The notes below the pieces were generated by a model. That model was not told where the DNA came from, ran no database searches, and saw nothing but the letters and a program-made list of their open reading frames with translations. DNA of 64,000 nucleotides from Streptomyces sp. SID3212 (GTDB lineage: Bacteria; Actinomycetota; Actinomycetes; Streptomycetales; Streptomycetaceae), in contig NZ_WWJY01001238.1 in assembly GCF_009865405.1 (NCBI RefSeq), forward strand, positions 1 through 64,000, given 5' to 3'. Positions 1-64,000 of this stretch are shown piece after piece. A program made the translations under genes and the position numbers. Position 1 is the first letter of the stretch. Each line of letters starts with the position of its first letter.

Positions 1-1362
1 ACCGCCGCCAAGGCCCCGCACCTCAAGTCCCTGATGGCGAACGGCACGTACGGCACGTCCCTGCTGTACGCCCCTCCGATGGCGGCCACCTCGTCGGGAC
101 CCGGCTGGTCGACCGTCTCCACCGGAGTCTGGCCCGACAAGCACGGCGTCAAGGACAACACCTTCACCGGCAAGAACTACGGCACCTACCCGGGCTTCCT
201 GGCCCGCCTGGCCCAGGTGCGCCCCCAGCTCTCCACGTACGCCGCCGTCGACTGGAAGCCCCTGCACGCCCAGGGCACCGTCACTCCCGGCGCCGACGCC
301 ACCCTCGTCCTCGACGGTGACGCCGACGGATACCCGGGCCACGACGCCACCATCGCCGCGGAGACCGAGGCGGTCCTGCGGAACCAGAACCCCGACGTCG
401 TCTTCGTCTACTTCGGCAACACCGACATCGTCGCCCACGGCTCCGGCGCCGGCAGTACGGCCTACCTGAACGCGATCGACGTCCAGGACGGCTACGTCGG
501 CCGGCTGCTCGCGGCGGTGAAGGCCCGCCCGGCGTACGCCTCCGAGCGGTGGACCGTCATCGTCACCACCGACCACGGCCACACGGACCCGGGCGGGCAC
601 GGCGGCAGCACCATCGAGGAACGGCGTACGTTCGTCCTCGCCCAGGGCCCCGGGATCGCCGCCGGCGTGCGCCCCGTGGACACCCGCCTGGTGGATGTCG
701 CCGCGACCGTGTTCAAGCAGCTGGGCATCGCGCCCGACCCCGCGTGGGGCCTGGACGGCAAGCCCGTACAGGAACGGTCGGGTGATCCCTTCGACACCCT
801 GTACCCCTCCCTCTCCGGGCGGGTCGACGAGACGGGGATTCCGGCCGGGATCATCGGCTTCACCCACACGGCGCCCGGCGGGTGGTCCGTCATCAACACC
901 GCGATGGGCACCGGCGGCATGACCGAGTGGCGCGGCTGGTCGTTCGCCACCGACGAGTTCTGGAGCCGGTCACAGCGTGACCAGTCCCGCGAACTGAACG
1001 TGCGCGCGCGGGGCGTATTCGCGGTCGCCGACTCCGACGAGTGGGCCGACAAGTCCTTCTCCGGTACGTACGACTCCACGCTGGTCACCCCGGCGTACGC
1101 GGTCGGCGGCAGCGCGACCGTCCGGCTCGACTTCACCACCTTCTACCGCCAGGAGGGCAGCCAGAGCGCGCAGATCCTCGCCTCCTGGAACGGCGGCACC
1201 CCCGTCGCCGCCAGGTCGTACACCACGGACGTCATCTCCCAGCCCCAGTCCCTGACCCTGCCCGTCCCGCCCGGAGCGACCAGTGTCAGCTTCCGGTTCC
1301 GCTACACGGGGAGCAACAACTGGTACTGGGTGATCGACGGCGTGCGGGTCACGGCCGGCTGA
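1..1362 (+). CDS. Alkaline phosphatase / type I phosphodiesterase family protein (5' partial)
   Basis: The reading frame is open from base 1, so the N-terminus, including any signal peptide, lies outside the window. The first half resembles the alkaline phosphatase/phosphodiesterase superfamily: GWSTVSTGVWPDKHGV is the active-site Ser/Thr region, and TDHGHTDPGGHGG supplies the conserved Asp/His metal ligands, which would bind two metal ions. Roughly the last 150 residues (from nt 900) form a beta-rich accessory region with a jelly-roll look, ending in YWVIDGVRV. Such enzymes hydrolyse phosphomonoesters or diesters outside the cell; the substrate cannot be told. The family call is firm, the specificity is not. 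Confidence 0.85.
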   Translation, partial: TAAKAPHLKSLMANGTYGTSLLYAPPMAATSSGPGWSTVSTGVWPDKHGVKDNTFTGKNYGTYPGFLARLAQVRPQLSTYAAVDWKPLHAQGTVTPGADATLVLDGDADGYPGHDATIAAETEAVLRNQNPDVVFVYFGNTDIVAHGSGAGSTAYLNAIDVQDGYVGRLLAAVKARPAYASERWTVIVTTDHGHTDPGGHGGSTIEERRTFVLAQGPGIAAGVRPVDTRLVDVAATVFKQLGIAPDPAWGLDGKPVQERSGDPFDTLYPSLSGRVDETGIPAGIIGFTHTAPGGWSVINTAMGTGGMTEWRGWSFATDEFWSRSQRDQSRELNVRARGVFAVADSDEWADKSFSGTYDSTLVTPAYAVGGSATVRLDFTTFYRQEGSQSAQILASWNGGTPVAARSYTTDVISQPQSLTLPVPPGATSVSFRFRYTGSNNWYWVIDGVRVTAG

Positions 1363-1542
1363 GCGAACGGGCGGGGCGGCGTCAGCCGCCCCGGATCGTC
1401 GGCCGGATCGCCGGTCGGGGCGGCGCCACACGGCGCCGCCCCGACACGGCCCGTCCGTACGAGGCGAAACCGGGGAGCCGGCCCTAGAGTCAGGCGCAAA
1501 AGCCTCATCAAACACATCTCCCCCAGAAAGGACGGGCCGGCC

Positions 1543-2415
1543 GTGCAGACACGCCAGATCGGTGACACCGAGGTCAGTGCCGTAGGGCTCGGCGGCATGA
1601 ACCTGTCGATCGAGGGCCGGCCCGACGAAGCGCGGGCGATCGCCACCATCCACGCGGCGATCGACGCCGGCATGACCCTCATCGACACCGCGGACTCCTA
1701 CCACCTCGCGGGGCACGACGAGGTCGGGCACAACGAGAGACTGATCGCCAAGGCGCTGGCCTCCCACAGCGGCGGGTCGGACGTGCTCGTCTCCTCCAAG
1801 GGCGGTCACACGCGGCCCGACCTCAACCCCGGCCCGTACATCTGGCCGGTCGACGGGCGCCCCGAGCACATCAAAGCCGCCTGCGAGGGCTCACTCGCCC
1901 GGCTGGGCGTCGAGGCGATCGACCTGTACTTCCTGCACCAGACGGACCAGGACGTGCCCTACGAGGACTCCGTCGGCGCCCTCCGCGACCTGCTCGACGC
2001 CGGCAAGATCCGGATGGCCGGCGTCTCCAACGCCAACACCGCGGAGATCGAACTCGCCCACAGCGTCCTGGACGGACGCCTCGTCGCCGTACAGAACCAG
2101 TTCTCCCCCGCGTTCCGCTCCAGCGAAGCCGAACGGGCACTCTGCCACTCCATGGGCATCGCGTTCCTGCCCTGGGGCCCGATGCGCGGCGTCTCCCGCT
2201 CCGACGCCGGCACCCCCACCCACGACCGCTTCAACCGCGTCGCCCAGGCACACGGCGTGAGCCCCCAGCAGGTGGTCCTGGCCTGGATGCTCGCCTCGTC
2301 CCCCGTCGTCATCCCCATCCCGGGCTCCACCCGCCCCGAGACCGCACGCGACTCGGCGGCGGCGGTCGACCTCACACTCACCGACGGCGAACGCGCGGAG
2401 CTCGACACCGTCTGA
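1543..2415 (+). CDS. Aldo/keto reductase
   Basis: A 290-residue protein of normal length for the AKR superfamily, which reduces carbonyls with NAD(P)H in a TIM barrel. The tetrad is visible as Asp48, Tyr53 (IDTADSYH), Lys86 (SSKGG) and His132 (YFLHQTD). The C-terminal cofactor segment PIPGSTRPE is also present. The GTG start at 1543 follows an AGAAAGGA ribosome-binding site. It stands alone between genes with no obvious pathway link. The substrate is unknown. Confidence 0.93.
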   Translation: MQTRQIGDTEVSAVGLGGMNLSIEGRPDEARAIATIHAAIDAGMTLIDTADSYHLAGHDEVGHNERLIAKALASHSGGSDVLVSSKGGHTRPDLNPGPYIWPVDGRPEHIKAACEGSLARLGVEAIDLYFLHQTDQDVPYEDSVGALRDLLDAGKIRMAGVSNANTAEIELAHSVLDGRLVAVQNQFSPAFRSSEAERALCHSMGIAFLPWGPMRGVSRSDAGTPTHDRFNRVAQAHGVSPQQVVLAWMLASSPVVIPIPGSTRPETARDSAAAVDLTLTDGERAELDTV

Positions 2416-2496
2416 GCCGGGGGCGATCACGGCCGTACGGCACCAACTCGCCCCGAGGCGGATAAAGTTGCCGCCTGCGCACATGAACGGGGAGGC

Positions 2497-2883
2497 ATGG
2501 TGGCGGTCGAGGGAAGTCCCGTCCGGCTGGTGCTCGACACCGGGGACGGTGATCGGGAGTACGCGGAGGAGCAACTCCAGTACCTGTTGGCGGAGTTGAG
2601 CCAACTCGACCTCGCGAGCATCGAGCGGGCCCCTTCGCCCCTCCCACCGCCGCCGGGCACCCGCGGCTCCGGCGCCGTGGAGCTGGGCGCGCTGGTCATC
2701 GGCCTGGGCGGCGGCGGCGCGCTGCTCCCGGTGCTCGTCGGTCTCGTACAGGACTGGCTGAACCGGCGCCGGTCGGGCACCATCCGCATCAAGATCGGCG
2801 ACGACGAGATCGAACTGACCGCCACCACCGACGAGATGCGGAAGCGCGCACTGGAGGATTTCCTCCGCCGCCACGGGAAGTGA
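2497..2883 (+). CDS. EACC1-like effector-associated constant component
   Basis: A 128-residue protein: an N-terminal segment with alternating hydrophobic residues, a Pro-rich linker, a glycine-rich hydrophobic stretch (about residues 62-85, probably a membrane segment) and a short beta/helical tail ending in a basic helix (FLRRHGK). This layout matches the small actinobacterial family called effector-associated constant component 1, which is usually encoded next to caspase, trypsin or other effector proteins in proposed NTP-dependent conflict systems. The next gene starts 7 nt downstream and encodes a caspase-Hsp70 fusion, which supports the call. The ATG at 2497 has GGGGAGG just upstream. 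Confidence 0.75.
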   Translation: MVAVEGSPVRLVLDTGDGDREYAEEQLQYLLAELSQLDLASIERAPSPLPPPPGTRGSGAVELGALVIGLGGGGALLPVLVGLVQDWLNRRRSGTIRIKIGDDEIELTATTDEMRKRALEDFLRRHGK

Positions 2884-2889
2884 GCCGCG

Positions 2890-5487
2890 GTGGCGAGCCG
2901 GGCTCTGATCATCGCCAACAGCCGTTACGACGACGAACACTTCGCCCCGCTCCCGGCGGCGGCCGCTGACGCGGCCGAACTGGCGCGGGTGCTCGGTGAC
3001 GCGGAGATCGGCGGCTTCTCCGTCGAGACACTGGCCGACGTCGGACAGCGCACGGCGATGCGCGCGCTCGAATCCTTCTTCACCCGGGCGAAACCGGACG
3101 ACCTGCTGCTCCTGCACCTCTCCCTGCACGGCTGGAAGGACATCCGCAACCGCCTGCACTTCGTCATGCGCGACACCGAGCGCGACTACCCCGGCTCCAC
3201 CGCCGTCTCCGCGGAAACGGTCGCCGGCTGGATGGGCGAGAGCCGCTCCCGGCGCATCGTCGTCCTGCTCGACTGCTGCTACAGCGGGGCGTTCGCCCTG
3301 GGCGCGCTGCGCCGGGAAGCGGGCACTCCCACGGTCGACGTCGCCGAGCCCTTCGCGGGCAACGGCCGGGTCGTCCTCACCGCGTCCACCGCCCTCCAGT
3401 ACGCCCACGAGAACGAGCGGGACGTCCGCTACAGCCGCACCCCCGCGCAGCCGTCCGTCTTCACGTCGGCCGTGGTCAACGGCCTGCGCGACGGCTCGGC
3501 CGACCTGGACGGCGACGGGCTCGTGTCGGTCGACGAGCTGTACGACTACGTGCACGAGCAGGTACGGCGGCGCATCGCGGGCCAGACACCGACACTCAGT
3601 GTGGACAGCGCCCAGGGCACTATCTACCTGGCCCGCAGCGCCCGCCACGGCGACGTCGACCGGCTCGCCGAGATGCGCGCCGCGGTGGTCGACGTACAGG
3701 CCTGGAAGCGGATCGGCGCCCTGCACCTGGTCGCCCACCTCCTGGGCAGCGTCCGCGAACCGACCCGCGACGCGGCCCGGGCGGCCCTCCTGGGCCTGAT
3801 CGCGGACGAGGATCGTGAAGTCGCACGCCAGGCAAGGGAGTTGTGGCACGGGCGCGGACTCGGCGAGATTCCCACGGCGCGAGCGCCCCGCCCGCCCCGC
3901 CCGGCGGAGCGCCGGCCGAACGCGACCGCCTCGCCGTACGTCGGTATCGACTTCGGTACGACCAACTCGGCGATCGGCGTCTTCGAGGGGGAGGACGTCC
4001 GGCTGATCCCCAACCCCGAAGGAGCACTCACCACCCCGAGCCTGGTGGCCGTCACCGCCGAGGGCACGATCCTCGTGGGCACGCCCGCCAAGCGGCAGGC
4101 CGTCACCAATCCCGATTACACAGTGCGGTCCGCCAAGCTGAAGCTGGGTACGGACTGGGGCATCACCCGCGGCAGCGTACGGCTGACGGCGGAGAAGGTC
4201 GCCCAGCTGATCCTCGCCCGCCTGCGCGAGGACGCCGAGGCCTACCTCGGCGGCCCGCTCGGCGGGGCCGTACTGACCGTCCCGGCGAACTTCGGCCTCG
4301 ACCAGCGGGCGGCGCTGGTCCGGGCCGGCGAGGAGGCGGGGCTCCACATCGTCCGGATGGTCAACGAACCCACCGCCGCCGCGGTGACGTACGGCCTGAG
4401 CAAGGAGGCGGACGCCCGTGTCCTCATCTTCGATCTCGGCGGCGGCACTCTGGACGTCTCGCTCATCGAGGTCGGCGACGGCGTCGTCGAGGTCAAGGCG
4501 ACCGGAGGCGACAACCACCTCGGCGGGGACGACTGGGACCGGCGTGTCGTCCAGCATCTCGTACGGCGGGTGCGGGACCGGTACGGGACGGAAGTGACGC
4601 ACGACGTACGGGCGATGCAGCGGCTGCAGGAGGCGGCCGAGGCGGCGAAGGTCGAACTGTCGTCGGCGAGGACCGCCACCGTCGTCCTGCCCTACCTCGC
4701 GTCCGGTCCGCACGGTCCGCTGCACCTGGAGGAGACCCTGACCCGCGAGGAGTTCGAGACCCTCACGCGGGACCTCCTGGAACGCTGTCGCAGACCCGTC
4801 GAACAGGCCGTCCGCGACGCCGGGGTTCCGCTCCACGACATCGACCTGGTGATCCTGACGGGCGGTGCCACCCGGATGCCGGCGGTAGGAGGACTCGTAC
4901 GGCGGCTCACCGGCGGACGCGAGCCCTATCGCGGGCTCATCCCGGAGGGGATCGTCACCGGCGCCGCACTTCAGGGCGGCGTCCTCTCCGGCCGGGTCAA
5001 GGACGTGTTCCTCCTCGACGTCACTTCCTCCTCGATCGGCGTCGAGGTACGGGGGGAGACCGTGGAGAAGCTGATCAGACGGAACACCACACTCCCCGTG
5101 AGGGGCAGCGAAACGTTCACCACGAGCGCGGACGACCAGAGCACGGTGGTGTTGCACTTCGTGGAGGGCGAGGAGGACGACCCGGCGGAGAACAGGACCC
5201 TCGCGGTGCTGGAGATGGACCGGATTCCGCACGCTCCCCCGAGCGTGTTCCGTATCGAGGTGAGCGCCGACTTCGACGCCAACGGCGTACTGCACGTCAG
5301 GGCCAAGGACTTGGGCACCGGCAGAGAGGTGGCCGACACCGTCAGCCACGCCACCATGAGGAAGGCGGCTGCTCTCGTCAGCTCCCCCGACTGGCCCCGC
5401 CTGCGAACCCTCGCTCCCACAACCCTCCCGGCCTTCGCACCCCCCATGACACCAAAGCCCGATCCGGCCCCGCCCTCGGACCACTGA
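2890..5487 (+). CDS. Caspase-like protease fused to an Hsp70 (DnaK-type) ATPase
   Basis: 865 residues. Residues 1-250 are a C14-type caspase domain with the catalytic pair His80 (HLSLHGWKD) and Cys130 (LLDCCYSG). Residues 250-330 look helical and HEAT-like, followed by a Pro/Arg linker. From residue 350 there is a DnaK-type ATPase (YVGIDFGTTNSAIGVF, VNEPTAAAVTYG, FDLGGGTLDVSLI) and a beta substrate-binding half, but no helical lid; the protein ends in a Pro-rich tail. The GTG start follows the EACC1 gene by 6 nt, so the two form an operon. The inferred role is an ATP- or chaperone-gated suicide or defence protease in which the Hsp70 senses misfolded or foreign protein. The fusion is clear; the role is inferred. 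Confidence 0.9.
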   Translation: MASRALIIANSRYDDEHFAPLPAAAADAAELARVLGDAEIGGFSVETLADVGQRTAMRALESFFTRAKPDDLLLLHLSLHGWKDIRNRLHFVMRDTERDYPGSTAVSAETVAGWMGESRSRRIVVLLDCCYSGAFALGALRREAGTPTVDVAEPFAGNGRVVLTASTALQYAHENERDVRYSRTPAQPSVFTSAVVNGLRDGSADLDGDGLVSVDELYDYVHEQVRRRIAGQTPTLSVDSAQGTIYLARSARHGDVDRLAEMRAAVVDVQAWKRIGALHLVAHLLGSVREPTRDAARAALLGLIADEDREVARQARELWHGRGLGEIPTARAPRPPRPAERRPNATASPYVGIDFGTTNSAIGVFEGEDVRLIPNPEGALTTPSLVAVTAEGTILVGTPAKRQAVTNPDYTVRSAKLKLGTDWGITRGSVRLTAEKVAQLILARLREDAEAYLGGPLGGAVLTVPANFGLDQRAALVRAGEEAGLHIVRMVNEPTAAAVTYGLSKEADARVLIFDLGGGTLDVSLIEVGDGVVEVKATGGDNHLGGDDWDRRVVQHLVRRVRDRYGTEVTHDVRAMQRLQEAAEAAKVELSSARTATVVLPYLASGPHGPLHLEETLTREEFETLTRDLLERCRRPVEQAVRDAGVPLHDIDLVILTGGATRMPAVGGLVRRLTGGREPYRGLIPEGIVTGAALQGGVLSGRVKDVFLLDVTSSSIGVEVRGETVEKLIRRNTTLPVRGSETFTTSADDQSTVVLHFVEGEEDDPAENRTLAVLEMDRIPHAPPSVFRIEVSADFDANGVLHVRAKDLGTGREVADTVSHATMRKAAALVSSPDWPRLRTLAPTTLPAFAPPMTPKPDPAPPSDH

Positions 5488-5643
5488 GAGAAGGGATCGG
5501 TCGGGCGTTCCGCTCGGGGCGGGGAGGCGGGTACCGCCAAAAAGGCGTCCGAGCACCGACGGCAACCTCGATGCACGGAACCTCCTGTCCGGCGAAGCTG
5601 GGAGGCAACACCCGCAGCAGCGTCCGCCAGGCGTCGGATGGAC

Positions 5644-5690
5644 AGTCCCTCGGGCCCTGCCGCGGCTTCATCGGCAGGGCCCGAGGGACT
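5644..5690. terminator. Bidirectional hairpin terminator
   Basis: A perfect 18-bp inverted repeat (arms 5644-5661 and 5673-5690, 11-nt loop) lies between the convergent caspase-Hsp70 and amidohydrolase genes. There is no long T tract, as is common in high-GC actinobacteria. Confidence 0.85.
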
Positions 5691-5698
5691 GGCGCGTG

Positions 5699-6790
5699 TC
5701 AGGCGGCGGGCACCTGGGACAGGCGCGGGAAGAGTTCGCGAGCGTTCAAGGAGAACATCTGCTCCTTCTGACTCGCAGTCAGTGCTCCGCCCACCTCCAG
5801 TGCAAGGGCCTGCGCCGTGACGACGGGGGCGCTGGTGAAGGGGTAGTCGCTGCCGTACAGCAGATGCTGTGAATCGGTGATCTTCAGGAGCGCCGGCACA
5901 GCACGGGTGGCGGAGAAGCCTGCGACGTCGTAGTGCAAACGCCGGAAGGCATCCATCACGTTGACGTCCACCTGCCCCTCCAGGGCGAAGGCGGCAATAC
6001 GGTCGGCCAGGACAGGCAGCGCCGCTCCGGCGTGAGGGATGACGAACCGGATGCCCGGGTACGTGTCCATCACGCCGCGCAGGACGAGCTCGGTGACGGT
6101 TCGGGTGGTGTCGAAGAGGAACTCGACCATCGGGCGCGGGCGTCCGAAGCTGGTCTCCTCGAAGCAGGCGGGCGAGGTGGGGTGCAGCAGCACCACCGCC
6201 TGGCGCTCGTGGAGTTCGGCCATCAGCGGGTCGAACTGCTCGTCGCTGAGGTAGACGCCGTGGTAGTTGGTTTCCAGGGTGATGCCGTCAGCCTTCAGCT
6301 GGTCCAGAGCGTACCGGGCCTCGGCAACAGCGGCCTCGACGTCGGGCAGGGGCAGTGAGGCGAGCAGGCCGAACCGGGTGGGATGGTCGGCGACGATCTG
6401 TGCGCCCTCCTCGTTGACCGATCGCGCCAGTCGCCGGTTCTCCGCCGCGTCGCCCAGGGAGACGCCCGGAGACGAGATCGACAGCATGGCATGAGCCACC
6501 CCGGTCGTTGTCATCAGTCGCAGAGCTCCTTCCGGACTCCAGTCAGGGATGGAGGACATGCCGTCGGGCCGGCTGTTGCCGGAGTCGAGGAGCGCCTGGC
6601 GGTAGGTGGGTGTGAGGTAGTGGGAGTGGACATCCACCTTGGCACCGACGACGGCCGAGTCGGCGGCCTCCTGTTCCGGCTCCGCGGGGTCAGTGGATTG
6701 CGCCGAGGCGGGTGCTGTGACTCCGAACAGTCCGGCCGCCAGGGTGGTGCCGAGTCCCAGGAGGGTCCGCCGCCGGGTGGGAGAGGTCAT
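5699..6790 (-). CDS. Tat-exported amidohydrolase (amidohydrolase-2 / ACMSD-like)
   Basis: 363 residues. The N-terminus RRRTLLGLG followed by a hydrophobic segment and an Ala-x-Ala site is a twin-arginine signal, so export is expected. The mature part is a metal-dependent TIM-barrel amidohydrolase: DVHSHY gives the His-x-His pair, HPTSPAC and FVIPHAGA the later histidines, and LLYGSDYPF the catalytic Asp. Relatives include ACMSD and other decarboxylating or hydrolytic enzymes; the substrate is unknown. A copy of a palindromic site also found at the TetR gene (8031-8048) lies 72-89 nt upstream of the start, suggesting shared control. Confidence 0.88.
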   Translation of the reverse strand: MTSPTRRRTLLGLGTTLAAGLFGVTAPASAQSTDPAEPEQEAADSAVVGAKVDVHSHYLTPTYRQALLDSGNSRPDGMSSIPDWSPEGALRLMTTTGVAHAMLSISSPGVSLGDAAENRRLARSVNEEGAQIVADHPTRFGLLASLPLPDVEAAVAEARYALDQLKADGITLETNYHGVYLSDEQFDPLMAELHERQAVVLLHPTSPACFEETSFGRPRPMVEFLFDTTRTVTELVLRGVMDTYPGIRFVIPHAGAALPVLADRIAAFALEGQVDVNVMDAFRRLHYDVAGFSATRAVPALLKITDSQHLLYGSDYPFTSAPVVTAQALALEVGGALTASQKEQMFSLNARELFPRLSQVPAA

Positions 6791-6861
6791 GACTTTCCTG
6801 TCATAGGAGCGGTGGGCGGCCCGGTCTCACTTCCAGCCACCCGGATGATGAAGGGATCGTA

Positions 6862-6879
6862 ACTGATCGTTTCATCAAT
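6862..6879. promoter_or_regulatory. Candidate TetR operator upstream of amidohydrolase
   Basis: Read on the minus strand the site is ATTGATGAaacGATCAGT. The TetR promoter region has ATTGATGAcctCATCAGT at 8031-8048. The two agree at 14 of 15 arm positions with the same 3-nt spacer, and each is an imperfect palindrome. Confidence 0.55.
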
Positions 6880-7205
6880 TCCGTTAGGGGGTGCGCCGGT
6901 TGACCTGCACGGGGCGCTCGAGGCGGCGCCCCCGCCCTTGAGTATCGGATGCGTCATGGGCACCGGACGACGGCACGGGCGGGGCGGCGCGCGCAGGGTC
7001 GGAACCGGTACACGCTGGGCCCTTCCAGGCCGGGCAGGCTTTCGCGCTCGGGGAGGTGTGGACGAACCCGAGGCAGAGGTGATTCCGACCCCGAACCGGG
7101 GACGACAAGGAGGCTCAAGGCGCGGACGCGCGAGGGCCGTACGGCCGACCGGAGACGGCCTTGAAGGGGCGCCCGAGGGAAGAGCGGGCGCTGCGTTCGT
7201 CGGCG
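6880..7205. other. Non-coding stretch, no gene recognised
   Basis: About 325 GC-rich bases between two minus-strand genes. Open frames exist on both strands but show no domain, no ribosome-binding site and biased composition. I see no RNA gene or clear terminator. Confidence 0.5.
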
Positions 7206-7925
7206 TCAGGCGCCTTCACCGGAGGGCTGGAAGGCCACGTTCTGTCCGTCGAAGCGGGCCTCAAGGCCTTGCTGCCCGGTGGTCAGCGAGGTCAGGTGGA
7301 GTCCCGCCGGAAGGTTGCGCAGCGGGACGGGGTGCTCGAAGGCCCCGGCGAGGGTCTCGCGCATGCCGGCGGGAAGCGAGACGCCCGTGATCTTCACGTT
7401 CTCGAATGCGATGGCGTTGCCATGGCCGATCTTGACGGTCGCGGTGACCGTTACCGTCTCACCGAAAGGGAGCAGCAGGCTCCCTTGGACCCGGCCAGGG
7501 GCGGTTGCGGGGCCCACATCGAGCCCCAAGGTCCGGGACAGGTCCTTGTAGGAGACGTATGCGGTCGCGGACGCCGCGCGTGCGCGGGCGGCCCGCGCGT
7601 CGGCGGAGGCGGTCACCCCGTCCATCGCAACGTCCAGTCGACTGATCGGCAGCGGCCTCCGGGAATCGGCGGGGATGCCCTGGGCGGCGATGTCGACCCG
7701 GTCGAATCGACCCCGCGCGACCTGCTTCAGCACCGGGAAGCCGTGGACCGTCACGTCGGGCTCCTGCGGGGTGCCGGTGGCCTCCTGGAAGGCTGTCGCG
7801 ATCTTGCGCTCAGCGTGGCTGGCGACGGCGCTGTCAATCAGGGGAGACGCAAGGGCACCCCCGATGGCGACGGCTGCCGCGAGCACCACGATGCGGCGTC
7901 GTAGCAAGTGGCGGGGCGAGGACAT
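7206..7925 (-). CDS. LmeA-like DUF2993 phospholipid-binding protein
   Basis: 239 residues with one N-terminal membrane anchor or signal segment (about residues 11-32) after a basic start. The rest fits the DUF2993 family: VHGFPVLKQVARGRFDRVDI near the start of the domain, then alternating beta strands. Mycobacterial LmeA of this family binds phospholipids in the envelope and helps mannan elongation; in Streptomyces the role is unknown. It is divergent from the TetR gene at 8073 and shares its control region, so it is the most likely TetR target. Confidence 0.85.
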   Translation of the reverse strand: MSSPRHLLRRRIVVLAAAVAIGGALASPLIDSAVASHAERKIATAFQEATGTPQEPDVTVHGFPVLKQVARGRFDRVDIAAQGIPADSRRPLPISRLDVAMDGVTASADARAARARAASATAYVSYKDLSRTLGLDVGPATAPGRVQGSLLLPFGETVTVTATVKIGHGNAIAFENVKITGVSLPAGMRETLAGAFEHPVPLRNLPAGLHLTSLTTGQQGLEARFDGQNVAFQPSGEGA

Positions 7926-7995
7926 GGAACCTCCTGTGGTGCGGCGCCCGCCGGGCGAGCCGACGGATGTGCCGACAGGCGAGCGGAGAGCCTCG

Positions 7996-8048
7996 ATTGA
8001 TCAGTTCTGAGAATTTCATCATACTGATGGATTGATGACCTCATCAGT
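7996..8048. promoter_or_regulatory. Shared LmeA/TetR control region with repeated half-sites
   Basis: The divergent intergenic region has three related elements: ATTGATCAGT (7996-8005), ATACTGATGG (around 8021-8030) and the palindrome ATTGATGAcctCATCAGT (8031-8048). TCAGTTCTG occurs twice. This is a natural binding site for the adjacent TetR protein, controlling both directions. Confidence 0.6.
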
Positions 8049-8072
8049 TCTGCCGCCGACCACAATCCACTC

Positions 8073-8729
8073 ATGCGACACCCGACCACCCAGCCCGCGA
8101 ACCGCTTCGAGCGTCGGCGAGCCATGACCCGCCAGGCCCTCATCGGCGCCGCCCGCCAGGTCATGGCCGAGCAAGGCAACACGGACGTCAGCATTCAGCC
8201 GATCGCCGACCGCGCGGACGTCGGCTTCGGGACCTTCTACAACCACTTCGAGACCAAGGACGCTCTCTTCGACGCGGCGGTCGCCGATGCCTTGGAGGAG
8301 TACGGACAGTTGCTGGACGCCGCAACGGCGGAGATCGAGGACACGGCCGAGACCTTCGCCGCCGGCGTCCGCCTCACGCTGCAACTCGCAGCCAGCCACC
8401 CGGAGATCACCGGGATCCTCCGCTTCCGCGGACTCCAGCACGTCCACAGCGGAACCGGCCTCGGCCCTCAGGCCCTGCGCGACCTGGAGGCCGGAAAGGC
8501 GTCCGGGCGCTTCGACATCAAGGACACCCAGGTCACTCTCGGAGCCGTAGGCGGCATCGTACTAGCGCTCGTCCAGCTCGGAGCCACCAACGACCTCGAG
8601 GCCACAGCGGGAGAAGGGACAGCCGAGCTGGTCCTGCGCATGCTCGGCCTGCCCGCCGAAGAAGTGACGACTGGTCACGGTGACAGCGCTCTGCCCGCCT
8701 CCGATCGTCCCCGCACAGGTCACAGGTGA
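8073..8729 (+). CDS. TetR/AcrR family transcriptional regulator
   Basis: 218 residues. The N-terminal helix-turn-helix (about residues 18-65) ends in the typical VGFGTFYNHFETKDALF recognition segment. The C-terminal helical half is the ligand-binding and dimer domain; the last 20 residues are polar and probably disordered. It is transcribed away from the LmeA-like gene, and a closely matching operator also sits before the Tat amidohydrolase. The ligand is unknown. Confidence 0.93.
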   Translation: MRHPTTQPANRFERRRAMTRQALIGAARQVMAEQGNTDVSIQPIADRADVGFGTFYNHFETKDALFDAAVADALEEYGQLLDAATAEIEDTAETFAAGVRLTLQLAASHPEITGILRFRGLQHVHSGTGLGPQALRDLEAGKASGRFDIKDTQVTLGAVGGIVLALVQLGATNDLEATAGEGTAELVLRMLGLPAEEVTTGHGDSALPASDRPRTGHR

Positions 8730-8797
8730 TGTCGATCCCTCGTCGAGGGGACAGCCCTTTCGGCCGAAGCTTCCCGGCCTTGCGCGTCCTTGGCCCG

Positions 8798-9542
8798 TTA
8801 CCCGCCAAGACACCTGTGACGGCGCGAACCCGTGGAAGGGCATCGACGGAAGTCTGGTGCGCATCGACGCGGGCCTCGCGAACGGGTGTCCGCGCCGGCC
8901 GCGTTTCCTTCGCCGCACTCGGTGGGGCACTTGGGCCAGTCGCGGCAGATGCGGTCGTTGCCGTCGTCGCCGTAGAGGGCGTCGCCGAAGTTCCCGCCGG
9001 TCAGGGTGCCCTTGCCCGGCCCCGCCGTGGAAGGTGAGCGCGGACCACGACAGCTTCCCGGGGGCGAGGGTGTCGTCGCCCTCGCCGCCCCAGCCGGGGA
9101 TGCCGCCCAGGTCAGCCTTGATCGTGTCGTTGCCCGCCGCTCCGTACAGGGACACCTTGACCTTTGCTTTGGGGCCGCCCAAGGCGTAGAGGTCGTCGTT
9201 GCCGTCCTCCCCGTGGACGGTGAGGATCTTGCCGATGCCGATGTTGACCGTGTCCTCGCCGTTCCCGCCGTAGACCGTCAGCATGTCGCTGTGGACGCCC
9301 TTGAGGATGTCCTTGCCCTCGCCGAGACAGATGGCATCGGTACCCCGCCCTGTGGCGTCCCCGGCCGTGAGCTGGATGGTGTCGTCCCCTCCCAGCGCGG
9401 CGATCACGTCGTTGCCGGGCGCCGGGCGCAGGGTCTCCCCGGCCTCGGGGCCCACGATCGTGGCGGTCTTCCCGCCACAGATGACCTCAGGCGCCATCGA
9501 GACCTCGGCCGACGTCAAGCCGGCCGCGCGCGGATCGAACAC
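8798..9542 (-). pseudogene. RTX-type calcium-binding repeat protein, frameshifted and lacking a signal peptide
   Basis: From the GTG at 9542 the frame encodes several Gly-Asp-rich nonapeptides of the RTX type (YGGNGEDTV, HGEDGNDDL, YGAAGNDTI, GGEGDDTL). At about 9014-9017 the frame is lost. Removing one base from the GC run restores two more repeats (HGGAGKGTL, YGDDGNDRI), then a Cys-containing tail to a stop at 8798-8800. Secreted relatives carry a signal peptide, but none is visible here, so the 5' end may also be lost. A sequencing error in the GC run is an alternative. The family is clear; the pseudogene status is likely. Confidence 0.7.
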
Positions 9543-9746
9543 TGATCACGTCAACCACCTCACTTCGGGACGCCGGGAAACGGACGGACCGCGCACCAGG
9601 GCCACCGTCTGTCCGGCGGCGTCAGCACGGCCCCGCCCCGGCCGACGACGCACCGCGCGGCAGAAGACGGCGAATAACCCGAAAGGCCGGTCAAGCCCTG
9701 GGCATCCGAGCTCGCTGGACGCGACGGCGGACGTTGAACAACAAGC

Positions 9747-9974
9747 TCAGTGCGGGGTGAGGCAGTTGGGGTCGGCGCAGGCGCCGGTCGGTGCGAGGGT
9801 GCGGTCCTCGGGCGGGGCGTCCAGCCACTCCGCGCGCATTACCTGGAGCCGGTCGAGGTCGAAAGACAGCTCCGGCACACTCGTCCGCAGCTCGTCGGCA
9901 TACTGCCGGGTGAGCGCCCGGCCGTTCACGTACAGCTCGCCGCCACGCTGGGCGGGGATGACCATCGCGCCCAC
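9747..9974 (-). pseudogene. Fragment of an unidentified protein with upstream in-frame stop
   Basis: An open 75-codon frame (GELYVNGRALTRQYADEL, ending ACADPNCLTPH) whose coding character continues upstream past a TAG (NVTEPVGAM preceded by VLVR-stop). This suggests a nonsense-interrupted or truncated gene. The family is not recognised. Confidence 0.35.
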
Positions 9975-10030
9975 CGGTTCGGTGACGTTGCCCTACCGCA
10001 CCAGCACCGCGCTGGCTGCCGGACCCCGGC

Positions 10031-10405
10031 TCAGTTTCCCGCCACCGGGTAGTTGTGCCATGCCCCGTAGGAATTGGTGGACGTATTGGGAACGTCCTCT
10101 ACCACCCTGAGATTACTCATGGGGCTGTCGAAGTAATACGTGGTGCAGTCCACGCCACTGGTGTCCTCTCCGTACTGGACAGAGGCCGTGTAGTACGTGC
10201 TTGAGCCGACAAGGTAGAGCCCGGCCCATACTGAGCGGCCATCGTCTTCGCCGTCGCAGATGGTCAGTTCCGTGCCGTCGGGGCTGTGGAAGGCACGATT
10301 TTGGCCGAGCGAGGCGTCTTTGGCGTTGGCGGTTCCGGCCGGCAGCAAAGCTATGCCGGCACCCAGAACGAGGGCGGACAGGGCGGTCAGGCTCTTGTGC
10401 TTCAC
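10031..10405 (-). CDS. Small secreted protein of unknown function
   Basis: 124 residues with a clear Sec signal (MKHK, hydrophobic core, TANA-KD cleavage region). The mature part, about 95 residues, is polar and beta-rich with two cysteines (TICDGED and GVDCTTYY) that may form a disulfide. No domain is recognised. It lies at the edge of a degraded region but looks intact. Confidence 0.75.
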   Translation of the reverse strand: MKHKSLTALSALVLGAGIALLPAGTANAKDASLGQNRAFHSPDGTELTICDGEDDGRSVWAGLYLVGSSTYYTASVQYGEDTSGVDCTTYYFDSPMSNLRVVEDVPNTSTNSYGAWHNYPVAGN

Positions 10406-10614
10406 GTCGCTTCTCCGTCTTCTTTCGGCCTCACGCGTGGTGAGTGCAGGTCAGGTCTTGTACTCACCACCTTCTTTGTTGCTCCAGCGTCTCCGACCGA
10501 CCTTGTTGGAACCTTGGGCGTTTCTTGAGCACCTGGTCAGGGGCGGCTGGACGGTCAGGGAGATGCCGCCGCGCCCGTAGGGCGTTCTGGTCAGCGCCGG
10601 TACGGGGCGAGGGG

Positions 10615-10665
10615 GCCGCTGCCGGCGAACGGGTCCAGCACGATCGCGCCGGCGAGTGCGATGCG
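10615..10665 (-). pseudogene. Possible DNA methyltransferase motif remnant
   Basis: The frame reads RIALAGAIVLDPFAGSG, very like motif I of N4/N6 amino-methyltransferases, but stops shortly after and has no coherent flanking domain. It is probably the debris of a lost methylase gene, though chance in GC-rich DNA cannot be excluded. Confidence 0.3.
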
Positions 10666-10859
10666 TACGAGTGGCGTCGTCGATCGCGCGGGAGAATCGA
10701 ACCCTGTGCGCTGCCCCACCCGAGCCGGGTTCTCCGCACCTGCCGCCCGGTCGGCATCGCCTGAGACGCGAGATGTCGAGGTGGTCCGGTGGGGCTGAGC
10801 CAGGTGTTGAAAGACCAGGACGAGTTCGCCGCCGGGGCACAGGTGGGACCGGGGGCGTG

Positions 10860-11102
10860 AGCGGCCGTTTCGATCAGGACACCTGCCCTGTTCACGGTCG
10901 CTGTTCCTACGTGCTTCCATCCCTGCCGGATGTGGTAAACGAACAGAGTGGGATTATCTGTCCGCACTCTGCCGCACACGACCTCGGCTCCCGACCGGGC
11001 GGCACACGAGACCATCCACCGCCGCAGGAGCGCACCTACTCCGCGCCCGGCAAAGGCCCGGCCCACGTTGCTCTTCTGCAGGTATCCGGCCGGCACCGCC
11101 AG
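10860..11102 (-). pseudogene. GNAT acetyltransferase C-terminal fragment
   Basis: About 80 residues match the acetyl-CoA binding half of GNAT enzymes: VGRAFAGRGVGALLRRWM (motif A), then RVRTDNPTLFVYHIRQGWKHVGT (motif B). The first beta strands and a plausible start are missing, and the frame continues into unrelated sequence on both sides, so this is a remnant. Confidence 0.6.
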
Positions 11103-11229
11103 TTGTGACCACTGCCGGCACCCGTGCTCGGCCGAAAAGGATCTCCTCGTGGAGCCCCCCGGCCGGCTCTGGACCAGATCAGGGTCTACGGTGGGCCGTC
11201 GACTTCTACATCTCGAGGCACGGCCGCGA

Positions 11230-11322
11230 TGCCCGCCAGGCGCAGCCGCTGACCAGGACATAGATGACTACGGCGAACAGCGTCTCGTCAGGCGTGTCCT
11301 GCGTCCCGGCGCCTTCGACCAA
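11230..11322 (-). pseudogene. IS5-family transposase N-terminal remnant
   Basis: The stretch GTQDTPDETLFAVVIYVLVS followed by GCAWRA is typical of the N-terminal helical domain of Streptomyces IS5-type transposases. The catalytic DDE part is absent and the frame ends within 10 codons. It marks an old insertion in this gene-poor segment. Confidence 0.55.
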
Positions 11323-11352
11323 CGAGCCAACACCACACAGGGCACGATGCAA

Positions 11353-11404
11353 GCACGTCAGCCCGTGGGGGCGATGTAGGTTTCGCGTCCACGGGCTGAC
11401 GTGC
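11353..11404. repeat. Perfect 16-bp inverted repeat
   Basis: Arms 11353-11368 (GCACGTCAGCCCGTGG) and 11389-11404 are exact reverse complements around a 20-nt loop. It lies beside the transposase remnant, so it may be a terminator or an element end. Confidence 0.5.
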
Positions 11405-11490
11405 GCGGCGGTGGAACACGGAGTTCGGCCTCCTCGTACCACAGCCGGAGCTATACGGCGGGTGTGCCGCGAGCCCTCACAGTCGAATTG

Positions 11491-12219
11491 TCACGCGACC
11501 AAGGCGCGGGCGGCGAGTTCCTTCAGGACGGCCTGTGCCGCGGCGGCGGCCGAGGCGGGATTCTGACCGGTCACGAGGTTGCCGTCGACGACCACGTGAG
11601 AGGCCCAGGCCTGGCCGGGCACGAAGTCGGCCCCGGCGGCCTTGAGGCGACTGCCGATGAGCCAGGGGGCGTTGGCCGCAAGGCCGGTCTGTGTCTCCTC
11701 CTCGTCGGTGAAGGAGGTCAGGCGGCGTCCCTTGAACAGCCACTGCCCCTCGTCGTCGCCGGCGGGCAGGAAGGCCGCCTGGCCGTGGCAGAGCCCGGCG
11801 ACAACCTTGGACTGGTCGGGGAGCAGGGTTTGCAGGACCCGGGCGACGTCCTCGTTGACGGCGAGGTCCTGCATCGGACCGTGGCCACCGGGGATGAAGA
11901 CCCCGTCGAACGCAGAGGGATCGACGTCCTCGAGCCGCCCGGGCGCGGCGAGCAGCTTCTTCACGTCCTCCCGCTCCAGGTAGGCGCGGAGTTCAGCGAC
12001 CTTTTCCTCGTCCCCGTTGTTGGCCTCCACAGTGAGGCTGAGCTCGTCCACGACAGCCGGCCTGCCGCCGGGCGTGACGATGGTCAACTCGACCCCTGCC
12101 TCGGTGAACGCCTTGTGCGGCTCGGCGAACTCCTCACTCCAGAACCCGGTGGGACGCTGCGTGCCGTCCTGCTGTGTCCACCTCGTCGCTCCGCTGAGAA
12201 TCACGAGCAGTGATGACAT
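11491..12219 (-). CDS. DJ-1/PfpI family type 1 glutamine amidotransferase-like protein
   Basis: 242 residues from the ATG at 12219, chosen because GGAGG lies 6-10 nt upstream; a longer frame reaches 12297 without such support. The nucleophile elbow is AGLCHGQAAF (Cys144-His145), with IPGGHGPMQDL before it and FWSEEF near the N-terminus. This is the layout of the Hsp31-like branch (chaperone, glyoxalase or deglycase activities). The gene is divergent from a CGNR zinc-finger gene. Confidence 0.88.
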   Translation of the reverse strand: MSSLLVILSGATRWTQQDGTQRPTGFWSEEFAEPHKAFTEAGVELTIVTPGGRPAVVDELSLTVEANNGDEEKVAELRAYLEREDVKKLLAAPGRLEDVDPSAFDGVFIPGGHGPMQDLAVNEDVARVLQTLLPDQSKVVAGLCHGQAAFLPAGDDEGQWLFKGRRLTSFTDEEETQTGLAANAPWLIGSRLKAAGADFVPGQAWASHVVVDGNLVTGQNPASAAAAAQAVLKELAARALVA

Positions 12220-12297
12220 GACTACCTCCAGATGAATATGTGAGCCCAACGACCCGCCCATCCGGGCTCCGGCGTCGCTACAGCATGACCGTAACAC

Positions 12298-12317
12298 GTT
12301 AGAACATGACGTCTAAC
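12298..12317. promoter_or_regulatory. Inverted repeat in the divergent DJ-1/CGNR control region
   Basis: GTTAGA and TCTAAC flank 8 nt. The site lies about 80 nt upstream of the DJ-1-like start and 100 nt before the CGNR gene, and could be the operator of the adjacent CGNR regulator or of another factor. Confidence 0.4.
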
Positions 12318-12415
12318 AGCCACCGGACTACAACATCGCTACCTAATAGCATTCGCACATGACGCATGGTTGGGCGTATCGTGGCTTGCCAGTCAAGGAG
12401 AGAGGTACGTGACTC

Positions 12416-12991
12416 ATGCAGCAGACCGGGGCGGAGCAGTGCCCACCATCCACGTGCGACAGTTCCGCCCTGCTCCTCGGATTCGTCAACACCGCGCCCT
12501 TGGCAGGGGCCATGGACCGCCTGGCAGGAGCCGAAGACCTGTCCGCCTGGCTGGCCGGCACCAATCTCGCCGACGCCGACACGCCAGTGACCGGCGCGGA
12601 CGTGGCCGCCGCCCGTGAACTGCGTGACGCCTTCACGATGATCTTCCGAGCGCACTCGGGCTGCGAGGACGGGGAAGCCGCACTGCCCGCCGCCGAGGAC
12701 TACCTCCAGCGCATGGCCCCTCGCTACCCCCTCGCACCACGGCTCAGCGCCGCCGGCTGCCAACTGGTGCCGGCACAGGACGGGGTCCTCGGCGCTTTCG
12801 GCGCGCTCTTCGCCGCAGCTGCGGACCTGTCCGCACGCGGCGGCTGGCCGCGCCTCAAGATGTGCAAGAACCCCACCTGCTATACCGGCTTCTTCGACAA
12901 AACACGCAACTCATCAGGCCTCTACTGCAGCACCGCATGCAGCACCCGGATGGCGGCACGCGCCTATCGCAGCCGCGCCAAGACGGCATGA
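12416..12991 (+). CDS. ABATE-CGNR zinc-finger putative transcription regulator
   Basis: 191 residues. The N-terminal two-thirds resembles the helical ABATE domain (LLGFVNTAPL, then VAAARELRDAFTMIFRAH). The C-terminus has the zinc finger CKNPTCYTGFFDKTRNSSG with YCSTACSTRM and a basic YRSR tail. In the usual CGNR finger the last Cys is followed by GNR; here it is STR. Proteins of this kind are thought to be stress- or metabolite-responsive regulators. It is divergent from the DJ-1-like gene and may regulate it. Confidence 0.85.
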   Translation: MQQTGAEQCPPSTCDSSALLLGFVNTAPLAGAMDRLAGAEDLSAWLAGTNLADADTPVTGADVAAARELRDAFTMIFRAHSGCEDGEAALPAAEDYLQRMAPRYPLAPRLSAAGCQLVPAQDGVLGAFGALFAAAADLSARGGWPRLKMCKNPTCYTGFFDKTRNSSGLYCSTACSTRMAARAYRSRAKTA

Positions 12992-13099
12992 GTCGACAGC
13001 ACTCGAAGCGCTTGCCACCCTTCCGCCCACTGCGCCCTCTTCAGCAGCCAGGATCAAGCAAGCAGGCCAGCAGTACACCGACTTGCGGACTCCGGCGTC

Positions 13100-13894
13100 T
13101 CAGGCTTCCACCCGGCCGCCGGAACCGTAGAGCGGCACTTCGAAGCGACCGGACAGGACGTCGAAGGCACCGCGTTCGGCGGCGCGCTGCTCTACGAATT
13201 CGGGGGTCGCCGTCGGACCGTAGCCGACTTCCGGGTGGGTGCCGTCCAGCATCGGGAACACGCTGTCGCAGAAGTCGTCCGGGAGCGCACCGTGCGCCTG
13301 GCCCGAGCCGGCGAGCTCCGTGGCCACCGCCGGGGGAATGAGCTCCACCACGCGGATACGGGTGGCTTTCAGGGCGTGGCGCAGGTTCACGGTGTAGCTG
13401 TGCAGCGCAGCCTTGCCGGCACTGTAGAGCGGCGCGAACGGCTGCGGGAAGAAGGCCCCGCCGGATGTGACGTTGACCAGCACCGCAGGACGGCCGTGGG
13501 CCAGCATGTGCGGGACGAGCAGCTGCCCGAGGTGGACCGGGGCCGCGAGGAGGATGTCGATCTCGTTCTGTGCCTCGGCCCAGGGTGATCGGTCCGAGGC
13601 GATGCCGACGCGTCGCTGGATACCGGCGTTGTTGATCAGTACGTCCAGCTCCGGCAGCGTCCGCCGGACGTGGTCGGCCAGCTGTTCCCGCCCTGCAGGA
13701 GTGGCGACGTCGTTGGTGAAGGTCAGAATGCCGGGGTGGCGGTCAGCCACTGCGGCGAGCCGGGCGGAGCCGCGGCCGGTAATCATGACGCGGTGTCCGG
13801 CGGCAAGATACCGTTCGGCCAGGCCGAGACCGATGCCTGAGCCGCCGCCGGTGATAAGAACTGTTCGCTCCGTTTGAGCGGTCACGTAAACCAT
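13100..13894 (-). CDS. Short-chain dehydrogenase/reductase (DltE-like)
   Basis: 264 residues from the ATG at 13894; a 5' extension to 13990 is composed of Arg-rich filler. The Rossmann motif TGGGSGIGLG, NNAG and the YSAGK catalytic Tyr/Lys mark a classical SDR that uses NAD(P)H. The gene follows the XRE regulator by 95 nt on the same strand, and a second SDR is divergent from that regulator. The substrate is unknown. Confidence 0.9.
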   Translation of the reverse strand: MVYVTAQTERTVLITGGGSGIGLGLAERYLAAGHRVMITGRGSARLAAVADRHPGILTFTNDVATPAGREQLADHVRRTLPELDVLINNAGIQRRVGIASDRSPWAEAQNEIDILLAAPVHLGQLLVPHMLAHGRPAVLVNVTSGGAFFPQPFAPLYSAGKAALHSYTVNLRHALKATRIRVVELIPPAVATELAGSGQAHGALPDDFCDSVFPMLDGTHPEVGYGPTATPEFVEQRAAERGAFDVLSGRFEVPLYGSGGRVEA

Positions 13895-13989
13895 GATGAA
13901 TCGCTTCCGTTGGTCCAGGAATTGTCGTCCAGCGTCTCGACGCCGCCGGCGAGGGTCCTCTCCTGGAGCGCGTCCGACCGCGCGGATCA

Positions 13990-14838
13990 TCAGCGCTGCG
14001 GCTCCGGGTCAAAGTCCTGCAGCCCTACGACCGAGAGCAATTCAAGCTGTTCCGCGGATTCACTGCCGGGCGACGCGGTGAACCACAGCAGCCGCTGCTG
14101 ACCGTCCTCGCTCTCCAGCCTCAGGCAATTCAGGTCGAGGACGCCGAGTTGTGCCTGCACGATGCGCTTGCGATCTTGTCGCCGTACAGCGACATCCTGC
14201 TGCTGCCACAGGCGTGTGAATTCCTCGCTGTAGTGCAGGAGATTGTCTACGATCTCGGCGACGTCCGTCTCTTTGCCTCGGCGACCGACGACGGCACGCA
14301 AGTCCGCGACGAAGGCATCCGAGTGATGGTCGTGCTCGTCCTCGGGATAGACCCTACGACTGTCCGGTTCGGTGAACCACCGGTAGAGAAAGCTTGCCCG
14401 CAGCCCGGTGGCCTGCGGCGAAGGGCCGAGCAGTGCTCGCGCGAGGGGATTCTGCACGAGGGTGACGTGCAGATCAGTGATGATCATCGCCGGTGTGTTC
14501 CCCAGCCGTTCGAGCAGATCCAGCATTCCGGGCTGCACGTGCGCGGCCGGTCCGCCGCCGGAAGGCCTGAGCCGTCCGGCGACGCGGAAGAGGTAGTCGC
14601 GCTCGTCGGTGCTGAGCCGCAGGGCGCGCGCGAGGACGGCAAGCATCTGCTCCGAGGGCTGGGCCGAGCCCCGTTCGAGCTGGGTGTAGTAGTCCGTCGA
14701 TGCCCCCGCCAGGTAAGCCACCTCATCGCGGCGCAGACCCGGCACCCGGCGTCGGGGCCCCGTTGCCAGACCGACGTCTCCGGGTCGCACTCGGTCACGC
14801 CGGGTGCGGAGGAAGGTAGCCATGGCGTTGAGATCCAT
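13990..14838 (-). CDS. XRE-type regulator with MmyB-like ligand-binding domain
   Basis: 282 residues. Residues 10-75 form the helix-turn-helix (RRDEVAYLAGASTDYYTQLERG). The rest fits the MmyB-like ligand-binding domain of actinobacterial regulators, often fatty-acid or aromatic responsive (NTPAMIITDLHVTLVQNPLA). These regulators usually control a neighbouring oxidoreductase; here one SDR is downstream and another divergent. Confidence 0.92.
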   Translation of the reverse strand: MDLNAMATFLRTRRDRVRPGDVGLATGPRRRVPGLRRDEVAYLAGASTDYYTQLERGSAQPSEQMLAVLARALRLSTDERDYLFRVAGRLRPSGGGPAAHVQPGMLDLLERLGNTPAMIITDLHVTLVQNPLARALLGPSPQATGLRASFLYRWFTEPDSRRVYPEDEHDHHSDAFVADLRAVVGRRGKETDVAEIVDNLLHYSEEFTRLWQQQDVAVRRQDRKRIVQAQLGVLDLNCLRLESEDGQQRLLWFTASPGSESAEQLELLSVVGLQDFDPEPQR

Positions 14839-14988
14839 ACATCCCAGTATGGCGACCGACCGGCGATGAAGAAGGGGCTGTCATCCCCTGGGTAAACGCC
14901 CCCTCCCTCACGTGGCGGAATGCGACCAGCGTCGCAGTCGAGCGAGGCGCCGTCACCGGCGTTCCATCCACGTGAAGGAGCACATGCC

Positions 14989-15774
14989 ATGTCTACGACC
15001 ACTCCGCGCATCGCGCTGGTCACCGGTGGAAACCGCGGCCTGGGCCGCGCCACCGTCGAAGCGCTGGCCCATGACGGCGTCGATGTGGTTTTCACCTACA
15101 ACTCCCACAAGGAGGAGGCCCAGGGGGTGGTCGATGCCGTGACCGCCCTCGGCCGCAAGGCCGAAGCGGTACAGCTCGACTCCACGCGGACCGCGTCCTT
15201 CGCATCCTTCGCCGGCACTCTGCGTGCGACGCTGGGCCTCTGGGATCGTCAGACCTTCGACGTCCTGGTGAACAACGCGGGCTTCGCGGGAAGCACCGCC
15301 CTCGGCTCGACGAACGAAGAGACGATCGACCAGCTGTACACGGTTCACTTCAAGGGCGTCTATCTCCTCACCCAGGCACTCGCCACCGCGGCAGAGGGTT
15401 CCGCTCCTCTGCTCGCCGACGGCGGTCGGGTGGTCAACATCTCCACCGGTTTGGCTCGGTTCGTCGACGCGCCGTACGCCGTCTACGCGTCCATGAAGGG
15501 CGCGGTCGAGGTGCTGACCCGTTACTGGGCCGTCGAACTCGGCGAGCGCGGGATCAGTGTCAACACGCTTGCTCCCGGCCCGGTCGCGACCGACTTCGCG
15601 GGCGGCTACCTGCGCGCCAGCCAGGAAGTCCAGGAAGCCTCCACCGGGTTGACCGCACTCGGTCGGATCGCCGACACCGCCGACATCGGGTCGGCCGTCG
15701 CCGCGATCGTGCGCGACGGCACGGGCTGGATCACCGGGCAGCGCATCGAGGCAAGCGGCGGCTTCCGTTTCTGA
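14989..15774 (+). CDS. Short-chain dehydrogenase/reductase (classical SDR)
   Basis: 261 residues from the ATG at 14989, with GAAGGAG 9 nt upstream. It shows TGGNRGLGRA for cofactor binding, NNAG, and YAVYASMKG for the catalytic Tyr/Lys. The C-terminus GWITGQRIEASGG is the standard SDR ending. It is divergent from the XRE regulator, the usual arrangement for its target. Confidence 0.93.
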   Translation: MSTTTPRIALVTGGNRGLGRATVEALAHDGVDVVFTYNSHKEEAQGVVDAVTALGRKAEAVQLDSTRTASFASFAGTLRATLGLWDRQTFDVLVNNAGFAGSTALGSTNEETIDQLYTVHFKGVYLLTQALATAAEGSAPLLADGGRVVNISTGLARFVDAPYAVYASMKGAVEVLTRYWAVELGERGISVNTLAPGPVATDFAGGYLRASQEVQEASTGLTALGRIADTADIGSAVAAIVRDGTGWITGQRIEASGGFRF

Positions 15775-15796
15775 CACTCCGCCTCCTCCGTGCCCC

Positions 15797-15822
15797 GCGA
15801 GCCAGGCATCTGCCTGGCTCGC
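15797..15822. terminator. Hairpin terminator after SDR
   Basis: GCGAGCCAGGCA and its exact complement are separated by 2 nt, 23 nt after the SDR stop. It also faces the convergent pirin remnant. Confidence 0.8.
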
Positions 15823-15885
15823 GTCGACCGTGTTCCCGGGACGGACGAAGGCCTGGGCACGGAGACGACACCGCGGAACACCAGG

Positions 15886-16050
15886 TCAGCGCACTCGTCC
15901 GCGTGGTTTCAGGGCTACCGGCGGGAGTTCCGGGGCGGGGAGGCGGCTGCCGTCGTACCCCTTCACCTCGCCGAAGCGGGGACCCTCCGTCCAGTCCTTG
16001 CGCGCCGCCTCGATTTCGTCGTGTGAACGCCCGATGAAGTTCCAGAACTT
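15886..16050 (-). pseudogene. Pirin C-terminal stump interrupted by prophage
   Basis: The minus strand reads FWNFIGRSHDEIEAARKDW, then FGEVKGYDGSRLPAPELPP and a stop at 15886. This is the standard C-terminus of the pirin family (cupin fold, possible quercetinase or regulator). Upstream of FWNF the frame turns into unrelated, lower-GC sequence at about 16,050. The rest of the pirin gene is expected on the far side of the prophage. Confidence 0.85.
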
Positions 16051-16060
16051 GACTTGTTTT
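16037..16060. other. Left prophage attachment-site junction
   Basis: The pirin codons end here and phage-like sequence begins. The spot contains the inverted repeat AAGTTCCAGAACTT (16037-16050). Integration inside a protein gene, not a tRNA, suggests a large serine integrase. The exact crossover cannot be set without the other junction. Confidence 0.65.
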
Positions 16061-16183
16061 GCACCTCACTCCTGACCTGCGGAAACCCTCAACTCCGGGG
16101 CCCGTGCTTGCCGACCACCTTCACGGCACGGGTCCTGGGGCACCACTTCAAATCATTACCAATCCGTACATATGGGAGGAAGG

Positions 16184-16381
16184 GTGTTCGTTCGGGATTT
16201 ATTGGCCATGAAGCGACAGGGCCTGACGTTGATCGTTGGAGACAACCACCCGCTCAGGGAGATGCGCGGATACGAGGTTCATTACAACTCGCGTCGGCAA
16301 GGTGATTGCGCACCGTGGTGGATCGACATGGCCGGAATAGGAATCACTCGCGTTCCTACTCAGTACGTCAGTTGGCGGTAG
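16184..16381 (+). CDS. Small phage protein, unknown
   Basis: 65 residues from a GTG at 16184, preceded by GGAGGAAG; an ATG at 16172 lies on the ribosome-binding site itself. No domain is recognised. It is the first phage gene after the junction. Confidence 0.5.
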   Translation: MFVRDLLAMKRQGLTLIVGDNHPLREMRGYEVHYNSRRQGDCAPWWIDMAGIGITRVPTQYVSWR

Positions 16382-16445
16382 CTAGCAGTGCTGCCTTAAT
16401 AGAGGATGCTCAATCCAAAGCCAATGCTTAACAACCGAATAGGGG

Positions 16446-16503
16446 GAGACTACCGGCAACTCCCTGGGCGCCCAGGGTTGAGGTTCGATTCCTCTAAGTC
16501 TCA
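16446..16503 (+). ncRNA. tRNA-like element lacking a D arm
   Basis: GAGACTA can pair with AAGTCTC (6 of 7), and a T arm is visible (GAGG TTCGATT CCTC). Between them lies only a hairpin formed by the palindrome CCTGGGCGCCCAGG (16463-16476) in place of D and anticodon arms. At 58 nt it is too short for a normal tRNA; it looks like a tRNA remnant whose middle was replaced. Confidence 0.35.
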
Positions 16504-16505
16504 CT

Positions 16506-16545
16506 AGGGCGCGGCAAAATCCCCCTCACGGACTAGCCGCGCCCT
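16506..16545 (+). terminator. Hairpin terminator after tRNA-like element
   Basis: AGGGCGCGGC and its exact complement (16536-16545), followed by TTT. Confidence 0.75.
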
Positions 16546-16573
16546 TTCATATGCCCAGACAGAAAGGGTATTG

Positions 16574-16816
16574 ATGTCCCGATGGAATGAAGTAATTTCA
16601 AATCCCGATGGCGTGCATGTCGGGATGGGAGCGGCAAAGCGCTTGAAAGCCATCAAGCGCACCGAAGCGGTAGGACGTGCTGCCGCGGTCCGACACTACC
16701 GTCAGCGGGCGCACAGGCTCGGGAAGTGCACGTGCCCGGCCCCTGAGGAACCGTCATACGGCATGGATCCGCCGGCATACAGCCGCGGTGGTTGGCTGTC
16801 CACGGGCAACGTCTAG
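16574..16816 (+). CDS. Small basic phage protein, unknown
   Basis: 80 residues from the ATG at 16574 with AGAAAGGG upstream. The middle is rich in Arg/Lys/Ala and contains CTCPAP. No family is recognised. Its stop overlaps the next start (TAGTG). Confidence 0.55.
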   Translation: MSRWNEVISNPDGVHVGMGAAKRLKAIKRTEAVGRAAAVRHYRQRAHRLGKCTCPAPEEPSYGMDPPAYSRGGWLSTGNV

Positions 16817-17091
16817 TGGAGTTCACGTTCACTCAGCATGCGCTGTCTCGCGCTATCGATATGGCGCTGGACACGGATGAGATCGCGCTGTGTTTGAGGT
16901 CTCCGGAGATAACCACTCCAGACGATAAAGGTACGTGCGTCTATTACGTACGTGATCGCATTACCTGCGTTGTGGACTTCAAGACGAAAGAAGTCGTCAC
17001 GATCGTGTGGCGACGGGACGACATGATTCATAAAGGATTCGGGCCGCGCACAGAGCGGTTCGTTCGACAAGAGGAGAATCACCATGAGTAG
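16816..17091 (+). CDS. DUF4258-like small protein
   Basis: 91 residues from GTG 16816, overlapping the previous stop. The pattern FTQHALSRAIDMAL, then CVYYVRDRITCVVDFKTKEVVTIVWR resembles DUF4258, a RelE/BrnT-like small fold with a conserved His and Arg. Members are often toxin-like, but no antitoxin is evident. The match is moderate. Confidence 0.6.
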   Translation: MEFTFTQHALSRAIDMALDTDEIALCLRSPEITTPDDKGTCVYYVRDRITCVVDFKTKEVVTIVWRRDDMIHKGFGPRTERFVRQEENHHE

Positions 17092-17251
17092 CGTTCCCGG
17101 TGGCCTCAAGGCCGTTCGCGACTTCTTCGGCTTCAAGCTCGCCGACATGAAGAAGGAGTGGACGAACGGCGGCCTCACCGACAAGGACAAGGAGGAGCTG
17201 CTGTCCGGTCTCCTGCCGAACGACAAGGGTGTTGTCACCCTCACCTACTGA
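17084..17251 (+). CDS. Small phage protein, unknown (55 aa)
   Basis: ATG 17084 with GAGGAG upstream, overlapping the previous gene by 8 nt. The sequence is charged and helical (LKAVRDFFGFKLADMKKEW), ending in KGVVTLTY. A terminator begins at its stop codon. Confidence 0.65.
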   Translation: MSSVPGGLKAVRDFFGFKLADMKKEWTNGGLTDKDKEELLSGLLPNDKGVVTLTY

Positions 17252-17277
17252 GGTGATACGTCCCCCACGTATCACCT
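17251..17277 (+). terminator. Hairpin terminator
   Basis: AGGTGATACGT and its exact complement around 5 C, followed by TTT. The left arm starts in the stop codon of the 55-aa gene. Confidence 0.8.
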
Positions 17278-17355
17278 TTCGCCCCTGAGCAGCCGGGCGA
17301 CAGTCCGGTTCTCCAAGCGCGCCTAATCGTCGCGCGTTCAGGGAAAGACGATTGC

Positions 17356-17388
17356 GGGCGGGTAAGGACTGAGGAGACTTACCCGCCC
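17356..17388 (+). terminator. Hairpin just upstream of tRNA genes
   Basis: GGGCGGGTAAG pairs with CTTACCCGCCC (17378-17388). It may stop upstream transcription or separate the tRNA transcript. Confidence 0.6.
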
Positions 17389-17392
17389 TCTT

Positions 17393-17464
17393 GCCGCGTT
17401 AGCTCAGTGGTAGAGCGCCGCTCCTACAAAGCGGATGCCGGGGGTTCGAATCCCTCACGCGGTA
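17393..17464 (+). tRNA. tRNA-Val (UAC), unusual C33
   Basis: A full cloverleaf: acceptor GCCGCGT/ACGCGGT, D arm GCTC-GAGC, anticodon stem CCGCT/AGCGG with loop CCTACAA, T arm GGGGG TTCGAAT CCCTC. The anticodon is UAC. Position 33 is C, not the near-universal U. No CCA is encoded. Confidence 0.8.
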
Positions 17465-17467
17465 CTT

Positions 17468-17540
17468 ACTCCGTTAGCTCAGTTGGTAGAGCAAAGGACT
17501 TTTAATCCTTCGGTCGCTGGTTCGAGTCCAGCACGGAGTA
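17468..17540 (+). tRNA. tRNA-Lys (UUU)
   Basis: Acceptor ACTCCGT/ACGGAGT, anticodon loop CTTTTAA with anticodon UUU, T arm GCTGG TTCGAGT CCAGC. Only 3 nt separate it from the Val tRNA. AAA codons are more frequent in the phage than in the host, which may explain carriage. Confidence 0.95.
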
Positions 17541-17631
17541 CCGGGCGCTGCCGGCCATGCACGATGGGCTGACAACTCCCCTGCTAGTAGGGCATGATGG
17601 CCGAACGCACACCACAGAGGGAGTGTCAACT

Positions 17632-18399
17632 ATGGGAGCAGAGGAGCTGATCAGGAGCTTACGGGCTGCTGACCAGCGCGGGACCGGTCGGGTAGAGACC
17701 GTAGAGGGTGGCTTGACCAACATCGATCGCTTGTCCGCCCTGGATCAAGCGGCCTTGACTGTGCGTACGTGGGACAGCACGGTCATCCCTGGCAATCTTC
17801 AAATCATGCGTTACTCGGAGCGCATCATCAAAGCCGCGCATCCGCGGATGGCGTCGATCGAGCTTCGGCGCCGGGTGCTGCTCAAGGATCGGCGCTCAAA
17901 GGAATTCCTCCGTCGTTGCCTGACGGACGAATTTGAAGCCGCATACTTTGTGATAGGCGAACGTGCTATCACGAGTGGACTCAGCGACGGGGCCGACGCA
18001 CACGTTGTCCAACTGATGCACATCCTCGAATTGTCCAAGCATGACAAGATCTCGATTCAGGTCTTGCCGGACATCGAGGTGGTGCCCCACCTCGCCAGTA
18101 GCTTCATGATGTATGGCTTCGGCGGCAAGGATCGTGTAGGGTACGTCGAAACGATCATGGGGAGTTACTACTCCAGTCGTTTGGAGGCAATGGCCGGACT
18201 GCATAGCGCTTTCAGCGATATTGTCAGCGTGTCCATGTCTCAGTCCCATACTCGTGACTTCATCAAAGAGGCGCTGACATCGTGGCAGACAGCAAGAAAG
18301 CAGTCACTCGAACACACGAGGGGCAGTCGTTCGCGTTCTCCTCATACTCCACTGCGGGAGACAACTGCGTGGGGTTGGCGCGATCGGCCAGAGCTGTAG
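17632..18399 (+). CDS. DUF5753 protein without a helix-turn-helix
   Basis: 255 residues from the ATG at 17632 (AGAGGGAG upstream). Most of it fits DUF5753, the C-terminal half of WhiJ-type XRE regulators of Streptomyces (MRYSERIIKAAHP, RRRVLLKDR, FEAAYFVIGERAI, ISIQVLPDIEVVPH, SFMMYGFGGKDRVGYVET). The DNA-binding N-terminus is missing. The last ~40 codons overlap the next gene and read like out-of-frame filler, so the normal stop may have been lost by a frameshift. Paired with DUF397 it forms a truncated WhiJ/BldB-like module. Confidence 0.82.
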   Translation: MGAEELIRSLRAADQRGTGRVETVEGGLTNIDRLSALDQAALTVRTWDSTVIPGNLQIMRYSERIIKAAHPRMASIELRRRVLLKDRRSKEFLRRCLTDEFEAAYFVIGERAITSGLSDGADAHVVQLMHILELSKHDKISIQVLPDIEVVPHLASSFMMYGFGGKDRVGYVETIMGSYYSSRLEAMAGLHSAFSDIVSVSMSQSHTRDFIKEALTSWQTARKQSLEHTRGSRSRSPHTPLRETTAWGWRDRPEL

Positions 18400-18488
18400 C
18401 CGTTCTGGATTCTAAGGACGAATACGGCCCGCTCATCGAAGTACCGACGTCGGCTTGGACAAAGTTCGTGAGGTCCATCAAGGCGTAG
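18282..18488 (+). CDS. DUF397 (BldB/WhiJ-partner-like) protein
   Basis: 68 residues from a GTG. The DUF397 signature is clear: FAFSSYSTAGDNCVGLA, then AVAVLDSKDEYGPLIEVP and WTKFVRSIK. In Streptomyces such proteins, including BldB, are encoded beside DUF5753 regulators and affect development or antibiotic control. It overlaps the upstream gene by 118 nt. Confidence 0.9.
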   Translation: MADSKKAVTRTHEGQSFAFSSYSTAGDNCVGLARSARAVAVLDSKDEYGPLIEVPTSAWTKFVRSIKA

Positions 18489-18500
18489 TCTGCGTAAAAC

Positions 18501-18535
18501 AGAGCGCCCCCGTTCATGCATGATGGGGGCGCTCT
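18501..18535 (+). terminator. Hairpin terminator after the DUF397 gene
   Basis: AGAGCGCCCCC pairs exactly with GGGGGCGCTCT around a 13-nt loop. Confidence 0.85.
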
Positions 18536-18562
18536 GTCATGTTTGCCGCTACGATGGATCGC

Positions 18563-18799
18563 ATGACTCCTAGTAGTGGGATGGATGAAGACGGGTTTCG
18601 AGAATCGATCGCTGACTTGGTCGCCGGACTGGATTTTCTAAGCGAGATTACCCGTAAGTATCTTGCGGATCCGAACACGCCAGACAACGAGTTAACTGCT
18701 AAGCTTCGCGATAGCCTGCAACGGAACAGCGAGACGCGGCAGCTAGCTTTGGATGCCGAAGCGTACCTAACCGAAGAAGCCAATGGGGGCGGACAGTGA
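18563..18799 (+). CDS. Small acidic helical protein, unknown
   Basis: 78 residues; ATG at 18554 or 18563, neither with a strong ribosome-binding site. Predicted helical, with FRESIADLVAGLDFLSEITR. It overlaps the next gene (GTGA), so it is translated with it. Confidence 0.6.
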   Translation: MTPSSGMDEDGFRESIADLVAGLDFLSEITRKYLADPNTPDNELTAKLRDSLQRNSETRQLALDAEAYLTEEANGGGQ

Positions 18800-19059
18800 C
18801 GCAGCAGTTGGGTAGCGGAAGAACCACCGGGGCAGAAAGCATCTGGTACCTGCTTGGGTGCATTGCCTTGGGGGCAGCGTACTTCGCGAAGGTGCCGGCG
18901 AAGAAAGCCCTCAGTGAGTACGGTCTCGTGACGCTGACCGGGGCGGAGAAGTTCTGGTATCTAGTGATGAACATCGGATTCGGATCCGGCTACCTCGTAA
19001 AGGTCATCACAAAGAAGGCGCTGTCCGAAGTCTCGCAGACAAGGCATCCCCTTGGGTAA
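18796..19059 (+). CDS. Membrane protein made of two internal repeats
   Basis: 87 residues built from two ~31-residue repeats: GAESIWYLLGCIALGAAYFA (from residue 12) and GAEKFWYLVMNIGFGSGYLV (from residue 49), each ending in KV, two residues, then KKALSE. Each repeat holds one short hydrophobic helix. Similar small proteins occur in Streptomyces and its phages without known function. GTGA coupling to the gene upstream. Confidence 0.7.
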   Translation: MTQQLGSGRTTGAESIWYLLGCIALGAAYFAKVPAKKALSEYGLVTLTGAEKFWYLVMNIGFGSGYLVKVITKKALSEVSQTRHPLG

Positions 19060-19261
19060 GACGGCATATACTGCCAACTTGGGTTCGGTTGAACCCGGAG
19101 TGAGTCGAGCAACCGGCAACCCAGACACGGTAGTTGTTACGCAGTATGTCAACGAGAGCAAGGATCGCAACCGGCCGATCCTGCTTGAGTTGACCGGTGA
19201 AGGCGCATTGAGATTGGCCGAAAGGCTGATCCAAGCGGCCAAAGAACTTCCCCCTGCCTGA
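19052..19261 (+). CDS. Small phage protein, unknown
   Basis: 69 residues from TTG 19052, overlapping the previous gene by 8 nt. The C-terminal half is helical (GEGALRLAERLIQAAKEL). Start uncertain. Confidence 0.5.
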   Translation: MGKTAYTANLGSVEPGVSRATGNPDTVVVTQYVNESKDRNRPILLELTGEGALRLAERLIQAAKELPPA

Positions 19262-19302
19262 CGGTAGTTGGCGGGGTGGAGATGATAAACAACTAAATAG
19301 AT

Positions 19303-19375
19303 TCCCCTATAGCTCAACGGATAGAGCGGTCTCATACGGTGGGGCGCGTTGCGGGTTCGAATCCCGCTAGGGGAG
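19303..19375 (+). tRNA. tRNA-Arg (ACG)
   Basis: Acceptor TCCCCTA/TAGGGGA, D arm GCTC-GAGC, anticodon stem GTCTC/GGGGC (two G-U pairs), loop ATACGGT giving anticodon ACG, T arm GCGGG TTCGAAT CCCGC. No encoded CCA. Confidence 0.93.
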
Positions 19376-19417
19376 CAAACCCAGTGATAGGGTGTGAAAA
19401 AGAACAAGGGAGAGCAC

Positions 19418-19915
19418 GTGGCTACCAAGGCAACACAGACGACCAAGGAAGACTTCGAGAAGGACCCTGAGAACGTACAGGAGGTGATGGCGAACGTTCC
19501 GGGAGTCGGCGAGGTGGCTACCTACTTCCGTACGGAGTACGTCGATGACCTCACTGGCAAGCCGGCTGAGGATATCGAGACGATTCGATTCGCCGCCCCC
19601 TCAAAGGCCGAAGACGAGGACTCAGGCGAAACCTACATCGGTCTCGATCACTACGAAATCGATCTCGCGTCGGCGTCGTTTGACAAGCTGGTGAAGGCGC
19701 TCACCCCCTACGTCAGCGTGGCGCGCAAGACAGTACCGCGCGCCAACCATCAGCTTGCGATCAAGGGACCCAATCCGGCGCTGACTGAATGGAACCGTCG
19801 CGCCAAGGAGTGGGCACGCAAGCACGGTCATGAGGTTGCGGACCGCGGTCGACTCAGTCCGAAGATCGCAGACCTGTACGCGCGCAACAACCCGGACGAC
19901 CCGCGCCCCGCATAG
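19418..19915 (+). CDS. Lsr2-like nucleoid-associated protein (phage-encoded)
   Basis: 165 residues from GTG 19418 (AAGGGAGAG upstream); a GTG at 19394 is also in frame. The C-terminus WARKHGHEVADRGRLSPKIA is the Lsr2 DNA-binding domain with the RGR clamp that inserts in the AT minor groove. The N-terminus carries YVDDLTGKPAEDIETIRF and HYEIDLA, like the Lsr2 dimer domain, but has about 55 extra residues compared with host Lsr2 (about 110). It could counter or mimic host silencing of AT-rich DNA. A single-gene unit between a tRNA and a terminator. Confidence 0.85.
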   Translation: MATKATQTTKEDFEKDPENVQEVMANVPGVGEVATYFRTEYVDDLTGKPAEDIETIRFAAPSKAEDEDSGETYIGLDHYEIDLASASFDKLVKALTPYVSVARKTVPRANHQLAIKGPNPALTEWNRRAKEWARKHGHEVADRGRLSPKIADLYARNNPDDPRPA

Positions 19916-19927
19916 TTCCGACACACC

Positions 19928-19966
19928 TAAGCCCCCGTTTGGCGTATCACTGCCAGCGGGGGCTTA
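19928..19966 (+). terminator. Hairpin terminator after Lsr2-like gene
   Basis: TAAGCCCCCG pairs exactly with CGGGGGCTTA. Confidence 0.85.
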
Positions 19967-20040
19967 GTCATGCCCGAAAGACTTCCCTACCTAAATGGCA
20001 GGGGGGCGGTGTTCCGACCACCGTGAATAACTGAATAGCG

Positions 20041-20083
20041 AGAGAAGGGGGCATGGGTTGACGCCATTTCCGCCCCCTTCTCT
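20041..20083. terminator. Hairpin upstream of tRNA-like gene
   Basis: AGAGAAGGGGGC (20041-20052) pairs exactly with GCCCCCTTCTCT (20072-20083), five bases before the tRNA-like acceptor. Confidence 0.6.
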
Positions 20084-20087
20084 GCAC

Positions 20088-20168
20088 TCTGGTATAGCTC
20101 AGTTGGTAGAGCAGTCGCGAACTATTGAACGCGCGATGTTGCCGCAGGTTCGATCCCTGCTACCGGAA
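20088..20168 (+). tRNA. tRNA-like gene with enlarged anticodon loop
   Basis: Acceptor TCTGGTA/TACCGGA, D arm GCTC-GAGC and T arm GCAGG TTCGATC CCTGC are all good. The anticodon stem GTCGC/GCGAT closes a 14-nt loop (GAACTATTGAACGC) in place of 7 nt, so the anticodon cannot be assigned. It may be a decayed tRNA, one with a small insertion, or a functional oddity. Confidence 0.6.
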
Positions 20169-20239
20169 CGGGGAGGCATCGGATTCAGTTGCTTCCCCTC
20201 CGATGCCTCCCACTTCACAGCCATCGGAGGGAATACCCA

Positions 20240-20560
20240 ATGATTTACATGGTCACCTGGACCGACCCCATTACCAAAGAAGTGGGGGGCGTATCCGCCG
20301 GCACAGAGTTCGAGGCAGAAACCGTCTATCACGCCTTGGTGCGCATCGGTATCCGTGAGGTTGCCCTGTGGACTCCTCGACAGGTTGCGGTCATGGTCAA
20401 CGATGCGCCAGCGGGTCTCATAAGGAAGACGATTCCCGCGGTGCAGCAGCGCGTCGACAAGGGTTGCACCCACCCGGTTGAGGAACCGTGCCTCGGCAAG
20501 CCGCGCCTCGAAGTGCCGGGCGCCGGCCCAGAGTACGACGGGCGCGAGGGTTTGGCGTGA
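20240..20560 (+). CDS. Phage protein, unknown
   Basis: 106 residues from ATG 20240 with CGGAGGGAA upstream. The N-terminal ~60 residues look beta/alpha (MIYMVTWTDPITKEVGGVSA); the C-terminus is polar. First gene of a long tightly packed run. No family recognised. Confidence 0.7.
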   Translation: MIYMVTWTDPITKEVGGVSAGTEFEAETVYHALVRIGIREVALWTPRQVAVMVNDAPAGLIRKTIPAVQQRVDKGCTHPVEEPCLGKPRLEVPGAGPEYDGREGLA

Positions 20561-20715
20561 CCCAAAAGCGGATCCAAAAGACGCGTCAGCGCCAGCGTAC
20601 GCGCCGCGATGAAACCCCTCAGGACTCCGACTCGCCAACCGAGTCGAGGCGCGTCAGTCGAGCACGCAAGGCGTCCGCGTCCGCGGCGCGCTTCCTCAAA
20701 AGAATGGCGGAGTGA
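20557..20715 (+). CDS. Small highly basic phage protein (52 aa)
   Basis: GTGA overlap with the preceding gene. Rich in Arg, Gln, Ser; begins MTQKRIQKTRQRQRTRR. Possibly nucleic-acid binding by composition only. Confidence 0.6.
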   Translation: MTQKRIQKTRQRQRTRRDETPQDSDSPTESRRVSRARKASASAARFLKRMAE

Positions 20716-20852
20716 TGGTTGATCTTTGGGGCCCGGAGTCGGATGGCAAGTCGACTCCTCCGGACACTCAGACCATGGGTATCCCGGGGATGATCGCGTT
20801 CCTTGCGTTCATGGGAACGATCTGCTTTTGCTTTTGGGTAGCGTTCAATTGA
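20715..20852 (+). CDS. Small membrane protein (45 aa)
   Basis: TGATG overlap with the previous stop. One C-terminal membrane segment (IPGMIAFLAFMGTICFCFWV). Confidence 0.65.
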   Translation: MVDLWGPESDGKSTPPDTQTMGIPGMIAFLAFMGTICFCFWVAFN

Positions 20853-20860
20853 GAGATCTT

Positions 20861-21070
20861 ATGCTGCATCCCAAAGTGCTGGAATGCTTCGGCGCCGAAA
20901 AGGAACCGGACAACTTCGGCCTTACCGACGTTCGCTTCCCTTCGATGCTCAAGGCCGCCCAGTGGGTCGAACTCTGGGCGCAAGAGTCCGGCAAGGAACC
21001 CAACGTCAGTCTCATGTCTTACGGGCCCAGTCTCAGGAGGTCCGTAATCCTCACAGTAAGAGGTACATGA
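20861..21070 (+). CDS. Small phage protein, unknown (69 aa)
   Basis: ATG 20861 after GAGAG; a TTG at 20849 overlapping the previous stop is an alternative. Contains FPSMLKAAQWVELWAQESG. No family recognised. Confidence 0.6.
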   Translation: MLHPKVLECFGAEKEPDNFGLTDVRFPSMLKAAQWVELWAQESGKEPNVSLMSYGPSLRRSVILTVRGT

Positions 21071-21071
21071 A

Positions 21072-21197
21072 ATGGAACTGGTAGTCATATGCGTAGTTGT
21101 ATGGCTGTTCGCCTACAGCTCCGGCCGCAGGTCGAAGCAGCGCGAGTTTAACGCTATCGGCGGCATGCTCCGCAAGATGCTTTCGGGGAAGGACTAA
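21072..21197 (+). CDS. Small membrane protein (41 aa)
   Basis: ATG 21072 just after the previous stop. N-terminal hydrophobic helix (LVVICVVVWLFAY) and a basic tail with GGMLRKML. Confidence 0.6.
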   Translation: MELVVICVVVWLFAYSSGRRSKQREFNAIGGMLRKMLSGKD

Positions 21198-21202
21198 TCC
21201 TC

Positions 21203-21505
21203 GTGGCGGAAGAGATCAATCGAGAGCTCCTTGCCGAACTCTTCGAACAGAAGCGCAAGGCTGGGGAAAACAAAAATCAGTGGTTGCGTTACGAGAAGCA
21301 GACCACAGCAAAGATACTCGGCATGCTCGGTTACGAGCGCGACCCCAAAACTCGCCCCGCTGACACTGTCATTAAGGGTGTGTTGCGCGTAGAGGTCAAG
21401 CCCATCACTCGTATGGACCTGGATTACTTGAGGGAGAACTACCCTCAGATTGCCGCCGAGTGTGAGCGCACGAGTTACACGACGTACATTCGTCCGCCTG
21501 AGTAG
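21203..21505 (+). CDS. Phage protein, unknown (100 aa)
   Basis: GTG 21203. A helical N-terminus (INRELLAELFEQKRK) then a beta-containing half (VLRVEVKPITRMDLDYL). Lies directly before the endonuclease VII gene region; no family recognised. Confidence 0.65.
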   Translation: MAEEINRELLAELFEQKRKAGENKNQWLRYEKQTTAKILGMLGYERDPKTRPADTVIKGVLRVEVKPITRMDLDYLRENYPQIAAECERTSYTTYIRPPE

Positions 21506-21651
21506 GTGCGAAGTGTGCAGAGGCATCGAAGGGGCGGAGCATCTGTGGAATTCATCCATAGGCGTTCCGCCCCGCGTCATTGTCTGCGATTGGTGCGTAG
21601 GTTGCGGGATCGTGCGCCCAGGGTTTATCGACCCGCGGGAAAGGAAGTGGG

Positions 21652-22098
21652 ATGGCGACCCCCCTACCAGGAATGCCAAAGCTGAAAGTCTGCGTCGATT
21701 GCCTGCCTGGATCGAAGCGGCCGGCCCCAAATCCGGGGCCACGATGCGCAACCCATTGGCGCGAAGCAAAGAAAGCTCAGAAGCAGCGCGCGCATACCGC
21801 GGCGGTGAACAAGACCTATTCGTTCGCCGATGCCGATCACTACGACCGCCTGTACAAACTACAGGATGGCAAGTGCGCCATATGTCGGCGTGCTACTGGC
21901 AAGACGAAACGTCTAGCGGTTGACCACGATCACCAAACAGAGGAAGTCCGGGGATTGCTGTGCTCTACGTGCAACCGGATCCTCGGACACTTCCGCGATG
22001 ACCCTAACGCCTTTGGTCGCGCTATTGCTTACCTAAATGATCCACCTTATCGCACCCTATTGAGAGAGTATGCAAGGGAGCTACTAGACGATGGCTAA
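21652..22098 (+). CDS. Endonuclease VII-like HNH nuclease
   Basis: 148 residues. CAICRRATGKTKRLAVDHDHQT with GLLCSTCNRILG is the recombination endonuclease VII signature: four Zn-binding Cys (two CxxC pairs) around the His-Asp-His centre. Family members cleave branched DNA (Holliday junctions) before packaging. Another CVDC is near the N-terminus. It overlaps the next gene by 8 nt, and both are DNA-processing nucleases. Confidence 0.9.
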   Translation: MATPLPGMPKLKVCVDCLPGSKRPAPNPGPRCATHWREAKKAQKQRAHTAAVNKTYSFADADHYDRLYKLQDGKCAICRRATGKTKRLAVDHDHQTEEVRGLLCSTCNRILGHFRDDPNAFGRAIAYLNDPPYRTLLREYARELLDDG

Positions 22099-24175
22099 CG
22101 AGGTGGTGAAATATCGCTGCCCTAAATGCTTGGAGTCGGTGTCAGTTACCGCCAATCTGAAATGGCGTCAGCATGGACCTAAGGATAACCGCTGTTTCAA
22201 TTCTGGTGAGCATGTTCCTATGAAATTGATTATGGAAGGGCCCGACTCTAAGAGCGATGAACCCGTCAAGGGTCGCGACTATGATCAGTGCCCGTTGTGT
22301 GAACGCCTCCCGCGGCTTGACGAAAACCGCGCTTTCAAGGAGCACCTTTCCGAGAAAGGAGGCACAGAGATCTGCGCGTTCTCCGGGCGCTTGAAGAATG
22401 GCAAGTCTCCCGAGACTCCGGTACTCCTTGGCGCTACGGAATATGCCAAGGAGCTAGCCAAAGCAACCGAACCTCTGACCGCACCCTGCCCCCAAGAGGG
22501 ATGCGGCCGAAGTCCTCAGGTTATGAACGGAATGTTCGGCCCGCACATGGGAGAGAAGTGGGGCGAGACTGTATGTCCGATGTCAGGCAAGTCTGTTACC
22601 GACACCCCGATGCAGATACCGGATCGGGATTCTGTGAGTCCTGCCGTGAATCCGGTTACCGAACCGCTCTTCCCATCGGAAGTCTTGAGCGGGGAGGAAG
22701 CTACCGCAAACCCCCTGCCTCCCCCACCGCCGAAGCGGGTAGAGACGCTAAGTCCTTCTGTGGGCGAACAGTCGGGCGTGTCCGCCCCGGCGGCAGGTGG
22801 TGTTGTGAACTCCATGGAGCGCGCGCGGCAAGCGTCGGAAAGTCTCCCTGCGGAAAGCCCTCAGGGGTCGACTGTTCAGCCGGCGACTGGTGTTGCGAAC
22901 TCAGTGGAGATCGCGCGGCAGGCGTCGGAGGTGATGGCGGCGCGACTGGAGTTCGAGGCACTGGCGCGGACGTTCCCGCAGACTGTCCCCACCCGGGACA
23001 GCACGCCAACGGGAGCTGCTCTCCCGCCGGTTGCGGGTGCCCTGGATACGCCGGCGACCGTGCCGACCGTAAGCGGGACGACTCTGGGGGATGCCTCCCC
23101 GGATGTCCCGAGCGATGCTCCTATCCCGACTGCGCAACGGACTGATGACTACGAATTCAAGTCCTGTTCGTGCGGCAAGCCAAAAGGCGCTGGTCATGGA
23201 ATCGGGAACTGTCGTCTGACGCTCGATCTCAAGCCGTCTGTCTTTACGGACGTCAGGGGCGACAGCGCATCGGGTGAGTTCTGTCAGTACTGCAACACCG
23301 AACTCCGCGGCCGGCACACGTGCTATCCCAGGTTCGTCAATGCAGATCCGCATCCCGACGACGCGCCATCCAAGGTGCGGCAGTTCCTTAACCAGTTCGC
23401 CAAGGCCGATGAACAGCCGGCCGCGCTTAAGACGATCGGCATGGATGAGAAGTCGCTAGAGATAGCGGCACAGATGAAAGAGATCTTCTTCGCCTATGTC
23501 AATCGTACGGAACGCAGTACTCAGACTACTTTGGGGCCTTCTGAAATCGGAACCCCTTGTGACAGGCGTTTGGCAATGTCGGTCATGCACGTGGCTCCTG
23601 TCAATCCAGGCATGGACGGATGGGCAAGTTTTGTGGGTACATGCATCCATGCCGGACTCGCAGAAATGTTCCAATGGGCAGATGCTAATACCGGGCGGTT
23701 TGCGGTAGAGGTTCCGCTCACGTTTCCGTCAGAAGTAGTCCCCAAGGGAACGTCTGATCTGCTTGACCGCGTGGTTTGCATGGTCGATGACCACAAGGCT
23801 ATGGGTCGCTTCTCATTGGACAAGCTGCGGACTCAGGGAATCTCTCCGCTGTATCGGACGCAGCTCAATGTGTACGGATACGGGCAGCGACTCAAAGGCG
23901 AGAAGGTTACGCACATTGCTTTGATTGCGTGGCCGCGGGAACAGAACTCCCTTGCCGACCTGTACGTAGTGGTCGAGCCGTACGATCCCGATATAGCGCA
24001 TACGGCTATCCGGCGCGCTGAGCAGATCGCACAGCAAACCGGGGTTCTCAAGCAGCAGGGACTTACACAGTTGCAGGCAGCTAAGACGTTCGAGGTTGCC
24101 GACGATTGCACGTTCTGCCCGTTCTTCGCCAAGCAGGATCCGCATATGGAAAGGGGCTGCAATGGCAGAGCGTAG
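22091..24175 (+). CDS. Cas4/RecB-like PD-(D/E)XK nuclease with Fe-S cysteines and N-terminal zinc repeats
   Basis: 694 residues. Residues 1-160 contain three Cys/His zinc-finger-like repeats (CPKCLESV, CPLCERLPR, CPQEGCGRS, each followed by a distal Cys). Residues 160-440 are Pro/Ser/Thr/Ala-rich and probably disordered, with another CSCGKPKG and CQYC. Residues 450-694 form a RecB/Cas4-type nuclease: GPSEIGTPCDRRLAM gives the first cluster Cys, GTSDLL and VDDHKAMG the catalytic Asp/Asp-x-Lys, and CTFCPFF with a later GC the last three. Likely a 5' exonuclease in phage recombination or replication. The size and zinc modules are unusual for this family. Confidence 0.85.
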   Translation: MANEVVKYRCPKCLESVSVTANLKWRQHGPKDNRCFNSGEHVPMKLIMEGPDSKSDEPVKGRDYDQCPLCERLPRLDENRAFKEHLSEKGGTEICAFSGRLKNGKSPETPVLLGATEYAKELAKATEPLTAPCPQEGCGRSPQVMNGMFGPHMGEKWGETVCPMSGKSVTDTPMQIPDRDSVSPAVNPVTEPLFPSEVLSGEEATANPLPPPPPKRVETLSPSVGEQSGVSAPAAGGVVNSMERARQASESLPAESPQGSTVQPATGVANSVEIARQASEVMAARLEFEALARTFPQTVPTRDSTPTGAALPPVAGALDTPATVPTVSGTTLGDASPDVPSDAPIPTAQRTDDYEFKSCSCGKPKGAGHGIGNCRLTLDLKPSVFTDVRGDSASGEFCQYCNTELRGRHTCYPRFVNADPHPDDAPSKVRQFLNQFAKADEQPAALKTIGMDEKSLEIAAQMKEIFFAYVNRTERSTQTTLGPSEIGTPCDRRLAMSVMHVAPVNPGMDGWASFVGTCIHAGLAEMFQWADANTGRFAVEVPLTFPSEVVPKGTSDLLDRVVCMVDDHKAMGRFSLDKLRTQGISPLYRTQLNVYGYGQRLKGEKVTHIALIAWPREQNSLADLYVVVEPYDPDIAHTAIRRAEQIAQQTGVLKQQGLTQLQAAKTFEVADDCTFCPFFAKQDPHMERGCNGRA

Positions 24176-24617
24176 CTGTACATGTCCACCTGTTCATGCC
24201 GACGTCCCGGGCGGGCATATACGGGGCTGTCCGTTGTTCAAGTTCAAGGTAGGGACTCGCGTCTATTACGACGACGCCCCGGGAACCATCCTGCATGCCA
24301 ATAACTTTCAGGCGGAAGTTCAATGGGGAGAGGATGGAATTACGATCGAAAAACTGTCGGACCTGTTGACTGAGGCAGAATGGCACGCCACCAAGAAAGA
24401 AGATGAACCCCCTTACGCTGAACTCATCTCGACACCGAGCCCTATCGTTGAACTCCATGCCGGCGACAAAGTGTTGCTGTGCTTCGGGGTTGACTTCGGT
24501 AACGGATCCTACGCCGAAGACATTCGTGAAAACCTTACCGAAAGGATGCCCGGCATTGCCTTCGGCTTGGTCGCCGGCGTAACCGGCGTCCTGATTCAGA
24601 GGAAAGAAGAGGGATGA
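24162..24617 (+). CDS. Phage protein with CxC N-terminus, unknown
   Basis: 151 residues from ATG 24162, overlapping the nuclease end. CTCPPVHADVPGGHIRGC at the N-terminus may bind zinc. A central strand set (GTRVYYDDAPGTILHANNFQ) looks SH3-like. Function unknown. Confidence 0.65.
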   Translation: MAERSCTCPPVHADVPGGHIRGCPLFKFKVGTRVYYDDAPGTILHANNFQAEVQWGEDGITIEKLSDLLTEAEWHATKKEDEPPYAELISTPSPIVELHAGDKVLLCFGVDFGNGSYAEDIRENLTERMPGIAFGLVAGVTGVLIQRKEEG

Positions 24618-24832
24618 GAAAGAAGCCACCGCTTCTGTCAAAGGTGATGCTCTATATATCCGCCATGGCTGGCGGATGGACTATCGCCCAGGATGATCCC
24701 AGTTACCTGGGCGTAGTAGCTGCCTGGGTATGCCCGGTGGCATGGTTCTTTACCGACTATGCGGTAACCATCGGATGGCGTGAACGTCTGGAAAGGGAAG
24801 CTAATGCCCAAGCCGCTGAGCGCACTCCGTAG
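24614..24832 (+). CDS. Small two-helix membrane protein (72 aa)
   Basis: ATGA overlap. Hydrophobic segments around residues 10-25 and 32-50 (YLGVVAAWVCPVAWFFTDYA), then a charged tail. Confidence 0.65.
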   Translation: MRKKPPLLSKVMLYISAMAGGWTIAQDDPSYLGVVAAWVCPVAWFFTDYAVTIGWRERLEREANAQAAERTP

Positions 24833-25100
24833 GTTCGCCTGGGAGTACCGCGTCATCAAGGATGACCGGGGCAACGACATTGGGTATGCCATCCCTCCCG
24901 AGTCGGATTCCCGTACGCCCAGAAAGCAGCAGTGTGGCCGCGACACCGCAGGTTTTGTGGTTGCGCACACCGGTCGGAACCGTGAGCGTCGGCGTGAGCT
25001 TGGCCGGCAGTACGGTATGCGGATCCTCCCCGCAACCAACGTTCCGCACGTCGGGAAGATCCGACTCGGAGAGATCGAGGTTCAGGCCGTTGTCGACTGA
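24804..25100 (+). CDS. Basic phage protein, unknown (98 aa)
   Basis: ATG 24804 with AGGGAAG upstream, overlapping the previous gene by 29 nt. Arg-rich centre (GRNRERRRELGRQYG). No family recognised. Confidence 0.6.
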   Translation: MPKPLSALRRFAWEYRVIKDDRGNDIGYAIPPESDSRTPRKQQCGRDTAGFVVAHTGRNRERRRELGRQYGMRILPATNVPHVGKIRLGEIEVQAVVD

Positions 25101-25437
25101 CCGATCCGGCGTTCCTTTGGTCGTGGATACCGAACCTAGTGGCGATGCCATCTATATCTGGTACGGTCAAGAGGCGAGCGATCTCACCAATGCCGAATGG
25201 CGAGATGAGCTAATCGCGCGCTTTGACCAGCAGGAGTACATCAAGAATTGGCTTATCGCCAACGGCATTGAGTCTAACCTGGTGTCGGTCGATGAAGACA
25301 TCTATATCGACAGCGGCAAGGTCTTCTATACCGAACATAAGATCAACGCGGAGGGTCATAAGTACGTAGACCCCGCTACGGATGAAGTAGCGCAACACAA
25401 CACATGGCGAGTCGTCACAGTACCTTTCGGAAAGTGA
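25090..25437 (+). CDS. Phage protein, unknown (115 aa)
   Basis: The frame opens earlier, but the upstream part is Ser/Arg filler inside the previous gene. TTG 25090 with GAGG upstream, or GTG 25123, are the likely starts. Acidic; contains AIYIWYGQEASDLTNAEWRD. Confidence 0.6.
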   Translation: MSTDRSGVPLVVDTEPSGDAIYIWYGQEASDLTNAEWRDELIARFDQQEYIKNWLIANGIESNLVSVDEDIYIDSGKVFYTEHKINAEGHKYVDPATDEVAQHNTWRVVTVPFGK

Positions 25438-25440
25438 GAC

Positions 25441-26325
25441 ATGAGCACTCCTAACCCGTTCGTTCGCGCATCATCGAACGAGATTTTCTCTCCGTCCAAG
25501 CATCCCGAATGGCATAACAAACTGTTCATCATTCGGCCGAACTACGTAGAGATGGTGACCTTCAAGCCTGAGGAAGGCCCGAAGAAAATCGTAAACTCCC
25601 ACGTGGTGATTCTTGACCTTATCGCCCCGGACGGATTGCCTACCGTAATCAGCGGCGCGGCAATCGGCGGTGCCGGTATCGTTCCTCAGATCGAGAACCA
25701 CCTCGGCGAAGCGGTGTTGGGTCGCCTCGGTATGGGTCAACCTCAGCCGGGAAAGAATCCCGCTTTCAAGCTGGAAACCAACTTCTCCGATGCGGATGCC
25801 GAGCTCGCCGGCCGCTATATTCAGCAGTTCCCCTTGCCTCCGGTCCCGACTCCGCCCCCGCCGGCGCCCGTACAGGCTCCGCAGGCGCCCTTTGGCGGGC
25901 CCGCCGCACCCGCGGCCGGACAGTGGGGACAGGCCCCGCAGGCGCCCGCTCAGCAGCAGTTCAGCCCGCCCCCGGCGGACGTGTGGGGAGGCGTCAACGC
26001 AGCTCCCGCACCGCAGGCCGCGGCGTCGGCATGGGGTCAGGCGCCCGCTCAGCAGCCTCCCGCCGCGGCCCCGGCGCAGTGGCAGGCACCCGCTCCCGCA
26101 GCCCCGCCCGCGCCCGCTCAGCAGCAGTGGGGACAGGCTCCGCCGGCGCCCGACCCTATGGCGGGTGCGCAGCAGTGGGGCAATACCAATCAGCCCGCCC
26201 CGGCTGTGGCGCAGGACCCGCAGCTTGTCGCTTTCCTCCAGAGCCGACAGATTGACGTGGCGCCCAATGGTGTGCCGATGTCCAATGAGCAGATGCGTAT
26301 GATCGCGTCCACTATCCCTCAGTAA
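25441..26325 (+). CDS. Phage protein with globular N-terminus and Pro/Gln/Ala-rich tail
   Basis: 294 residues. Residues 1-130 look folded and beta-rich (KLFIIRPNYVEMVTF, VVILDLIAPDG). Residues 130-270 are low complexity (PAP, QQQWGQAP repeats). The tail ends in a short conserved-looking helix (AFLQSRQIDVAPNGVPMSNE). A folded head plus disordered tail near nucleases and a primase resembles single-strand DNA-binding proteins, but no OB-fold motif can be claimed. Confidence 0.65.
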   Translation: MSTPNPFVRASSNEIFSPSKHPEWHNKLFIIRPNYVEMVTFKPEEGPKKIVNSHVVILDLIAPDGLPTVISGAAIGGAGIVPQIENHLGEAVLGRLGMGQPQPGKNPAFKLETNFSDADAELAGRYIQQFPLPPVPTPPPPAPVQAPQAPFGGPAAPAAGQWGQAPQAPAQQQFSPPPADVWGGVNAAPAPQAAASAWGQAPAQQPPAAAPAQWQAPAPAAPPAPAQQQWGQAPPAPDPMAGAQQWGNTNQPAPAVAQDPQLVAFLQSRQIDVAPNGVPMSNEQMRMIASTIPQ

Positions 26326-26361
26326 TCCGCACTGAGGATCCGTTGCTATTCCAGAGGAGAT

Positions 26362-26679
26362 ATGCCTACTATGGCAGCACGTAGGACCCGCAATACCGCC
26401 CCTGCCGAAACGGTAGAGGTACAGGCACCGGAAGTCGTTGAGGCTCCGGAAGTTACTAACGAGGATGTTCCCATGTCGGATGACGTTGTTGAGGTAGAGA
26501 CCCCTGAGAGCGATGCCCCCCGCTCCAAGCCGGGCCGTAAGGTTGACCCGGTGAACGCCGCGATCGCGCGCGTCAAGGAAGCGAAGACCGATGTCGAGCT
26601 GGCGCGCAAGGCCAAGCCCCTCGCTGAGGCCGAAGCTGAGTACGCCGCGGCGAAGGCTGAGCTGACCTCCCTCCTGTAG
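26362..26679 (+). CDS. Acidic coiled/disordered phage protein, unknown (105 aa)
   Basis: ATG 26362 with GAGGAG upstream. N-terminal Glu/Val/Pro-rich disorder, C-terminal Ala/Glu/Lys helix (ARKAKPLAEAEAEYAAAKAE). Ends at a terminator. Confidence 0.65.
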   Translation: MPTMAARRTRNTAPAETVEVQAPEVVEAPEVTNEDVPMSDDVVEVETPESDAPRSKPGRKVDPVNAAIARVKEAKTDVELARKAKPLAEAEAEYAAAKAELTSLL

Positions 26680-26698
26680 TTCTTTGATTGACTAACTC

Positions 26699-26738
26699 AA
26701 AGCCGGGCATTCCCGATCATGGGGGGGTGCCCGGCTTT
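26699..26738 (+). terminator. Hairpin terminator
   Basis: AAAGCCGGGCA pairs exactly with TGCCCGGCTTT around an 18-nt loop. Confidence 0.85.
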
Positions 26739-26756
26739 TGCGTGGGAGGAAGACAG

Positions 26757-26969
26757 ATGGAATCAGATAGTGAACTTCTTTGCGTGGGGAAAAAGCAGAT
26801 GGATTCAGATAGCGAACTTCACAGTGCCAGGCTGAAAGCGGAGATAGAGGCGACCAATGCGCAAGCACTGCTGTGCTGTGCGCAGGCAGTCAATCTCCTG
26901 ATCAACAACGGACTCAGCCTCACGTACGCGCTCGAACAGTGCGGGTTCCCTCCGCAGACTGAAAGCTGA
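26757..26969 (+). CDS. Small phage protein with duplicated N-terminus (70 aa)
   Basis: ATG 26757 with GGGAGGAAG upstream. The first 14 codons are nearly repeated by the next set (MESDSELL and MDSDSELH); the DNA around both starts is a 42-nt-spaced direct repeat (GCAGATGGA-TCAGATAG-GAACTTC). The second ATG (26799) could be an alternative start. The rest is helical. Confidence 0.6.
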   Translation: MESDSELLCVGKKQMDSDSELHSARLKAEIEATNAQALLCCAQAVNLLINNGLSLTYALEQCGFPPQTES

Positions 26970-26980
26970 TCCAACCCTCT

Positions 26981-27020
26981 AAAGGCAGGCATCCCGATAC
27001 GTGGGGTGCCTGCCTTTTTT
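26981..27020 (+). terminator. Rho-independent terminator
   Basis: AAAGGCAGGCA pairs with TGCCTGCCTTT and is followed by a further T run. The strongest intrinsic terminator in the early region. Confidence 0.9.
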
Positions 27021-27044
27021 GGTACCTACTATCAAAGGTTTCCG

Positions 27045-27512
27045 ATGCGTAAAGTAATCGCAGTTTCCATGCTCGCACTTGGCTTCATGATTGCCGGGAC
27101 CATTCCGGCTGACGCCGCCACGCCCAAGCAGAACGCCCTTACGTACGCCAGGAAACAAATGGGTGACCGCTACTCGCAGGTCAATCCTCAGGGCCCGAAT
27201 CACTGGGATTGCTCAGGCTTGATGCAGGCGGCATACAAGTCGGCCGGCAAGTCACTTCCTCGCGTTGCCCAGGCGCAGTACAACGCGACAAAGCACATAG
27301 CCCTCTCCGCGGCGCAGCCGGGAGACCTTCTGTTCTTCGGACGCGACTCGAAGCACATCACGCACGTAGGGATCTTTACCGGTTACAAGAACGGTAAGGG
27401 CTACATGGTGAACGCGAATACCGGATCGTACCGCGGGCGCAAAGTGGTAGAGGCGCCTACGTCGGAGTATCGCATCGGCGGCAACAAGGAATTCGCAGGA
27501 GTGGTGAAGTAG
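27045..27512 (+). CDS. Secreted NlpC/P60 peptidoglycan hydrolase
   Basis: 155 residues. A signal peptide (MRKVIAVSMLALGFMIAG, cleavage near ADAA) leads to an NlpC/P60 domain of about 125 residues: HWDCSGLMQAAY has the nucleophile Cys, KHITHVGIFTGY the His. It would cut gamma-D-Glu-linked stem peptides outside the membrane. It sits alone after a terminator in the early/replication region, away from the lysis genes, so a role in infection of neighbours, superinfection exclusion or lysogen physiology is as likely as lysis. Confidence 0.88.
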   Translation: MRKVIAVSMLALGFMIAGTIPADAATPKQNALTYARKQMGDRYSQVNPQGPNHWDCSGLMQAAYKSAGKSLPRVAQAQYNATKHIALSAAQPGDLLFFGRDSKHITHVGIFTGYKNGKGYMVNANTGSYRGRKVVEAPTSEYRIGGNKEFAGVVK

Positions 27513-27799
27513 TGGACATGTACCTCAAGCTGCGTAACGCAGTGGTGGCGACGATGAACGACTCGGAGCGAGCGGATTGGGACGTGGTTGCCGATCTGCC
27601 GGCAGAGGCTCAACTAGAGCTTCTGATCTCATTCGTTGAGCACATGGGACACGCGGCGCATCCGGCCCAAACGCTCGACTTGATGGCCACCCATCAACAC
27701 GAAATGAAAGAGGCTTGGGTGCGCGCCGGCTTCACCGAAGAACAGTCGATGCGCCTGCTGGAAATCCAGGTACGCGCCGCCACGCACCACGCGCGCTAG
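27512..27799 (+). CDS. Helical phage protein, unknown (95 aa)
   Basis: GTG 27512 overlaps the previous stop by one base; ATG 27518 is also in frame. All-helical look, His-rich (HMGHAAHPAQ, THQHEMKEAW). Possibly co-translated with the NlpC/P60 gene. Confidence 0.6.
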   Translation: MDMYLKLRNAVVATMNDSERADWDVVADLPAEAQLELLISFVEHMGHAAHPAQTLDLMATHQHEMKEAWVRAGFTEEQSMRLLEIQVRAATHHAR

Positions 27800-27993
27800 T
27801 GGACTGGGACAAACACAACTGCGAACGGAAGCGGCGGTATGCCAAGCAGGGCACCGCCGCTTCCGCACGCAAGAGGATGATTAAAAGGGATCCGCGCGTG
27901 ACCGCAGCGATCCAGACTTACCAATGCAAGGTATGCAATGGGTTTCACATAGGCAATCCCCCCAAAGGTGGTGGCAGTGAATCTCCTCGGTGA
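27799..27993 (+). CDS. Small basic zinc-ribbon-like protein (64 aa)
   Basis: GTG 27799. Begins MDWDKHNCERKRRYAKQGTA and holds QCKVCNGFHIG. The Cys pair with a following His resembles half zinc fingers common in actinophage microproteins. Overlaps the primase start by 17 nt. Confidence 0.65.
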   Translation: MDWDKHNCERKRRYAKQGTAASARKRMIKRDPRVTAAIQTYQCKVCNGFHIGNPPKGGGSESPR

Positions 27994-28873
27994 TGCCATC
28001 CGGGCCGCGCAACGAGGATGGCATATCTTCCCGGTGCAACCCGGAGGGAAGACTCCACACCTAATCCAACCCGATAAGCCTTATCAAATCCGATGGAGTC
28101 AGGAAGCTACCACTGATGTGGCGAAGATTCTTTCTTATTGGCAGTGGTCGCCACAGGCGAACATTGGCATCGCGTGTGCGCCATCACGTCTGTTCGTGGT
28201 GGACTGCGACCTGCCCAAAACGGAATACCAGCTCAAAGGAACCCTATTCGCCGGTCTACATGAAACGTGGGGACCTCTTGTTGACGGCACCGATGTTTAC
28301 CGCGCGCTATGCGAGCGACTCGGTATCGGATGGGATACGGCTAACGACACCTACCGTGTCTGCACAGGGTCGATGGGATGCCACTATTATTACCGTTGGC
28401 CGGACGGAATCAAGGCTAGTCAAGCTTCGATAATCAAGGGGCTTGTCGACGTCCGCGGAAACGGGGGCGAGCGAGGGGGCTACGTCCTGGGCGCCCAGTC
28501 TCTCACCGATAAGGGTCCGTATATCGCAGAGAACGACTTGCCGGTAGCGGACTGTCCTCCCGCTTTGGTCCAGTACCTCACCGACGGAGCGCGAGACATC
28601 ACGCCGGCATCCCTCAGCGACTTCGTACAGCCTTCCGGCACGGGCACTATCACAGGGCTTGAAGCGTCGGTCCTGAATGCTCCTGAGGGCAACCGAAATA
28701 ACGTCCTGCTGTGGGCGGCACGCGCCGCGGCCAACGACTCAATGCCCATGCAAGAGGTGATCGATGTGCTAGGCGAGGCGTACCGCATGAACGGTGGTGA
28801 TGGTGGCTACCGCCAGGCAGAACAGACGATTCGTTCCGCGTACCGCCTACAGTCCGCTAAGGTGAGCAGATGA
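27977..28873 (+). CDS. Primase-polymerase (AEP, bifunctional DNA primase/polymerase)
   Basis: 298 residues from GTG 27977 (AAAGG upstream; GTG 27968 also possible). The Prim-Pol fold is marked by GWHIFPVQPGGKTP, FVVDCDLP (catalytic Asp-x-Asp), and VDVRGNGGERGGYVLGAQS. It would make primers on phage DNA. The helicase is not fused but encoded separately at 36,612. Confidence 0.9.
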   Translation: MNLLGDAIRAAQRGWHIFPVQPGGKTPHLIQPDKPYQIRWSQEATTDVAKILSYWQWSPQANIGIACAPSRLFVVDCDLPKTEYQLKGTLFAGLHETWGPLVDGTDVYRALCERLGIGWDTANDTYRVCTGSMGCHYYYRWPDGIKASQASIIKGLVDVRGNGGERGGYVLGAQSLTDKGPYIAENDLPVADCPPALVQYLTDGARDITPASLSDFVQPSGTGTITGLEASVLNAPEGNRNNVLLWAARAAANDSMPMQEVIDVLGEAYRMNGGDGGYRQAEQTIRSAYRLQSAKVSR

Positions 28874-29058
28874 GCGCTGGAGAGACACGCGTCGTAATTG
28901 AGCGTTGCGAACTAGATATCCTTGTTGCTGTGGCGCGGCTCTACCTCAACGCCTTCGGTGATGATGAACCTATGAGCTATACGGATGCATGGGGGTATCA
29001 GGACGTGGCGGAGATTGTCAAAAAGTACAGCCAACCTGACAGCAACCCGGTAAGGTGA
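28870..29058 (+). CDS. Small phage protein, unknown (62 aa)
   Basis: ATGA overlap with the primase stop. Helical, acidic; contains LDILVAVARLYLNAFG. No family recognised. Confidence 0.6.
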   Translation: MSAGETRVVIERCELDILVAVARLYLNAFGDDEPMSYTDAWGYQDVAEIVKKYSQPDSNPVR

Positions 29059-29062
29059 GCAG

Positions 29063-29602
29063 ATGAGTGCCGGCGACTGTCAAGTTTATTGCAGTGATTG
29101 CGGTTGCGGGTGTTCGTGTATCACGTACTGCATGGAGTGCGGCTGTCGATGCAAGGAGCGAAGATCAGCGGTGAGTAGCGAAGAGATCCACATCGTGGAT
29201 CATGACAATGGGAATCCCGATGCACCGGAGTGTGTTGAGGACTGCCCCACCTGCAATGAGATCCGCGATCTCAGGGAGAACGGCCCATCCCTTACCAAAG
29301 AACAAAGGGGTAGGCTCAACTCACTTCTCACTCACACAAAAGGGCGGGGCATGCCTGAGGAGCTGGCTCGGGAGTTTGGATACCTGCTGATTGGCGAGAA
29401 TGAACTCCACATGGTGGAGCGCTTCGCCGATCTGTCAGAGGTTGTCGAGTGGATCTCGACTTGGCTCGGATACGATCTATCGGCAGAAACCATCGAAGAA
29501 GTCCGCCACGTGACAGACGCCGGCGGCGCCTCGAACATTCGGATCACGTCTGGTCTTGCGGTGTGGGAGGTTATCGTCGTCAAGCCCAAGCAGGTGCAGT
29601 AG
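29063..29602 (+). CDS. Phage protein with Cys-rich N-terminal metal-binding segment
   Basis: 179 residues from ATG 29063. Residues 6-32 hold ten Cys (CQVYCSDCGCGCSC, then CMECGCRCKE), a dense metal-binding cluster. After a second possible start (GTG 29171) comes an acidic region with CVEDCPTC and then a helical/beta C-terminus. Two fused or overlapping products are possible. Unknown role. Confidence 0.65.
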   Translation: MSAGDCQVYCSDCGCGCSCITYCMECGCRCKERRSAVSSEEIHIVDHDNGNPDAPECVEDCPTCNEIRDLRENGPSLTKEQRGRLNSLLTHTKGRGMPEELAREFGYLLIGENELHMVERFADLSEVVEWISTWLGYDLSAETIEEVRHVTDAGGASNIRITSGLAVWEVIVVKPKQVQ

Positions 29603-29617
29603 TAAGACCAGCAAGAC

Positions 29618-29648
29618 AAACGCCCCCGGCATTGCGTCGGGGGCGTTT
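29618..29648. terminator. Bidirectional terminator between convergent genes
   Basis: AAACGCCCCCG pairs exactly with CGGGGGCGTTT around 9 nt; T-rich on either strand. It separates the plus-strand run from the reverse gene at 29659. Confidence 0.9.
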
Positions 29649-29658
29649 TGCTGTGCGC

Positions 29659-29835
29659 TTACTTCACTGTGGTGATCGATTGTAGGTTCCTGTACGGCAC
29701 GAACGCTACGAACGCGATTGGCTCTTGCTGATGCTTGGCCCTTTTGAACATCACGCCAGGCTCATTGAAGTCCAGAACCTTTGCCTCGATCACTTGCTCT
29801 GATCCGTCCGTGAACTTCACCAAGTACTTTTCCAT
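29659..29835 (-). CDS. Lone reverse-strand small protein (58 aa), candidate lysogenic gene
   Basis: ATG at 29835 (on the minus strand). The compact beta-rich sequence (MEKYLVKFTDGSEQVIEAKV, FVAFVPYRNLQSITTVK) looks like a small barrel. It is the only complete minus-strand gene in the phage part of the window, with its own promoter and terminator. No family is recognised. Confidence 0.7.
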   Translation of the reverse strand: MEKYLVKFTDGSEQVIEAKVLDFNEPGVMFKRAKHQQEPIAFVAFVPYRNLQSITTVK

Positions 29836-29845
29836 GCCTGACAGT

Positions 29846-29874
29846 GTATCAGTCTGAGCTAGCGGAGGAGTCAA
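29846..29874 (-). promoter_or_regulatory. Sigma-70-type promoter for the reverse gene
   Basis: On the minus strand TTGACT (-35, 29869-29874) and TGATAC (-10, 29846-29851) are spaced by exactly 17 nt. The expected start of transcription is 2-6 nt before the ATG, so the mRNA would be nearly leaderless, a common form in actinobacteria. Confidence 0.65.
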
Positions 29875-29948
29875 GCTCTTGAGCATTTGGCCAAGCATTG
29901 ATGGTGTCCGCGCCGGACAAAGGCTATCGAGACGTTAGACAGGAAGTC

Positions 29949-30203
29949 ATGATCACATTCACTTTGAGCATTCCACATCGACTCAAACTAAGGGTGCCGA
30001 CAGCGCCGGGGGTTATGGATGATCCCGCGCTGCTCAAGGCAACGATACTCAAATCAAAGATCGACTTTCTGAACATGGTTGCACAGAACATAACAATAGA
30101 AGCGGAGGACAACGGTGACTGGGTGGACATGGCTGTGGATAGCGTGGATCGGGATGTTTCTCGCGATCGAAATACCAGGACTTTTGAACAAGAGACCGGG
30201 TGA
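29949..30203 (+). CDS. Phage protein, unknown (84 aa)
   Basis: ATG 29949 follows AGGAAG closely; an in-frame ATG at 29901 would add 16 residues. A beta-strand N-terminus (MITFTLSIPHRLKLRV) then a helix. First plus-strand gene after the reverse gene. Confidence 0.6.
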   Translation: MITFTLSIPHRLKLRVPTAPGVMDDPALLKATILKSKIDFLNMVAQNITIEAEDNGDWVDMAVDSVDRDVSRDRNTRTFEQETG

Positions 30204-30351
30204 CACTCTCAGCGAGCACGTGTGGTCATGGTTCGCTATCGACAAGGCCAAGACAAAGAAGAGTCAAGTAGCGGGGCAGGCGCGACGCTTTGTGCTGCTT
30301 GCCTTCATGGCGTGGCTCACTGCGCACTTCCTGAGCGGGGGACGGTTCTAG
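30115..30351 (+). CDS. Membrane protein (78 aa)
   Basis: GTG 30115, inside the previous gene by 89 nt. Two hydrophobic segments (WTWLWIAWIGMFLAIEI and FVLLAFMAWLTAHFL) with a charged loop between. Possibly involved in envelope change or exclusion. Confidence 0.6.
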   Translation: MTGWTWLWIAWIGMFLAIEIPGLLNKRPGDTLSEHVWSWFAIDKAKTKKSQVAGQARRFVLLAFMAWLTAHFLSGGRF

Positions 30352-30437
30352 TGAAGCGATGGCTCGTAATCACCTTGGTTATCGAAGTGCTGATAGCAAG
30401 CGTATTGATCGGCCTCTATGTAGGATCGCGATTCTGA
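30351..30437 (+). CDS. Single-span membrane peptide (28 aa)
   Basis: GTG 30351 overlaps the previous stop by one base; the next gene overlaps its stop (TGATG). MKRW then a continuous hydrophobic helix. Coupling on both sides supports a real micro-gene. Confidence 0.5.
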   Translation: MKRWLVITLVIEVLIASVLIGLYVGSRF

Positions 30438-30739
30438 TGAAGTGTCGTTGCGGCAAGTCGCTCGGTGATTTCCATGAAGCATTCCTTCGAGGGTTGTGTA
30501 CCGAATGCTATGTCAGCACTTCCCTCCCGCTGAATGTATCCAAGTCCAGCATCACGCTCCCGGTCACCGCCGAGCAACTGATAGATGCCGGACATCCCGC
30601 GCCGCCCGGCTACGTGCCGCCTCCCGCGATTGTGTTTACGCGGTGGCAGTCAGCGCTTCTGTGGTGGCACTCCTTGGTGTACGACACCCGGCGCCGGCTT
30701 GGATTCTGGATCGCGGGAGAGACCCCAGAGGACGACTGA
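30437..30739 (+). CDS. Zinc-ribbon protein, unknown (100 aa)
   Basis: Begins MKCRCGKSLGDFHEAFLRGL followed by CTEC, giving two CxC/CxxC pairs. The rest has a Pro-rich linker and a Trp-rich helix. Overlaps its neighbours by 3 and 1 nt. Confidence 0.65.
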   Translation: MKCRCGKSLGDFHEAFLRGLCTECYVSTSLPLNVSKSSITLPVTAEQLIDAGHPAPPGYVPPPAIVFTRWQSALLWWHSLVYDTRRRLGFWIAGETPEDD

Positions 30740-31044
30740 TGAAGCGAATCATTCTCGCCGACACACCAGAGATGGGCGACCTATACCGCAAGCACCGGAC
30801 ATGGTGGTCGCGAGACCTGCCGTCCGAGGCGGACTGGAAAGCCGCCGGCGTGTTCGGCCCCAACCAAGCAGACATGGCGCTCAACGGCACACAGGGCACC
30901 GACTCCTGCCTATATCGGGTGACCGTGCCCTTCGCCCACTCCAACCGCCTGCAAGCGGTGGTCGACACCGCTATCAAGGAAGGTCTCCCGGTGGTCTTCG
31001 ATACCTGCGAGCGGTGGGCAGCAAGAACATGGCCGGCTGCGTGA
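30739..31044 (+). CDS. Phage protein, unknown (101 aa)
   Basis: Start ATG 30739 on the previous stop. Mixed alpha/beta sequence (MKRIILADTPEMGDLYRKH, YRVTVPFAHSNRLQAVVDTA). No family recognised. Confidence 0.65.
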   Translation: MKRIILADTPEMGDLYRKHRTWWSRDLPSEADWKAAGVFGPNQADMALNGTQGTDSCLYRVTVPFAHSNRLQAVVDTAIKEGLPVVFDTCERWAARTWPAA

Positions 31045-31535
31045 TCGAGCCAACAACGGCGGAGGTGTTCGCAAAGATCATGGCTGGCTACTCACCGAAA
31101 GGCCCATCGACTCCGGGCATTCCACCTACGGGGCCGGCGGGGGCAAGCCGCCCATTGTGCGCCGATGAGCTTAAAGAACACTACCGACTGAACGCGCACA
31201 GAACCACGATGATCCTGCCTCAGGATGCGACGTTCACTCCCATCGGGGATGGGGCGTACACCTTCGACGTCGACATGATCGAGCACGGGGGGCCGTGCAA
31301 GCCATGGCGCCGGCCGCTTCGCCGAGACGCGTCGACAGGGCTCCGCTTCCGCTACCGCAAGTGCGGACACGTCTGGGTGTGGGACCGCGGTGAGTGGCGG
31401 CGCGTTCTCTCAGCTACCGCGGTGGGGCGGCTTGAGCGTGAGCTTGGGCTTGCCCGTACCCCTGAACTTCCGGTGGGCAAAGACCGTGCCCTCAGCACAG
31501 AGGAATGGCTAAAGGGGTTCGAAGGATGGGACTGA
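31029..31535 (+). CDS. Phage protein, unknown (168 aa)
   Basis: ATG 31029 within the previous gene. The centre (TFDVDMIEHGG, RKCGHVWVWDRGEWRRVLSA) is beta-rich with a Cys/His. The N-terminus is Pro/Gly-rich. Unknown. Confidence 0.6.
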   Translation: MAGCVIEPTTAEVFAKIMAGYSPKGPSTPGIPPTGPAGASRPLCADELKEHYRLNAHRTTMILPQDATFTPIGDGAYTFDVDMIEHGGPCKPWRRPLRRDASTGLRFRYRKCGHVWVWDRGEWRRVLSATAVGRLERELGLARTPELPVGKDRALSTEEWLKGFEGWD

Positions 31536-31720
31536 GGTACGTACGCAAGGCTGACGGAGTTGTAATGGAAGCGATGACTCACCTTATCCGTACGTGGTCA
31601 TCGTCAAGCCTATGGGTGACCTGTGAAATAGCGGCGCGCTCATATTTGATAGATGGCAAGGCCGTGCCGGCAGAGGAGTTCGAGGCAGCGTTGCGTAAGG
31701 ACGGAGCGATAAAGAAATGA
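31526..31720 (+). CDS. Small phage protein, unknown (64 aa)
   Basis: ATG 31526 with AAAGGGG 7 nt upstream; in-frame ATG 31505 is an alternative. Ends in an EEFEAALRKDG helix. Confidence 0.6.
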   Translation: MGLRYVRKADGVVMEAMTHLIRTWSSSSLWVTCEIAARSYLIDGKAVPAEEFEAALRKDGAIKK

Positions 31721-31935
31721 AGGATCCCAGCGACGATCATTACGGCATTGATGCCGACCGCTCCTGCCGGTCGGCATGTATCTACGATCACGAAGACTGG
31801 CCGTGCAAGACCGTACGCAAGTGGCGGAGGAGTAAGGGTTTCCAGATCGTTGAGCTTCGCAAGATATGCGACGCCTTGATCGTCAGCAATGCCGCTCTCA
31901 ACGAACGGCTTACCAAGCTTGAGGGAATACTGTGA
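31717..31935 (+). CDS. Small Cys-containing protein with C-terminal helix (72 aa)
   Basis: ATGA overlap. CRSAC and a later Cys may bind metal; the C-terminus IVSNAALNERLTKLEGIL is a short coiled coil. Confidence 0.6.
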   Translation: MKDPSDDHYGIDADRSCRSACIYDHEDWPCKTVRKWRRSKGFQIVELRKICDALIVSNAALNERLTKLEGIL

Positions 31936-32357
31936 GCACGCCTATCGAAGAGATCGACACAATGCGCTACCTGGGCGCAATCATCACCCAGGGTGCGAAC
32001 CACTGGACTGCGTACAACTACGCGGTCGAACAGGCCACCAACGCGGGCGACCAAATACCTGCCGCACAAACGGCGCTGCTGGCGTTTGACTCAGGCATCC
32101 GTACCGCGGAAGCCGCGCTACATACCGCACTCGTGGCGGTACCCATGGACCTCCCGACAGTGTTCGCCGCGGCGCAGTCGCTTGATGTGGTGTTCGCCGA
32201 AGTGCGGCCGTTCTTCGAGGCGTTCACCGGACTGTCTCTCTACGCCCAGGAACAGAGCACAGAGGCAGCTAACAGGGCGACTGCGATAGCGGACCTGCTG
32301 CCTGAGATCCGTCAAGCAATCCGCAACGCTTACGCGGCGCTTCCGCCTGAGGAATAG
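31932..32357 (+). CDS. All-helical phage protein, unknown (141 aa)
   Basis: GTG 31932 overlapping the previous stop. Ala-rich, continuous helices with regularly spaced hydrophobics. No family recognised. Confidence 0.65.
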   Translation: MSTPIEEIDTMRYLGAIITQGANHWTAYNYAVEQATNAGDQIPAAQTALLAFDSGIRTAEAALHTALVAVPMDLPTVFAAAQSLDVVFAEVRPFFEAFTGLSLYAQEQSTEAANRATAIADLLPEIRQAIRNAYAALPPEE

Positions 32358-32360
32358 ACG

Positions 32361-32588
32361 ATGCCGCTGCCGGCAAACGTTCAGCACGCGCGTGCTCGTA
32401 AGCCTCGCCACTACTGCCCGCGGTGCGGAATGGTGGCGGGTCAGTACGACGGGGCTGCTATCCCCTGTACGTACGACGTTGTTCCGCCGCACCCGATGTT
32501 TCAGTTCAGCGGCTTTAACAATCCGGGGATGCCGGACGATCAATGTCCCGGCGGCCTCTTTGATCCAGTGAGAGACAGGGCGCCTTAA
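32361..32588 (+). CDS. Zinc-finger-like microprotein (75 aa)
   Basis: HYCPRCGMVAGQYDG plus two further Cys; Pro/Phe-rich C-terminus. ATG 32361 directly after the previous stop. Confidence 0.6.
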   Translation: MPLPANVQHARARKPRHYCPRCGMVAGQYDGAAIPCTYDVVPPHPMFQFSGFNNPGMPDDQCPGGLFDPVRDRAP

Positions 32589-32782
32589 TGTCCTTCAAGG
32601 TAGAGATCGTGATTCATCACATAGATGAGATTGACATCACCACTGTGAATGATCAGGGCAGAGAGATCCTGCCTGCCCAACCGCGGGAGATCGCGCGCCT
32701 GACCGTGCACGGACCACGAGCCTTTGTCAAGGATGTAATCAGCGGCGCAAGTATGGCCATGGACGAGATAGAGGCGTTCTGA
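32588..32782 (+). CDS. Small phage protein, unknown (64 aa)
   Basis: Start overlaps the previous stop (TAATG). Short beta-rich protein (FKVEIVIHHIDEIDITTVND) with a C-terminal helix. Unknown. Confidence 0.6.
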   Translation: MSFKVEIVIHHIDEIDITTVNDQGREILPAQPREIARLTVHGPRAFVKDVISGASMAMDEIEAF

Positions 32783-32928
32783 TGCAGCCTGGGACCATGA
32801 CCACGGAACGCAAGCCTGACTCGATATGCACGGGGTGCGGGGAACGGGTCTTTTGGGCAGTGGCCGGATACTGGGTTCACCTTACCGTCCCGATCATTGC
32901 CCATGACCCCGAACTTAACGAGGAGTAA
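32782..32928 (+). CDS. Small CxxC protein (48 aa)
   Basis: ATG 32782 on the previous stop (TGATG). ICTGCGERVFWAV with a later YWVHL is a half zinc ribbon. Confidence 0.55.
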   Translation: MQPGTMTTERKPDSICTGCGERVFWAVAGYWVHLTVPIIAHDPELNEE

Positions 32929-32932
32929 TTAG

Positions 32933-33139
32933 TTGCAAGACATCTGCCTGTACTGCCATGAACCAATAAAGCTCGGCAAGTACTTTCCCGATAGCAGTAC
33001 CGACAGCTGGTTTCATAGCAAGACAAAGCAATTCACCTGTGACGCTGTTCCCATATGGTATCGCGGGAGGGGTTGGCCTATCGCTCACCCCTATGAGGTG
33101 AGGAGACTAAAGCAGAATGCATACCTCCGTATGCCTTAG
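32933..33139 (+). CDS. Zinc-ribbon-like microprotein (68 aa)
   Basis: TTG 32933 with GAGGAG upstream. ICLYCHEPIKLGKYFPDSS then WFHSKTKQFTCD gives a Cys2-His-Cys set. Confidence 0.6.
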   Translation: MQDICLYCHEPIKLGKYFPDSSTDSWFHSKTKQFTCDAVPIWYRGRGWPIAHPYEVRRLKQNAYLRMP

Positions 33140-33278
33140 CAGTAAGAACGGTGTCGAGAACTGGTCCTGCCCTCAGTGCGGGCGAACCTTGGTTATCCAA
33201 TGGCCATTGGATGGCAAGCGATTCGAAGCAGCTGTCATGGTGCCCGGAGATTCCACTATCACACACCGGAGGGACTAG
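33117..33278 (+). CDS. Small zinc-ribbon-like protein (53 aa)
   Basis: ATG 33117 inside the previous gene end. WSCPQCGRTLVIQWPLDGKR is a typical half ribbon. Confidence 0.55.
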   Translation: MHTSVCLSSKNGVENWSCPQCGRTLVIQWPLDGKRFEAAVMVPGDSTITHRRD

Positions 33279-33280
33279 AT

Positions 33281-33478
33281 ATGGAAAGCCTTACCGAGGA
33301 ACACGCAAGGCGCGCTGAACTGCTCACCAGAATGCAGACCGACGCTCAGAACGTCCGGGGGGTCGCGCTGATGGCCGCGGCATCGTACTGCGGTGGCATC
33401 GCAGTCGCGCGCGGCGTGGGCGCCGCAGATGTCATCGAGCTTGCGCGTGAGTGGGAAGGCTACATCCGCAATGGCTGA
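33281..33478 (+). CDS. Small helical protein, unknown (65 aa)
   Basis: ATG 33281 with CGGAGGG upstream. Helical, Ala-rich (ELLTRMQTDAQNVRGVALMA). Overlaps the MazG-like gene by 8 nt. Confidence 0.6.
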   Translation: MESLTEEHARRAELLTRMQTDAQNVRGVALMAAASYCGGIAVARGVGAADVIELAREWEGYIRNG

Positions 33479-33836
33479 GCTATGGGAGCACGCCGGCGCG
33501 GCGTACGCGTGGATCCGACGCAGCGATCGTGCGCGCCGCGGAGATCAGGCGAGGCCCCACGCGGAACGTCTGGAGTCGATGAGGGCCGATCGACACCTGC
33601 GGTTGCTCAAGGTCTCCGAGGAGCTTGGGGAAGCCACCCAGGCTGCTATCGGGGTGGAAGGGCAGAACCCGAGAAAAGGCGTGACGCACTCCAACTCGGA
33701 TGTCGCGACGGAACTGTGCGACGTCATCCTGTCAACAATGGTTGCGATGCACGACTACACGCATGACCCTGAGGCGTTCATGGATGAGTACTTCGAGGCG
33801 CGGTCGGATCGGATCAAGGAATGGTCTGGCGAATAA
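33471..33836 (+). CDS. MazG-like nucleotide pyrophosphohydrolase
   Basis: 121 residues, ATG 33471. The metal site of all-alpha NTP pyrophosphatases is visible as LKVSEELGEATQAA (ExxE) followed by SDVATELCDVILSTM (ExxD). Phage MazG-like proteins hydrolyse NTPs or, as proposed for some, alarmone-like nucleotides to keep the host active. It lies among replication genes, which fits nucleotide control. Confidence 0.82.
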   Translation: MAELWEHAGAAYAWIRRSDRARRGDQARPHAERLESMRADRHLRLLKVSEELGEATQAAIGVEGQNPRKGVTHSNSDVATELCDVILSTMVAMHDYTHDPEAFMDEYFEARSDRIKEWSGE

Positions 33837-33943
33837 AGTGCTGGCTTTACGCTGAGGGCTTTCGCTACTACTGCCATCGATGCGACAGGGTCTATTGGTT
33901 CGGACAGAAATGCGCACACAAGCCTAGATGGTGGCGCGGATGA
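33821..33943 (+). CDS. Small Cys/Trp-rich protein (40 aa)
   Basis: ATG 33821, overlapping the MazG-like gene by 16 nt. YYCHRCDRVYWFGQKCAH is a compact zinc site. Confidence 0.55.
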   Translation: MVWRIKCWLYAEGFRYYCHRCDRVYWFGQKCAHKPRWWRG

Positions 33944-34068
33944 TATCCGAATGGCTAGCAGTCTATTGGCCGTTCATTAGTTTCTTGGCTTTGTGGGGTG
34001 CCGTAATCGGATGGGTTGCGGCACCCCCGCCACGAAAGAGAGGTAAGCATGTCGCTGAGCGGCATTGA
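33940..34068 (+). CDS. Small membrane protein (42 aa)
   Basis: ATGA overlap with the previous stop. Hydrophobic helix VYWPFISFLALWGAVIGWVA with a basic tail. Confidence 0.55.
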   Translation: MISEWLAVYWPFISFLALWGAVIGWVAAPPPRKRGKHVAERH

Positions 34069-35251
34069 GTGGGGATACTGCGGAGCTTGCGGCAAAGAGG
34101 TCCCTACCGTCATGGCGAAAGGCGAGCGCCTGCTTGAGGACCACTTCGAGGCGGGCGGCTTCAACGTCCAGAATAGTGAACACGACGCGGTGCGCGTCAG
34201 TCACGGTCCGAAGTGCGAAGGGTCGTGGAAATGGCCTTCACTCCCGCCCGAGAATGGTGATGACGAAACTCACCGGTTTCAGGACATCAAAGCCCCTGTT
34301 ACCTCCGACGATGACGGGCTCATCATTCAGAGGAATGACAATAGCATCACCGACGCTGCTGTCCGGAGCGTACAGCGGGACATCCTCTCGACATACTTCC
34401 CGGAGGAGACTGAGCGAAGTCGACGCTGGCGCCGAGCACTCGGCGACGACCCGCATCAGCGGATAGGGAGCATCCGCGGCATCAACGTCCGGACAGACTC
34501 CGCGCTTCCCCCGGGATCCGTCACCGTGGACGGAGTCGACGTCTCGCAGCACATCACTGGGATTACTGTCTCGAATGACATGTATGACGACTTGATGCAG
34601 GCATCCCTAAGTCGAGGGTCCTGGGGGCGATTTCTAGAGGCTATGCGTGGGCTTGGCGCAGCGTCCGCGCAAGCCAACTTCACGCTCTCCGATGCTGCGG
34701 TCGAAGTGCCGCCAAGCAGGGAGAGTGCTGTCAACGACCTGCGCGAAATGTTCGAGAGTTTGGGCAATGCGCCGGCGCCCATACCAGGGGGCGAACGGGT
34801 GCGGGGGCTGCGGGCGGATCGCGTGGCCGTTTATGACATGCCGCGCTGGTTCTATTCCTCTACCCGTAATGAAGCGCTTGAGCGAGAGCGGTCAGAGGTG
34901 GCAGCGCTCGATGAGCGAAGCGACCCGGACGTCACCTGGGAAGCCACGCCGGCGGAAGGCGGGCGGGAGCTTATCCGTTTGGGATTCGACCCAGATGCGC
35001 CGTTCACGTTGGGGTGCCAGCCTCAGTCTCCGGACCGGCCGGAAATGGATTTCTGTGGGGGCGCTTTCCGTAACCGTTACACGCTCGCGCAAGGCGACGC
35101 GCTCGAAGACGTCACGGACTGGATGAGTCGCTATCACCCGATCTTCGCACCTGGGGGAATCCTCACTGAGATAGCAGTGCAACGCGCTGGAATGAGTCAA
35201 GCAACCCTAACGCGTATCCAGAGAGGAGAGACCGGCAATGAAGATCATTGA
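34049..35251 (+). CDS. Phage protein, unknown (400 aa)
   Basis: ATG 34049 (GAGAGG upstream). The N-terminus has CGACGKEV and a later Cys, suggesting a zinc site. The middle is acidic and Arg-rich without a recognised fold. The C-terminus RAGMSQATLTRIQRGE could be a helix-turn-helix. It is the largest unrecognised protein of the early region and overlaps the SsgA-like gene. Confidence 0.65.
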   Translation: MSLSGIEWGYCGACGKEVPTVMAKGERLLEDHFEAGGFNVQNSEHDAVRVSHGPKCEGSWKWPSLPPENGDDETHRFQDIKAPVTSDDDGLIIQRNDNSITDAAVRSVQRDILSTYFPEETERSRRWRRALGDDPHQRIGSIRGINVRTDSALPPGSVTVDGVDVSQHITGITVSNDMYDDLMQASLSRGSWGRFLEAMRGLGAASAQANFTLSDAAVEVPPSRESAVNDLREMFESLGNAPAPIPGGERVRGLRADRVAVYDMPRWFYSSTRNEALERERSEVAALDERSDPDVTWEATPAEGGRELIRLGFDPDAPFTLGCQPQSPDRPEMDFCGGAFRNRYTLAQGDALEDVTDWMSRYHPIFAPGGILTEIAVQRAGMSQATLTRIQRGETGNEDH

Positions 35252-35657
35252 CAGGCACATCATGGCGCATGCGGTTGCATCTGGATTTGCGCCGACCCTC
35301 ATCAGGATAGACCTGCGCTACAACGCATCTGACCCGTACGTAGTGGAGATGATAGCTACCGAAGGGGAAGCTGAGAGCGTCTGGGAACTCTCCCGGGACT
35401 CTCTTGTTCAGGGGATCGCTCTTGGGCACGCGGGGCAGGGTGACGTTGTGGTGTCCACCAACATGGACTGCACCCGCCTGCAACTCACGTCCGATGAGCC
35501 AAGCGAGGGGCGGACTGTGGCAACGGTGGTATTGCCCACTCAATGGGTAAAGGAGTTCCTTCACGACACATGCAAGATGGTTCAACTGGGCGGTGAGTCA
35601 CGCATTATGCAGCCTGTCATCGATCAAGCGATTGAGGAGATCTTGAGTGGCGCATAA
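35238..35657 (+). CDS. SsgA-like (SALP) sporulation/cell-division regulator, phage-encoded
   Basis: 139 residues, the usual SsgA-family length. The match to SsgB is strong through the centre: LRYNASDPYVVEMIATEG, WELSRDSLVQGIALGHAGQG and DVVVSTN, then VLPTQWVKEFLHDT before the C-terminal helix. Host SALPs direct septum placement and peptidoglycan remodelling during Streptomyces sporulation, SsgB recruiting FtsZ. The phage copy could alter host division or help lysogens enter spores. Translation is coupled to its neighbours on both sides (14- and 11-nt overlaps). Confidence 0.85.
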   Translation: MKIIDRHIMAHAVASGFAPTLIRIDLRYNASDPYVVEMIATEGEAESVWELSRDSLVQGIALGHAGQGDVVVSTNMDCTRLQLTSDEPSEGRTVATVVLPTQWVKEFLHDTCKMVQLGGESRIMQPVIDQAIEEILSGA

Positions 35658-36399
35658 CAAGACTCGCGATCTCCTTTACGCGCGAGGCAAGAGGTTGACC
35701 GTACCGGTAAGGGTCGCCCAGGGTATTGTTATCGGCCTCAAGATGGACGGCATGACCAATGAGCAAATAGCTCTTGAGGCCGCTATCAGCATGGGCACAG
35801 TCTCCGACATTGCGCGAGGATACCGTCTCGCCGCCTCTCAGTCTCCTATGAGAGTGCACGTGAATACGGTGCACCGACTCAGCAAGGTACGGCCACCCAA
35901 AGTGCCTGAACGGCCCCGCGGTGGCGCCCTGCCGGCCGTGGGTTCGCTTCGACGGATCGATGCCCTTTGCCTTCAAGGCTATCCCCTCAAGTGGATATTT
36001 CATCGGATCACGGGTCACACCGGAGGGTATGACACCTTCATGCATAGGCGGCGCACTGAATACAAAGCGACGCGCGAGGCCACCTTGAGGACATATCAAG
36101 AACTGTCCGTCAAGAGCCCCGACGACTTCGGTATTCCCGCGGCATCGCAGTCAAGGGCTATCACCTATGCGCGGAAGCGAGGCGCCGCCGCCGGCCATTG
36201 CTGGGATGACGCTACCTGGAACGATGCCGATGCCATCCCAGAATGGACAGGTCGCTGTGGTACGACCGACGGATATCAGATCCACAGGCGAGAGCAGGAT
36301 CTATTTTGGAAATGGACCACCCGGGATCGCACGAAAGGCACCTGGGTAGTAGGGTGCGAGCCATGCAGGAAGGCCCATAGTGAAGCGAAGCACTCTTGA
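35647..36399 (+). CDS. Helix-turn-helix DNA-binding protein, unknown target
   Basis: 250 residues from GTG 35647. An HTH is visible at residues ~25-60 (GLKMDGMTNEQIALEAAISM then GTVSDIARGYRL). The C-terminus has CGTTDGYQIHRREQD and GCEPCRKAHSEAKH, possibly a zinc site of HNH-like type. Regulator or DNA-metabolism factor. Confidence 0.65.
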   Translation: MAHNKTRDLLYARGKRLTVPVRVAQGIVIGLKMDGMTNEQIALEAAISMGTVSDIARGYRLAASQSPMRVHVNTVHRLSKVRPPKVPERPRGGALPAVGSLRRIDALCLQGYPLKWIFHRITGHTGGYDTFMHRRRTEYKATREATLRTYQELSVKSPDDFGIPAASQSRAITYARKRGAAAGHCWDDATWNDADAIPEWTGRCGTTDGYQIHRREQDLFWKWTTRDRTKGTWVVGCEPCRKAHSEAKHS

Positions 36400-36607
36400 T
36401 GGCGAGAGTGGGTATGTATTGATGAGCGTCGCTAAGCCGATCTTGTTCTCATTTGATGAGGACGAGCTACGCCTAGCGGCGCTTACTCATGCGCCCCCTC
36501 ACGAACGGTCGATGTGGAACAGAACTGGCAAGCTGCTCATAAGGGAAGGATGGAAATGGAAATGGACCGGCATTGAGGTCCTAAGCGTATCTGTGATAGG
36601 CGAGTAG
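36380..36607 (+). CDS. Small phage protein, unknown (75 aa)
   Basis: GTG 36380, overlapping the previous gene by 20 nt. The C-terminus is Trp/Lys-rich (REGWKWKWTGIEV). ATG 36422 is a possible later start. Confidence 0.55.
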   Translation: MKRSTLDGESGYVLMSVAKPILFSFDEDELRLAALTHAPPHERSMWNRTGKLLIREGWKWKWTGIEVLSVSVIGE

Positions 36608-36611
36608 CTAC

Positions 36612-37820
36612 ATGGAGTTTGTTAGGGCCGATCCCGCCGGCGACGACGAACCGGTGGGAAGTATTGTTACTGAACTGATTGAGGAAGAAAAGCTAACCCG
36701 CCTCACTGAGGTGGAGCAGCTTAAAGCCCTAGCGCGCGACAAGGCCAACAAGGCCATTGACAAGATGAATGAAGATACGCGCTCCGTCGTGGCTCAGCGC
36801 GCTTCCTCATTCGTCATGAAAAGAACCCACTGGCTGTGGACCGACCGAATCCCCATGGGGGAGGTCACCCTCATAGCCGGCCGCGGTGGTACAGGCAAGA
36901 GCACAATGCTCTCAAGGCTAACCGGAGACATCACCACAGGGACGCTCCCAGGGGAGTTCAGGGGGCGCCCTCGTGCCGTCCTGTACGTCGTCAACGAGGA
37001 CTCGATCGAGAGAACCGTCAACCCCCGCATGGTGGCCGCTGGCGCGGACCTGGAACTCATCTTCTATCTGGCGGTCCCGGACGGGGCGCTTGTGCTCCCT
37101 CGCGACTGCCAGAGGATCCAGGAACGGGCGCTTGAGGTAAACGCTGCCTGCATCATGCTCGATCCTCTGAGCGCGAACCTGGGCGCTAAGAAGAATGATC
37201 AGGATCAGATGCGGACCGACATGCAAGCCATCAGGCGTATGTGTGAAGCCGTGAACATATCCGCTATCGGCCTCGCTCACACCAAGAAAGCGATGACCAA
37301 CAACCTCATGGATGCCATCTTGGGATCTACGGAGTTGGGTAACGTCTGTAGATCGGCCATGGGCGTTATGGCTGACGAATCGCAACCAGGGACCTATATC
37401 CTTTCTCAGGAAAAGTCGAACCTAGGGCGATTGGATATCGCGTCGTATCGCTACGAAATAAAGGGATTCAACATCCCCTTCGAAGGTGAGGTTATCTCTA
37501 CATCCAAGATTCAGATCATTGAGGAGTCCGACGTCAAGGTCTCCGACATGCTGGCAGACAACATGGATACCGGGAACTCCGGGAAGCTTGGAGATGCTCA
37601 GGAAGCGCTGAGAGAATACCTTGAGCAGAGTGGCGAGTCGATGAAGACCGAAGTCGTCAAGTGGATGCAGAAAGAGAACTACCCGCCCAGGACGGTTGAG
37701 CGTGCCGCGGCGAAGCTCAAGGTCGTCTCGAAGACCACAGGATTCGGAAAGGATAGGAAGACGACTTGGTCCCTGCCAGAGCCTCTACCGCCTATTGGAC
37801 CGCCGGCGATTACCGCGTAA
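36612..37820 (+). CDS. RecA-fold AAA ATPase, replicative helicase (RepA-like)
   Basis: 402 residues. AGRGGTGKST is the Walker A loop, ACIMLDPLSA the Walker B strand, and SAIGLAHTKKA a RecA-type sensor/H4 motif; the layout matches the AAA_25/RepA hexameric helicase group. The C-terminus (GDAQEALREYLEQSGESMKT to KLKVVSKTTG) is a winged helix. It likely unwinds phage DNA with the separate primase-polymerase. The candidate origin follows directly. Confidence 0.85.
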   Translation: MEFVRADPAGDDEPVGSIVTELIEEEKLTRLTEVEQLKALARDKANKAIDKMNEDTRSVVAQRASSFVMKRTHWLWTDRIPMGEVTLIAGRGGTGKSTMLSRLTGDITTGTLPGEFRGRPRAVLYVVNEDSIERTVNPRMVAAGADLELIFYLAVPDGALVLPRDCQRIQERALEVNAACIMLDPLSANLGAKKNDQDQMRTDMQAIRRMCEAVNISAIGLAHTKKAMTNNLMDAILGSTELGNVCRSAMGVMADESQPGTYILSQEKSNLGRLDIASYRYEIKGFNIPFEGEVISTSKIQIIEESDVKVSDMLADNMDTGNSGKLGDAQEALREYLEQSGESMKTEVVKWMQKENYPPRTVERAAAKLKVVSKTTGFGKDRKTTWSLPEPLPPIGPPAITA

Positions 37821-37846
37821 TCACTTTCGAGGCTCCTCGAAGGTGA
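37821..37846 (+). terminator. Hairpin after helicase gene
   Basis: TCACTTTCGAG pairs with CTCGAAGGTGA (one G-U) around 4 nt, starting at the base after the stop codon. Confidence 0.5.
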
Positions 37847-38259
37847 TCATGGTCATCGTATGCGTCGACCTGACGATAAGAAAGATCACCTTGCCAGTCA
37901 GAGTGACGATAAGTGTTCGCTCAGGGTAAGGACGCTTACCGTGTGTCGATATGGCTTTCTCCATGCTCGCCAAGCATCCGCCCAGGTCAACGCCATTCTC
38001 GCCATGCTCGCCAAAAAGAGGGCTTTCATAGCCCGCCAAAGGTAGAACGCTTGGCGAGCTGGCGAGCATGGCGAGCATGGCGAGCATGAGGAGAGAGAGA
38101 AGAAGATCTATATATATATAACTGTCTGTCACCTTCCTCGCCATGCTCGCCAATGCCCGCCAAGCTCCCTGTCTGGCGACCATGCGGCGAGCATGCCTGG
38201 GCGTACACACAGAGTGACAGGCACTTGGATCACGAAGGAAACCTAAAGGTGATTCCGAA
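37847..38259. other. Candidate phage replication origin with iterons
   Basis: No gene fits this stretch. TGGCGAGCATG-type repeats cluster here: tandem copies on the plus strand at 38060, 38069 and 38078 (9-nt period, partial copy at 38052), inverted copies CATGCTCGCCA at 37962, 38003 and 38142, and degenerate copies near 38174-38194. Between the blocks lies an AT tract, TCTATATATATATAACT (38108-38124). Further left TGACGATAAG occurs twice (37871, 37904). Iterons beside an AT-rich tract next to the helicase gene are the usual plan of a replication origin. An operator cluster is the main alternative. Confidence 0.65.
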
Positions 38260-38856
38260 TTGAAATCATCAACCCCCAAGCTAGGTCAATGCGCTCGCTG
38301 CAAAGCCTATGTATTCACTGCATGGGTCAATGGCCTAATAACCACAGTCGACAGTACCCCCCTGGGCGTAGAAGCCTACAGGGATGCAGTGATACAGAAG
38401 CGATTCACATTTGACTTCAAGGTTGACTCTCAAGGCAAGCCGGTTTCTCTGATCCAACGAGGACAGTTCAGTTCGTGGGGCAAGCACCCTGTATTGGCTC
38501 AGCATCCGTGCGAGTTGGTGACTGTGAATGTGATCGAAGTTGAGGCCCCAAAAGTACCGGACCCTGCGAGCTTTTCATCAGTAAAGAAGGCTTTTGTTCC
38601 AGACTATTCGAGGGCGAGACAGGTACCAGTTGCGGATCGTGTGATCCATGCCCCTATTGACAGATGGCGTCCTGCTCTCTGTTGTGTCTGTCGCACCTTC
38701 TTTACCGATGAGGAGAAGGATCAGGGCTTGTGGGCCGGCTACTACGTCAGCAGCTCGCAATGGTGGGCAGTGCACTCCGAAGAGTGTCCAAGACCTCCCG
38801 CAGTGCGGGGAGGTATCAAGGTGGGTCGCAAATTCCGATTGGATGGTATGGCATGA
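38260..38856 (+). CDS. Phage protein with two Cys pairs, unknown (198 aa)
   Basis: TTG 38260 directly after the repeat region. CARCKAYVFTAWVNG at the N-terminus and CCVCRTFFTDEEK near the C-terminus suggest zinc binding. The core is beta-rich. Its position next to the repeats makes it a candidate origin-binding protein by context only. Confidence 0.65.
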   Translation: MKSSTPKLGQCARCKAYVFTAWVNGLITTVDSTPLGVEAYRDAVIQKRFTFDFKVDSQGKPVSLIQRGQFSSWGKHPVLAQHPCELVTVNVIEVEAPKVPDPASFSSVKKAFVPDYSRARQVPVADRVIHAPIDRWRPALCCVCRTFFTDEEKDQGLWAGYYVSSSQWWAVHSEECPRPPAVRGGIKVGRKFRLDGMA

Positions 38857-39038
38857 GTTCAGGGATCTACTCGTTCGAAGACGTGCACGGCAATGTGTTT
38901 ACTGTTGAGCGCACGCAGTCCGGTGACGGATTCTGCGTTGAATCTTTCAGTACCAACACCGGTCAGGGAGTGATCGTGACAATGCCTGAGGACGAGATAT
39001 TCAGCATGCTTAATACTTTGATAGAGGCCGTTGGATGA
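38853..39038 (+). CDS. Small phage protein, unknown (61 aa)
   Basis: ATGA overlap. Beta-rich with a C-terminal helix (EDEIFSMLNTLIEAVG). Confidence 0.6.
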   Translation: MSSGIYSFEDVHGNVFTVERTQSGDGFCVESFSTNTGQGVIVTMPEDEIFSMLNTLIEAVG

Positions 39039-39151
39039 TCGAAGCTATCTATAGGCTCCTAGGTTGGGACATCAAGCGTGAAATGGTACGAGCAAGAAAG
39101 GCAGAATCGCAGGATCGCGTTAACCGTCGCCGAGCGTCGAAACGGCAATGA
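39035..39151 (+). CDS. Small basic protein (38 aa)
   Basis: ATGA overlap with the previous stop. Arg/Lys-rich C-terminus (DRVNRRRASKRQ). Weak ribosome-binding site. Confidence 0.4.
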   Translation: MIEAIYRLLGWDIKREMVRARKAESQDRVNRRRASKRQ

Positions 39152-39293
39152 ACTCCACGAGCGGGCAATCAAGCTACGCGAAGAGTTCGAGGATATGAGC
39201 ATCACGCAATCAGTGCACTTGGCTGCAATTCAAATGGGTCTTGTTGATGTGGAGATGGATGATGGTTCACAGGATGATGAAGTTCATGACTGA
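39078..39293 (+). CDS. Small helical protein, unknown (71 aa)
   Basis: GTG 39078, overlapping the previous small ORF by 74 nt; one of the two may be unused. ERAIKLREEFEDMSITQSVH looks like a real helix, and the stop is coupled to the next start. Confidence 0.5.
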   Translation: MKWYEQERQNRRIALTVAERRNGNELHERAIKLREEFEDMSITQSVHLAAIQMGLVDVEMDDGSQDDEVHD

Positions 39294-39519
39294 GCAACTG
39301 CATTACGAGAGGCATCCTGCCGTAAGACTTGCTAGGTGTCCGTTTCACGACACGGCGCACTTCCTTGCTACTGCGACCCTGTTTATCCCCCAGGCGGAGC
39401 GCGAGGAAGAGAAGGCGCTTAGGGAGATGACCGGTGAATACACCCTATCTATGCGTTCTGCTGTACGAGACATTTTGTCTAACGCCACAACAGATAGTGG
39501 ACAGAGCAATGATCTGTAA
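39286..39519 (+). CDS. Small phage protein, unknown (77 aa)
   Basis: ATG 39286, overlapping the previous gene by 8 nt. RCPFHDTAHFLATATL may bind metal; helical C-terminus. Confidence 0.55.
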   Translation: MTEQLHYERHPAVRLARCPFHDTAHFLATATLFIPQAEREEEKALREMTGEYTLSMRSAVRDILSNATTDSGQSNDL

Positions 39520-39700
39520 GCCGTGCGCCGAGGCCGCGGATCGTTGGATGGCTCACACAGACGAGACGTGCGCCGGCGGATGCGACTGCCAGCATCGAAC
39601 CAGAAAGGGCTCCATTGACACTGCCAGTGGTAACGATGCATCGACTGCAAACGCAGTTGGAACAAGGCTGGGAGGAGACAATCACGTGGACCGATCCTGA
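39509..39700 (+). CDS. Small Cys-rich protein (63 aa)
   Basis: ATG 39509 inside the previous gene end. MICKPCAEAADRWMAHTDET then CAGGCDCQH is a plausible zinc site. The C-terminal third overlaps the next gene. Confidence 0.5.
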   Translation: MICKPCAEAADRWMAHTDETCAGGCDCQHRTRKGSIDTASGNDASTANAVGTRLGGDNHVDRS

Positions 39701-40463
39701 GGGAACGGTTCATCACGAGAAGATCTTCCAGGCTTCTATCTTGAGTCAGTTGCAGGCAGAGATTGTTGAGCCTCGCGCCATGACGTCCTCTGAAAACAAG
39801 AACGCGAACAAAGCTGGTTCCAGGGCGCCCGGCAATGCCGATGCACTGCATCTGCGCGAGGAGTGCGTTGCGGCGCTTAAAGAGGCACGCAGAGTCTTGC
39901 AGAACGCAACAGGGCTAGGCACACCCTCCCTGGGCGTACAGATCGGTTATCTTGAGAAGCATGGCTCTAGGCGAGCAGATAATGACGAAGACATCGCCCA
40001 ACTGATAAAAGGTATCCTGAGCGATCTATCGTCCAAGGTTCGATCCGCTCGTATCATCCTTGGTTACGACATGCCTAAGGTTGCATTGCCCGATACTCCG
40101 TGTGATCAATGCGGAGGCATTTTGGTCGTAGCGCAGGACGCATCGTCGGACGTGACATGCGTTGGCGTTGAGGGAATGGCTTCATGCGGAAAGAGGTATA
40201 GGCGAAGGGAATGGGTATCTCTGCTAGAGAAGATCACTAGCAGGATCAGCACCGAGGCCGCGTGCGCCTACACAGGGCGTTCGGTCCCCACCCTGTACAG
40301 GTGGGCCGCTGAGGGGCGCGTACACAGGCAGGTGGACCCCCGGACAGGTCGCTCGACCTGGGACGCCAGCAAGCTACCTCAGGCCGTACCAGGGCACCCT
40401 CCCCCGCCGGCGCCGGCGCTACCTACTGCGCGCACGCCCGCGGATACCGCAGCAGAGGGGTAG
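39615..40463 (+). CDS. Zinc-ribbon and MerR/excisionase-type HTH DNA-binding protein
   Basis: 282 residues from TTG 39615 (AAAGGG upstream; ATG 39636 also possible). Residues 160-200 hold CDQCGGILVV and CGKRYRRREW, a zinc ribbon. Residues ~208-250 form a winged helix of the excisionase/MerR kind (ISTEAACAYTGRSVPTLYRW). Pro-rich tail. As the last gene before the late region it could be a late-gene activator or packaging-site binder. The role is inferred from position. Confidence 0.7.
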   Translation: MTLPVVTMHRLQTQLEQGWEETITWTDPEGTVHHEKIFQASILSQLQAEIVEPRAMTSSENKNANKAGSRAPGNADALHLREECVAALKEARRVLQNATGLGTPSLGVQIGYLEKHGSRRADNDEDIAQLIKGILSDLSSKVRSARIILGYDMPKVALPDTPCDQCGGILVVAQDASSDVTCVGVEGMASCGKRYRRREWVSLLEKITSRISTEAACAYTGRSVPTLYRWAAEGRVHRQVDPRTGRSTWDASKLPQAVPGHPPPPAPALPTARTPADTAAEG

Positions 40464-40738
40464 CTGTCAAGGTGAACCCTTGACTTCCAATAGAGGGTCG
40501 CTGAGAATAGGGCTACCACACGCATGCCCATACAGGGGCTCACCTCTTACAGGTGGGCCCCTTCTCTATGCCCAGGCGCCTTACTTGATGGGGCCACCCG
40601 TCAGGGTAGGGATAGGGATACCTCGGATAGGGATACCCCACCTTGGGGCAGTGGGCAATGCATCAGGGATCAGCCATCAGGGATACGGGATGGGGCACGC
40701 TGATACTCGCTACTACACACTACACAGGTAGGTATCCC
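40464..40738. other. Intergenic region before the late genes, with direct repeats
   Basis: Contains a hairpin (40534-40562) and short direct repeats: GGATAGGGATACC at 40610 and 40625, and CATCAGGGAT at 40661 and 40675. It may hold a late promoter/operator or part of the packaging site. No gene. Confidence 0.45.
40534..40562 (+). terminator. Hairpin terminator at the early/late boundary
   Basis: AGGGGC-T-CACCT pairs with AGGTG-G-GCCCCT, one internal mismatch, loop CTTAC. Confidence 0.65.
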
Positions 40739-41047
40739 ATGGCATTGACTGATGATATGGACTATCGGCGTGGTCGTGGTGGTAGGCCACTCAATCGAGC
40801 TAAAGCTTTGCTCAAGACTGAGGGCTCCAACGTATGCTGGATATGTGGCGCACCCATAGACCTAGTGCTATCGGCACGTGATCCTAACCATGCAATGGCA
40901 TGGACACTGGACCATGCAATACCACTGAGCATCCGACCTGATCTATCCCTTGAACCTAGTAACCATCGCGAAGCGCATCGGAAGTGTAATAGCTCCAAAG
41001 GCAATCGCGTGAGGAAGATCGCTCGTAATGCCTCGCGCGCATGGTGA
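40739..41047 (+). CDS. HNH endonuclease (packaging-associated)
   Basis: 102 residues from ATG 40739. CWICGAPIDLVLSARDPNHA, WTLDHAIPLS and NHREAHRKCNSSKGNR show the zinc Cys pairs and the HNH centre. In many cos-type phages an HNH protein beside the terminase is needed for end cleavage during packaging. Here it lies about 1.4 kb before the small terminase gene, with the endolysin between. Confidence 0.88.
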   Translation: MALTDDMDYRRGRGGRPLNRAKALLKTEGSNVCWICGAPIDLVLSARDPNHAMAWTLDHAIPLSIRPDLSLEPSNHREAHRKCNSSKGNRVRKIARNASRAW

Positions 41048-41375
41048 GTGATCTTTGCTATAGGCAATGATCCAACATTAGGGAATGCAAAGAGATCATT
41101 CACTATAGGCAACTGATCAGGTCTAGGGGAGACAACTACCGATTGGGTAATACGGCACCATATCGGACATAGGGGGGTGGGGGGTGCGAGTATCAAGATC
41201 TTTAGGTTGACCCCGCGCCCATCGGAACCTTTTTTCTCCCTATTGACCTGCGGGTTTCCAGGCGATCATGAAGCTCTATTGGATCACCAATCACTTAATG
41301 CGGCCCATTAGTTTGCTCGACTGCAAACTCAATCCGTAATCCGCTTTACTGCAAACACTTTTGAGGAGCAAGCAA
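41048..41375. other. Non-coding region, candidate cos site / late promoter
   Basis: 328 nt between the HNH and endolysin genes. It holds a G-rich tract (CATAGGGGGGTGGGGGGTGC near 41168-41187), a direct repeat ACTGCAAAC (near 41320 and 41349) and a T run near 41230. Its place between an HNH endonuclease and packaging genes suggests the cohesive-end site; the position is not proved. Confidence 0.4.
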
Positions 41376-42218
41376 ATGGCAGAGATGTGGTTGCCAGGCG
41401 CGACTAGGTACAACATCGGAAATACCGGGACGATGAATGGCGGGCCGGCGCGAGTGACGCACCACGCCACATCCAATACAACGGATTGGACGTTTAAGAA
41501 CGAGTCTGCTTACTTCAACGGCGGTGGCCGCGGTGTCGCACCGCACCTTGTTGCCGATCCTTTCACGGGGCAGATCGCACAGTACTTCCCTGCCAACTCG
41601 CGGGCTCTTGCATTGCAGAACGCGAACGATGTGCGTACCAATAGGACCGGCAAATACAACATTCAGATTGAATGGGTATTCACCAAGGGTGAAGTAGTCA
41701 ACGGAAAGAAGTACACCAACCTCGCCGATACTCCGATGAAGGCTTGGCCTACCATTCGCGCATGGCTTAAGTCTCTGGGTATCGCTGAGACTTTCCCGGG
41801 CGGCGCCCCTCAGTCCTGGGCACGCGACACGGTGTCCCTGGATATGTGGCTCAAGCAGGGTGGGCACTATACGCACGCGCAGGTTCCCGGTAATTCCCAT
41901 GTCGATCCGGGTCCGCTGGGCAACCTCTTTGGCGGATCCACGCCGAAACCTCCGGTGACCGTTCCTACGTACGAGCCATTTCCGGGGGCTGGTTGGTTCT
42001 CGATGGGCCGGCGTTCTCCAATCGTTGCGGCTATGCATGATCGGCTTGTCGCAGAGGGTTGTGGCAAGTACAAGTCATCGCTTGATAAGGACGTCATTGG
42101 TTCCGGCGACAAGGCTTCTTATGAAGCGTGGCAGCGCAAGTGCGGATATACGGGCGCCGCGGCCCAGTGGCCTCCCGGTAAAACTACCTGGGATCGACTT
42201 AAGGTCCCGAACGTTTAG
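41376..42218 (+). CDS. Endolysin: N-acetylmuramoyl-L-alanine amidase with C-terminal cell-wall domain
   Basis: 280 residues from ATG 41376 (TTGAGGAG upstream). Residues 1-175 are a type-2 amidase domain with the zinc His near RVTHHATSN and the later NSHVDPGPLG. After a Pro-rich linker, residues 200-280 (SPIVAAMHDRLVAEGCGKYK to WDRLKVPN) form the cell-wall binding module seen in Streptomyces phage lysins. It cleaves the glycan-peptide amide bond of host wall. It sits before the terminase, about 21 kb from the holin cluster. Confidence 0.9.
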   Translation: MAEMWLPGATRYNIGNTGTMNGGPARVTHHATSNTTDWTFKNESAYFNGGGRGVAPHLVADPFTGQIAQYFPANSRALALQNANDVRTNRTGKYNIQIEWVFTKGEVVNGKKYTNLADTPMKAWPTIRAWLKSLGIAETFPGGAPQSWARDTVSLDMWLKQGGHYTHAQVPGNSHVDPGPLGNLFGGSTPKPPVTVPTYEPFPGAGWFSMGRRSPIVAAMHDRLVAEGCGKYKSSLDKDVIGSGDKASYEAWQRKCGYTGAAAQWPPGKTTWDRLKVPNV

Positions 42219-42226
42219 GAATTCGC

Positions 42227-42478
42227 ATGGCAACCACAGGCAAAATAACCAAAGCTCAGAGAGAGAAAAAAGAACGAGACGATTTGGTCACTGTAGGCAT
42301 CCGCGCCCAGGTGGCTCAGACGTTTCCAGGCAAGTGGGCATCCGCAGTTGGCTACGGTCCCGCCTGTTGCTGTGGATTGAGAACCAAGTGGAGAGCGGCC
42401 GGGGGAGGAATTCCCTCTGGTATCTGCCATCGCCATCCCTGGGCGCATATGTTTGTTAGGGCTGATCCAGTTGCCTGA
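42227..42478 (+). CDS. Small Cys-rich phage protein, unknown (83 aa)
   Basis: ATG 42227. Basic N-terminal helix (KAQREKKERDD) then ACCCGLRTKW and ICHRHPWAH, which may bind metal. Confidence 0.6.
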   Translation: MATTGKITKAQREKKERDDLVTVGIRAQVAQTFPGKWASAVGYGPACCCGLRTKWRAAGGGIPSGICHRHPWAHMFVRADPVA

Positions 42479-42890
42479 TATTCCTGACGTGCTTATAGGC
42501 GTTCTCAAAGAGAACGATTATCTTGAATCATTGAAAGCCATTCGCAACCGTCTTGCCGAAGAGTTGTCTGCTGGCGGGTGCGATCACTGCGGACGCGAGG
42601 GGCCGCGCGACTCCAAAGACGTGGCGGCGATCACGCTTCGACTCGTTGACGTCCTCGGGAAGATCGAGGCGTACGAGAACCCTCAGGGTGGCGCACGCGC
42701 CCCGGAGGGTGGCGAGCCTAAGCCGGACAACGTCTTCGACTTGAACCGCGCCCAGGCGCGTGTAGCGGAGCAACAGGGCCGGCGTACGGGGCACGGCACG
42801 CAGACCACGTCCGCCCCTCAGTCCGTTGCGAAACGACAGGACGGGTACGGCAGGCGCCCCGGTGCCGGCCGCAAACCGAAAGAGGGTTGA
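42453..42890 (+). CDS. Terminase small subunit
   Basis: 145 residues from TTG 42453 (start uncertain). The core LESLKAIRNRLAEELSAGG, DSKDVAAITLRLVDVLGKIE matches actinophage small terminases, with an added CDHC. The C-terminus is a disordered basic tail. It would recognise phage DNA ends and deliver them to the large subunit 3 nt downstream. Confidence 0.78.
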   Translation: MLGLIQLPDIPDVLIGVLKENDYLESLKAIRNRLAEELSAGGCDHCGREGPRDSKDVAAITLRLVDVLGKIEAYENPQGGARAPEGGEPKPDNVFDLNRAQARVAEQQGRRTGHGTQTTSAPQSVAKRQDGYGRRPGAGRKPKEG

Positions 42891-42893
42891 TGA

Positions 42894-44393
42894 GTGGCAA
42901 CCCTCGAAATGGTGCGACCGCGGATCCTTTGCCGACCCGCTAGCTATATAGACGTCGGCATCGGCAGGGATGCTGTCCAGCTTGCGGAGTTCGCCGGTCT
43001 TAAGCTATTCGACTGGGAAGCGTACATCCTTGAACAATCTCTTGGAATCAGGGATGACAATAAGTGGGCAGCATTCGAAATTGGCCTTATAGTTTCTAGG
43101 CAGAATGGGAAAGGCAGTATCCTTGAGGCCCGCGAACTTGCGGGCCTTTTTCTTTTGGGTGAACGGCTAATCATTCACAGCGCTCACCAGTTTGATACAT
43201 CTATTGAAGCCTTCATGCGCGTCAGTCAGTTGATTAAAGACACGCCTGATCTCAACGACCAAGTGGCCCGCATGCCCAACTCGCACGGCTCCGAAGGTGT
43301 CGAGTTGAAGAATGGGCAGCGTCTCAAGTTCCGTACGCGAACTAAGGGGGGTGGCCGCGGGTTCACTGCCGACTGTTTGATCCTTGATGAGGGAATGTAT
43401 CTGGGATCAGCAATGGTGTCCGCTTTGATGCCCACGCTGTCCGCGCGACCCAATTCGCAAATCTGGGTTACAGCATCCGCTGGCGACAAAGAGTCAACGC
43501 AGCTCGGCTTGATGCGCCGGCGTGCCATCAAGGGCGATGACCCATCCCTGTTCTTTGCCGAGTATTCCATTGAGGGCTGCACCGACTTTTGCGATCCAGA
43601 CGTTCGAGACTTCAAGTGTCCTGAACATCTGGCAGTAAATAGTCCGGAAGCTTGGCGGCTTGCCAACCCGAGTATGGGTATCACCATTACCGAGGAAGCG
43701 ATTGCGCGCGAGTATCGCGCAATGGACTTGGCGTCCTTCAAGCAGGAGCGACTTGGAATTGGTGACTATCCAACAGGGAATGACGCATGGAATCTGATAA
43801 GCAAGAACGCATGGTTTGCTCGCACGACAACCACTATGGCGCCACGAACAGGAGTGGTATTCGTGGTGGACGTAAACCCTGAGCGCTCCTATGCATGCAT
43901 CATGGCAGTTGGCGGCGATGATGATGGGCAGATAGTTGGAGAGATAACCAGTGATAGGTCTGGTGAGCTAGATTATCGCCCTGGAACCAATTGGGTGATG
44001 CCGCGTTTGTTGGAGCTGCATAGGAGGCATCGCCCGAATGGGATAGTTATGGACTTGGCGGGTAACGCCGCGGAGTTCAAACCGAAGCTTGAGAACGCCA
44101 AGATCAAGGTCATTGCGCCCACCACTCGGGAGTATGCACAAGCTTGCGGGAAAATGTATACATCCATTGTTCCCGGAAGGAACAACAAGCCCAATGTTTG
44201 GCATCGCGATCAAGAGGACTTGACTAACGCCGTACGCGGTGCCGGCAAGCGGAACCTTGCAGGACTCTGGGCGCTGACTCGGCAGAATGCCGCAACGGAC
44301 ATTAGTCCGATTGTTTGCCTGACGCTCGGAATTTGGGGACATGAAAAACTCATTCTCGAAAAGAAATCCAGTCTCGATGTCGCTTGGGGGTGA
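42894..44393 (+). CDS. Terminase large subunit
   Basis: 499 residues, normal length. GLIVSRQNGKGS is the variant Walker A, CLILDEGMYL the Walker B, and TASAGD follows as the coupling motif. The nuclease half starts at FVVDVNPERSYA (first catalytic Asp), with VMDLAGNAAEF later. Terminase_1 type; it pumps DNA into proheads and cuts concatemers. Confidence 0.95.
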   Translation: MATLEMVRPRILCRPASYIDVGIGRDAVQLAEFAGLKLFDWEAYILEQSLGIRDDNKWAAFEIGLIVSRQNGKGSILEARELAGLFLLGERLIIHSAHQFDTSIEAFMRVSQLIKDTPDLNDQVARMPNSHGSEGVELKNGQRLKFRTRTKGGGRGFTADCLILDEGMYLGSAMVSALMPTLSARPNSQIWVTASAGDKESTQLGLMRRRAIKGDDPSLFFAEYSIEGCTDFCDPDVRDFKCPEHLAVNSPEAWRLANPSMGITITEEAIAREYRAMDLASFKQERLGIGDYPTGNDAWNLISKNAWFARTTTTMAPRTGVVFVVDVNPERSYACIMAVGGDDDGQIVGEITSDRSGELDYRPGTNWVMPRLLELHRRHRPNGIVMDLAGNAAEFKPKLENAKIKVIAPTTREYAQACGKMYTSIVPGRNNKPNVWHRDQEDLTNAVRGAGKRNLAGLWALTRQNAATDISPIVCLTLGIWGHEKLILEKKSSLDVAWG

Positions 44394-44399
44394 GGCTCT

Positions 44400-45833
44400 G
44401 TGGCATTCCGCGAGAAAGTGGCCGCTTATGTAAAGGAGATGTTTACATTCCGGACTAAGGCGTTCACCGAGCCTCGTTTCTGGGATACCGACCTAATGAA
44501 CCTCCCATTTGTTGCGGGAGGCATTTCCGATCAAGAGAAAATCGAGAACGATTTCGAGGGTTATGTATCCTCGATGTACAAGGCTAACGGCCCTGTCTTC
44601 GCTTGCATAGACGCGAGAATGAAAGTGTTCTCCGAGGGTGAGTTTATTTTTCGCGACAGGAAGAATAAAGGGAACTATTTCGGGGGTACTGGCCTAGGTG
44701 TACTTGAAACACCTTGGCCCGGTGGCACCACGGGAGAGCTATTGGCGAGAATGGAGCAGGATGCATCTCTTGCCGGTAACTCTTACTGGGCCATGTGCGA
44801 TGACTCGGGGCGTATAGGTAAAGCAGCGGCCGGCAAAGGCTTGAGGCTCACGCGTCTTAGGCCTGACTGGATAACTATAGTCATTAGTAGCAGCGATGCG
44901 AGTAATAATGATCCTTTCGCTGCGGACTGCAAGGTCATTGGCTATTTGTATTCCACGCAGCTTTCTGGCATGGCGCACAGTAATGGCTTTGGTCAGGCCA
45001 ACGATATTCTATTGCTGCCTGATGAAGTTTGTCATTACTCGCCAATTCCCGATCCGGTGGCAAGGTTCCGCGGAATGTCATGGCTTACCCCCGTACTGAG
45101 GGAAGTGTCGGCAGATAGCAAGTCCACTATTCATAAGGAGTCATTCCTTAAGAACGCAGCAGTCCCTAACATGGCAATTAAGTTCTCGCCGGAAACATCT
45201 AAAGATGATTTCGATGAGTTCGTTGCCAAGTTCAAGGGAAGCCATCAAGGTGCGTGGAATGCCTATAAGACGTTGTTCCTCTTGGGTGGCGCTGACGTAA
45301 CCCCCCTCTCAATGGATTTCCGGCAGCTTGAGTTCTCTCAGACAGTAGGTAAGGGGGAGTCGCGTATCGCAGCGGCGGCCGGCGTTCCTCCGTCCTGGGT
45401 CGGTCTCTCAGAGGGGCTCCAAGGCTCGGGGCTTAACCAGTCCATGTATGCGGCGGCACGTCGGCGTTTCGCCGATGGAACGATTCGCCCTCTGTGGCGT
45501 ATTGCCGCGGCGAGTATGCAGAATATCGTCATTACTCCCAATGATCAATCTCAGCTCTGGTACGACGATTCGCAGGTGGCGTTTCTGCGAGAAGACCAGA
45601 CAGACCTTGCCGAGATTAATCGCATTCAGGCTAATGCGATTGACTCTTTCATAAAGTCTGGGTTCAAGCCGGACGCTGCCGTTCAAGCAGTTCTTACGCG
45701 CGACTTGCGCGTATTGACCGGACAGCATACCGGATTGGTGTCTGTGCAGATGCAGCCACCTGTTGACCCCAACGCGCCTAAGGCCATTGCGCCACCGCCC
45801 GCGAATCCTGGTTCCGGACCGAATGGAAACTAA
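44400..45833 (+). CDS. Portal protein (HK97 family)
   Basis: 477 residues from GTG 44400, 6 nt after the terminase. LTPVLREVSADSKSTIHKES, GAWNAYKTLFLLGGADVTPL and GVPPSWVGLSEG are typical of the Phage_portal family. The C-terminus is Pro-rich. Forms the dodecameric entry channel. Confidence 0.93.
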   Translation: MAFREKVAAYVKEMFTFRTKAFTEPRFWDTDLMNLPFVAGGISDQEKIENDFEGYVSSMYKANGPVFACIDARMKVFSEGEFIFRDRKNKGNYFGGTGLGVLETPWPGGTTGELLARMEQDASLAGNSYWAMCDDSGRIGKAAAGKGLRLTRLRPDWITIVISSSDASNNDPFAADCKVIGYLYSTQLSGMAHSNGFGQANDILLLPDEVCHYSPIPDPVARFRGMSWLTPVLREVSADSKSTIHKESFLKNAAVPNMAIKFSPETSKDDFDEFVAKFKGSHQGAWNAYKTLFLLGGADVTPLSMDFRQLEFSQTVGKGESRIAAAAGVPPSWVGLSEGLQGSGLNQSMYAAARRRFADGTIRPLWRIAAASMQNIVITPNDQSQLWYDDSQVAFLREDQTDLAEINRIQANAIDSFIKSGFKPDAAVQAVLTRDLRVLTGQHTGLVSVQMQPPVDPNAPKAIAPPPANPGSGPNGN

Positions 45834-45835
45834 CC

Positions 45836-46945
45836 ATGCCCCGTAAGGGTTTTCAGTCGAGCGTGAAAGTAAAGGATGCCGTTAAGGGGGAAGTCTCCGC
45901 GGTGTTTTCCACTTTCGACGTTATCGATAAAGACAATGAAGTAACAATGTCTGACGCCATCAAGGATGGCGAAGAGTTTGTTGTCAGCGCCTATGGTCAC
46001 ACATCGTGGGCTGGCGAGCTTCCCGTAGGCAAGGGAAAGATACGCACCACTAAGTCCGAAGCTATTGCCGATATGCAGTTCTTCATGGATACCACCCAGG
46101 GACGAGATACCTTTAACGCCGTTGCCGAACTTGCTAAGTCAGGCCTGGGCGAATGGTCGTACGGATTCGATGTCTTGGATGCACAGCCTGGTGTATTTGA
46201 CGGTAAGGATGTTCGCGTCCTTACTGGCCTCAAAGTTTTTGAGGTATCACCCGTCTTGGTAGGCGCCGGCGTCAACACTCGAACTCTTTCCGTGAAGTCG
46301 GCTTCCGGTAAGTCCGATGCGGGGCGAGCGGCGTACAACGCTGCTATCCGTCCCCATACCACTGCAACGGACAACGGGGATTGGAACGCAACTAAGGTCA
46401 AGTCCGCAATCCCTGGCAACGCTTCTATTGCGGACCTCAGAAGCGTCTATGCCTGGCATTCTCCAGACGGAGATCCCGAGGCAAAATCGAGTTACAAGTT
46501 TGCCCACCATGATGGTGTCGATGGGGCAGCGAATATCCGAGCATGCATTACGGGTATTGCAATCCTTAACGGCGCCATCGGTGGGACTGGCATTCCGGAT
46601 GCTGACAGACGTGGTGTTTATAACCATCTCGCCAGCCATCTTGAAGATGCCAAGCGCGCGGTTCCTGAACTGCGGGCAGACCTTTCCCCTAGCTCATTGA
46701 AATTTGCAGACGAATGTGCCGCTGTCTTGGCGTCGGTTTCTAGTCTGCGTGAGCGCGCAGAGGAAGTACATACCCTCCGCGCTTCTAAGGGTCGCACGAT
46801 GTCCAGCGCTTCCGTAGAAATGCTGGAATGGCTTGACGGAGAACTCCGCCGGCTTAAGGCCCTTATTGACACTCCGCAGGAAGACATGGCGCGTGAATAT
46901 ATGCGCTTCACTCTTACAAATATGATTGGAAACCGGAATGCCTAG
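45836..46945 (+). CDS. Prohead protease with C-terminal extension
   Basis: 369 residues. Residues 1-165 are the HK97/S78 serine protease domain: SAYGHTSWAGELPVGKG (catalytic His) and SGLGEWSYGFDV (nucleophile Ser). The rest (~200 residues: YAWHSPDGDPEAKSSYKFAH, GVYNHLASHLEDA, then helices) may act as scaffold. It processes capsid and scaffold during maturation. Overlaps the capsid gene by 8 nt. Confidence 0.9.
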   Translation: MPRKGFQSSVKVKDAVKGEVSAVFSTFDVIDKDNEVTMSDAIKDGEEFVVSAYGHTSWAGELPVGKGKIRTTKSEAIADMQFFMDTTQGRDTFNAVAELAKSGLGEWSYGFDVLDAQPGVFDGKDVRVLTGLKVFEVSPVLVGAGVNTRTLSVKSASGKSDAGRAAYNAAIRPHTTATDNGDWNATKVKSAIPGNASIADLRSVYAWHSPDGDPEAKSSYKFAHHDGVDGAANIRACITGIAILNGAIGGTGIPDADRRGVYNHLASHLEDAKRAVPELRADLSPSSLKFADECAAVLASVSSLRERAEEVHTLRASKGRTMSSASVEMLEWLDGELRRLKALIDTPQEDMAREYMRFTLTNMIGNRNA

Positions 46946-48185
46946 TGACATTGCTTTCCCCGCCCTCAAGGATGTTACGGGGAAGATGGATGAGCTGCGA
47001 CAGAAGGTCGCAACTGTGTTTGCGGAAGCTGGCACGGAAATGGACTTCTCTAAGGTGAAGTCCATTTCCGGCAACACGTTCGAGAAGTCCGCTACGGTTC
47101 GTGCGTGGAACGACGAACTGAATGACCTCGGCAAGAAACACGATGACATGCAGTCGGTCCTTAAGGCCGCTCAGCGCGCGCAGGTTTCGCCGGACGCGCG
47201 CGAGGGCGAGAAGGGCAGTCAGCATGAAATGAAGACCCAGGGACGTAAGTCCTTCGGTCAGCACTTTGTCGAGTCGCAGGCCTACAAGGCGAAGAACGGA
47301 CACATCGGTCCCGAGGCTACGCTTGACGTGGACCTTAAGTCGATCCTGACTAAAGATCTGATGGAGACGACCGATGGTTGGGCGCCTGAGACTACGCGCA
47401 CCGGTCGGGTAGTGGATTACGTGACACGGCCGATTCAGGTTATCGACCTGATTCCGCAGAACGTTACCAATCAGTCCGCGGTCGTTTACATGGAAGAGAC
47501 TACGTTCACGAATCCGGCTGCTGAGGTTGCGGAGGGTGGCGCCTATCCCGAGGCTGAGTTGAACCTCACGGAGCAGAACTCTCCGGTGCGGAAGATCTCT
47601 GTATTCCTTCCGATCACCGATGAGCAGCTTGAGGATGTCGGTCAGGTCCGCGGTTACATCGACAACCGCCTGCCGTTTATGATTCGGCAGCGGCTCGACC
47701 TTCAAATCCTTTCGGGTGACGGCATCGCCCCCAACCTTGAGGGTCTGCTCACCAAGTCTGGTGTTCAGTCGATTGCCAAGGGATTGGACGCGACGCCGGA
47801 CGCCATTTACAAGGCTATGGTTGCGGTTCGCGTCACCGGGCAGGGTATGCCGAACGCCGCGGTGTTCCACCCGCTTGACTGGCAGGACATCCGGCTTCTC
47901 CGCACCGCAGACGGCATCTACATCTGGGGCAACCCGAGTGACGCCGGCGTGTCTCGCATCTGGGGTTTGCAGGTAACCGAGGCCCAGGCGCTCACTCAGA
48001 ACACCGCGCTCGTTGGCGACTTCGCGAACTACTGCGAGCTTGCTGTCCGCCGCGGGATCAACACTCAGGTTTCCAACTCTCACGATGACTACTTCGTCAA
48101 GGGCAAGCAGGCGATGCGTGCGGACATGCGCGCGGCGTTCGTGGTCTACCGGCCCGCTGCTTTCTGCAAGGTAACTGGCGTCTAA
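46938..48185 (+). CDS. Major capsid protein (HK97 fold)
   Basis: 415 residues from ATG 46938. An N-terminal helical delta/scaffold region (1-120) with a likely cleavage site near 115, then the HK97 core: FTNPAAEVAEGGAYPEAELN, KISVFLPITDEQLEDV, FHPLDWQDIRLLRTADG. Followed by an intrinsic terminator, which would raise capsid mRNA over downstream genes. Confidence 0.93.
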   Translation: MPSDIAFPALKDVTGKMDELRQKVATVFAEAGTEMDFSKVKSISGNTFEKSATVRAWNDELNDLGKKHDDMQSVLKAAQRAQVSPDAREGEKGSQHEMKTQGRKSFGQHFVESQAYKAKNGHIGPEATLDVDLKSILTKDLMETTDGWAPETTRTGRVVDYVTRPIQVIDLIPQNVTNQSAVVYMEETTFTNPAAEVAEGGAYPEAELNLTEQNSPVRKISVFLPITDEQLEDVGQVRGYIDNRLPFMIRQRLDLQILSGDGIAPNLEGLLTKSGVQSIAKGLDATPDAIYKAMVAVRVTGQGMPNAAVFHPLDWQDIRLLRTADGIYIWGNPSDAGVSRIWGLQVTEAQALTQNTALVGDFANYCELAVRRGINTQVSNSHDDYFVKGKQAMRADMRAAFVVYRPAAFCKVTGV

Positions 48186-48220
48186 TTTTTCGCCTATCGA
48201 TTCGAACTGTTGTGCTATAT

Positions 48221-48255
48221 GGGGAGTAATCGTTCATTCGGTTACTCCCCTTTTT
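48221..48255 (+). terminator. Rho-independent terminator after capsid gene
   Basis: GGGGAGTAA pairs with TTACTCCCC, followed by TTTTT. Probably partial, to set capsid/tail transcript ratios. Confidence 0.9.
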
Positions 48256-48268
48256 CTTTGGAGAAAGC

Positions 48269-48685
48269 ATGCCTCTCATTGAGGGAACTACAGGCGTAAA
48301 GACGCTAGTAGCTGAATACGATTTCGCCGTTGATGGCGGGACCGTCGGATCAAAGACCCTCCGCGGTATTGCCGGTAACGGCAACTCTATTCCCGCCGGA
48401 TCCACCGTTATCGGCGGTTATCTCGAAGTGCTGACTGCGTTCACTTCCGCCAGCACAAATACAGGCACAGTGGCACTGACTCTTGAGGGTGCTGGAGATC
48501 TAGTTGTCGGTACCTCGCAGCCTGTGTCCGGAGCACCCCTATCTACCACGGGCCGTAAGGATATCCTCCCCGATTCCACGGGGGATACGTCGATCCGCAC
48601 TACAACCGCCCGCTCCGTTGTGGCCACGCTTGCGATTGCTGCTATTACCGCCGGCAAGCTGCGCGTTCACCTGCGCTACGTGTAA
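48269..48685 (+). CDS. Putative head decoration protein (138 aa)
   Basis: Beta-rich, Gly/Thr/Ser-rich (GSKTLRGIAGNGNSIPAGST, VALTLEGAGDLVVGTSQPVS). Its place directly after the capsid gene and its composition suggest a capsid-surface protein. No sequence family is recognised. Confidence 0.6.
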   Translation: MPLIEGTTGVKTLVAEYDFAVDGGTVGSKTLRGIAGNGNSIPAGSTVIGGYLEVLTAFTSASTNTGTVALTLEGAGDLVVGTSQPVSGAPLSTTGRKDILPDSTGDTSIRTTTARSVVATLAIAAITAGKLRVHLRYV

Positions 48686-48699
48686 GGGGATTGCAATCA

Positions 48700-48957
48700 A
48701 TGAAGATTGATACAGACATCCTCCGCAACGCGGAAGGCGAGTTGGTTTGGGCTGACGATAATCCGTCCGGCTATGGCGTTATCGTGTACGGCGCTGGCAA
48801 AGAGGTATCGGATAAGTGGCTTGCTGATAACGGTCTCGTATCCGAAGATGAGCCTGAGCCTGAACCCGTAAAGGAAGCCGCCAAGAAAGCACCGGTAAAG
48901 AAGGTTGCGCCCAAGCCGACAGACAAGCAGGTTTCGGGCCCGACCAATAACAAGTGA
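48700..48957 (+). CDS. Small head-associated protein with Lys/Pro tail (85 aa)
   Basis: ATG 48700 (AAGGGG upstream). The first 50 residues are folded-looking (YGVIVYGAGKEVSDKWLADN); the tail is EPEP and Lys-rich repeats. Typical of small head-completion region proteins; function unknown. Confidence 0.6.
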   Translation: MKIDTDILRNAEGELVWADDNPSGYGVIVYGAGKEVSDKWLADNGLVSEDEPEPEPVKEAAKKAPVKKVAPKPTDKQVSGPTNNK

Positions 48958-48966
48958 GGCTGCGTC

Positions 48967-49554
48967 ATGACCCTGGGCGCAAACTTCATCACGGCTGTAG
49001 AGCTCAAGCGGTATATGGGACTTCAACCAGATACCTACATGGAGCACGTACAAGATGCCGTCGATTCCATTACGGGCGACATTATCCGGTGGTGTCACAG
49101 GGACTTCAATGATGCGGGCGCGGTGACTACGCGTGTGTATAAACCAATCCTGCATTCTGATGACGGACCAATGATTATCACCGACGATTTCAGCACTGTT
49201 GAAAACTTGATAGTGGAGTCGAACGGAACCACATTCAATAACTCTGACCTTGAACTACTGCCGCTTAACGGCGTCATGCAGGGGTTCACGGGGTGGCCTT
49301 ATTGGCAAATCCTGGGAAACTTTAGCATTGGTCAGAAAGTGAGTGTGTCAGCGCAGTGGGGATGGGCTCAGGTGCCTAAGCCTGTTAGGCAGGCGGCCTT
49401 TCTTCTCGGCTCCGACACATTCCAATTGAAAGATCAGCGATTGGGTATAGCGGGATCGGATCAGTTCGGATCCATCGTCACTGTCAAAGACAGTAGAGCT
49501 GCTCAGTCAAAGTTGAAGCCTTTTCGCAGGGACTCAATATTGGTGGCTGGCTAA
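48967..49554 (+). CDS. Head-tail connector (adaptor) protein
   Basis: 195 residues. ITAVELKRYMGLQPDTYMEH at the start, a central beta part and PKPVRQAAFLLGSDTF fit gp6-like adaptors of HK97-type phages. Start of the neck module. Confidence 0.75.
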   Translation: MTLGANFITAVELKRYMGLQPDTYMEHVQDAVDSITGDIIRWCHRDFNDAGAVTTRVYKPILHSDDGPMIITDDFSTVENLIVESNGTTFNNSDLELLPLNGVMQGFTGWPYWQILGNFSIGQKVSVSAQWGWAQVPKPVRQAAFLLGSDTFQLKDQRLGIAGSDQFGSIVTVKDSRAAQSKLKPFRRDSILVAG

Positions 49555-49964
49555 TGGCATCACTTAAAGAGATTCGTCTCGCGATCGGAAAGACCGTGCT
49601 TGACGTTCTTTCCGAGATGAACGTATATGCCAATGTCCCCGATGTTGTCAATGTTCCCGCAATGGTAGTTGGTCCTCCTAGGGCCGATTACGCGAAAGCC
49701 TTTAATCGCGGATTCGATGAATGGGAATTCGAGATTTACTTGCTTGTGGGGATTCCTGAAATCACGCAGTCGCAAGACAATCTCGATATGTATGTTACCG
49801 GGTCCGGACCAAAAAGTATTCGCGAGATCATCGCTAGCAACCCCTCGCTGGGGGATGTCGTTTCCGATTCCATGGTCATGACTATGGATCAGTACGGCGG
49901 GAGTTATGCGAATTGCGGACTCCCTCACGTGGGCGCCCGTCTGACACTCAAGGTTTTGACTTAG
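49554..49964 (+). CDS. Neck / tail-terminator-like protein (136 aa)
   Basis: Stop/start overlap with the adaptor gene. KTVLDVLSEMNVYANVPDVV and EWEFEIYLLVGIPEITQSQD fit the position and size of tail-terminator or completion proteins. Family match modest. Confidence 0.6.
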   Translation: MASLKEIRLAIGKTVLDVLSEMNVYANVPDVVNVPAMVVGPPRADYAKAFNRGFDEWEFEIYLLVGIPEITQSQDNLDMYVTGSGPKSIREIIASNPSLGDVVSDSMVMTMDQYGGSYANCGLPHVGARLTLKVLT

Positions 49965-49973
49965 GGATAAGCC

Positions 49974-50315
49974 ATGGCGACACTTACTACACAGAATATT
50001 GTTAATGCTGGAACTAAGCCCACACTGACCGCAGCTGCATCTAGTGATACCGCCGAGATCGGCAGCGGTCACAATACGTTTGTGGTTTACAAGAACACAG
50101 ACTCTAACGCGAAGACGGTAACCGTAACCGCTCCGGGAAATACGGAGTATGGACAGCCCTATCCGGATCCCGCTATTGCGCTCGCTCTTACAAATGGCGA
50201 GATATGGATTCCGCTTCGCAAGGAATATGACGACGGTACGGGGCGCGCGACGCTATCCGTTACCGGAACGGGTGGAGTCACGGGAGTAACCGTAGCGGTT
50301 GTGAGGATGTCATGA
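49974..50315 (+). CDS. Small beta-rich virion protein (113 aa)
   Basis: Strand-rich (KTVTVTAPGNTEYGQPYPDP, ATLSVTGTGGVTGVTVAVV). Probably structural by position; the exact role is unknown. Confidence 0.6.
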   Translation: MATLTTQNIVNAGTKPTLTAAASSDTAEIGSGHNTFVVYKNTDSNAKTVTVTAPGNTEYGQPYPDPAIALALTNGEIWIPLRKEYDDGTGRATLSVTGTGGVTGVTVAVVRMS

Positions 50316-50632
50316 GCCCCCGCAAGGCGCTACCTCCTTCCCCTGAGTCCTACAGGCAGCGCGCGGAGAATCGCGCCAATCGCCGTAGGGCTGTGCCGGG
50401 AGATAAGCCGGCCCGCGGCATTAGCGAAGTGACCAAAACATACAAGGTCGTTGGACGTCGTCGTGTCGCTGGTCACGCACCTGGGGAAACGTTTCAGCTC
50501 ACGATGACCCAGGGTGAAATCGACGCACTTATTGAGGCGGGTCACATCGAGGAAATCGAGCCATCCGCGCCGGAAAAGGCAAAACCCGTTTCGGGGACGG
50601 CAACAGTAAAGAAGGAGTCCGGCAATGGCTAG
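50312..50632 (+). CDS. Small basic neck-region protein (106 aa)
   Basis: ATGA overlap. Arg-rich N-terminus, small beta centre (KVVGRRRVAGHAPGETFQLT) followed by MTQGEIDALIEAGHIEEIE, then a charged tail. Unknown. Confidence 0.6.
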   Translation: MSPRKALPPSPESYRQRAENRANRRRAVPGDKPARGISEVTKTYKVVGRRRVAGHAPGETFQLTMTQGEIDALIEAGHIEEIEPSAPEKAKPVSGTATVKKESGNG

Positions 50633-51041
50633 GCAGATTCTCCGTAATTGCTACATCGAAGTCAACTCGGTTGACTTCTCCGACCACGTCAGTTCCGTTG
50701 AGGTCAACGTATCCAAGGATGACATCGACGTAACCAATTTCGGCGGGGACGGACGTGAGCACGCGCACGGTCTCCAAGACAATAACTTTGTGATCAACTT
50801 CCAGCAGGATTTCGCCGCTGCGGAAGTCGACGCAACTCTGTTTCCTCTTTGGTTTAATGAAACTGAATTCTCCGTGGTTATCCGTCCTACAAGCTCCGCT
50901 GTTGGCACAACCAATCCGGAGTTCTCTGGCGAATGCATCATGTTGGAATACAAGCCGCTCTCTGGTTCGGTTGGGGAGCTTTCGGAGACGTCTGTCACGT
51001 TCGTGGTTCAGCGTGACAGTTTCAACCGCGCTACCTCTTAA
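50625..51041 (+). CDS. Major tail protein
   Basis: 138 residues, ATG 50625. The pattern FSDHVSSVEVNVSKDDIDVT, FGGDGREHAHGLQDNNFVIN, ECIMLEYKPLSGSVGE is typical of short actinophage tail-tube proteins. Located between neck genes and tail chaperones as expected. Confidence 0.82.
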   Translation: MARQILRNCYIEVNSVDFSDHVSSVEVNVSKDDIDVTNFGGDGREHAHGLQDNNFVINFQQDFAAAEVDATLFPLWFNETEFSVVIRPTSSAVGTTNPEFSGECIMLEYKPLSGSVGELSETSVTFVVQRDSFNRATS

Positions 51042-51550
51042 TGGCTAGAAATACAACGTCGATCAATGTGCGCGTATTGCCGGGGTCGGAGATAAAGAAA
51101 ATCTCTGATCAATTGCGAGAAATCGATCGCACACTGCCGGCAAAGTTTCGTAAGGACCTTAAGGCCGCCGCTAAGCCACTCGTTGTTCAGGCCAAGGCTG
51201 CGGCTAAAGAGATCCCTATCACGAGACCTGATAGACGTCGGTTGCGGAAGAAGATTGCAACCGGCATTGCCTTGCAGGTATCTACCGGCAAACGCGCCCG
51301 CATTCGCGTAGTAACGCGCATGCCGGATTCTAAGACTGCAATTATACCTCGTGGTCTTGGCAGTCCAGCCGGTTTTCGACATCCCGTGTTCGGCGATGCT
51401 AACCAATGGGTTGTTCAGCATGCCGCTAATCCTGCAAACAACTGGTTCATGAATTCGATGCAGAACGGGCATGCCGACGCGGAAGCTCGCATCAAGGAAA
51501 CCCTTAGAGAGGCTAGGCGCGATATTGTGCGCGCCGGCCGCAGGCATTAA
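51041..51550 (+). CDS. Gp10-like neck/tail protein (169 aa)
   Basis: Start overlaps the previous stop (TAATG). Basic helical protein (SDQLREIDRTLPAKFRKDLK, AAAKPLVVQAKAAAKE) with FRHPVFGDANQWV, resembling HK97 gp10-type proteins. Placed after the tail tube gene, an unusual order, because gp10-type genes usually precede it. Confidence 0.65.
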   Translation: MARNTTSINVRVLPGSEIKKISDQLREIDRTLPAKFRKDLKAAAKPLVVQAKAAAKEIPITRPDRRRLRKKIATGIALQVSTGKRARIRVVTRMPDSKTAIIPRGLGSPAGFRHPVFGDANQWVVQHAANPANNWFMNSMQNGHADAEARIKETLREARRDIVRAGRRH

Positions 51551-51559
51551 CCATTGACC

Positions 51560-51610
51560 GGAGTGGCGAGACAGGGGTTGCCTGTGCCCTAGCGGATGCC
51601 TCGCCACTCC
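51560..51610 (+). terminator. Hairpin before tail chaperone genes
   Basis: GGAGTGGCGAG pairs exactly with CTCGCCACTCC around a 29-nt loop. May attenuate transcription. Confidence 0.6.
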
Positions 51611-51634
51611 ACCTAATCCGCTTAGGAAAACATC

Positions 51635-52030
51635 ATGGCACTGCTCAATAAGGACGCAATCCTCAAGGCTGACGACATGGTATTTGAGGACATCCCTGTT
51701 CCCGAATGGGGAGGGGACATTCGACTCAAAACTATGACCGGAACTCAGCGAGACGCTTTCGAAGACAAGTCGATGGATCAGCGCGGCAAGGATCCCAAGA
51801 TGAATCTCACGAACTTTCGCGCTCGCCTTCTCGCTCTTTGCATCGTCAATGAGGACGGCCGGCGAGTCTTCTCCGATGGAGAGATAACGCTCCTCGGTCA
51901 GAAGAGCGCCAACGTTCTTGAGCGTCTTTTCAATAAGGCGCGTGAGATGAATGGCATGGATGACAAGGATGTCGAGGAGCTTACAAAGGGTTTCAGCGAC
52001 GTCCCGAAAGAGGTCTCTACTTCCGACTAG
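51635..52030 (+). CDS. Tail assembly chaperone, short form (gpG-like)
   Basis: 131 residues from ATG 51635 (AGGAAA upstream). Helical protein; RARLLALCIVNEDGRRVFSD and GQKSANVLERLFNKAREMNG fit the G-type chaperones that coat the tape measure. Located just before the tape-measure gene and containing a -1 frameshift heptamer near its end. Confidence 0.85.
   Translation: MALLNKDAILKADDMVFEDIPVPEWGGDIRLKTMTGTQRDAFEDKSMDQRGKDPKMNLTNFRARLLALCIVNEDGRRVFSDGEITLLGQKSANVLERLFNKAREMNGMDDKDVEELTKGFSDVPKEVSTSD
51985..51991 (+). promoter_or_regulatory. Slippery heptamer A AAG GGT for -1 frameshift
   Basis: The heptamer has the X XXY YYZ form in the zero frame of the gpG-like gene (codons AAG GGT) and lies in the zone where the -1 frame is already open. 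Slipping gives AAA GGG, then TTT CAG. Confidence 0.7.
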
Positions 52031-52311
52031 CTCTCAGACTGGGCATGCCAGTTCGTGACGTTCTCGCTATTCATAGCTCCCGTGAACTTGCGGAATGGAT
52101 GGCTTACGAGAAGGCATACGGTCCCATTGATAATGAGTGGCGTGATAATACCTTGGCTGAGATACATGAACTTTTGCAAGGAATTCTGCACATAACCGCT
52201 AGCGCCAACAGCGAGAACGGGACCAGTCAGGAGACTAAGCCTAAGACTCTCGTAAGGCCGCATCAACTATGGGATGAATACAAAAAGCAAATTGAGAGAG
52301 GGGCTATCTAG
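51991..52311 (+). CDS. Tail assembly chaperone, frameshift extension (T part of gpG-T)
   Basis: The frame is open from 51964. After the slip it reads YFRLALRLGMPVRDVLAIHS then SRELAEWMAYEKAYGPI, the classical T domain of siphovirus tail chaperones. An isolated ATG exists at 52045 but cuts the conserved FRLALRLGM. The fusion would be about 225 residues and, as in lambda, made in small amounts. Confidence 0.82.
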   Translation, partial: FQRRPERGLYFRLALRLGMPVRDVLAIHSSRELAEWMAYEKAYGPIDNEWRDNTLAEIHELLQGILHITASANSENGTSQETKPKTLVRPHQLWDEYKKQIERGAI

Positions 52312-55300
52312 GTGAGTACCGTCACCTCTCTCGGATTCTCCATCTATAGCCGCTACAACGCATCTGGCACTAGGGATGCACGTCGGGACCTTGATCGCTT
52401 TAAGACGTCTGTACTTGGCGCAAGTAAGAAGATAGCAACCCTGGGCGCCATGGCCCCCATGGGGGTTGCTGCGATTGCGAGCCTGGTTGCAGTAGCCGGC
52501 GCAGGGGCCGCGGCGTTTTCAGCGGCCGGCGCGGCTGCTATAGCTTTTGGGCTAGCAGTTAAACCACAATTCAAGGCGATAACGGAGGCATCCGCAAAGT
52601 ATACGGTTGCGCAAGAGGCAGCGGCAAAAGCAGACGTTGCCAATGCTCACGCTAAATCTCTTGCGTCAAAAGGTGGAGACGAATACAAGAAAGCCCTAGC
52701 CCAGGCGAAGACTGCCACCGATGCAGCACGCAGGGCGCAGGGTCTTTACTCGCAGGATCTCGCGGCTATGCCGCCGGCCACGCGCGCCACCGCAGATGCG
52801 CTACAGAATCTCAAGGACAAACAGAAGGCTTGGAGCGATAGTCTCGCCCCCAAGACGATGCCGCTATTCACGCAAGGATTGAACGTAGCTGCATCCCTTC
52901 TCCCTAAGTTGACCCCGCTCGTTCTAGTTGCGGCAGATGCTTTCGGTGGTTTGGCGGATCGAATATCCAAGGGGGTTTCCGGTCCTGGGTTTGAGAAATT
53001 TATCGGTGAACTTGTCGCCTCTGCAAAGATAGTCCTACCTTCTTTTATTATCGCAATAGGTAATGTCGCCCAAGGTTTGGGTAATCTCATTCGAGCGTTC
53101 CTTCCATATTCCGGGAAGTTCGCTAATGGGCTTGAAGAGATTAGTAAGAAGTTTCTCGACTGGACCACCAACCTTGGTTCGTCTGACTCGTTCCAGAAGT
53201 TTATAGATTTCGTTCAGGAGAACGGGCCAGTACTCCTCAAGATTCTTGGGGACATTGTTTCCATGTTGGGTACCAGCACGGAGGCTATTGCGCCGATGGC
53301 TGGGGCAAGTGCAATGCTGGCGTCTGCCTTTACGGGAATCCTGTCACACATTCCCACCAAAGCACTTGAGGTTTTCTATCAGGTAGCAGTAGCCGTGTGT
53401 GTTGTGATGCAGCTATACGCATTCTGGACCGCGGCTTGCGCCGGCGCTGTAACCACCCTAGGTGTTGCGCAATGGTGGCTGAACGATGCGTGCGTGGGAA
53501 CACGCATCGGCCTCGCTGCTCTTTGGGTGCAGGAGAAGGCAATAGCCATTTGGGCCGCCATTACCACGGGGGCGACCTACGCATGGGCGACTGCTCAGCG
53601 CGCATTGAACTACGCGTTTATCAGCAATCCTATCGTTGGCATTATCGCAGTAATTATCCTACTCGGCATTGCGGTAGTTGTCGCATATAAGAAGTCCGAC
53701 AAGTTCCGCTCAATTGTACAGGCTGCATGGCGTGGGATAAAGATCGCTGCTGGCGCCACTTGGGATTTCATGAAGATGGTTTTCGCCGGATTCATGACTG
53801 GAGTCCATGCCGTTGGCGATGCTGCTGTCTGGTTCTATAAGAGCGCCATAGTCCCCGCCTGGGAAGGGATTAAGACAGCCTCTCAGGCGGTATTTACTTA
53901 CTTCCTACATCCGATATTTACCGCGTTTATGGCAACGATGCGGGCGGTTGGCGCAACTGCTACGTGGCTTTACAAGAACATCATCGCGCCAATGTGGTCG
54001 GCGATTATGTTTGTTATCAAGATCAATTGGTGGGTTATACGCGTAATCTTCGCATTGATCAATGCCGCCCTAATGGGTCTTGGCTGGTGTTTCCAGTGGC
54101 TTTACAATAATGCCGTAAAGCCGGTAATGGGCTGGATAGCAACAAAGGTCAAAGAAGCTTTCGCTGTAGTCGAGATCGCGATAGCCGTTGGCATATCAGC
54201 TCTCAAGGCTATAGGTAACTGGTTTAAGTGGCTTTGGGAAACAGTAAGTCGCCCGGTAATTAATGCCATCAAGACAGGCATCCGCATACTGGTAAATGAG
54301 TTTAAGACTCAGGTTGCCATTTGGACCAGCGCCCTCAAGGCTGCGGGTAATTGGATTAAGTGGCTTTGGAATACAGTAAGTCGCCCGGTATGGAATGCCA
54401 TGAAGGCCGCTCTACGACTCGTTAGCGATGCCTTTAGTGCGGCTTACAATAAGGGGATAAAGCCGGCTTGGAATGCTATAGGTAGTCTGATTTCTAAGAT
54501 CTGGAAGTCGACAATTAGTAAGTCGTTTACTTCCATGAAGTCCGGTGCTGGATCCGTGAAGGATGCATTCGTTACTGCGAAGGACGGAATTAAAGCAGCC
54601 TGGCAGAAATTGGATGCTGCCTTGAAGGCCCCTGTTAAGTTCTTTGTTGAGACAGTATATAACAATGGACTACGGTCCGCCTGGAATAAAACAGCGGGCA
54701 AGATTCCCGGCGTTCCCGACATGGAGAAGGCTAGCCTTCCCCGCGGATTCGCAAAGGGCGGATACCTTGGGACAGGCACTAAAGGCCCAATGGACAAGGT
54801 CCCGATCCTGGCGCAAGCCGGCGAGTACGTCATTCGCGCAAAGCGCGTTAGGGAGATCGGGCGTAGTGCGCTCGACTGGTTGAACTCTGGTAGCGGCGCA
54901 CAGGCTTCACCCAACAAGGGTTCTGCGATGCCTGGATATGCTCTGGGTGGGATTATTGGAGATGCGGTAGGCAAGGTAACCGACATAGCCAAGGGTGGCT
55001 TTGACTGGGGCGAGGGCATTCTAAAGTCGGGTGCCGCCAAGGTGCTCAGCACTCTCTTCAAGCCTATCCGCTCTTTGACCAACAGCGTTGTTGATAAGTT
55101 CCCGCAAGCAGGAGTAATGGGAACGTTTATCAAGCAGTTCGCTAACCAGGGCTATGACAAGCTGATCTCTTACGTCAAGGGAAAGGCCGTTGACGGGGAG
55201 GGTGGTAACGGCAGGGGTGGAACTAAGGCTGCACAGGCACTCGCCTGGGCGCGAACTCAGAATGGCAAGAAATATCAATGGGGAGGAAATGGGAATCCCT

Positions 55301-55872
55301 CGTGGGATTGCTCAGGCTTCACTTCTGCCATTGAGTCTGTGATTCGAGGACAGAAGCCGCATCGTCGTTGGTCTACTCACGCGTTTAGTGGGAGGACAGC
55401 TCCTTCCGGATGGACTCAGGGACTCAGGTCCGCGTATCAGGTCGGCATTACGGCGGCCGGCGTAGGGCACACTGCGGGCACGCTGAGTGGCGTGAATGTG
55501 GAGTCCCGCGGTGGACGTGGCGTCATTGTCGGCAAGGGCGCCCGCGGTGCGCATGACAGCCTGTTTACTTCCGTCTATGGATACGACACATTGAAGTATG
55601 CGCGCGGCGGAATGATTCCTACTCAGCGAATGGATTCGGGAGGTACCGTTCCTCGCGGCCTATCGCTGATCAATAACACCACCGGTGCCCCCGAGCGTCT
55701 TGATCGCGTTCGCGGGGGTGGTGGCGGAGACACTTACGTCATAAACATCGGAGAGAATGGCACCTTCATCGGGGGCGCCGGCGCAAAGAAGGCATTTGAA
55801 GATCTAACCGTAGAGGCATTGCGGCGCGCCCAGGATAAGGGACGAGTAAAGAAGGGAACCGTTAATCGATGA
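52312..55872 (+). CDS. Tape measure protein with C-terminal NlpC/P60-type peptidase
   Basis: 1186 residues from GTG 52312. Ala-rich coiled coil and hydrophobic segments at ~50-90, ~325-430 and ~440-460 (VGIIAVIILLGIAVVVAY), then several Trp-containing repeats of the kind W(K/N)xAIxxxIxxxW between residues 470 and 740. Residues ~975-1090 contain a peptidase: QWGGNGNPSWDCSGF (nucleophile Cys) and a later VGHTAG (His). The protein sets tail length and its peptidase could open the cell wall at injection. The C-terminal VINIGENGTFI domain binds the tail tip. Confidence 0.92.
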   Translation: MSTVTSLGFSIYSRYNASGTRDARRDLDRFKTSVLGASKKIATLGAMAPMGVAAIASLVAVAGAGAAAFSAAGAAAIAFGLAVKPQFKAITEASAKYTVAQEAAAKADVANAHAKSLASKGGDEYKKALAQAKTATDAARRAQGLYSQDLAAMPPATRATADALQNLKDKQKAWSDSLAPKTMPLFTQGLNVAASLLPKLTPLVLVAADAFGGLADRISKGVSGPGFEKFIGELVASAKIVLPSFIIAIGNVAQGLGNLIRAFLPYSGKFANGLEEISKKFLDWTTNLGSSDSFQKFIDFVQENGPVLLKILGDIVSMLGTSTEAIAPMAGASAMLASAFTGILSHIPTKALEVFYQVAVAVCVVMQLYAFWTAACAGAVTTLGVAQWWLNDACVGTRIGLAALWVQEKAIAIWAAITTGATYAWATAQRALNYAFISNPIVGIIAVIILLGIAVVVAYKKSDKFRSIVQAAWRGIKIAAGATWDFMKMVFAGFMTGVHAVGDAAVWFYKSAIVPAWEGIKTASQAVFTYFLHPIFTAFMATMRAVGATATWLYKNIIAPMWSAIMFVIKINWWVIRVIFALINAALMGLGWCFQWLYNNAVKPVMGWIATKVKEAFAVVEIAIAVGISALKAIGNWFKWLWETVSRPVINAIKTGIRILVNEFKTQVAIWTSALKAAGNWIKWLWNTVSRPVWNAMKAALRLVSDAFSAAYNKGIKPAWNAIGSLISKIWKSTISKSFTSMKSGAGSVKDAFVTAKDGIKAAWQKLDAALKAPVKFFVETVYNNGLRSAWNKTAGKIPGVPDMEKASLPRGFAKGGYLGTGTKGPMDKVPILAQAGEYVIRAKRVREIGRSALDWLNSGSGAQASPNKGSAMPGYALGGIIGDAVGKVTDIAKGGFDWGEGILKSGAAKVLSTLFKPIRSLTNSVVDKFPQAGVMGTFIKQFANQGYDKLISYVKGKAVDGEGGNGRGGTKAAQALAWARTQNGKKYQWGGNGNPSWDCSGFTSAIESVIRGQKPHRRWSTHAFSGRTAPSGWTQGLRSAYQVGITAAGVGHTAGTLSGVNVESRGGRGVIVGKGARGAHDSLFTSVYGYDTLKYARGGMIPTQRMDSGGTVPRGLSLINNTTGAPERLDRVRGGGGGDTYVINIGENGTFIGGAGAKKAFEDLTVEALRRAQDKGRVKKGTVNR

Positions 55873-57899
55873 CAGCTAAGGCCACTTATGAAATCTGGAT
55901 TGATTGGGATGGCGATGGTGGTCTTTTTGCTGGAAACTTTGAGGGCACGCTAGATGGATGGCAGGCGGAGGGTACTACGGTGCCAGCCCTAGAACTCTCC
56001 GCCGCTTTCTCTCACATCAGCGGTCGCTCAATGGAGATCACCTGGACTCCCTACGTGCCGGGCGCGACAGGGGACACGGGAACTGAGGTCAAGTTCGATG
56101 CGGTCGGTCGAGGATTCGATCAAGGGCGCTTCGGCGGTGCAACCTCTACTGATGTCCTCCCGCCTATAGTCACCAAGGGATATTCAAATCTGATCCCCGG
56201 CAGGCAGTACAGCTTTACGGCTTGGGTGTATGTGCCCACAGGTGGAGAGCATGTACGAATAGGCGTCGACAGCATTTCAATCTCGCCGGCAAGTTCCGTC
56301 TTGAATGGATGGCAGCAGCTCACGTGTGTCTTTGTGGCGGTTGCGAGTCAGCATACGCTTCGCATTACAGCCGCTGCGAACACCGCTGGCGGCGAGTTGA
56401 CTTACATAGATGAAATCATGGTTACGGGACCGGGTGAGAATGTAACTCAGCGCGTGCTTGGTCTTCGCACACCGCTGGACATTTCATACGGAAGAGATCA
56501 GTCCCGTTCCCTGAGTTCGGTACAGCCTGGCGAGACTACGCTTGAGATTGACAATAGATCGCGCGACTACTCGCCCGATAATCCTGGATCGGTAATTGCT
56601 GGGTTCCTGAGTTCGGGTAAACAGGTTCTTATCAAGGCAACGTATCAAGAGGTCAGCCATGTAATGTTTAGTGGCTATTTGCAAGACTATGGTATTAACC
56701 CTGACAAGAACTCACGATCGGTGACTTTCTCTTGTTATGACGTCTTGTCGAAACTGAACGCAAACATCTCAACCCCCATGTATGAAATGCTGCGCACTGG
56801 TGACGGAGTACATGCCATCCTTGATGCAATTGGATGGCCTATCGATAAGCGAGATATCGACCCCGGTGCAACCATCATGTCTTACTGGTGGGCTGAGGAA
56901 CAGTCTGGGCTTGAGGCGCTTAACGCGATTATGGGTTCGGAGGGACCTCCGTCAATCGCCTACGTTGACTCTGCGAATAACTTTGTATTTAGAGATCGTC
57001 ACCATAGACTTCTCTATCCTGCATCCATCACCAGTCAGGCATCTATTGTCGACAAAGGTGAAGAGCCAATGTTCTCTTCGCCGATGACTTATGATATAGG
57101 TTGGAAAGATGTCGTCAATACGGTGAGCGTAGATATTGATCAGCGGCAACCGGGTGACATTGAAGCCGTATTTACCGGGACTGATATTATCGCGCTTGGT
57201 GCCGGCGAGTCCCGAACAATATCGATAAAGGGTGATAGCCCTTTCATGTCTGCCATCACACCTGAGCTTGGCGTAGATTACACAGTTCCATCGGGGTCAG
57301 TAACCGTTTCTCTGTCGCGCGATTCGGGAGAGAGTGCGGACGTAGTGATTACCGCCATTACCGCAGCGACTATTAACGGGATGATCGTAAGGGCAAGGCC
57401 CGTGACTGTGGCGCGAACAGTTAAAGTTCTGGTCCAGGATCCGGGATCAATTAGCGGCAACGGAATAAAGTCGTATGACGGAGACATGCCCTGGGCGAAT
57501 GTCAACGATGCGCATGCCGTTGGGTCGCTTATTATCGGGCAGCGATCGCAGCGTTTGCCGATTGTGACTATCACGATTAAGAATGCAAACCCCATGCGAA
57601 TGAATCAGATCCTAACCCGCGACATCTCGGATCGCATTCACATAGTAGAAGATGAAACGTTTACGGATCACGATTACTACATCGAAAAGGTTCAGCACTC
57701 TATCGCTGATATAGGTCACGATCACAGTGCCATCTTCTCATGCGAGCGTGCGCGAACGCAGGTATCTCCGGTATTTACCTTTGATGATTCAGCCAAGGGT
57801 TTTGATGACGGACTGTTCGGCCTGGATGGATTCGACGATCCCGCTACCGTATTCATCCTGGACCAATCCACACTAGATACAGGATTGCTAGGGACATGA
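55869..57899 (+). CDS. Distal tail / minor tail protein with N-terminal jelly-roll insert
   Basis: 676 residues, ATGA overlap. Residues 1-15 (YEIWIDWDGDGG) start a Dit-like tail-tip fold that resumes around residue 195 (LGLRTPLDISYGRDQSRSLS, GETTLEIDNRSRDYSPDNPG). Between them (20-190) is a carbohydrate-binding-like jelly roll (GRSMEITWTPYVPGATGD, VYVPTGGEHVRIGVDS, NGWQQLTCVFVAV). Residues 300-620 are a tail-hub-like part. It may give first contact with wall polysaccharide. Confidence 0.8.
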   Translation: MTAKATYEIWIDWDGDGGLFAGNFEGTLDGWQAEGTTVPALELSAAFSHISGRSMEITWTPYVPGATGDTGTEVKFDAVGRGFDQGRFGGATSTDVLPPIVTKGYSNLIPGRQYSFTAWVYVPTGGEHVRIGVDSISISPASSVLNGWQQLTCVFVAVASQHTLRITAAANTAGGELTYIDEIMVTGPGENVTQRVLGLRTPLDISYGRDQSRSLSSVQPGETTLEIDNRSRDYSPDNPGSVIAGFLSSGKQVLIKATYQEVSHVMFSGYLQDYGINPDKNSRSVTFSCYDVLSKLNANISTPMYEMLRTGDGVHAILDAIGWPIDKRDIDPGATIMSYWWAEEQSGLEALNAIMGSEGPPSIAYVDSANNFVFRDRHHRLLYPASITSQASIVDKGEEPMFSSPMTYDIGWKDVVNTVSVDIDQRQPGDIEAVFTGTDIIALGAGESRTISIKGDSPFMSAITPELGVDYTVPSGSVTVSLSRDSGESADVVITAITAATINGMIVRARPVTVARTVKVLVQDPGSISGNGIKSYDGDMPWANVNDAHAVGSLIIGQRSQRLPIVTITIKNANPMRMNQILTRDISDRIHIVEDETFTDHDYYIEKVQHSIADIGHDHSAIFSCERARTQVSPVFTFDDSAKGFDDGLFGLDGFDDPATVFILDQSTLDTGLLGT

Positions 57900-58216
57900 G
57901 CACACTACTTACAAATAACGCGCGCGCATATGTCAATTGGGGTCGCTGGGTTGCCGACTGTCCAGTACGGTGCGGCGGTGCGCTTTCTCTCAACTCTGGA
58001 CAAGCTACGTTCGCATGCCCGGAATGCAGGTCAATAAGTCAAATCGAATGGCCCAGCAACGCTAATGAGATATGGGAAGCGTTGCAGGAGCGGCCGGCGC
58101 CCAAGTTTCAGAACTGGTTTCCTAGTGGGCATGAGCTAGCACTGAGGGCGAACTGTCCGGACGGACAGACTCCCGCTCAGCTCCGTGATGAGACAGCGGA
58201 AAACCTGGGGGCGTAA
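57896..58216 (+). CDS. Zinc-ribbon minor tail-region protein (106 aa)
   Basis: ATGA overlap. CPVRCGGALSLNSGQATFAC then PEC is a four-Cys zinc ribbon. It sits between tail tip and fibre genes; a virion or assembly role is inferred. Confidence 0.65.
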   Translation: MSTLLTNNARAYVNWGRWVADCPVRCGGALSLNSGQATFACPECRSISQIEWPSNANEIWEALQERPAPKFQNWFPSGHELALRANCPDGQTPAQLRDETAENLGA

Positions 58217-58219
58217 GTC

Positions 58220-59284
58220 GTGGCATGGACAGTACCCATGACCGCAGTGCCGAGAGACGTATGGTCTGCCGCGCAATTTAACGTTCATGTGCGAGACAAC
58301 TTGCTGGAAACGATGGTGGGCAAAGCCTCTGTTGCGGGGGGTTACTTTGTCACGACCGCGGCCGGCGCGATCGCTCAGCGGACCACGGGCGGCGCGGTCG
58401 TGACAGCGTCTCAGACGAGATCGAACGTGGCGTACGGGGATCTGGCCACCACGGGGCCGGCGGTCACTGTCACGACCGGCACAGAGGCTTTGGTCTGGTT
58501 CGCAGCAGAGGCATTCTCCGATGGAGCGCCCGACTCTCCCGACGTCGCGACAACCACCACGTACACAGCTACGGGAAGCGCCACCTATCAGAGTGACGGC
58601 ACCAACCGCGGTGACGGCACGCGCATGTATCAAGGTCAGTTCGATACCACCAACGGTAATCAGTTTTCGATGGCCTTGTTTCCATACACGACAATGGTTG
58701 CCGACTTGACGGACGCGACTATCGTCTCGTGTGAACTCTTCCTTGATAACGATCATTTCTATTTGAACGCCGGCGGCAATGCAATCATCGGCACTCATAA
58801 TCAGACCAGCCTTACCGGATCCCATATCTATTCCCAGGTGACGCCTGCCCTATCGTCTGACCACTGGGACAAGGGTGAGGCCGCTTATAAATTCATTGAC
58901 GAATCTGTAGCTGAAAGGATTCGGGATGGCGTCGCCAAAGGAATAGCGCTCGGCAAGGGGCCAACTAGTTCTTTGAATTATTACGGCTACTTCAAGGGTG
59001 GCACTTCACCTAAGCTGCGAATCTCCTACAGCAAGCCGGGTGCGTTGGGTGCGTTCAGTAAGGCAAGCTTTGCCGTATCGGGTGCCACTACTATTGCGGC
59101 CTCGGATAACTGGGGAATCTACTGGTCCGGTGCCATAGCGTCCAATTCAAATCGCTGGGGTGTGGCGCGGCGGGTGACTGGATTGACTCCGGGGTCCAAC
59201 ACGTTCACGATGCAGTATGCGTCAGGAGGTTCGGGAGCCACCTCAACCTTCGCTCGCCGAGAAATGATCGTGATGCCGCTATGA
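58220..59284 (+). CDS. Tail fibre/spike-like paralog 1 (long form)
   Basis: 354 residues from GTG 58220. First of seven paralogs: N-terminal module MAWTVPMTAV...SAAQFNVHVRDNLLET and C-terminal module ending NTFTMQYASGG...FARREMIVMPL, the same as in the short copies. Between them is an extra ~170-residue beta domain (VATTTTYTATGSATYQSDGT to LRISYSKPG) absent from the other six. Likely the principal receptor-binding or adhesin protein. Confidence 0.78.
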   Translation: MAWTVPMTAVPRDVWSAAQFNVHVRDNLLETMVGKASVAGGYFVTTAAGAIAQRTTGGAVVTASQTRSNVAYGDLATTGPAVTVTTGTEALVWFAAEAFSDGAPDSPDVATTTTYTATGSATYQSDGTNRGDGTRMYQGQFDTTNGNQFSMALFPYTTMVADLTDATIVSCELFLDNDHFYLNAGGNAIIGTHNQTSLTGSHIYSQVTPALSSDHWDKGEAAYKFIDESVAERIRDGVAKGIALGKGPTSSLNYYGYFKGGTSPKLRISYSKPGALGAFSKASFAVSGATTIAASDNWGIYWSGAIASNSNRWGVARRVTGLTPGSNTFTMQYASGGSGATSTFARREMIVMPL

Positions 59285-59418
59285 GATCCGAATGTGAATT
59301 CATCGGATTGGATCACGAATGGGGTGATGCCGAAGAGTGCCCTAATGAGTGTGGCGACGATCGGTGCATGGTTGCATGCAAGGTCTGTTCCTATAAGGCT
59401 ATCGCTTGTGAGGATTGA
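59281..59418 (+). CDS. Cys-rich microprotein inside the paralog array (45 aa)
   Basis: ATGA overlap with paralog 1 and TGATG overlap with paralog 2. CEFIGLDHEWGDAEECPNEC, CMVACKVCSYKAIAC: eight Cys, a likely zinc cluster. Translational coupling supports reality. Confidence 0.6.
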   Translation: MRSECEFIGLDHEWGDAEECPNECGDDRCMVACKVCSYKAIACED

Positions 59419-59963
59419 TGGCATGGAGTACTCCGCTCACTGTAGCGGCTAACGATATCCTAACCGCGGCTCAATATAATCAGAGCGTACGAGACAACAT
59501 GCTTCAAATGGGTCCGTCTAAAGCTACGGGTCCGGGCAATTGGTTTAGCGTGTCAGCGACAAATGAGATAGCTGAACGCAACATTAACTCAAGCGTAGTC
59601 AACACTTCGGAGCAGACGTCTTCAACGTCATACGTCGACTTGGCAACAGTTGGGCCATCGGTTACGGTCACATGCAAGTATGCACTGATCTTTATGAATG
59701 TGCGCATGCGTAATGTGAATGGAGATGGTAGGGCTGCTTACGTGAGCCTTGCGTGTTCCGGTGCATCAAGCTTCTCTGCCAGTGATGATTGGATGATTTC
59801 GACTGCTGGAATCAAGGACAATAACCCCGTAAGGGTTGGGGGCTCATTTGGTTTCACGGTTAGCACTGCCGGGACCAACACATTTACCATGAAGTACAAA
59901 TGCCAGGCAGGCTACACGCCTGCACAGTTCGAGATGCGCGAATTGGTGGTGATCCCGTTCTAA
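59418..59963 (+). CDS. Tail fibre/spike-like paralog 2
   Basis: 181 residues. MAWSTPLTVAANDILTAAQY start, TSYVDLATVGPSVTVTCKYA central strands, NTFTMKYK and a VVIPF end. The module pattern (helical start, ~100-residue beta sandwich) is shared by the whole array; middle loops differ. Confidence 0.78.
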   Translation: MAWSTPLTVAANDILTAAQYNQSVRDNMLQMGPSKATGPGNWFSVSATNEIAERNINSSVVNTSEQTSSTSYVDLATVGPSVTVTCKYALIFMNVRMRNVNGDGRAAYVSLACSGASSFSASDDWMISTAGIKDNNPVRVGGSFGFTVSTAGTNTFTMKYKCQAGYTPAQFEMRELVVIPF

Positions 59964-60499
59964 TGGCATGGACAGCACCTATGACCGCGGTGGCCACCAA
60001 TGCAATAACTGCGGCGCAATGGAATGCACAGATCAGAGATAACTTTGCTGAGACCGAAGCCGCTAAGGCAGTTGGTGCGGCAGCTTACCTTGTGGCCACC
60101 GGTAGTAATGCGCTTACTAGTCGTACACTGCGGACCGGTGAGAATATGGTTTCGGAGAGTACGTCATCAACTAGCTACGCAGATCTTGGAACGCCGGGGC
60201 CGGCGGTCACCGTCACAACTGGGACTCAAGCAATTGTATTCATTGCCGGCGAGGCTCAAAACAATACAGATAACTCCGTCCATAAGTTCAGCGTTGCTGT
60301 GTCAGGCGCAACCACGACCGCGGCAAGCGATGACTGGGCGGTGATTATCGATGGAAATTACAGCGTGTCTCCAGTCCGCAGGGCATCGGCCCATAGGTTC
60401 ACGCTCACCGGTGGCTCTAATACTTTCACGATGAAGTATGCAGTCGGATCCGGCATAGGCACGTTTGGCAAGAGGCAGATAGCAGTACTGCCATTCTAA
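59963..60499 (+). CDS. Tail fibre/spike-like paralog 3
   Basis: 178 residues, TAATG overlap. Starts MAWTAPMTAVATNAITAAQW; TSYADLGTPGPAVTVTTGTQ, then SVAVSGATTTAASDDWAV and NTFTMKYAVGSG; ends IAVLPF. Confidence 0.78.
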   Translation: MAWTAPMTAVATNAITAAQWNAQIRDNFAETEAAKAVGAAAYLVATGSNALTSRTLRTGENMVSESTSSTSYADLGTPGPAVTVTTGTQAIVFIAGEAQNNTDNSVHKFSVAVSGATTTAASDDWAVIIDGNYSVSPVRRASAHRFTLTGGSNTFTMKYAVGSGIGTFGKRQIAVLPF

Positions 60500-60511
60500 G
60501 GGGTTTTGAAT

Positions 60512-61051
60512 ATGGCTTGGAATGCCCCCATGACTGCCGTATCCAATACCGCTTTTACGGCAGCTCAGTTCAACACTTACGTCCGAGACAACTTCCTAGA
60601 GACAGCTCCCGCCAAAGCCTCTGCCGCGGGACAGCTGTTCGTGGCGACTGGGGCGAACGCTATTGCGGCGCGTTCGCCGGCGGGCGCCACTGTCGCCACT
60701 TCGCAGACAACGACCAGCTCTACGTTTGCCGATCTCGCTACGGTGGGACCTTCCGTCACGGTCGTAACCGGTACCGCCGCTCTTGTGGCTGTGCAATGTC
60801 GGATGGCTAACGGTACGGCTAACTCACAGTGCTTTGCATCGTGGTCAGTGAGCGGAGCCACGACAGTTGCGGCTAGTAATGCCACCGCCATCATTTGCGA
60901 GAATGCAACAGCTGGGAATATCCATCGGTACGGAGTCCTTCACTATCAGTCCGGTCTCAATCCTGGCAGCAATACATTCACTATGCAGTATCACACAGAC
61001 ACGGGTACCGGAACCTTCTCTGACAGGCATATAGCCGTACTCCCACTATAG
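60512..61051 (+). CDS. Tail fibre/spike-like paralog 4
   Basis: 179 residues from ATG 60512 (AAGGGG upstream). MAWNAPMTAVSNTAFTAAQF start, STFADLATVGPSVTVVTGTA, SWSVSGATTVAASNATAI; ends IAVLPL. Confidence 0.78.
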   Translation: MAWNAPMTAVSNTAFTAAQFNTYVRDNFLETAPAKASAAGQLFVATGANAIAARSPAGATVATSQTTTSSTFADLATVGPSVTVVTGTAALVAVQCRMANGTANSQCFASWSVSGATTVAASNATAIICENATAGNIHRYGVLHYQSGLNPGSNTFTMQYHTDTGTGTFSDRHIAVLPL

Positions 61052-61061
61052 GAGAATCGTC

Positions 61062-61607
61062 GTGGCATGGACTGCGCCAATGACGTTCGTACCTAACTCA
61101 GTGCTTACGGCGTCACAGTTGAATACGTACTTGCGCGACAACATGATGGAGACAATGCCTGCAAAGGCAACAACGGCCGGTAGGTATTTCGTAACGGAGT
61201 CGCGCAATACCATTAGAGAACAGGCAGTTGCCGGTGACTTTGTCGCGACAGCCAATGACAACAGTACTATTTCTGCATCCGATTGGGTGGACCTCGGTAC
61301 TGTTGGCCCTAGCGTCACGGTGAACTGTCAGTCCAAGGCGCTCGTATCTCTGTATGCGCAGATGGATACTGACGCGACTGTCGTTGGTATATGGATGGGC
61401 TATGAGGTAAGCGGAGCAACCGACTCTCCCGTCAATAATAATCGGTCCATCATGGTACAGAACACTAGCCCTCAAAGTGTCGGGGCAATGATCCTTCATC
61501 AGGACTTGACTCCGGGCCTGAATACATTCACCTGTAAATATCGAGTGACCGGAGGAACGGTCATTAGCAACTGGAGTAACCGACGCATAGCGGTTCAGCC
61601 ATTTTAG
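61062..61607 (+). CDS. Tail fibre/spike-like paralog 5
   Basis: 181 residues from GTG 61062 (GGAGAA upstream). MAWTAPMTFVPNSVLTASQL start, DWVDLGTVGPSVTVNCQSKA, GYEVSGATDSPVNNN; ends IAVQPF. Confidence 0.78.
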   Translation: MAWTAPMTFVPNSVLTASQLNTYLRDNMMETMPAKATTAGRYFVTESRNTIREQAVAGDFVATANDNSTISASDWVDLGTVGPSVTVNCQSKALVSLYAQMDTDATVVGIWMGYEVSGATDSPVNNNRSIMVQNTSPQSVGAMILHQDLTPGLNTFTCKYRVTGGTVISNWSNRRIAVQPF

Positions 61608-61619
61608 GGAGGGGTTGAC

Positions 61620-62171
61620 ATGGCATGGATTTCACCTAAGACGTTCACCGCTAACTCAACCCTTACCGCAGTTGATCTGAATACTTACTTGCGCGACAAC
61701 ATGCTAGAGACATCGGCCGCTAAAGCAATTAACCCCGGCGGTACTTTCGCAGTGACCGGAGCCAACGCCATAGCGGAGCGCCTGGGCGCCCAGGCGTACG
61801 TAGCCACAGACGAGACAACCGCAACGACGGCTTCATATACGACATTGACTACAGCCGGCCCTTCTGTGACAGTCACGACCGGAGTAAGTGCTTGGGTATT
61901 CCTGTACTGCAATAGCTATCATCCAACGGTAACGAACGTAGTGGCGAGAATTTCTTATGCGGTATCTGGCACGACCACTTCCGCCGCATCAGATAACCGA
62001 GCGCAGGCAATGAGTCATGCAGTCGCCAACCGCGGTATAAGATCGGGCGTTTCAATCCTGCATACCGGGTTGAGTCCTGGATCCAACACCTTCACAGCTC
62101 AATACAAGACGAGCAGCGCCACAGCATCAACCCACTTTTCCGATCGGCGCATAGCCGTTATTCCTTTCTGA
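61620..62171 (+). CDS. Tail fibre/spike-like paralog 6
   Basis: 183 residues from ATG 61620 (GGGAGGGG upstream). MAWISPKTFTANSTLTAVDL start, ASYTTLTTAGPSVTVTTGVS, SYAVSGTTTSAASDNRA; ends IAVIPF. Confidence 0.78.
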   Translation: MAWISPKTFTANSTLTAVDLNTYLRDNMLETSAAKAINPGGTFAVTGANAIAERLGAQAYVATDETTATTASYTTLTTAGPSVTVTTGVSAWVFLYCNSYHPTVTNVVARISYAVSGTTTSAASDNRAQAMSHAVANRGIRSGVSILHTGLSPGSNTFTAQYKTSSATASTHFSDRRIAVIPF

Positions 62172-62183
62172 CTGGGGTGAGTC

Positions 62184-62723
62184 ATGGCTTGGACTACCCC
62201 TAAGACTTGGGTATCCGCGGACGTACTGCCGGCTGACGAACTCAATACCTATCTAAGGGACAACCTGATAGAGCTAGCTCCCGCTAAAGCTATAACGCCA
62301 GGAAGCTACTTTGTTACAACCGATACAGGCATGCTCTCCGAGAGAGTTCCCGAGGCTGGTTTTATAGCTGCGGCTGAACAGTCCGCGTCGACCAGCTATA
62401 TAGATCTTTTGAGCGTTGGGCCATCGGTCACTGTCGAGACGTCATCGCAAGCCCTCGTGTTTCTGTATTGCCACATGTATGGAACCAACGCGTCCCTGGG
62501 CATTTGGATGAACTACTCAGTATCGGGGGCTACCACTGATGACGCAGTTAACCGAGACAGCACCGGGCTACAGCTACAGGCCACCGGCGGTCAACGCATG
62601 GGGGTGAACATCCTGCACACCGGATTGAATCCTGGCATGAATACCTTTACCGCAAAGTACAGGGTATCCGGCGCGCACACTGGCACGTGGTCTGATAGGC
62701 GTTTGGGCGTGCTGCCATTTTAA
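62184..62723 (+). CDS. Tail fibre/spike-like paralog 7
   Basis: 179 residues from ATG 62184. MAWTTPKTWVSADVLPADEL start, TSYIDLLSVGPSVTVETSSQ, NYSVSGATTDDAVNRDS, NTFTAKYRVSGAHT; ends LGVLPF. Last copy before the membrane/lysis genes. Confidence 0.78.
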   Translation: MAWTTPKTWVSADVLPADELNTYLRDNLIELAPAKAITPGSYFVTTDTGMLSERVPEAGFIAAAEQSASTSYIDLLSVGPSVTVETSSQALVFLYCHMYGTNASLGIWMNYSVSGATTDDAVNRDSTGLQLQATGGQRMGVNILHTGLNPGMNTFTAKYRVSGAHTGTWSDRRLGVLPF

Positions 62724-62733
62724 GGGGGGCGTA

Positions 62734-62997
62734 ATGCAGAATGTCCTTTTGCAGTACGGAGCCCTGGGGGTATTCGTTCTGGTGTTGCTCGCTGCCGTGA
62801 AAGTAATCTTTGACAAGCTGTCAACGGCATACGAGAACGAGAAGACTAGGGCGGATAGGCTCGAAGAACAGATCCGGTCTCTCAATGAGACGATGCGCAC
62901 CGACTACATGACGACACTGAACGTCGCATCGCAGGCAATCGTAGACGCAAATCGAGCGGTAGCAGACGCGCTCTCTGTCGTACGCCGGGGGCAATAA
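62734..62997 (+). CDS. Single-span membrane protein with coiled coil (holin-like candidate)
   Basis: 87 residues. N-terminal transmembrane helix (YGALGVFVLVLLAAVKVIF) then a charged coiled coil (NEKTRADRLEEQIRSLNETM). This resembles BhlA/UviB-like phage proteins. A lysis or virion-release role is likely by position. Confidence 0.65.
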   Translation: MQNVLLQYGALGVFVLVLLAAVKVIFDKLSTAYENEKTRADRLEEQIRSLNETMRTDYMTTLNVASQAIVDANRAVADALSVVRRGQ

Positions 62998-63001
62998 TGA
63001 C

Positions 63002-63226
63002 ATGACAGAAAACATCGATGATCTTATTGCACAGTCTCAGTCGATACGGGACGACTTGCTTAAAACGATTGGAAAGCTCGAAGCATTCTCGATGGCACTC
63101 ATCCACCATGCTGGGCGCCTACAGACAGAGGTAACTACTTATGCCAGAGATCATGAAGCTGACACTCAATCGACTTCAACGCTTGACCATGGAGTTGAAG
63201 ACGATAACTCGAACGCTGAGAGATGA
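63002..63226 (+). CDS. Small helical acidic protein, unknown (74 aa)
   Basis: ATG 63002. Coiled-coil N-terminus (DDLIAQSQSIRDDLLKTIGK) and an acidic tail. No membrane segment. Part of the lysis-region operon. Confidence 0.55.
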   Translation: MTENIDDLIAQSQSIRDDLLKTIGKLEAFSMALIHHAGRLQTEVTTYARDHEADTQSTSTLDHGVEDDNSNAER

Positions 63227-63260
63227 GATGCAGAGGATTGAGGATGGCGATTCCCGATAG
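63141..63260 (+). CDS. Small helical protein (39 aa), overlapping
   Basis: ATG 63141 without a clear ribosome-binding site, embedded in the end of the previous gene. Regular amphipathic helix (KLTLNRLQRLTMELKTITRT). Real status uncertain. Confidence 0.35.
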   Translation: MPEIMKLTLNRLQRLTMELKTITRTLRDEMQRIEDGDSR

Positions 63261-63669
63261 CTTGACCACAGCCGCCCGGGTTCTTGCGGACAAGGTGGCT
63301 GAGCTGAATCGTGAAGCCGCGGACCGTGAGGCTGTGCTCACTCGGCAGCTCGCCAGACAGCGCACCATCGTGCGACTCCTTGTCGGCGTAGTCGCCTGCA
63401 TGCTCGCCCTCGCCGGCGCCGTTGGAGTTGCCCTGAACGGCGTTGCCAACAACACGGAGCGACTCAACGCGTCGGCAACGGTCAACCGTCAGAAGGCTTT
63501 GTGCCCGCTGTACGAACTGCTGCTTGCAAGCAACACCACGGCATCCCGTGCGCGCGCCGCGGACAAGGCCGCTTATGACAGGTCGTTCAAGGTCATTGGG
63601 GACGGATACGCCGCGCTCAACTGCGCGGAGTTCAAGGGCGATTCGCCCGTACTAGGATCAGGAGATTAG
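63244..63669 (+). CDS. Signal-anchored membrane protein with extracellular domain
   Basis: 141 residues from ATG 63244. An N-terminal coiled coil (ADKVAELNREAADREAVLTR), one transmembrane helix (IVRLLVGVVACMLALAGAVG) and an outer domain with two Cys (KALCPLYELL and ALNCAEFKG). It fits an accessory lysis or wall-linking protein. GAGG upstream. Confidence 0.65.
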   Translation: MAIPDSLTTAARVLADKVAELNREAADREAVLTRQLARQRTIVRLLVGVVACMLALAGAVGVALNGVANNTERLNASATVNRQKALCPLYELLLASNTTASRARAADKAAYDRSFKVIGDGYAALNCAEFKGDSPVLGSGD

Positions 63670-63671
63670 CC

Positions 63672-63866
63672 ATGCAGTTCACTAAGCGTCTTGCCGAGCA
63701 GGTTGTCATTGCGGGTGCCGCGGCGTTCTTTGCCGCTCTCGAAGCGTCGGGAGGACAGTGGGACCGTGCGGGCATAGCGCTTGGCCTGGGTGCCGTAGGG
63801 CGCGTTGTGTACGCCTTGCTGGTGAAGCCGGCCGGTGACAAGGACTCCCCGAACGCCGTGAAGTAG
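63672..63866 (+). CDS. Holin
   Basis: 64 residues. Short basic start, hydrophobic segment (VVIAGAAAFFAALEASGG), turn, second segment (GIALGLGAVGRVVYALLV) and a charged tail: the two-span layout of small Streptomyces phage holins. It would form the membrane lesion for the endolysin encoded at 41,376. Confidence 0.75.
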   Translation: MQFTKRLAEQVVIAGAAAFFAALEASGGQWDRAGIALGLGAVGRVVYALLVKPAGDKDSPNAVK

Positions 63867-63873
63867 CACAGCA

Positions 63874-63919
63874 AAAGACCCCCACCACTTCCCTTCGCGG
63901 GGTTGTGGTGGGGGTCTTT
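63874..63919. terminator. Strong bidirectional terminator at end of late operon
   Basis: A 15-bp exact inverted repeat (AAAGACCCCCACCAC and complement) with A-rich left and T-rich right sides, between the holin gene and a convergent minus-strand gene. Confidence 0.93.
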
Positions 63920-63930
63920 CTGTGTTGAGA

Positions 63931-64000
63931 TTAATTCTCTTCCTGAATGGTGATTACGTGCGTGCGCACCTCTCCGGATGGATCCGGTGCCGAAACCCTG
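63931..64000 (-). CDS. C-terminus of a reverse-strand gene (partial)
   Basis: The minus strand is open to the window edge and ends RVSAPDPSGEVRTHVITIQEE plus Asn and a TAA at 63931. A convergent terminator supports a real gene. Too short to identify; the missing integrase or an immunity gene is possible here by position only. Confidence 0.5.
   Translation of the reverse strand, partial: RVSAPDPSGEVRTHVITIQEEN

Follow-up and report, generated by a model that had tools for sequence, protein, structure and literature searches.

SsgA-like proteins (SALPs) have been described, in the passages of PMC8061694 drawn on here, as unique to sporulating actinobacteria. Phages are nevertheless known to carry copies of host development regulators: passages of PMC7650747 describe the WhiB of mycobacteriophage TM4, which hinders septation and which, unlike the protein studied here, is a transcription factor and not a SALP. 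In the same source, Hardy et al. reported in 2020 an ssgA gene in the Streptomyces phage Dagobah and suggested that phages manipulate host development, a report and suggestion repeated in a passage of PMC10117723. The SALP analysed below is therefore not the first phage SALP. Our search of the open-access literature, which covered titles, the starts of abstracts and passages, returned none naming the SALPs of Loccivirinae phages or testing a phage SALP; phage SALPs are more widely spread than this literature describes, one phage example being named there. As to function, lambda Kil and P1 Icd are described as small phage proteins that inhibit FtsZ; neither is known to be a SALP, and we propose, by analogy, that the SALP of the present locus may likewise act on FtsZ.

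The window, i.e. the stretch of 64,000 nucleotides analysed here, starts at the first base of a contig of 74,132 bases. The original prediction had placed a phage-encoded SsgA-like sporulation protein at 35238-35657, and an open reading frame of that kind is indeed present. Residues 22-120 of its product (P0001) match PF04686 (SsgA) over the whole model (98/98 positions), with E 1.3e-15 and a score of 57.6 bits, the curated cut-off being 25 bits. When the PDB sequences were searched with phmmer, the significant matches were to SsgB only (3cm1 at 7.2e-5 and 6slc at 5.7e-4; the next at 0.023); protein-kinase rows, none better than E 0.02, were put down to chance. An AlphaFold2 model, built from 13 sequences (P0001 and 12 relatives), has a mean pLDDT of 78.6 and a pTM of 0.73, with low confidence at residues 120-124 and in the last helix. 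It contains seven strands and three helices, the same count as given for Streptomyces coelicolor SsgB in a passage of PMC8061694. The top eight PDB chains for this model were all SsgB (E 4.9e-7 for 3cm1 to 1.6e-4), and VIA-align scored the Streptomyces and Thermobifida SsgB entries at Z 14.5 (3cm1) and 14.1 (6slc and 6suj), the next family reaching 8.9; the 3cm1 alignment has an rmsd of 3.3 over 119 residues. Thus, by sequence and predicted fold, P0001 is a true SALP, which differs from SsgB in being phage-encoded and only 26% identical to the host SsgB.

We then compared P0001 with SsgB residue by residue, in an alignment in SsgB numbering into which one of the host SALPs (L001) fits. The core pattern D-P / W-x3-R / G-D-V is kept in full (D33, P34, Y35, W51, R55, D56, D70 and V71), as are V37, L58, V73, L88, F107, L108, V115, G118 and E120. 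In the passages of PMC8061694, Y35, V37, W51, L88, V115, G118 and E120 matter for sporulation or for the plane of the septum, R55 is a contact of E120, and L57P abolishes sporulation. P0001 carries the changes F53L, L57S, L96T and L97V, and its SSPEG turn is replaced, with a 5-residue insertion there; this turn is variable in chromosomal SALPs too (e.g. L002). The core had been predicted to be intact. Its motifs are present (LRYNASDPY, WELSRDSL and GQGDVVV), so that this description holds for the motifs and has to be qualified at L57 and at the SSPEG turn.

The gene was also predicted to lie in a prophage, which is confirmed by both junctions and a serine recombinase on the contig. A host gene, which we take to be of pirin type, is split, its 3' part ending near 16.04 kb and its 5' part beginning near 67.94 kb, with the core AAGTTCCA at both junctions. 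The phage phiC31 also integrates into a pirin-type gene. Between the junctions lie about 51.9 kb of 56.3% GC, flanked by DNA of 69.1% and 71.8%, and the recombinase gene (contig 66270-67883, PF00239, 54.8 bits) is near the right end, past the window. Because primase, terminase, portal and capsid genes are recognisable (Table 1), the prophage looks complete. The SALP gene is inside this phage genome, in a same-strand run of overlapping genes placed between the primase (28 kb) and the terminase (43 kb). Directly 5' of it, an orphan gene encodes a protein with, by eye, a zinc-ribbon-like start and an HTH-like end; no relative was found in 391 other Streptomyces genomes (E 1e-10) or, by patterns, in IMG/VR. 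The HTH-type gene directly 3' has homologues in Dagobah and in LazerLemon-type phages. Between 33.7 and 36.7 kb, a promoter scan returned 0 sigma-70-type promoter-like sites (1.3 expected). Terminator-like sites numbered five in a terminator scan, against 1.7 expected; one precedes the upstream gene and another falls within the SALP gene. The latter, and the lack of a promoter-like site nearby, make co-expression of the SALP gene with its neighbours less secure. A megablast search of window positions 30-50 kb against phages gave no match.

Table 1 Features of the prophage and of the SALP gene region (window coordinates).
Feature	Coordinates	Strand	Basis or remark
Prophage, part inside window	16037..64000	.	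extends to about 67.94 kb of contig
Left attachment core AAGTTCCA	16037..16044	.	right copy at contig 67935, past window
DUF5753 protein	17557..18399	+	PF19054, 108.4 bits
DUF397 protein	18273..18488	+	PF04149, 42 bits
Lsr2-like protein	19394..19915	+	PF11774, 43 bits; PF23359, 33 bits
Bifunctional primase/polymerase	27968..28873	+	PF09250, 114.3 bits
Orphan 400-aa gene directly 5' of SALP gene	34049..35251	+	overlaps SALP start by 14 nt
Probable ribosome-binding site GGAG of SALP gene	35225..35228	+	read from sequence; 9 nt 5' of ATG
SALP (SsgA-like protein), 139 aa	35238..35657	+	PF04686, 57.6 bits; SsgB fold
Terminator-like site within SALP gene	35380-35397		terminator scan
HTH-type gene directly 3' of SALP gene	35647..36399	+	overlaps SALP end by 11 nt (first start)
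AAA_25 ATPase, next gene but one after SALP gene, early region	36612..37820	+	PF13481, 90.2 bits
Terminase large subunit	42894..44393	+	phrog_9, 210 bits
Portal protein	44400..45833	+	PF04860, 97.6 bits
Major capsid protein	46938..48185	+	PF05065, 142.6 bits

The DUF5753, DUF397 and Lsr2-like genes are, as had been stated, in the same prophage as the SALP gene; no HTH match was found in the DUF5753 protein in Pfam. DUF5753/DUF397 pairs are common in Streptomyces, and the three co-resident regulators are for that reason weak evidence for one coordinated programme. The DUF5753 and DUF397 genes directly follow genes for tRNA-Val and tRNA-Lys (17393-18488), and at 20088-20169, also within the prophage, ARAGORN calls a tRNA-like gene whose anticodon has four bases (attg). 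After the tail genes, seven consecutive genes (58220-62723) encode look-alike proteins, the longest of 354 aa and the other six of 179-199 aa, with MAW/MEW-type starts and ...RRxIAVLPF-like ends. They form a candidate tandem family, perhaps of tail-tip variants; the two proteins tried had no Pfam match over the cut-off.

Relatives of the terminase were found in 40 of 392 Streptomyces genomes, the own genome included. For the 26 other genomes matching at E 6.3e-65 or better, approximately 16-39 kb were fetched on the early side of the terminase gene and searched with a SALP profile. A SALP was found in 2/26 (G152 and G081), a lower bound because the regions are in part incomplete. In the G152 prophage, the SALP gene lies between a primase gene, whose product is 54% identical to the window primase, and the terminase gene, with colinear structural genes beyond. 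The prophages of G379 and G325 have much of their backbone in common with the window prophage, and no SALP was found in them by profile. The own genome encodes a second terminase, 43% identical, on another contig (G000:C89:38414-39844), which probably marks a second related prophage; the profile search found no SALP in the parts fetched. The SALP gene is thus accessory in this group of related prophages.

Beyond this group, tblastn retrieved 7 phage records with P0001, 36 with Comrade gp209, 31 with the Dagobah SALP and 38 with Wakanda gp230. The Comrade and Wakanda searches combined gave 39 Streptomyces phage records, i.e. 30 named phages once nine duplicate records were removed, and one unverified faecal contig. 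In these records only the Dagobah gene bears an SsgA name, the other phage SALPs being "hypothetical protein" or unannotated; the BillNye SALP carries an SsgA-family name in the structure library. All 9 phage SALPs of a first test set exceeded the Pfam cut-off, as did the plasmid SALP tested, Ibantik gp20 (28.8 bits), two prophage SALPs (89 and 77.3 bits) and the faecal contig (93.4 bits). Ibantik gp20 (8896-9258), which was found first by fold and then by SALP profile, is a very divergent SALP in which the G-D-V motif reads A-D-V; its gene is near that of DNA polymerase I, in a phage with an annotated integrase and immunity repressor. PHROGs gave no match for the six phage SALPs tried. IMG/VR scans found none with the Dagobah and Wakanda SALPs and three loci with the Comrade SALP, one of them Comrade itself. 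SALPs also occur on other mobile elements, since an 85-kb plasmid of Saccharopolyspora pogona (NZ_CP031144) carries one (7923-8348, 107 bits) beside parA/parB genes. A tblastn search with a plasmid SALP gave 20 records; three of their rows, two from Pectobacterium (E 4) and one from Streptomyces (pSt2308, E 3), are probably chance matches.

The Dagobah SALP (MT711977, HUN42_00031) scores 74.7 bits and, like that of the window, belongs to a Streptomyces phage, its gene lying two genes after the primase/polymerase gene. Dagobah is however a different phage of 47 kb, and its SALP is 28.5% identical to P0001 over 130 columns. The SALPs of the Loccivirinae (Comrade gp209, Faust gp210, Wakanda gp230) match PF04686 as P0001 does, in phages that also carry Lsr2-like genes: in 7/7 annotated records opened, the SALP gene is 3-4 genes before the Lsr2-like gene. 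Comrade (NC_048728) carries a WhiB-like gene (170), a SALP gene (209) and an Lsr2-like gene (213) in one phage. In contrast to the window prophage and its SALP, these phages are of 121-131 kb and their SALPs of 123-129 aa. In the nine Loccivirinae-type SALPs aligned, W51 is present in 9/9, G118 is replaced in 5/9 and kept in 4/9, and E120 is replaced in 9/9 (six Asp, three Ala). Within the Comrade/Faust/Annadreamy group, a SALP is present, among the matches listed, in 28/28 records with a gp215 homologue of at least 54%, a line drawn after viewing the list; none of the next 32 gp215 rows listed (38.8-40.8%) appears in any SALP list. The Loccivirinae copies are under purifying selection, with dN/dS of 0.12-0.25 in 9/9 pairs from 8 sequences, values that are rough because eight of these pairs have a dS above 1. 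CeilingFan, published as being without integrase and repressor, was rejected as a lytic example; it belongs to the Boydwoodruffvirinae, is in no SALP match list, and none falls in its 18 kb among the matches listed. We therefore used Comrade's own annotation, where no integrase or repressor is named (264 genes, gene 192 left out).

Might the fold have nothing to do with division and instead serve phage replication, or the binding of nucleic acid or of some other phage protein? The SsgB fold resembles that of the MRP and Whirly nucleic-acid binders (Z 7.0-8.9 and 7-12% identity for the P0001 model), and in the window prophage, as in Dagobah and Ibantik, the SALP gene has replication genes nearby. 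Yet the proteins are acidic (pI 4.65 for P0001, 4.05-4.64 for the other phage SALPs computed), the division-relevant SsgB residues are kept, and SALPs detected by sequence are confined to Streptomyces phages, except for the unverified faecal contig and the chance Pectobacterium rows. We thus regard such a repurposed fold as very unlikely.

To place P0001 among other SALPs, we computed a tree of 36 rows, having dropped a fifth host SALP (L005, no tblastn match), a wrong match (L014) and an unverified record (L043). Including that fifth, the own 8-Mb genome encodes five other SALPs over the Pfam cut-off. Over the domain, no aligned SALP is more than 32.8% identical to P0001, and its identity to four host SALPs is 26.0-27.5%; with identities so low, a recent capture, in particular from the present host, was rejected. 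Weak matches to P0001 occur in 28 of 150 genomes, the own included (E 1e-6), reaching at most 42% over a local alignment of about 100 residues, and a pattern method that finds close kin only returned no close relative in IMG/VR or GTDB contigs. In the tree, P0001 sits on a long branch (1.64) next to a chromosomal SALP, with support (85/80) below the tool's threshold. Around the two nearest chromosomal SALPs (L021 and L022; about 17 kb), no window prophage ORF other than the SALP had a match at E 1e-4. The Loccivirinae-type SALPs form one clade (100/97), those of G152 and G081 a pair (98/93), and the Dagobah SALP is elsewhere, apart from P0001. The phage SALPs are not one clade in the best tree, but a constraint holding all 13 together is not rejected (p-AU 0.169), nor are those joining P0001 with G152 and G081 (0.09), with the Loccivirinae type (0.215) or with Dagobah (0.355). 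At that strength, the tree suggests several captures of SALPs by phages. The sequence comparisons also bear on whether P0001 is a passenger, a captured host gene of no benefit to this phage: the gene is absent from most related prophages examined and its product has diverged on a long branch, but the open frame and core residues are kept despite that great divergence and the Loccivirinae copies are under purifying selection, P0001 itself being without a close relative for such a test. A passenger is, of the readings considered here, the one to which we give least credence.

The SALP fold, the retention of most SsgB functional residues and the recurrence in Streptomyces phages make it plausible that the protein acts on host development. 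We suggest, with a confidence that stops a little short of even, that it would be made during lytic growth and would use its SALP surface to act on the host's machinery for division and for the wall, competing with host SsgB/SsgA for partners (FtsZ, or each other); such competition would restrain septation and sporulation and so keep the hyphae open and susceptible. Support comes from the placement between primase and terminase in a run of overlapping genes, the same placement in the G152 prophage, the retention in P0001 of most SsgB residues that matter for sporulation or the septum plane, the recurrence of SALPs in phages and the low dN/dS. Blocking development could pay, since, according to passages of PMC10117723, Streptomyces development limits infection, and most whi genes and ssgB go down when Alderaan infects. 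This proposal is made less secure by the accessory status of the gene in related prophages by phage SALPs not forming one lineage in the best tree and by the change in P0001 at L57, a site where L57P abolishes sporulation in SsgB, as well as by Alderaan itself, for which the passages of PMC7650747 report no SALP and which lowers ssgB transcripts anyway. Its weakest step is the direction of the effect, block and not boost, for which the case is ecological and argued by analogy.

The opposite direction had been part of the original prediction, in which the phage would control sporulation or ride into spores. Of that interpretation, the phage-borne SALP and its sharing of one prophage with DUF5753/DUF397 and Lsr2-like genes stand, while spore riding by this temperate phage is weakened. 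A SALP that drives the host to septate and sporulate, and thereby brings the prophage into spores, would suit a phage with junctions and an integrase, and P0001 keeps G118 and E120; indeed, its retention of nearly all key SsgB residues fits an agonist equally well. Spores, though, inherit a prophage anyway, the SALP gene lies far from the integrase gene, between primase and terminase, and its relatives are fixed in a group of phages of which the one inspected, Comrade, lacks any annotated integrase or repressor, which favours a lytic role. Promotion of sporulation is thus, in our view, distinctly unlikely.

The host SALPs SsgC-G are thought to steer peptidoglycan synthesis or autolysis, and a phage SALP might, like them, alter the wall and so aid lysis, release or dispersal of the mycelium. 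A reference listed in PMC8061694 has a title in which SALPs determine the fate of peptidoglycan, and the prophage Samy promotes mycelium dispersal in vitro (passages of PMC11302927). Against this, the SALP gene is apart from the structural and lysis genes and the same passages report no SALP for Samy, and we hold wall remodelling to be rather unlikely.

A broader form of the competition proposal, which we put forward as possible but doubtful, is that Streptomyces phages repeatedly took up SALPs and keep them as a standard SsgB mimic that would catch FtsZ or host SALPs and stop septation and sporulation; in the branch of lytic phages, where the alpha2-alpha3 loop is worn, nature would then have produced a dominant-negative form of SsgB. 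The recruitment of FtsZ by SsgB could also be probed with natural SsgB variants from phages. More generally, the locus poses a testable question, i.e. whether phages of multicellular bacteria steer septation and sporulation of their hosts by means of a division-site protein copied from those hosts. Given that SALPs recur in Streptomyces viruses, interference with host division may be a tactic to which viruses have turned more than once.
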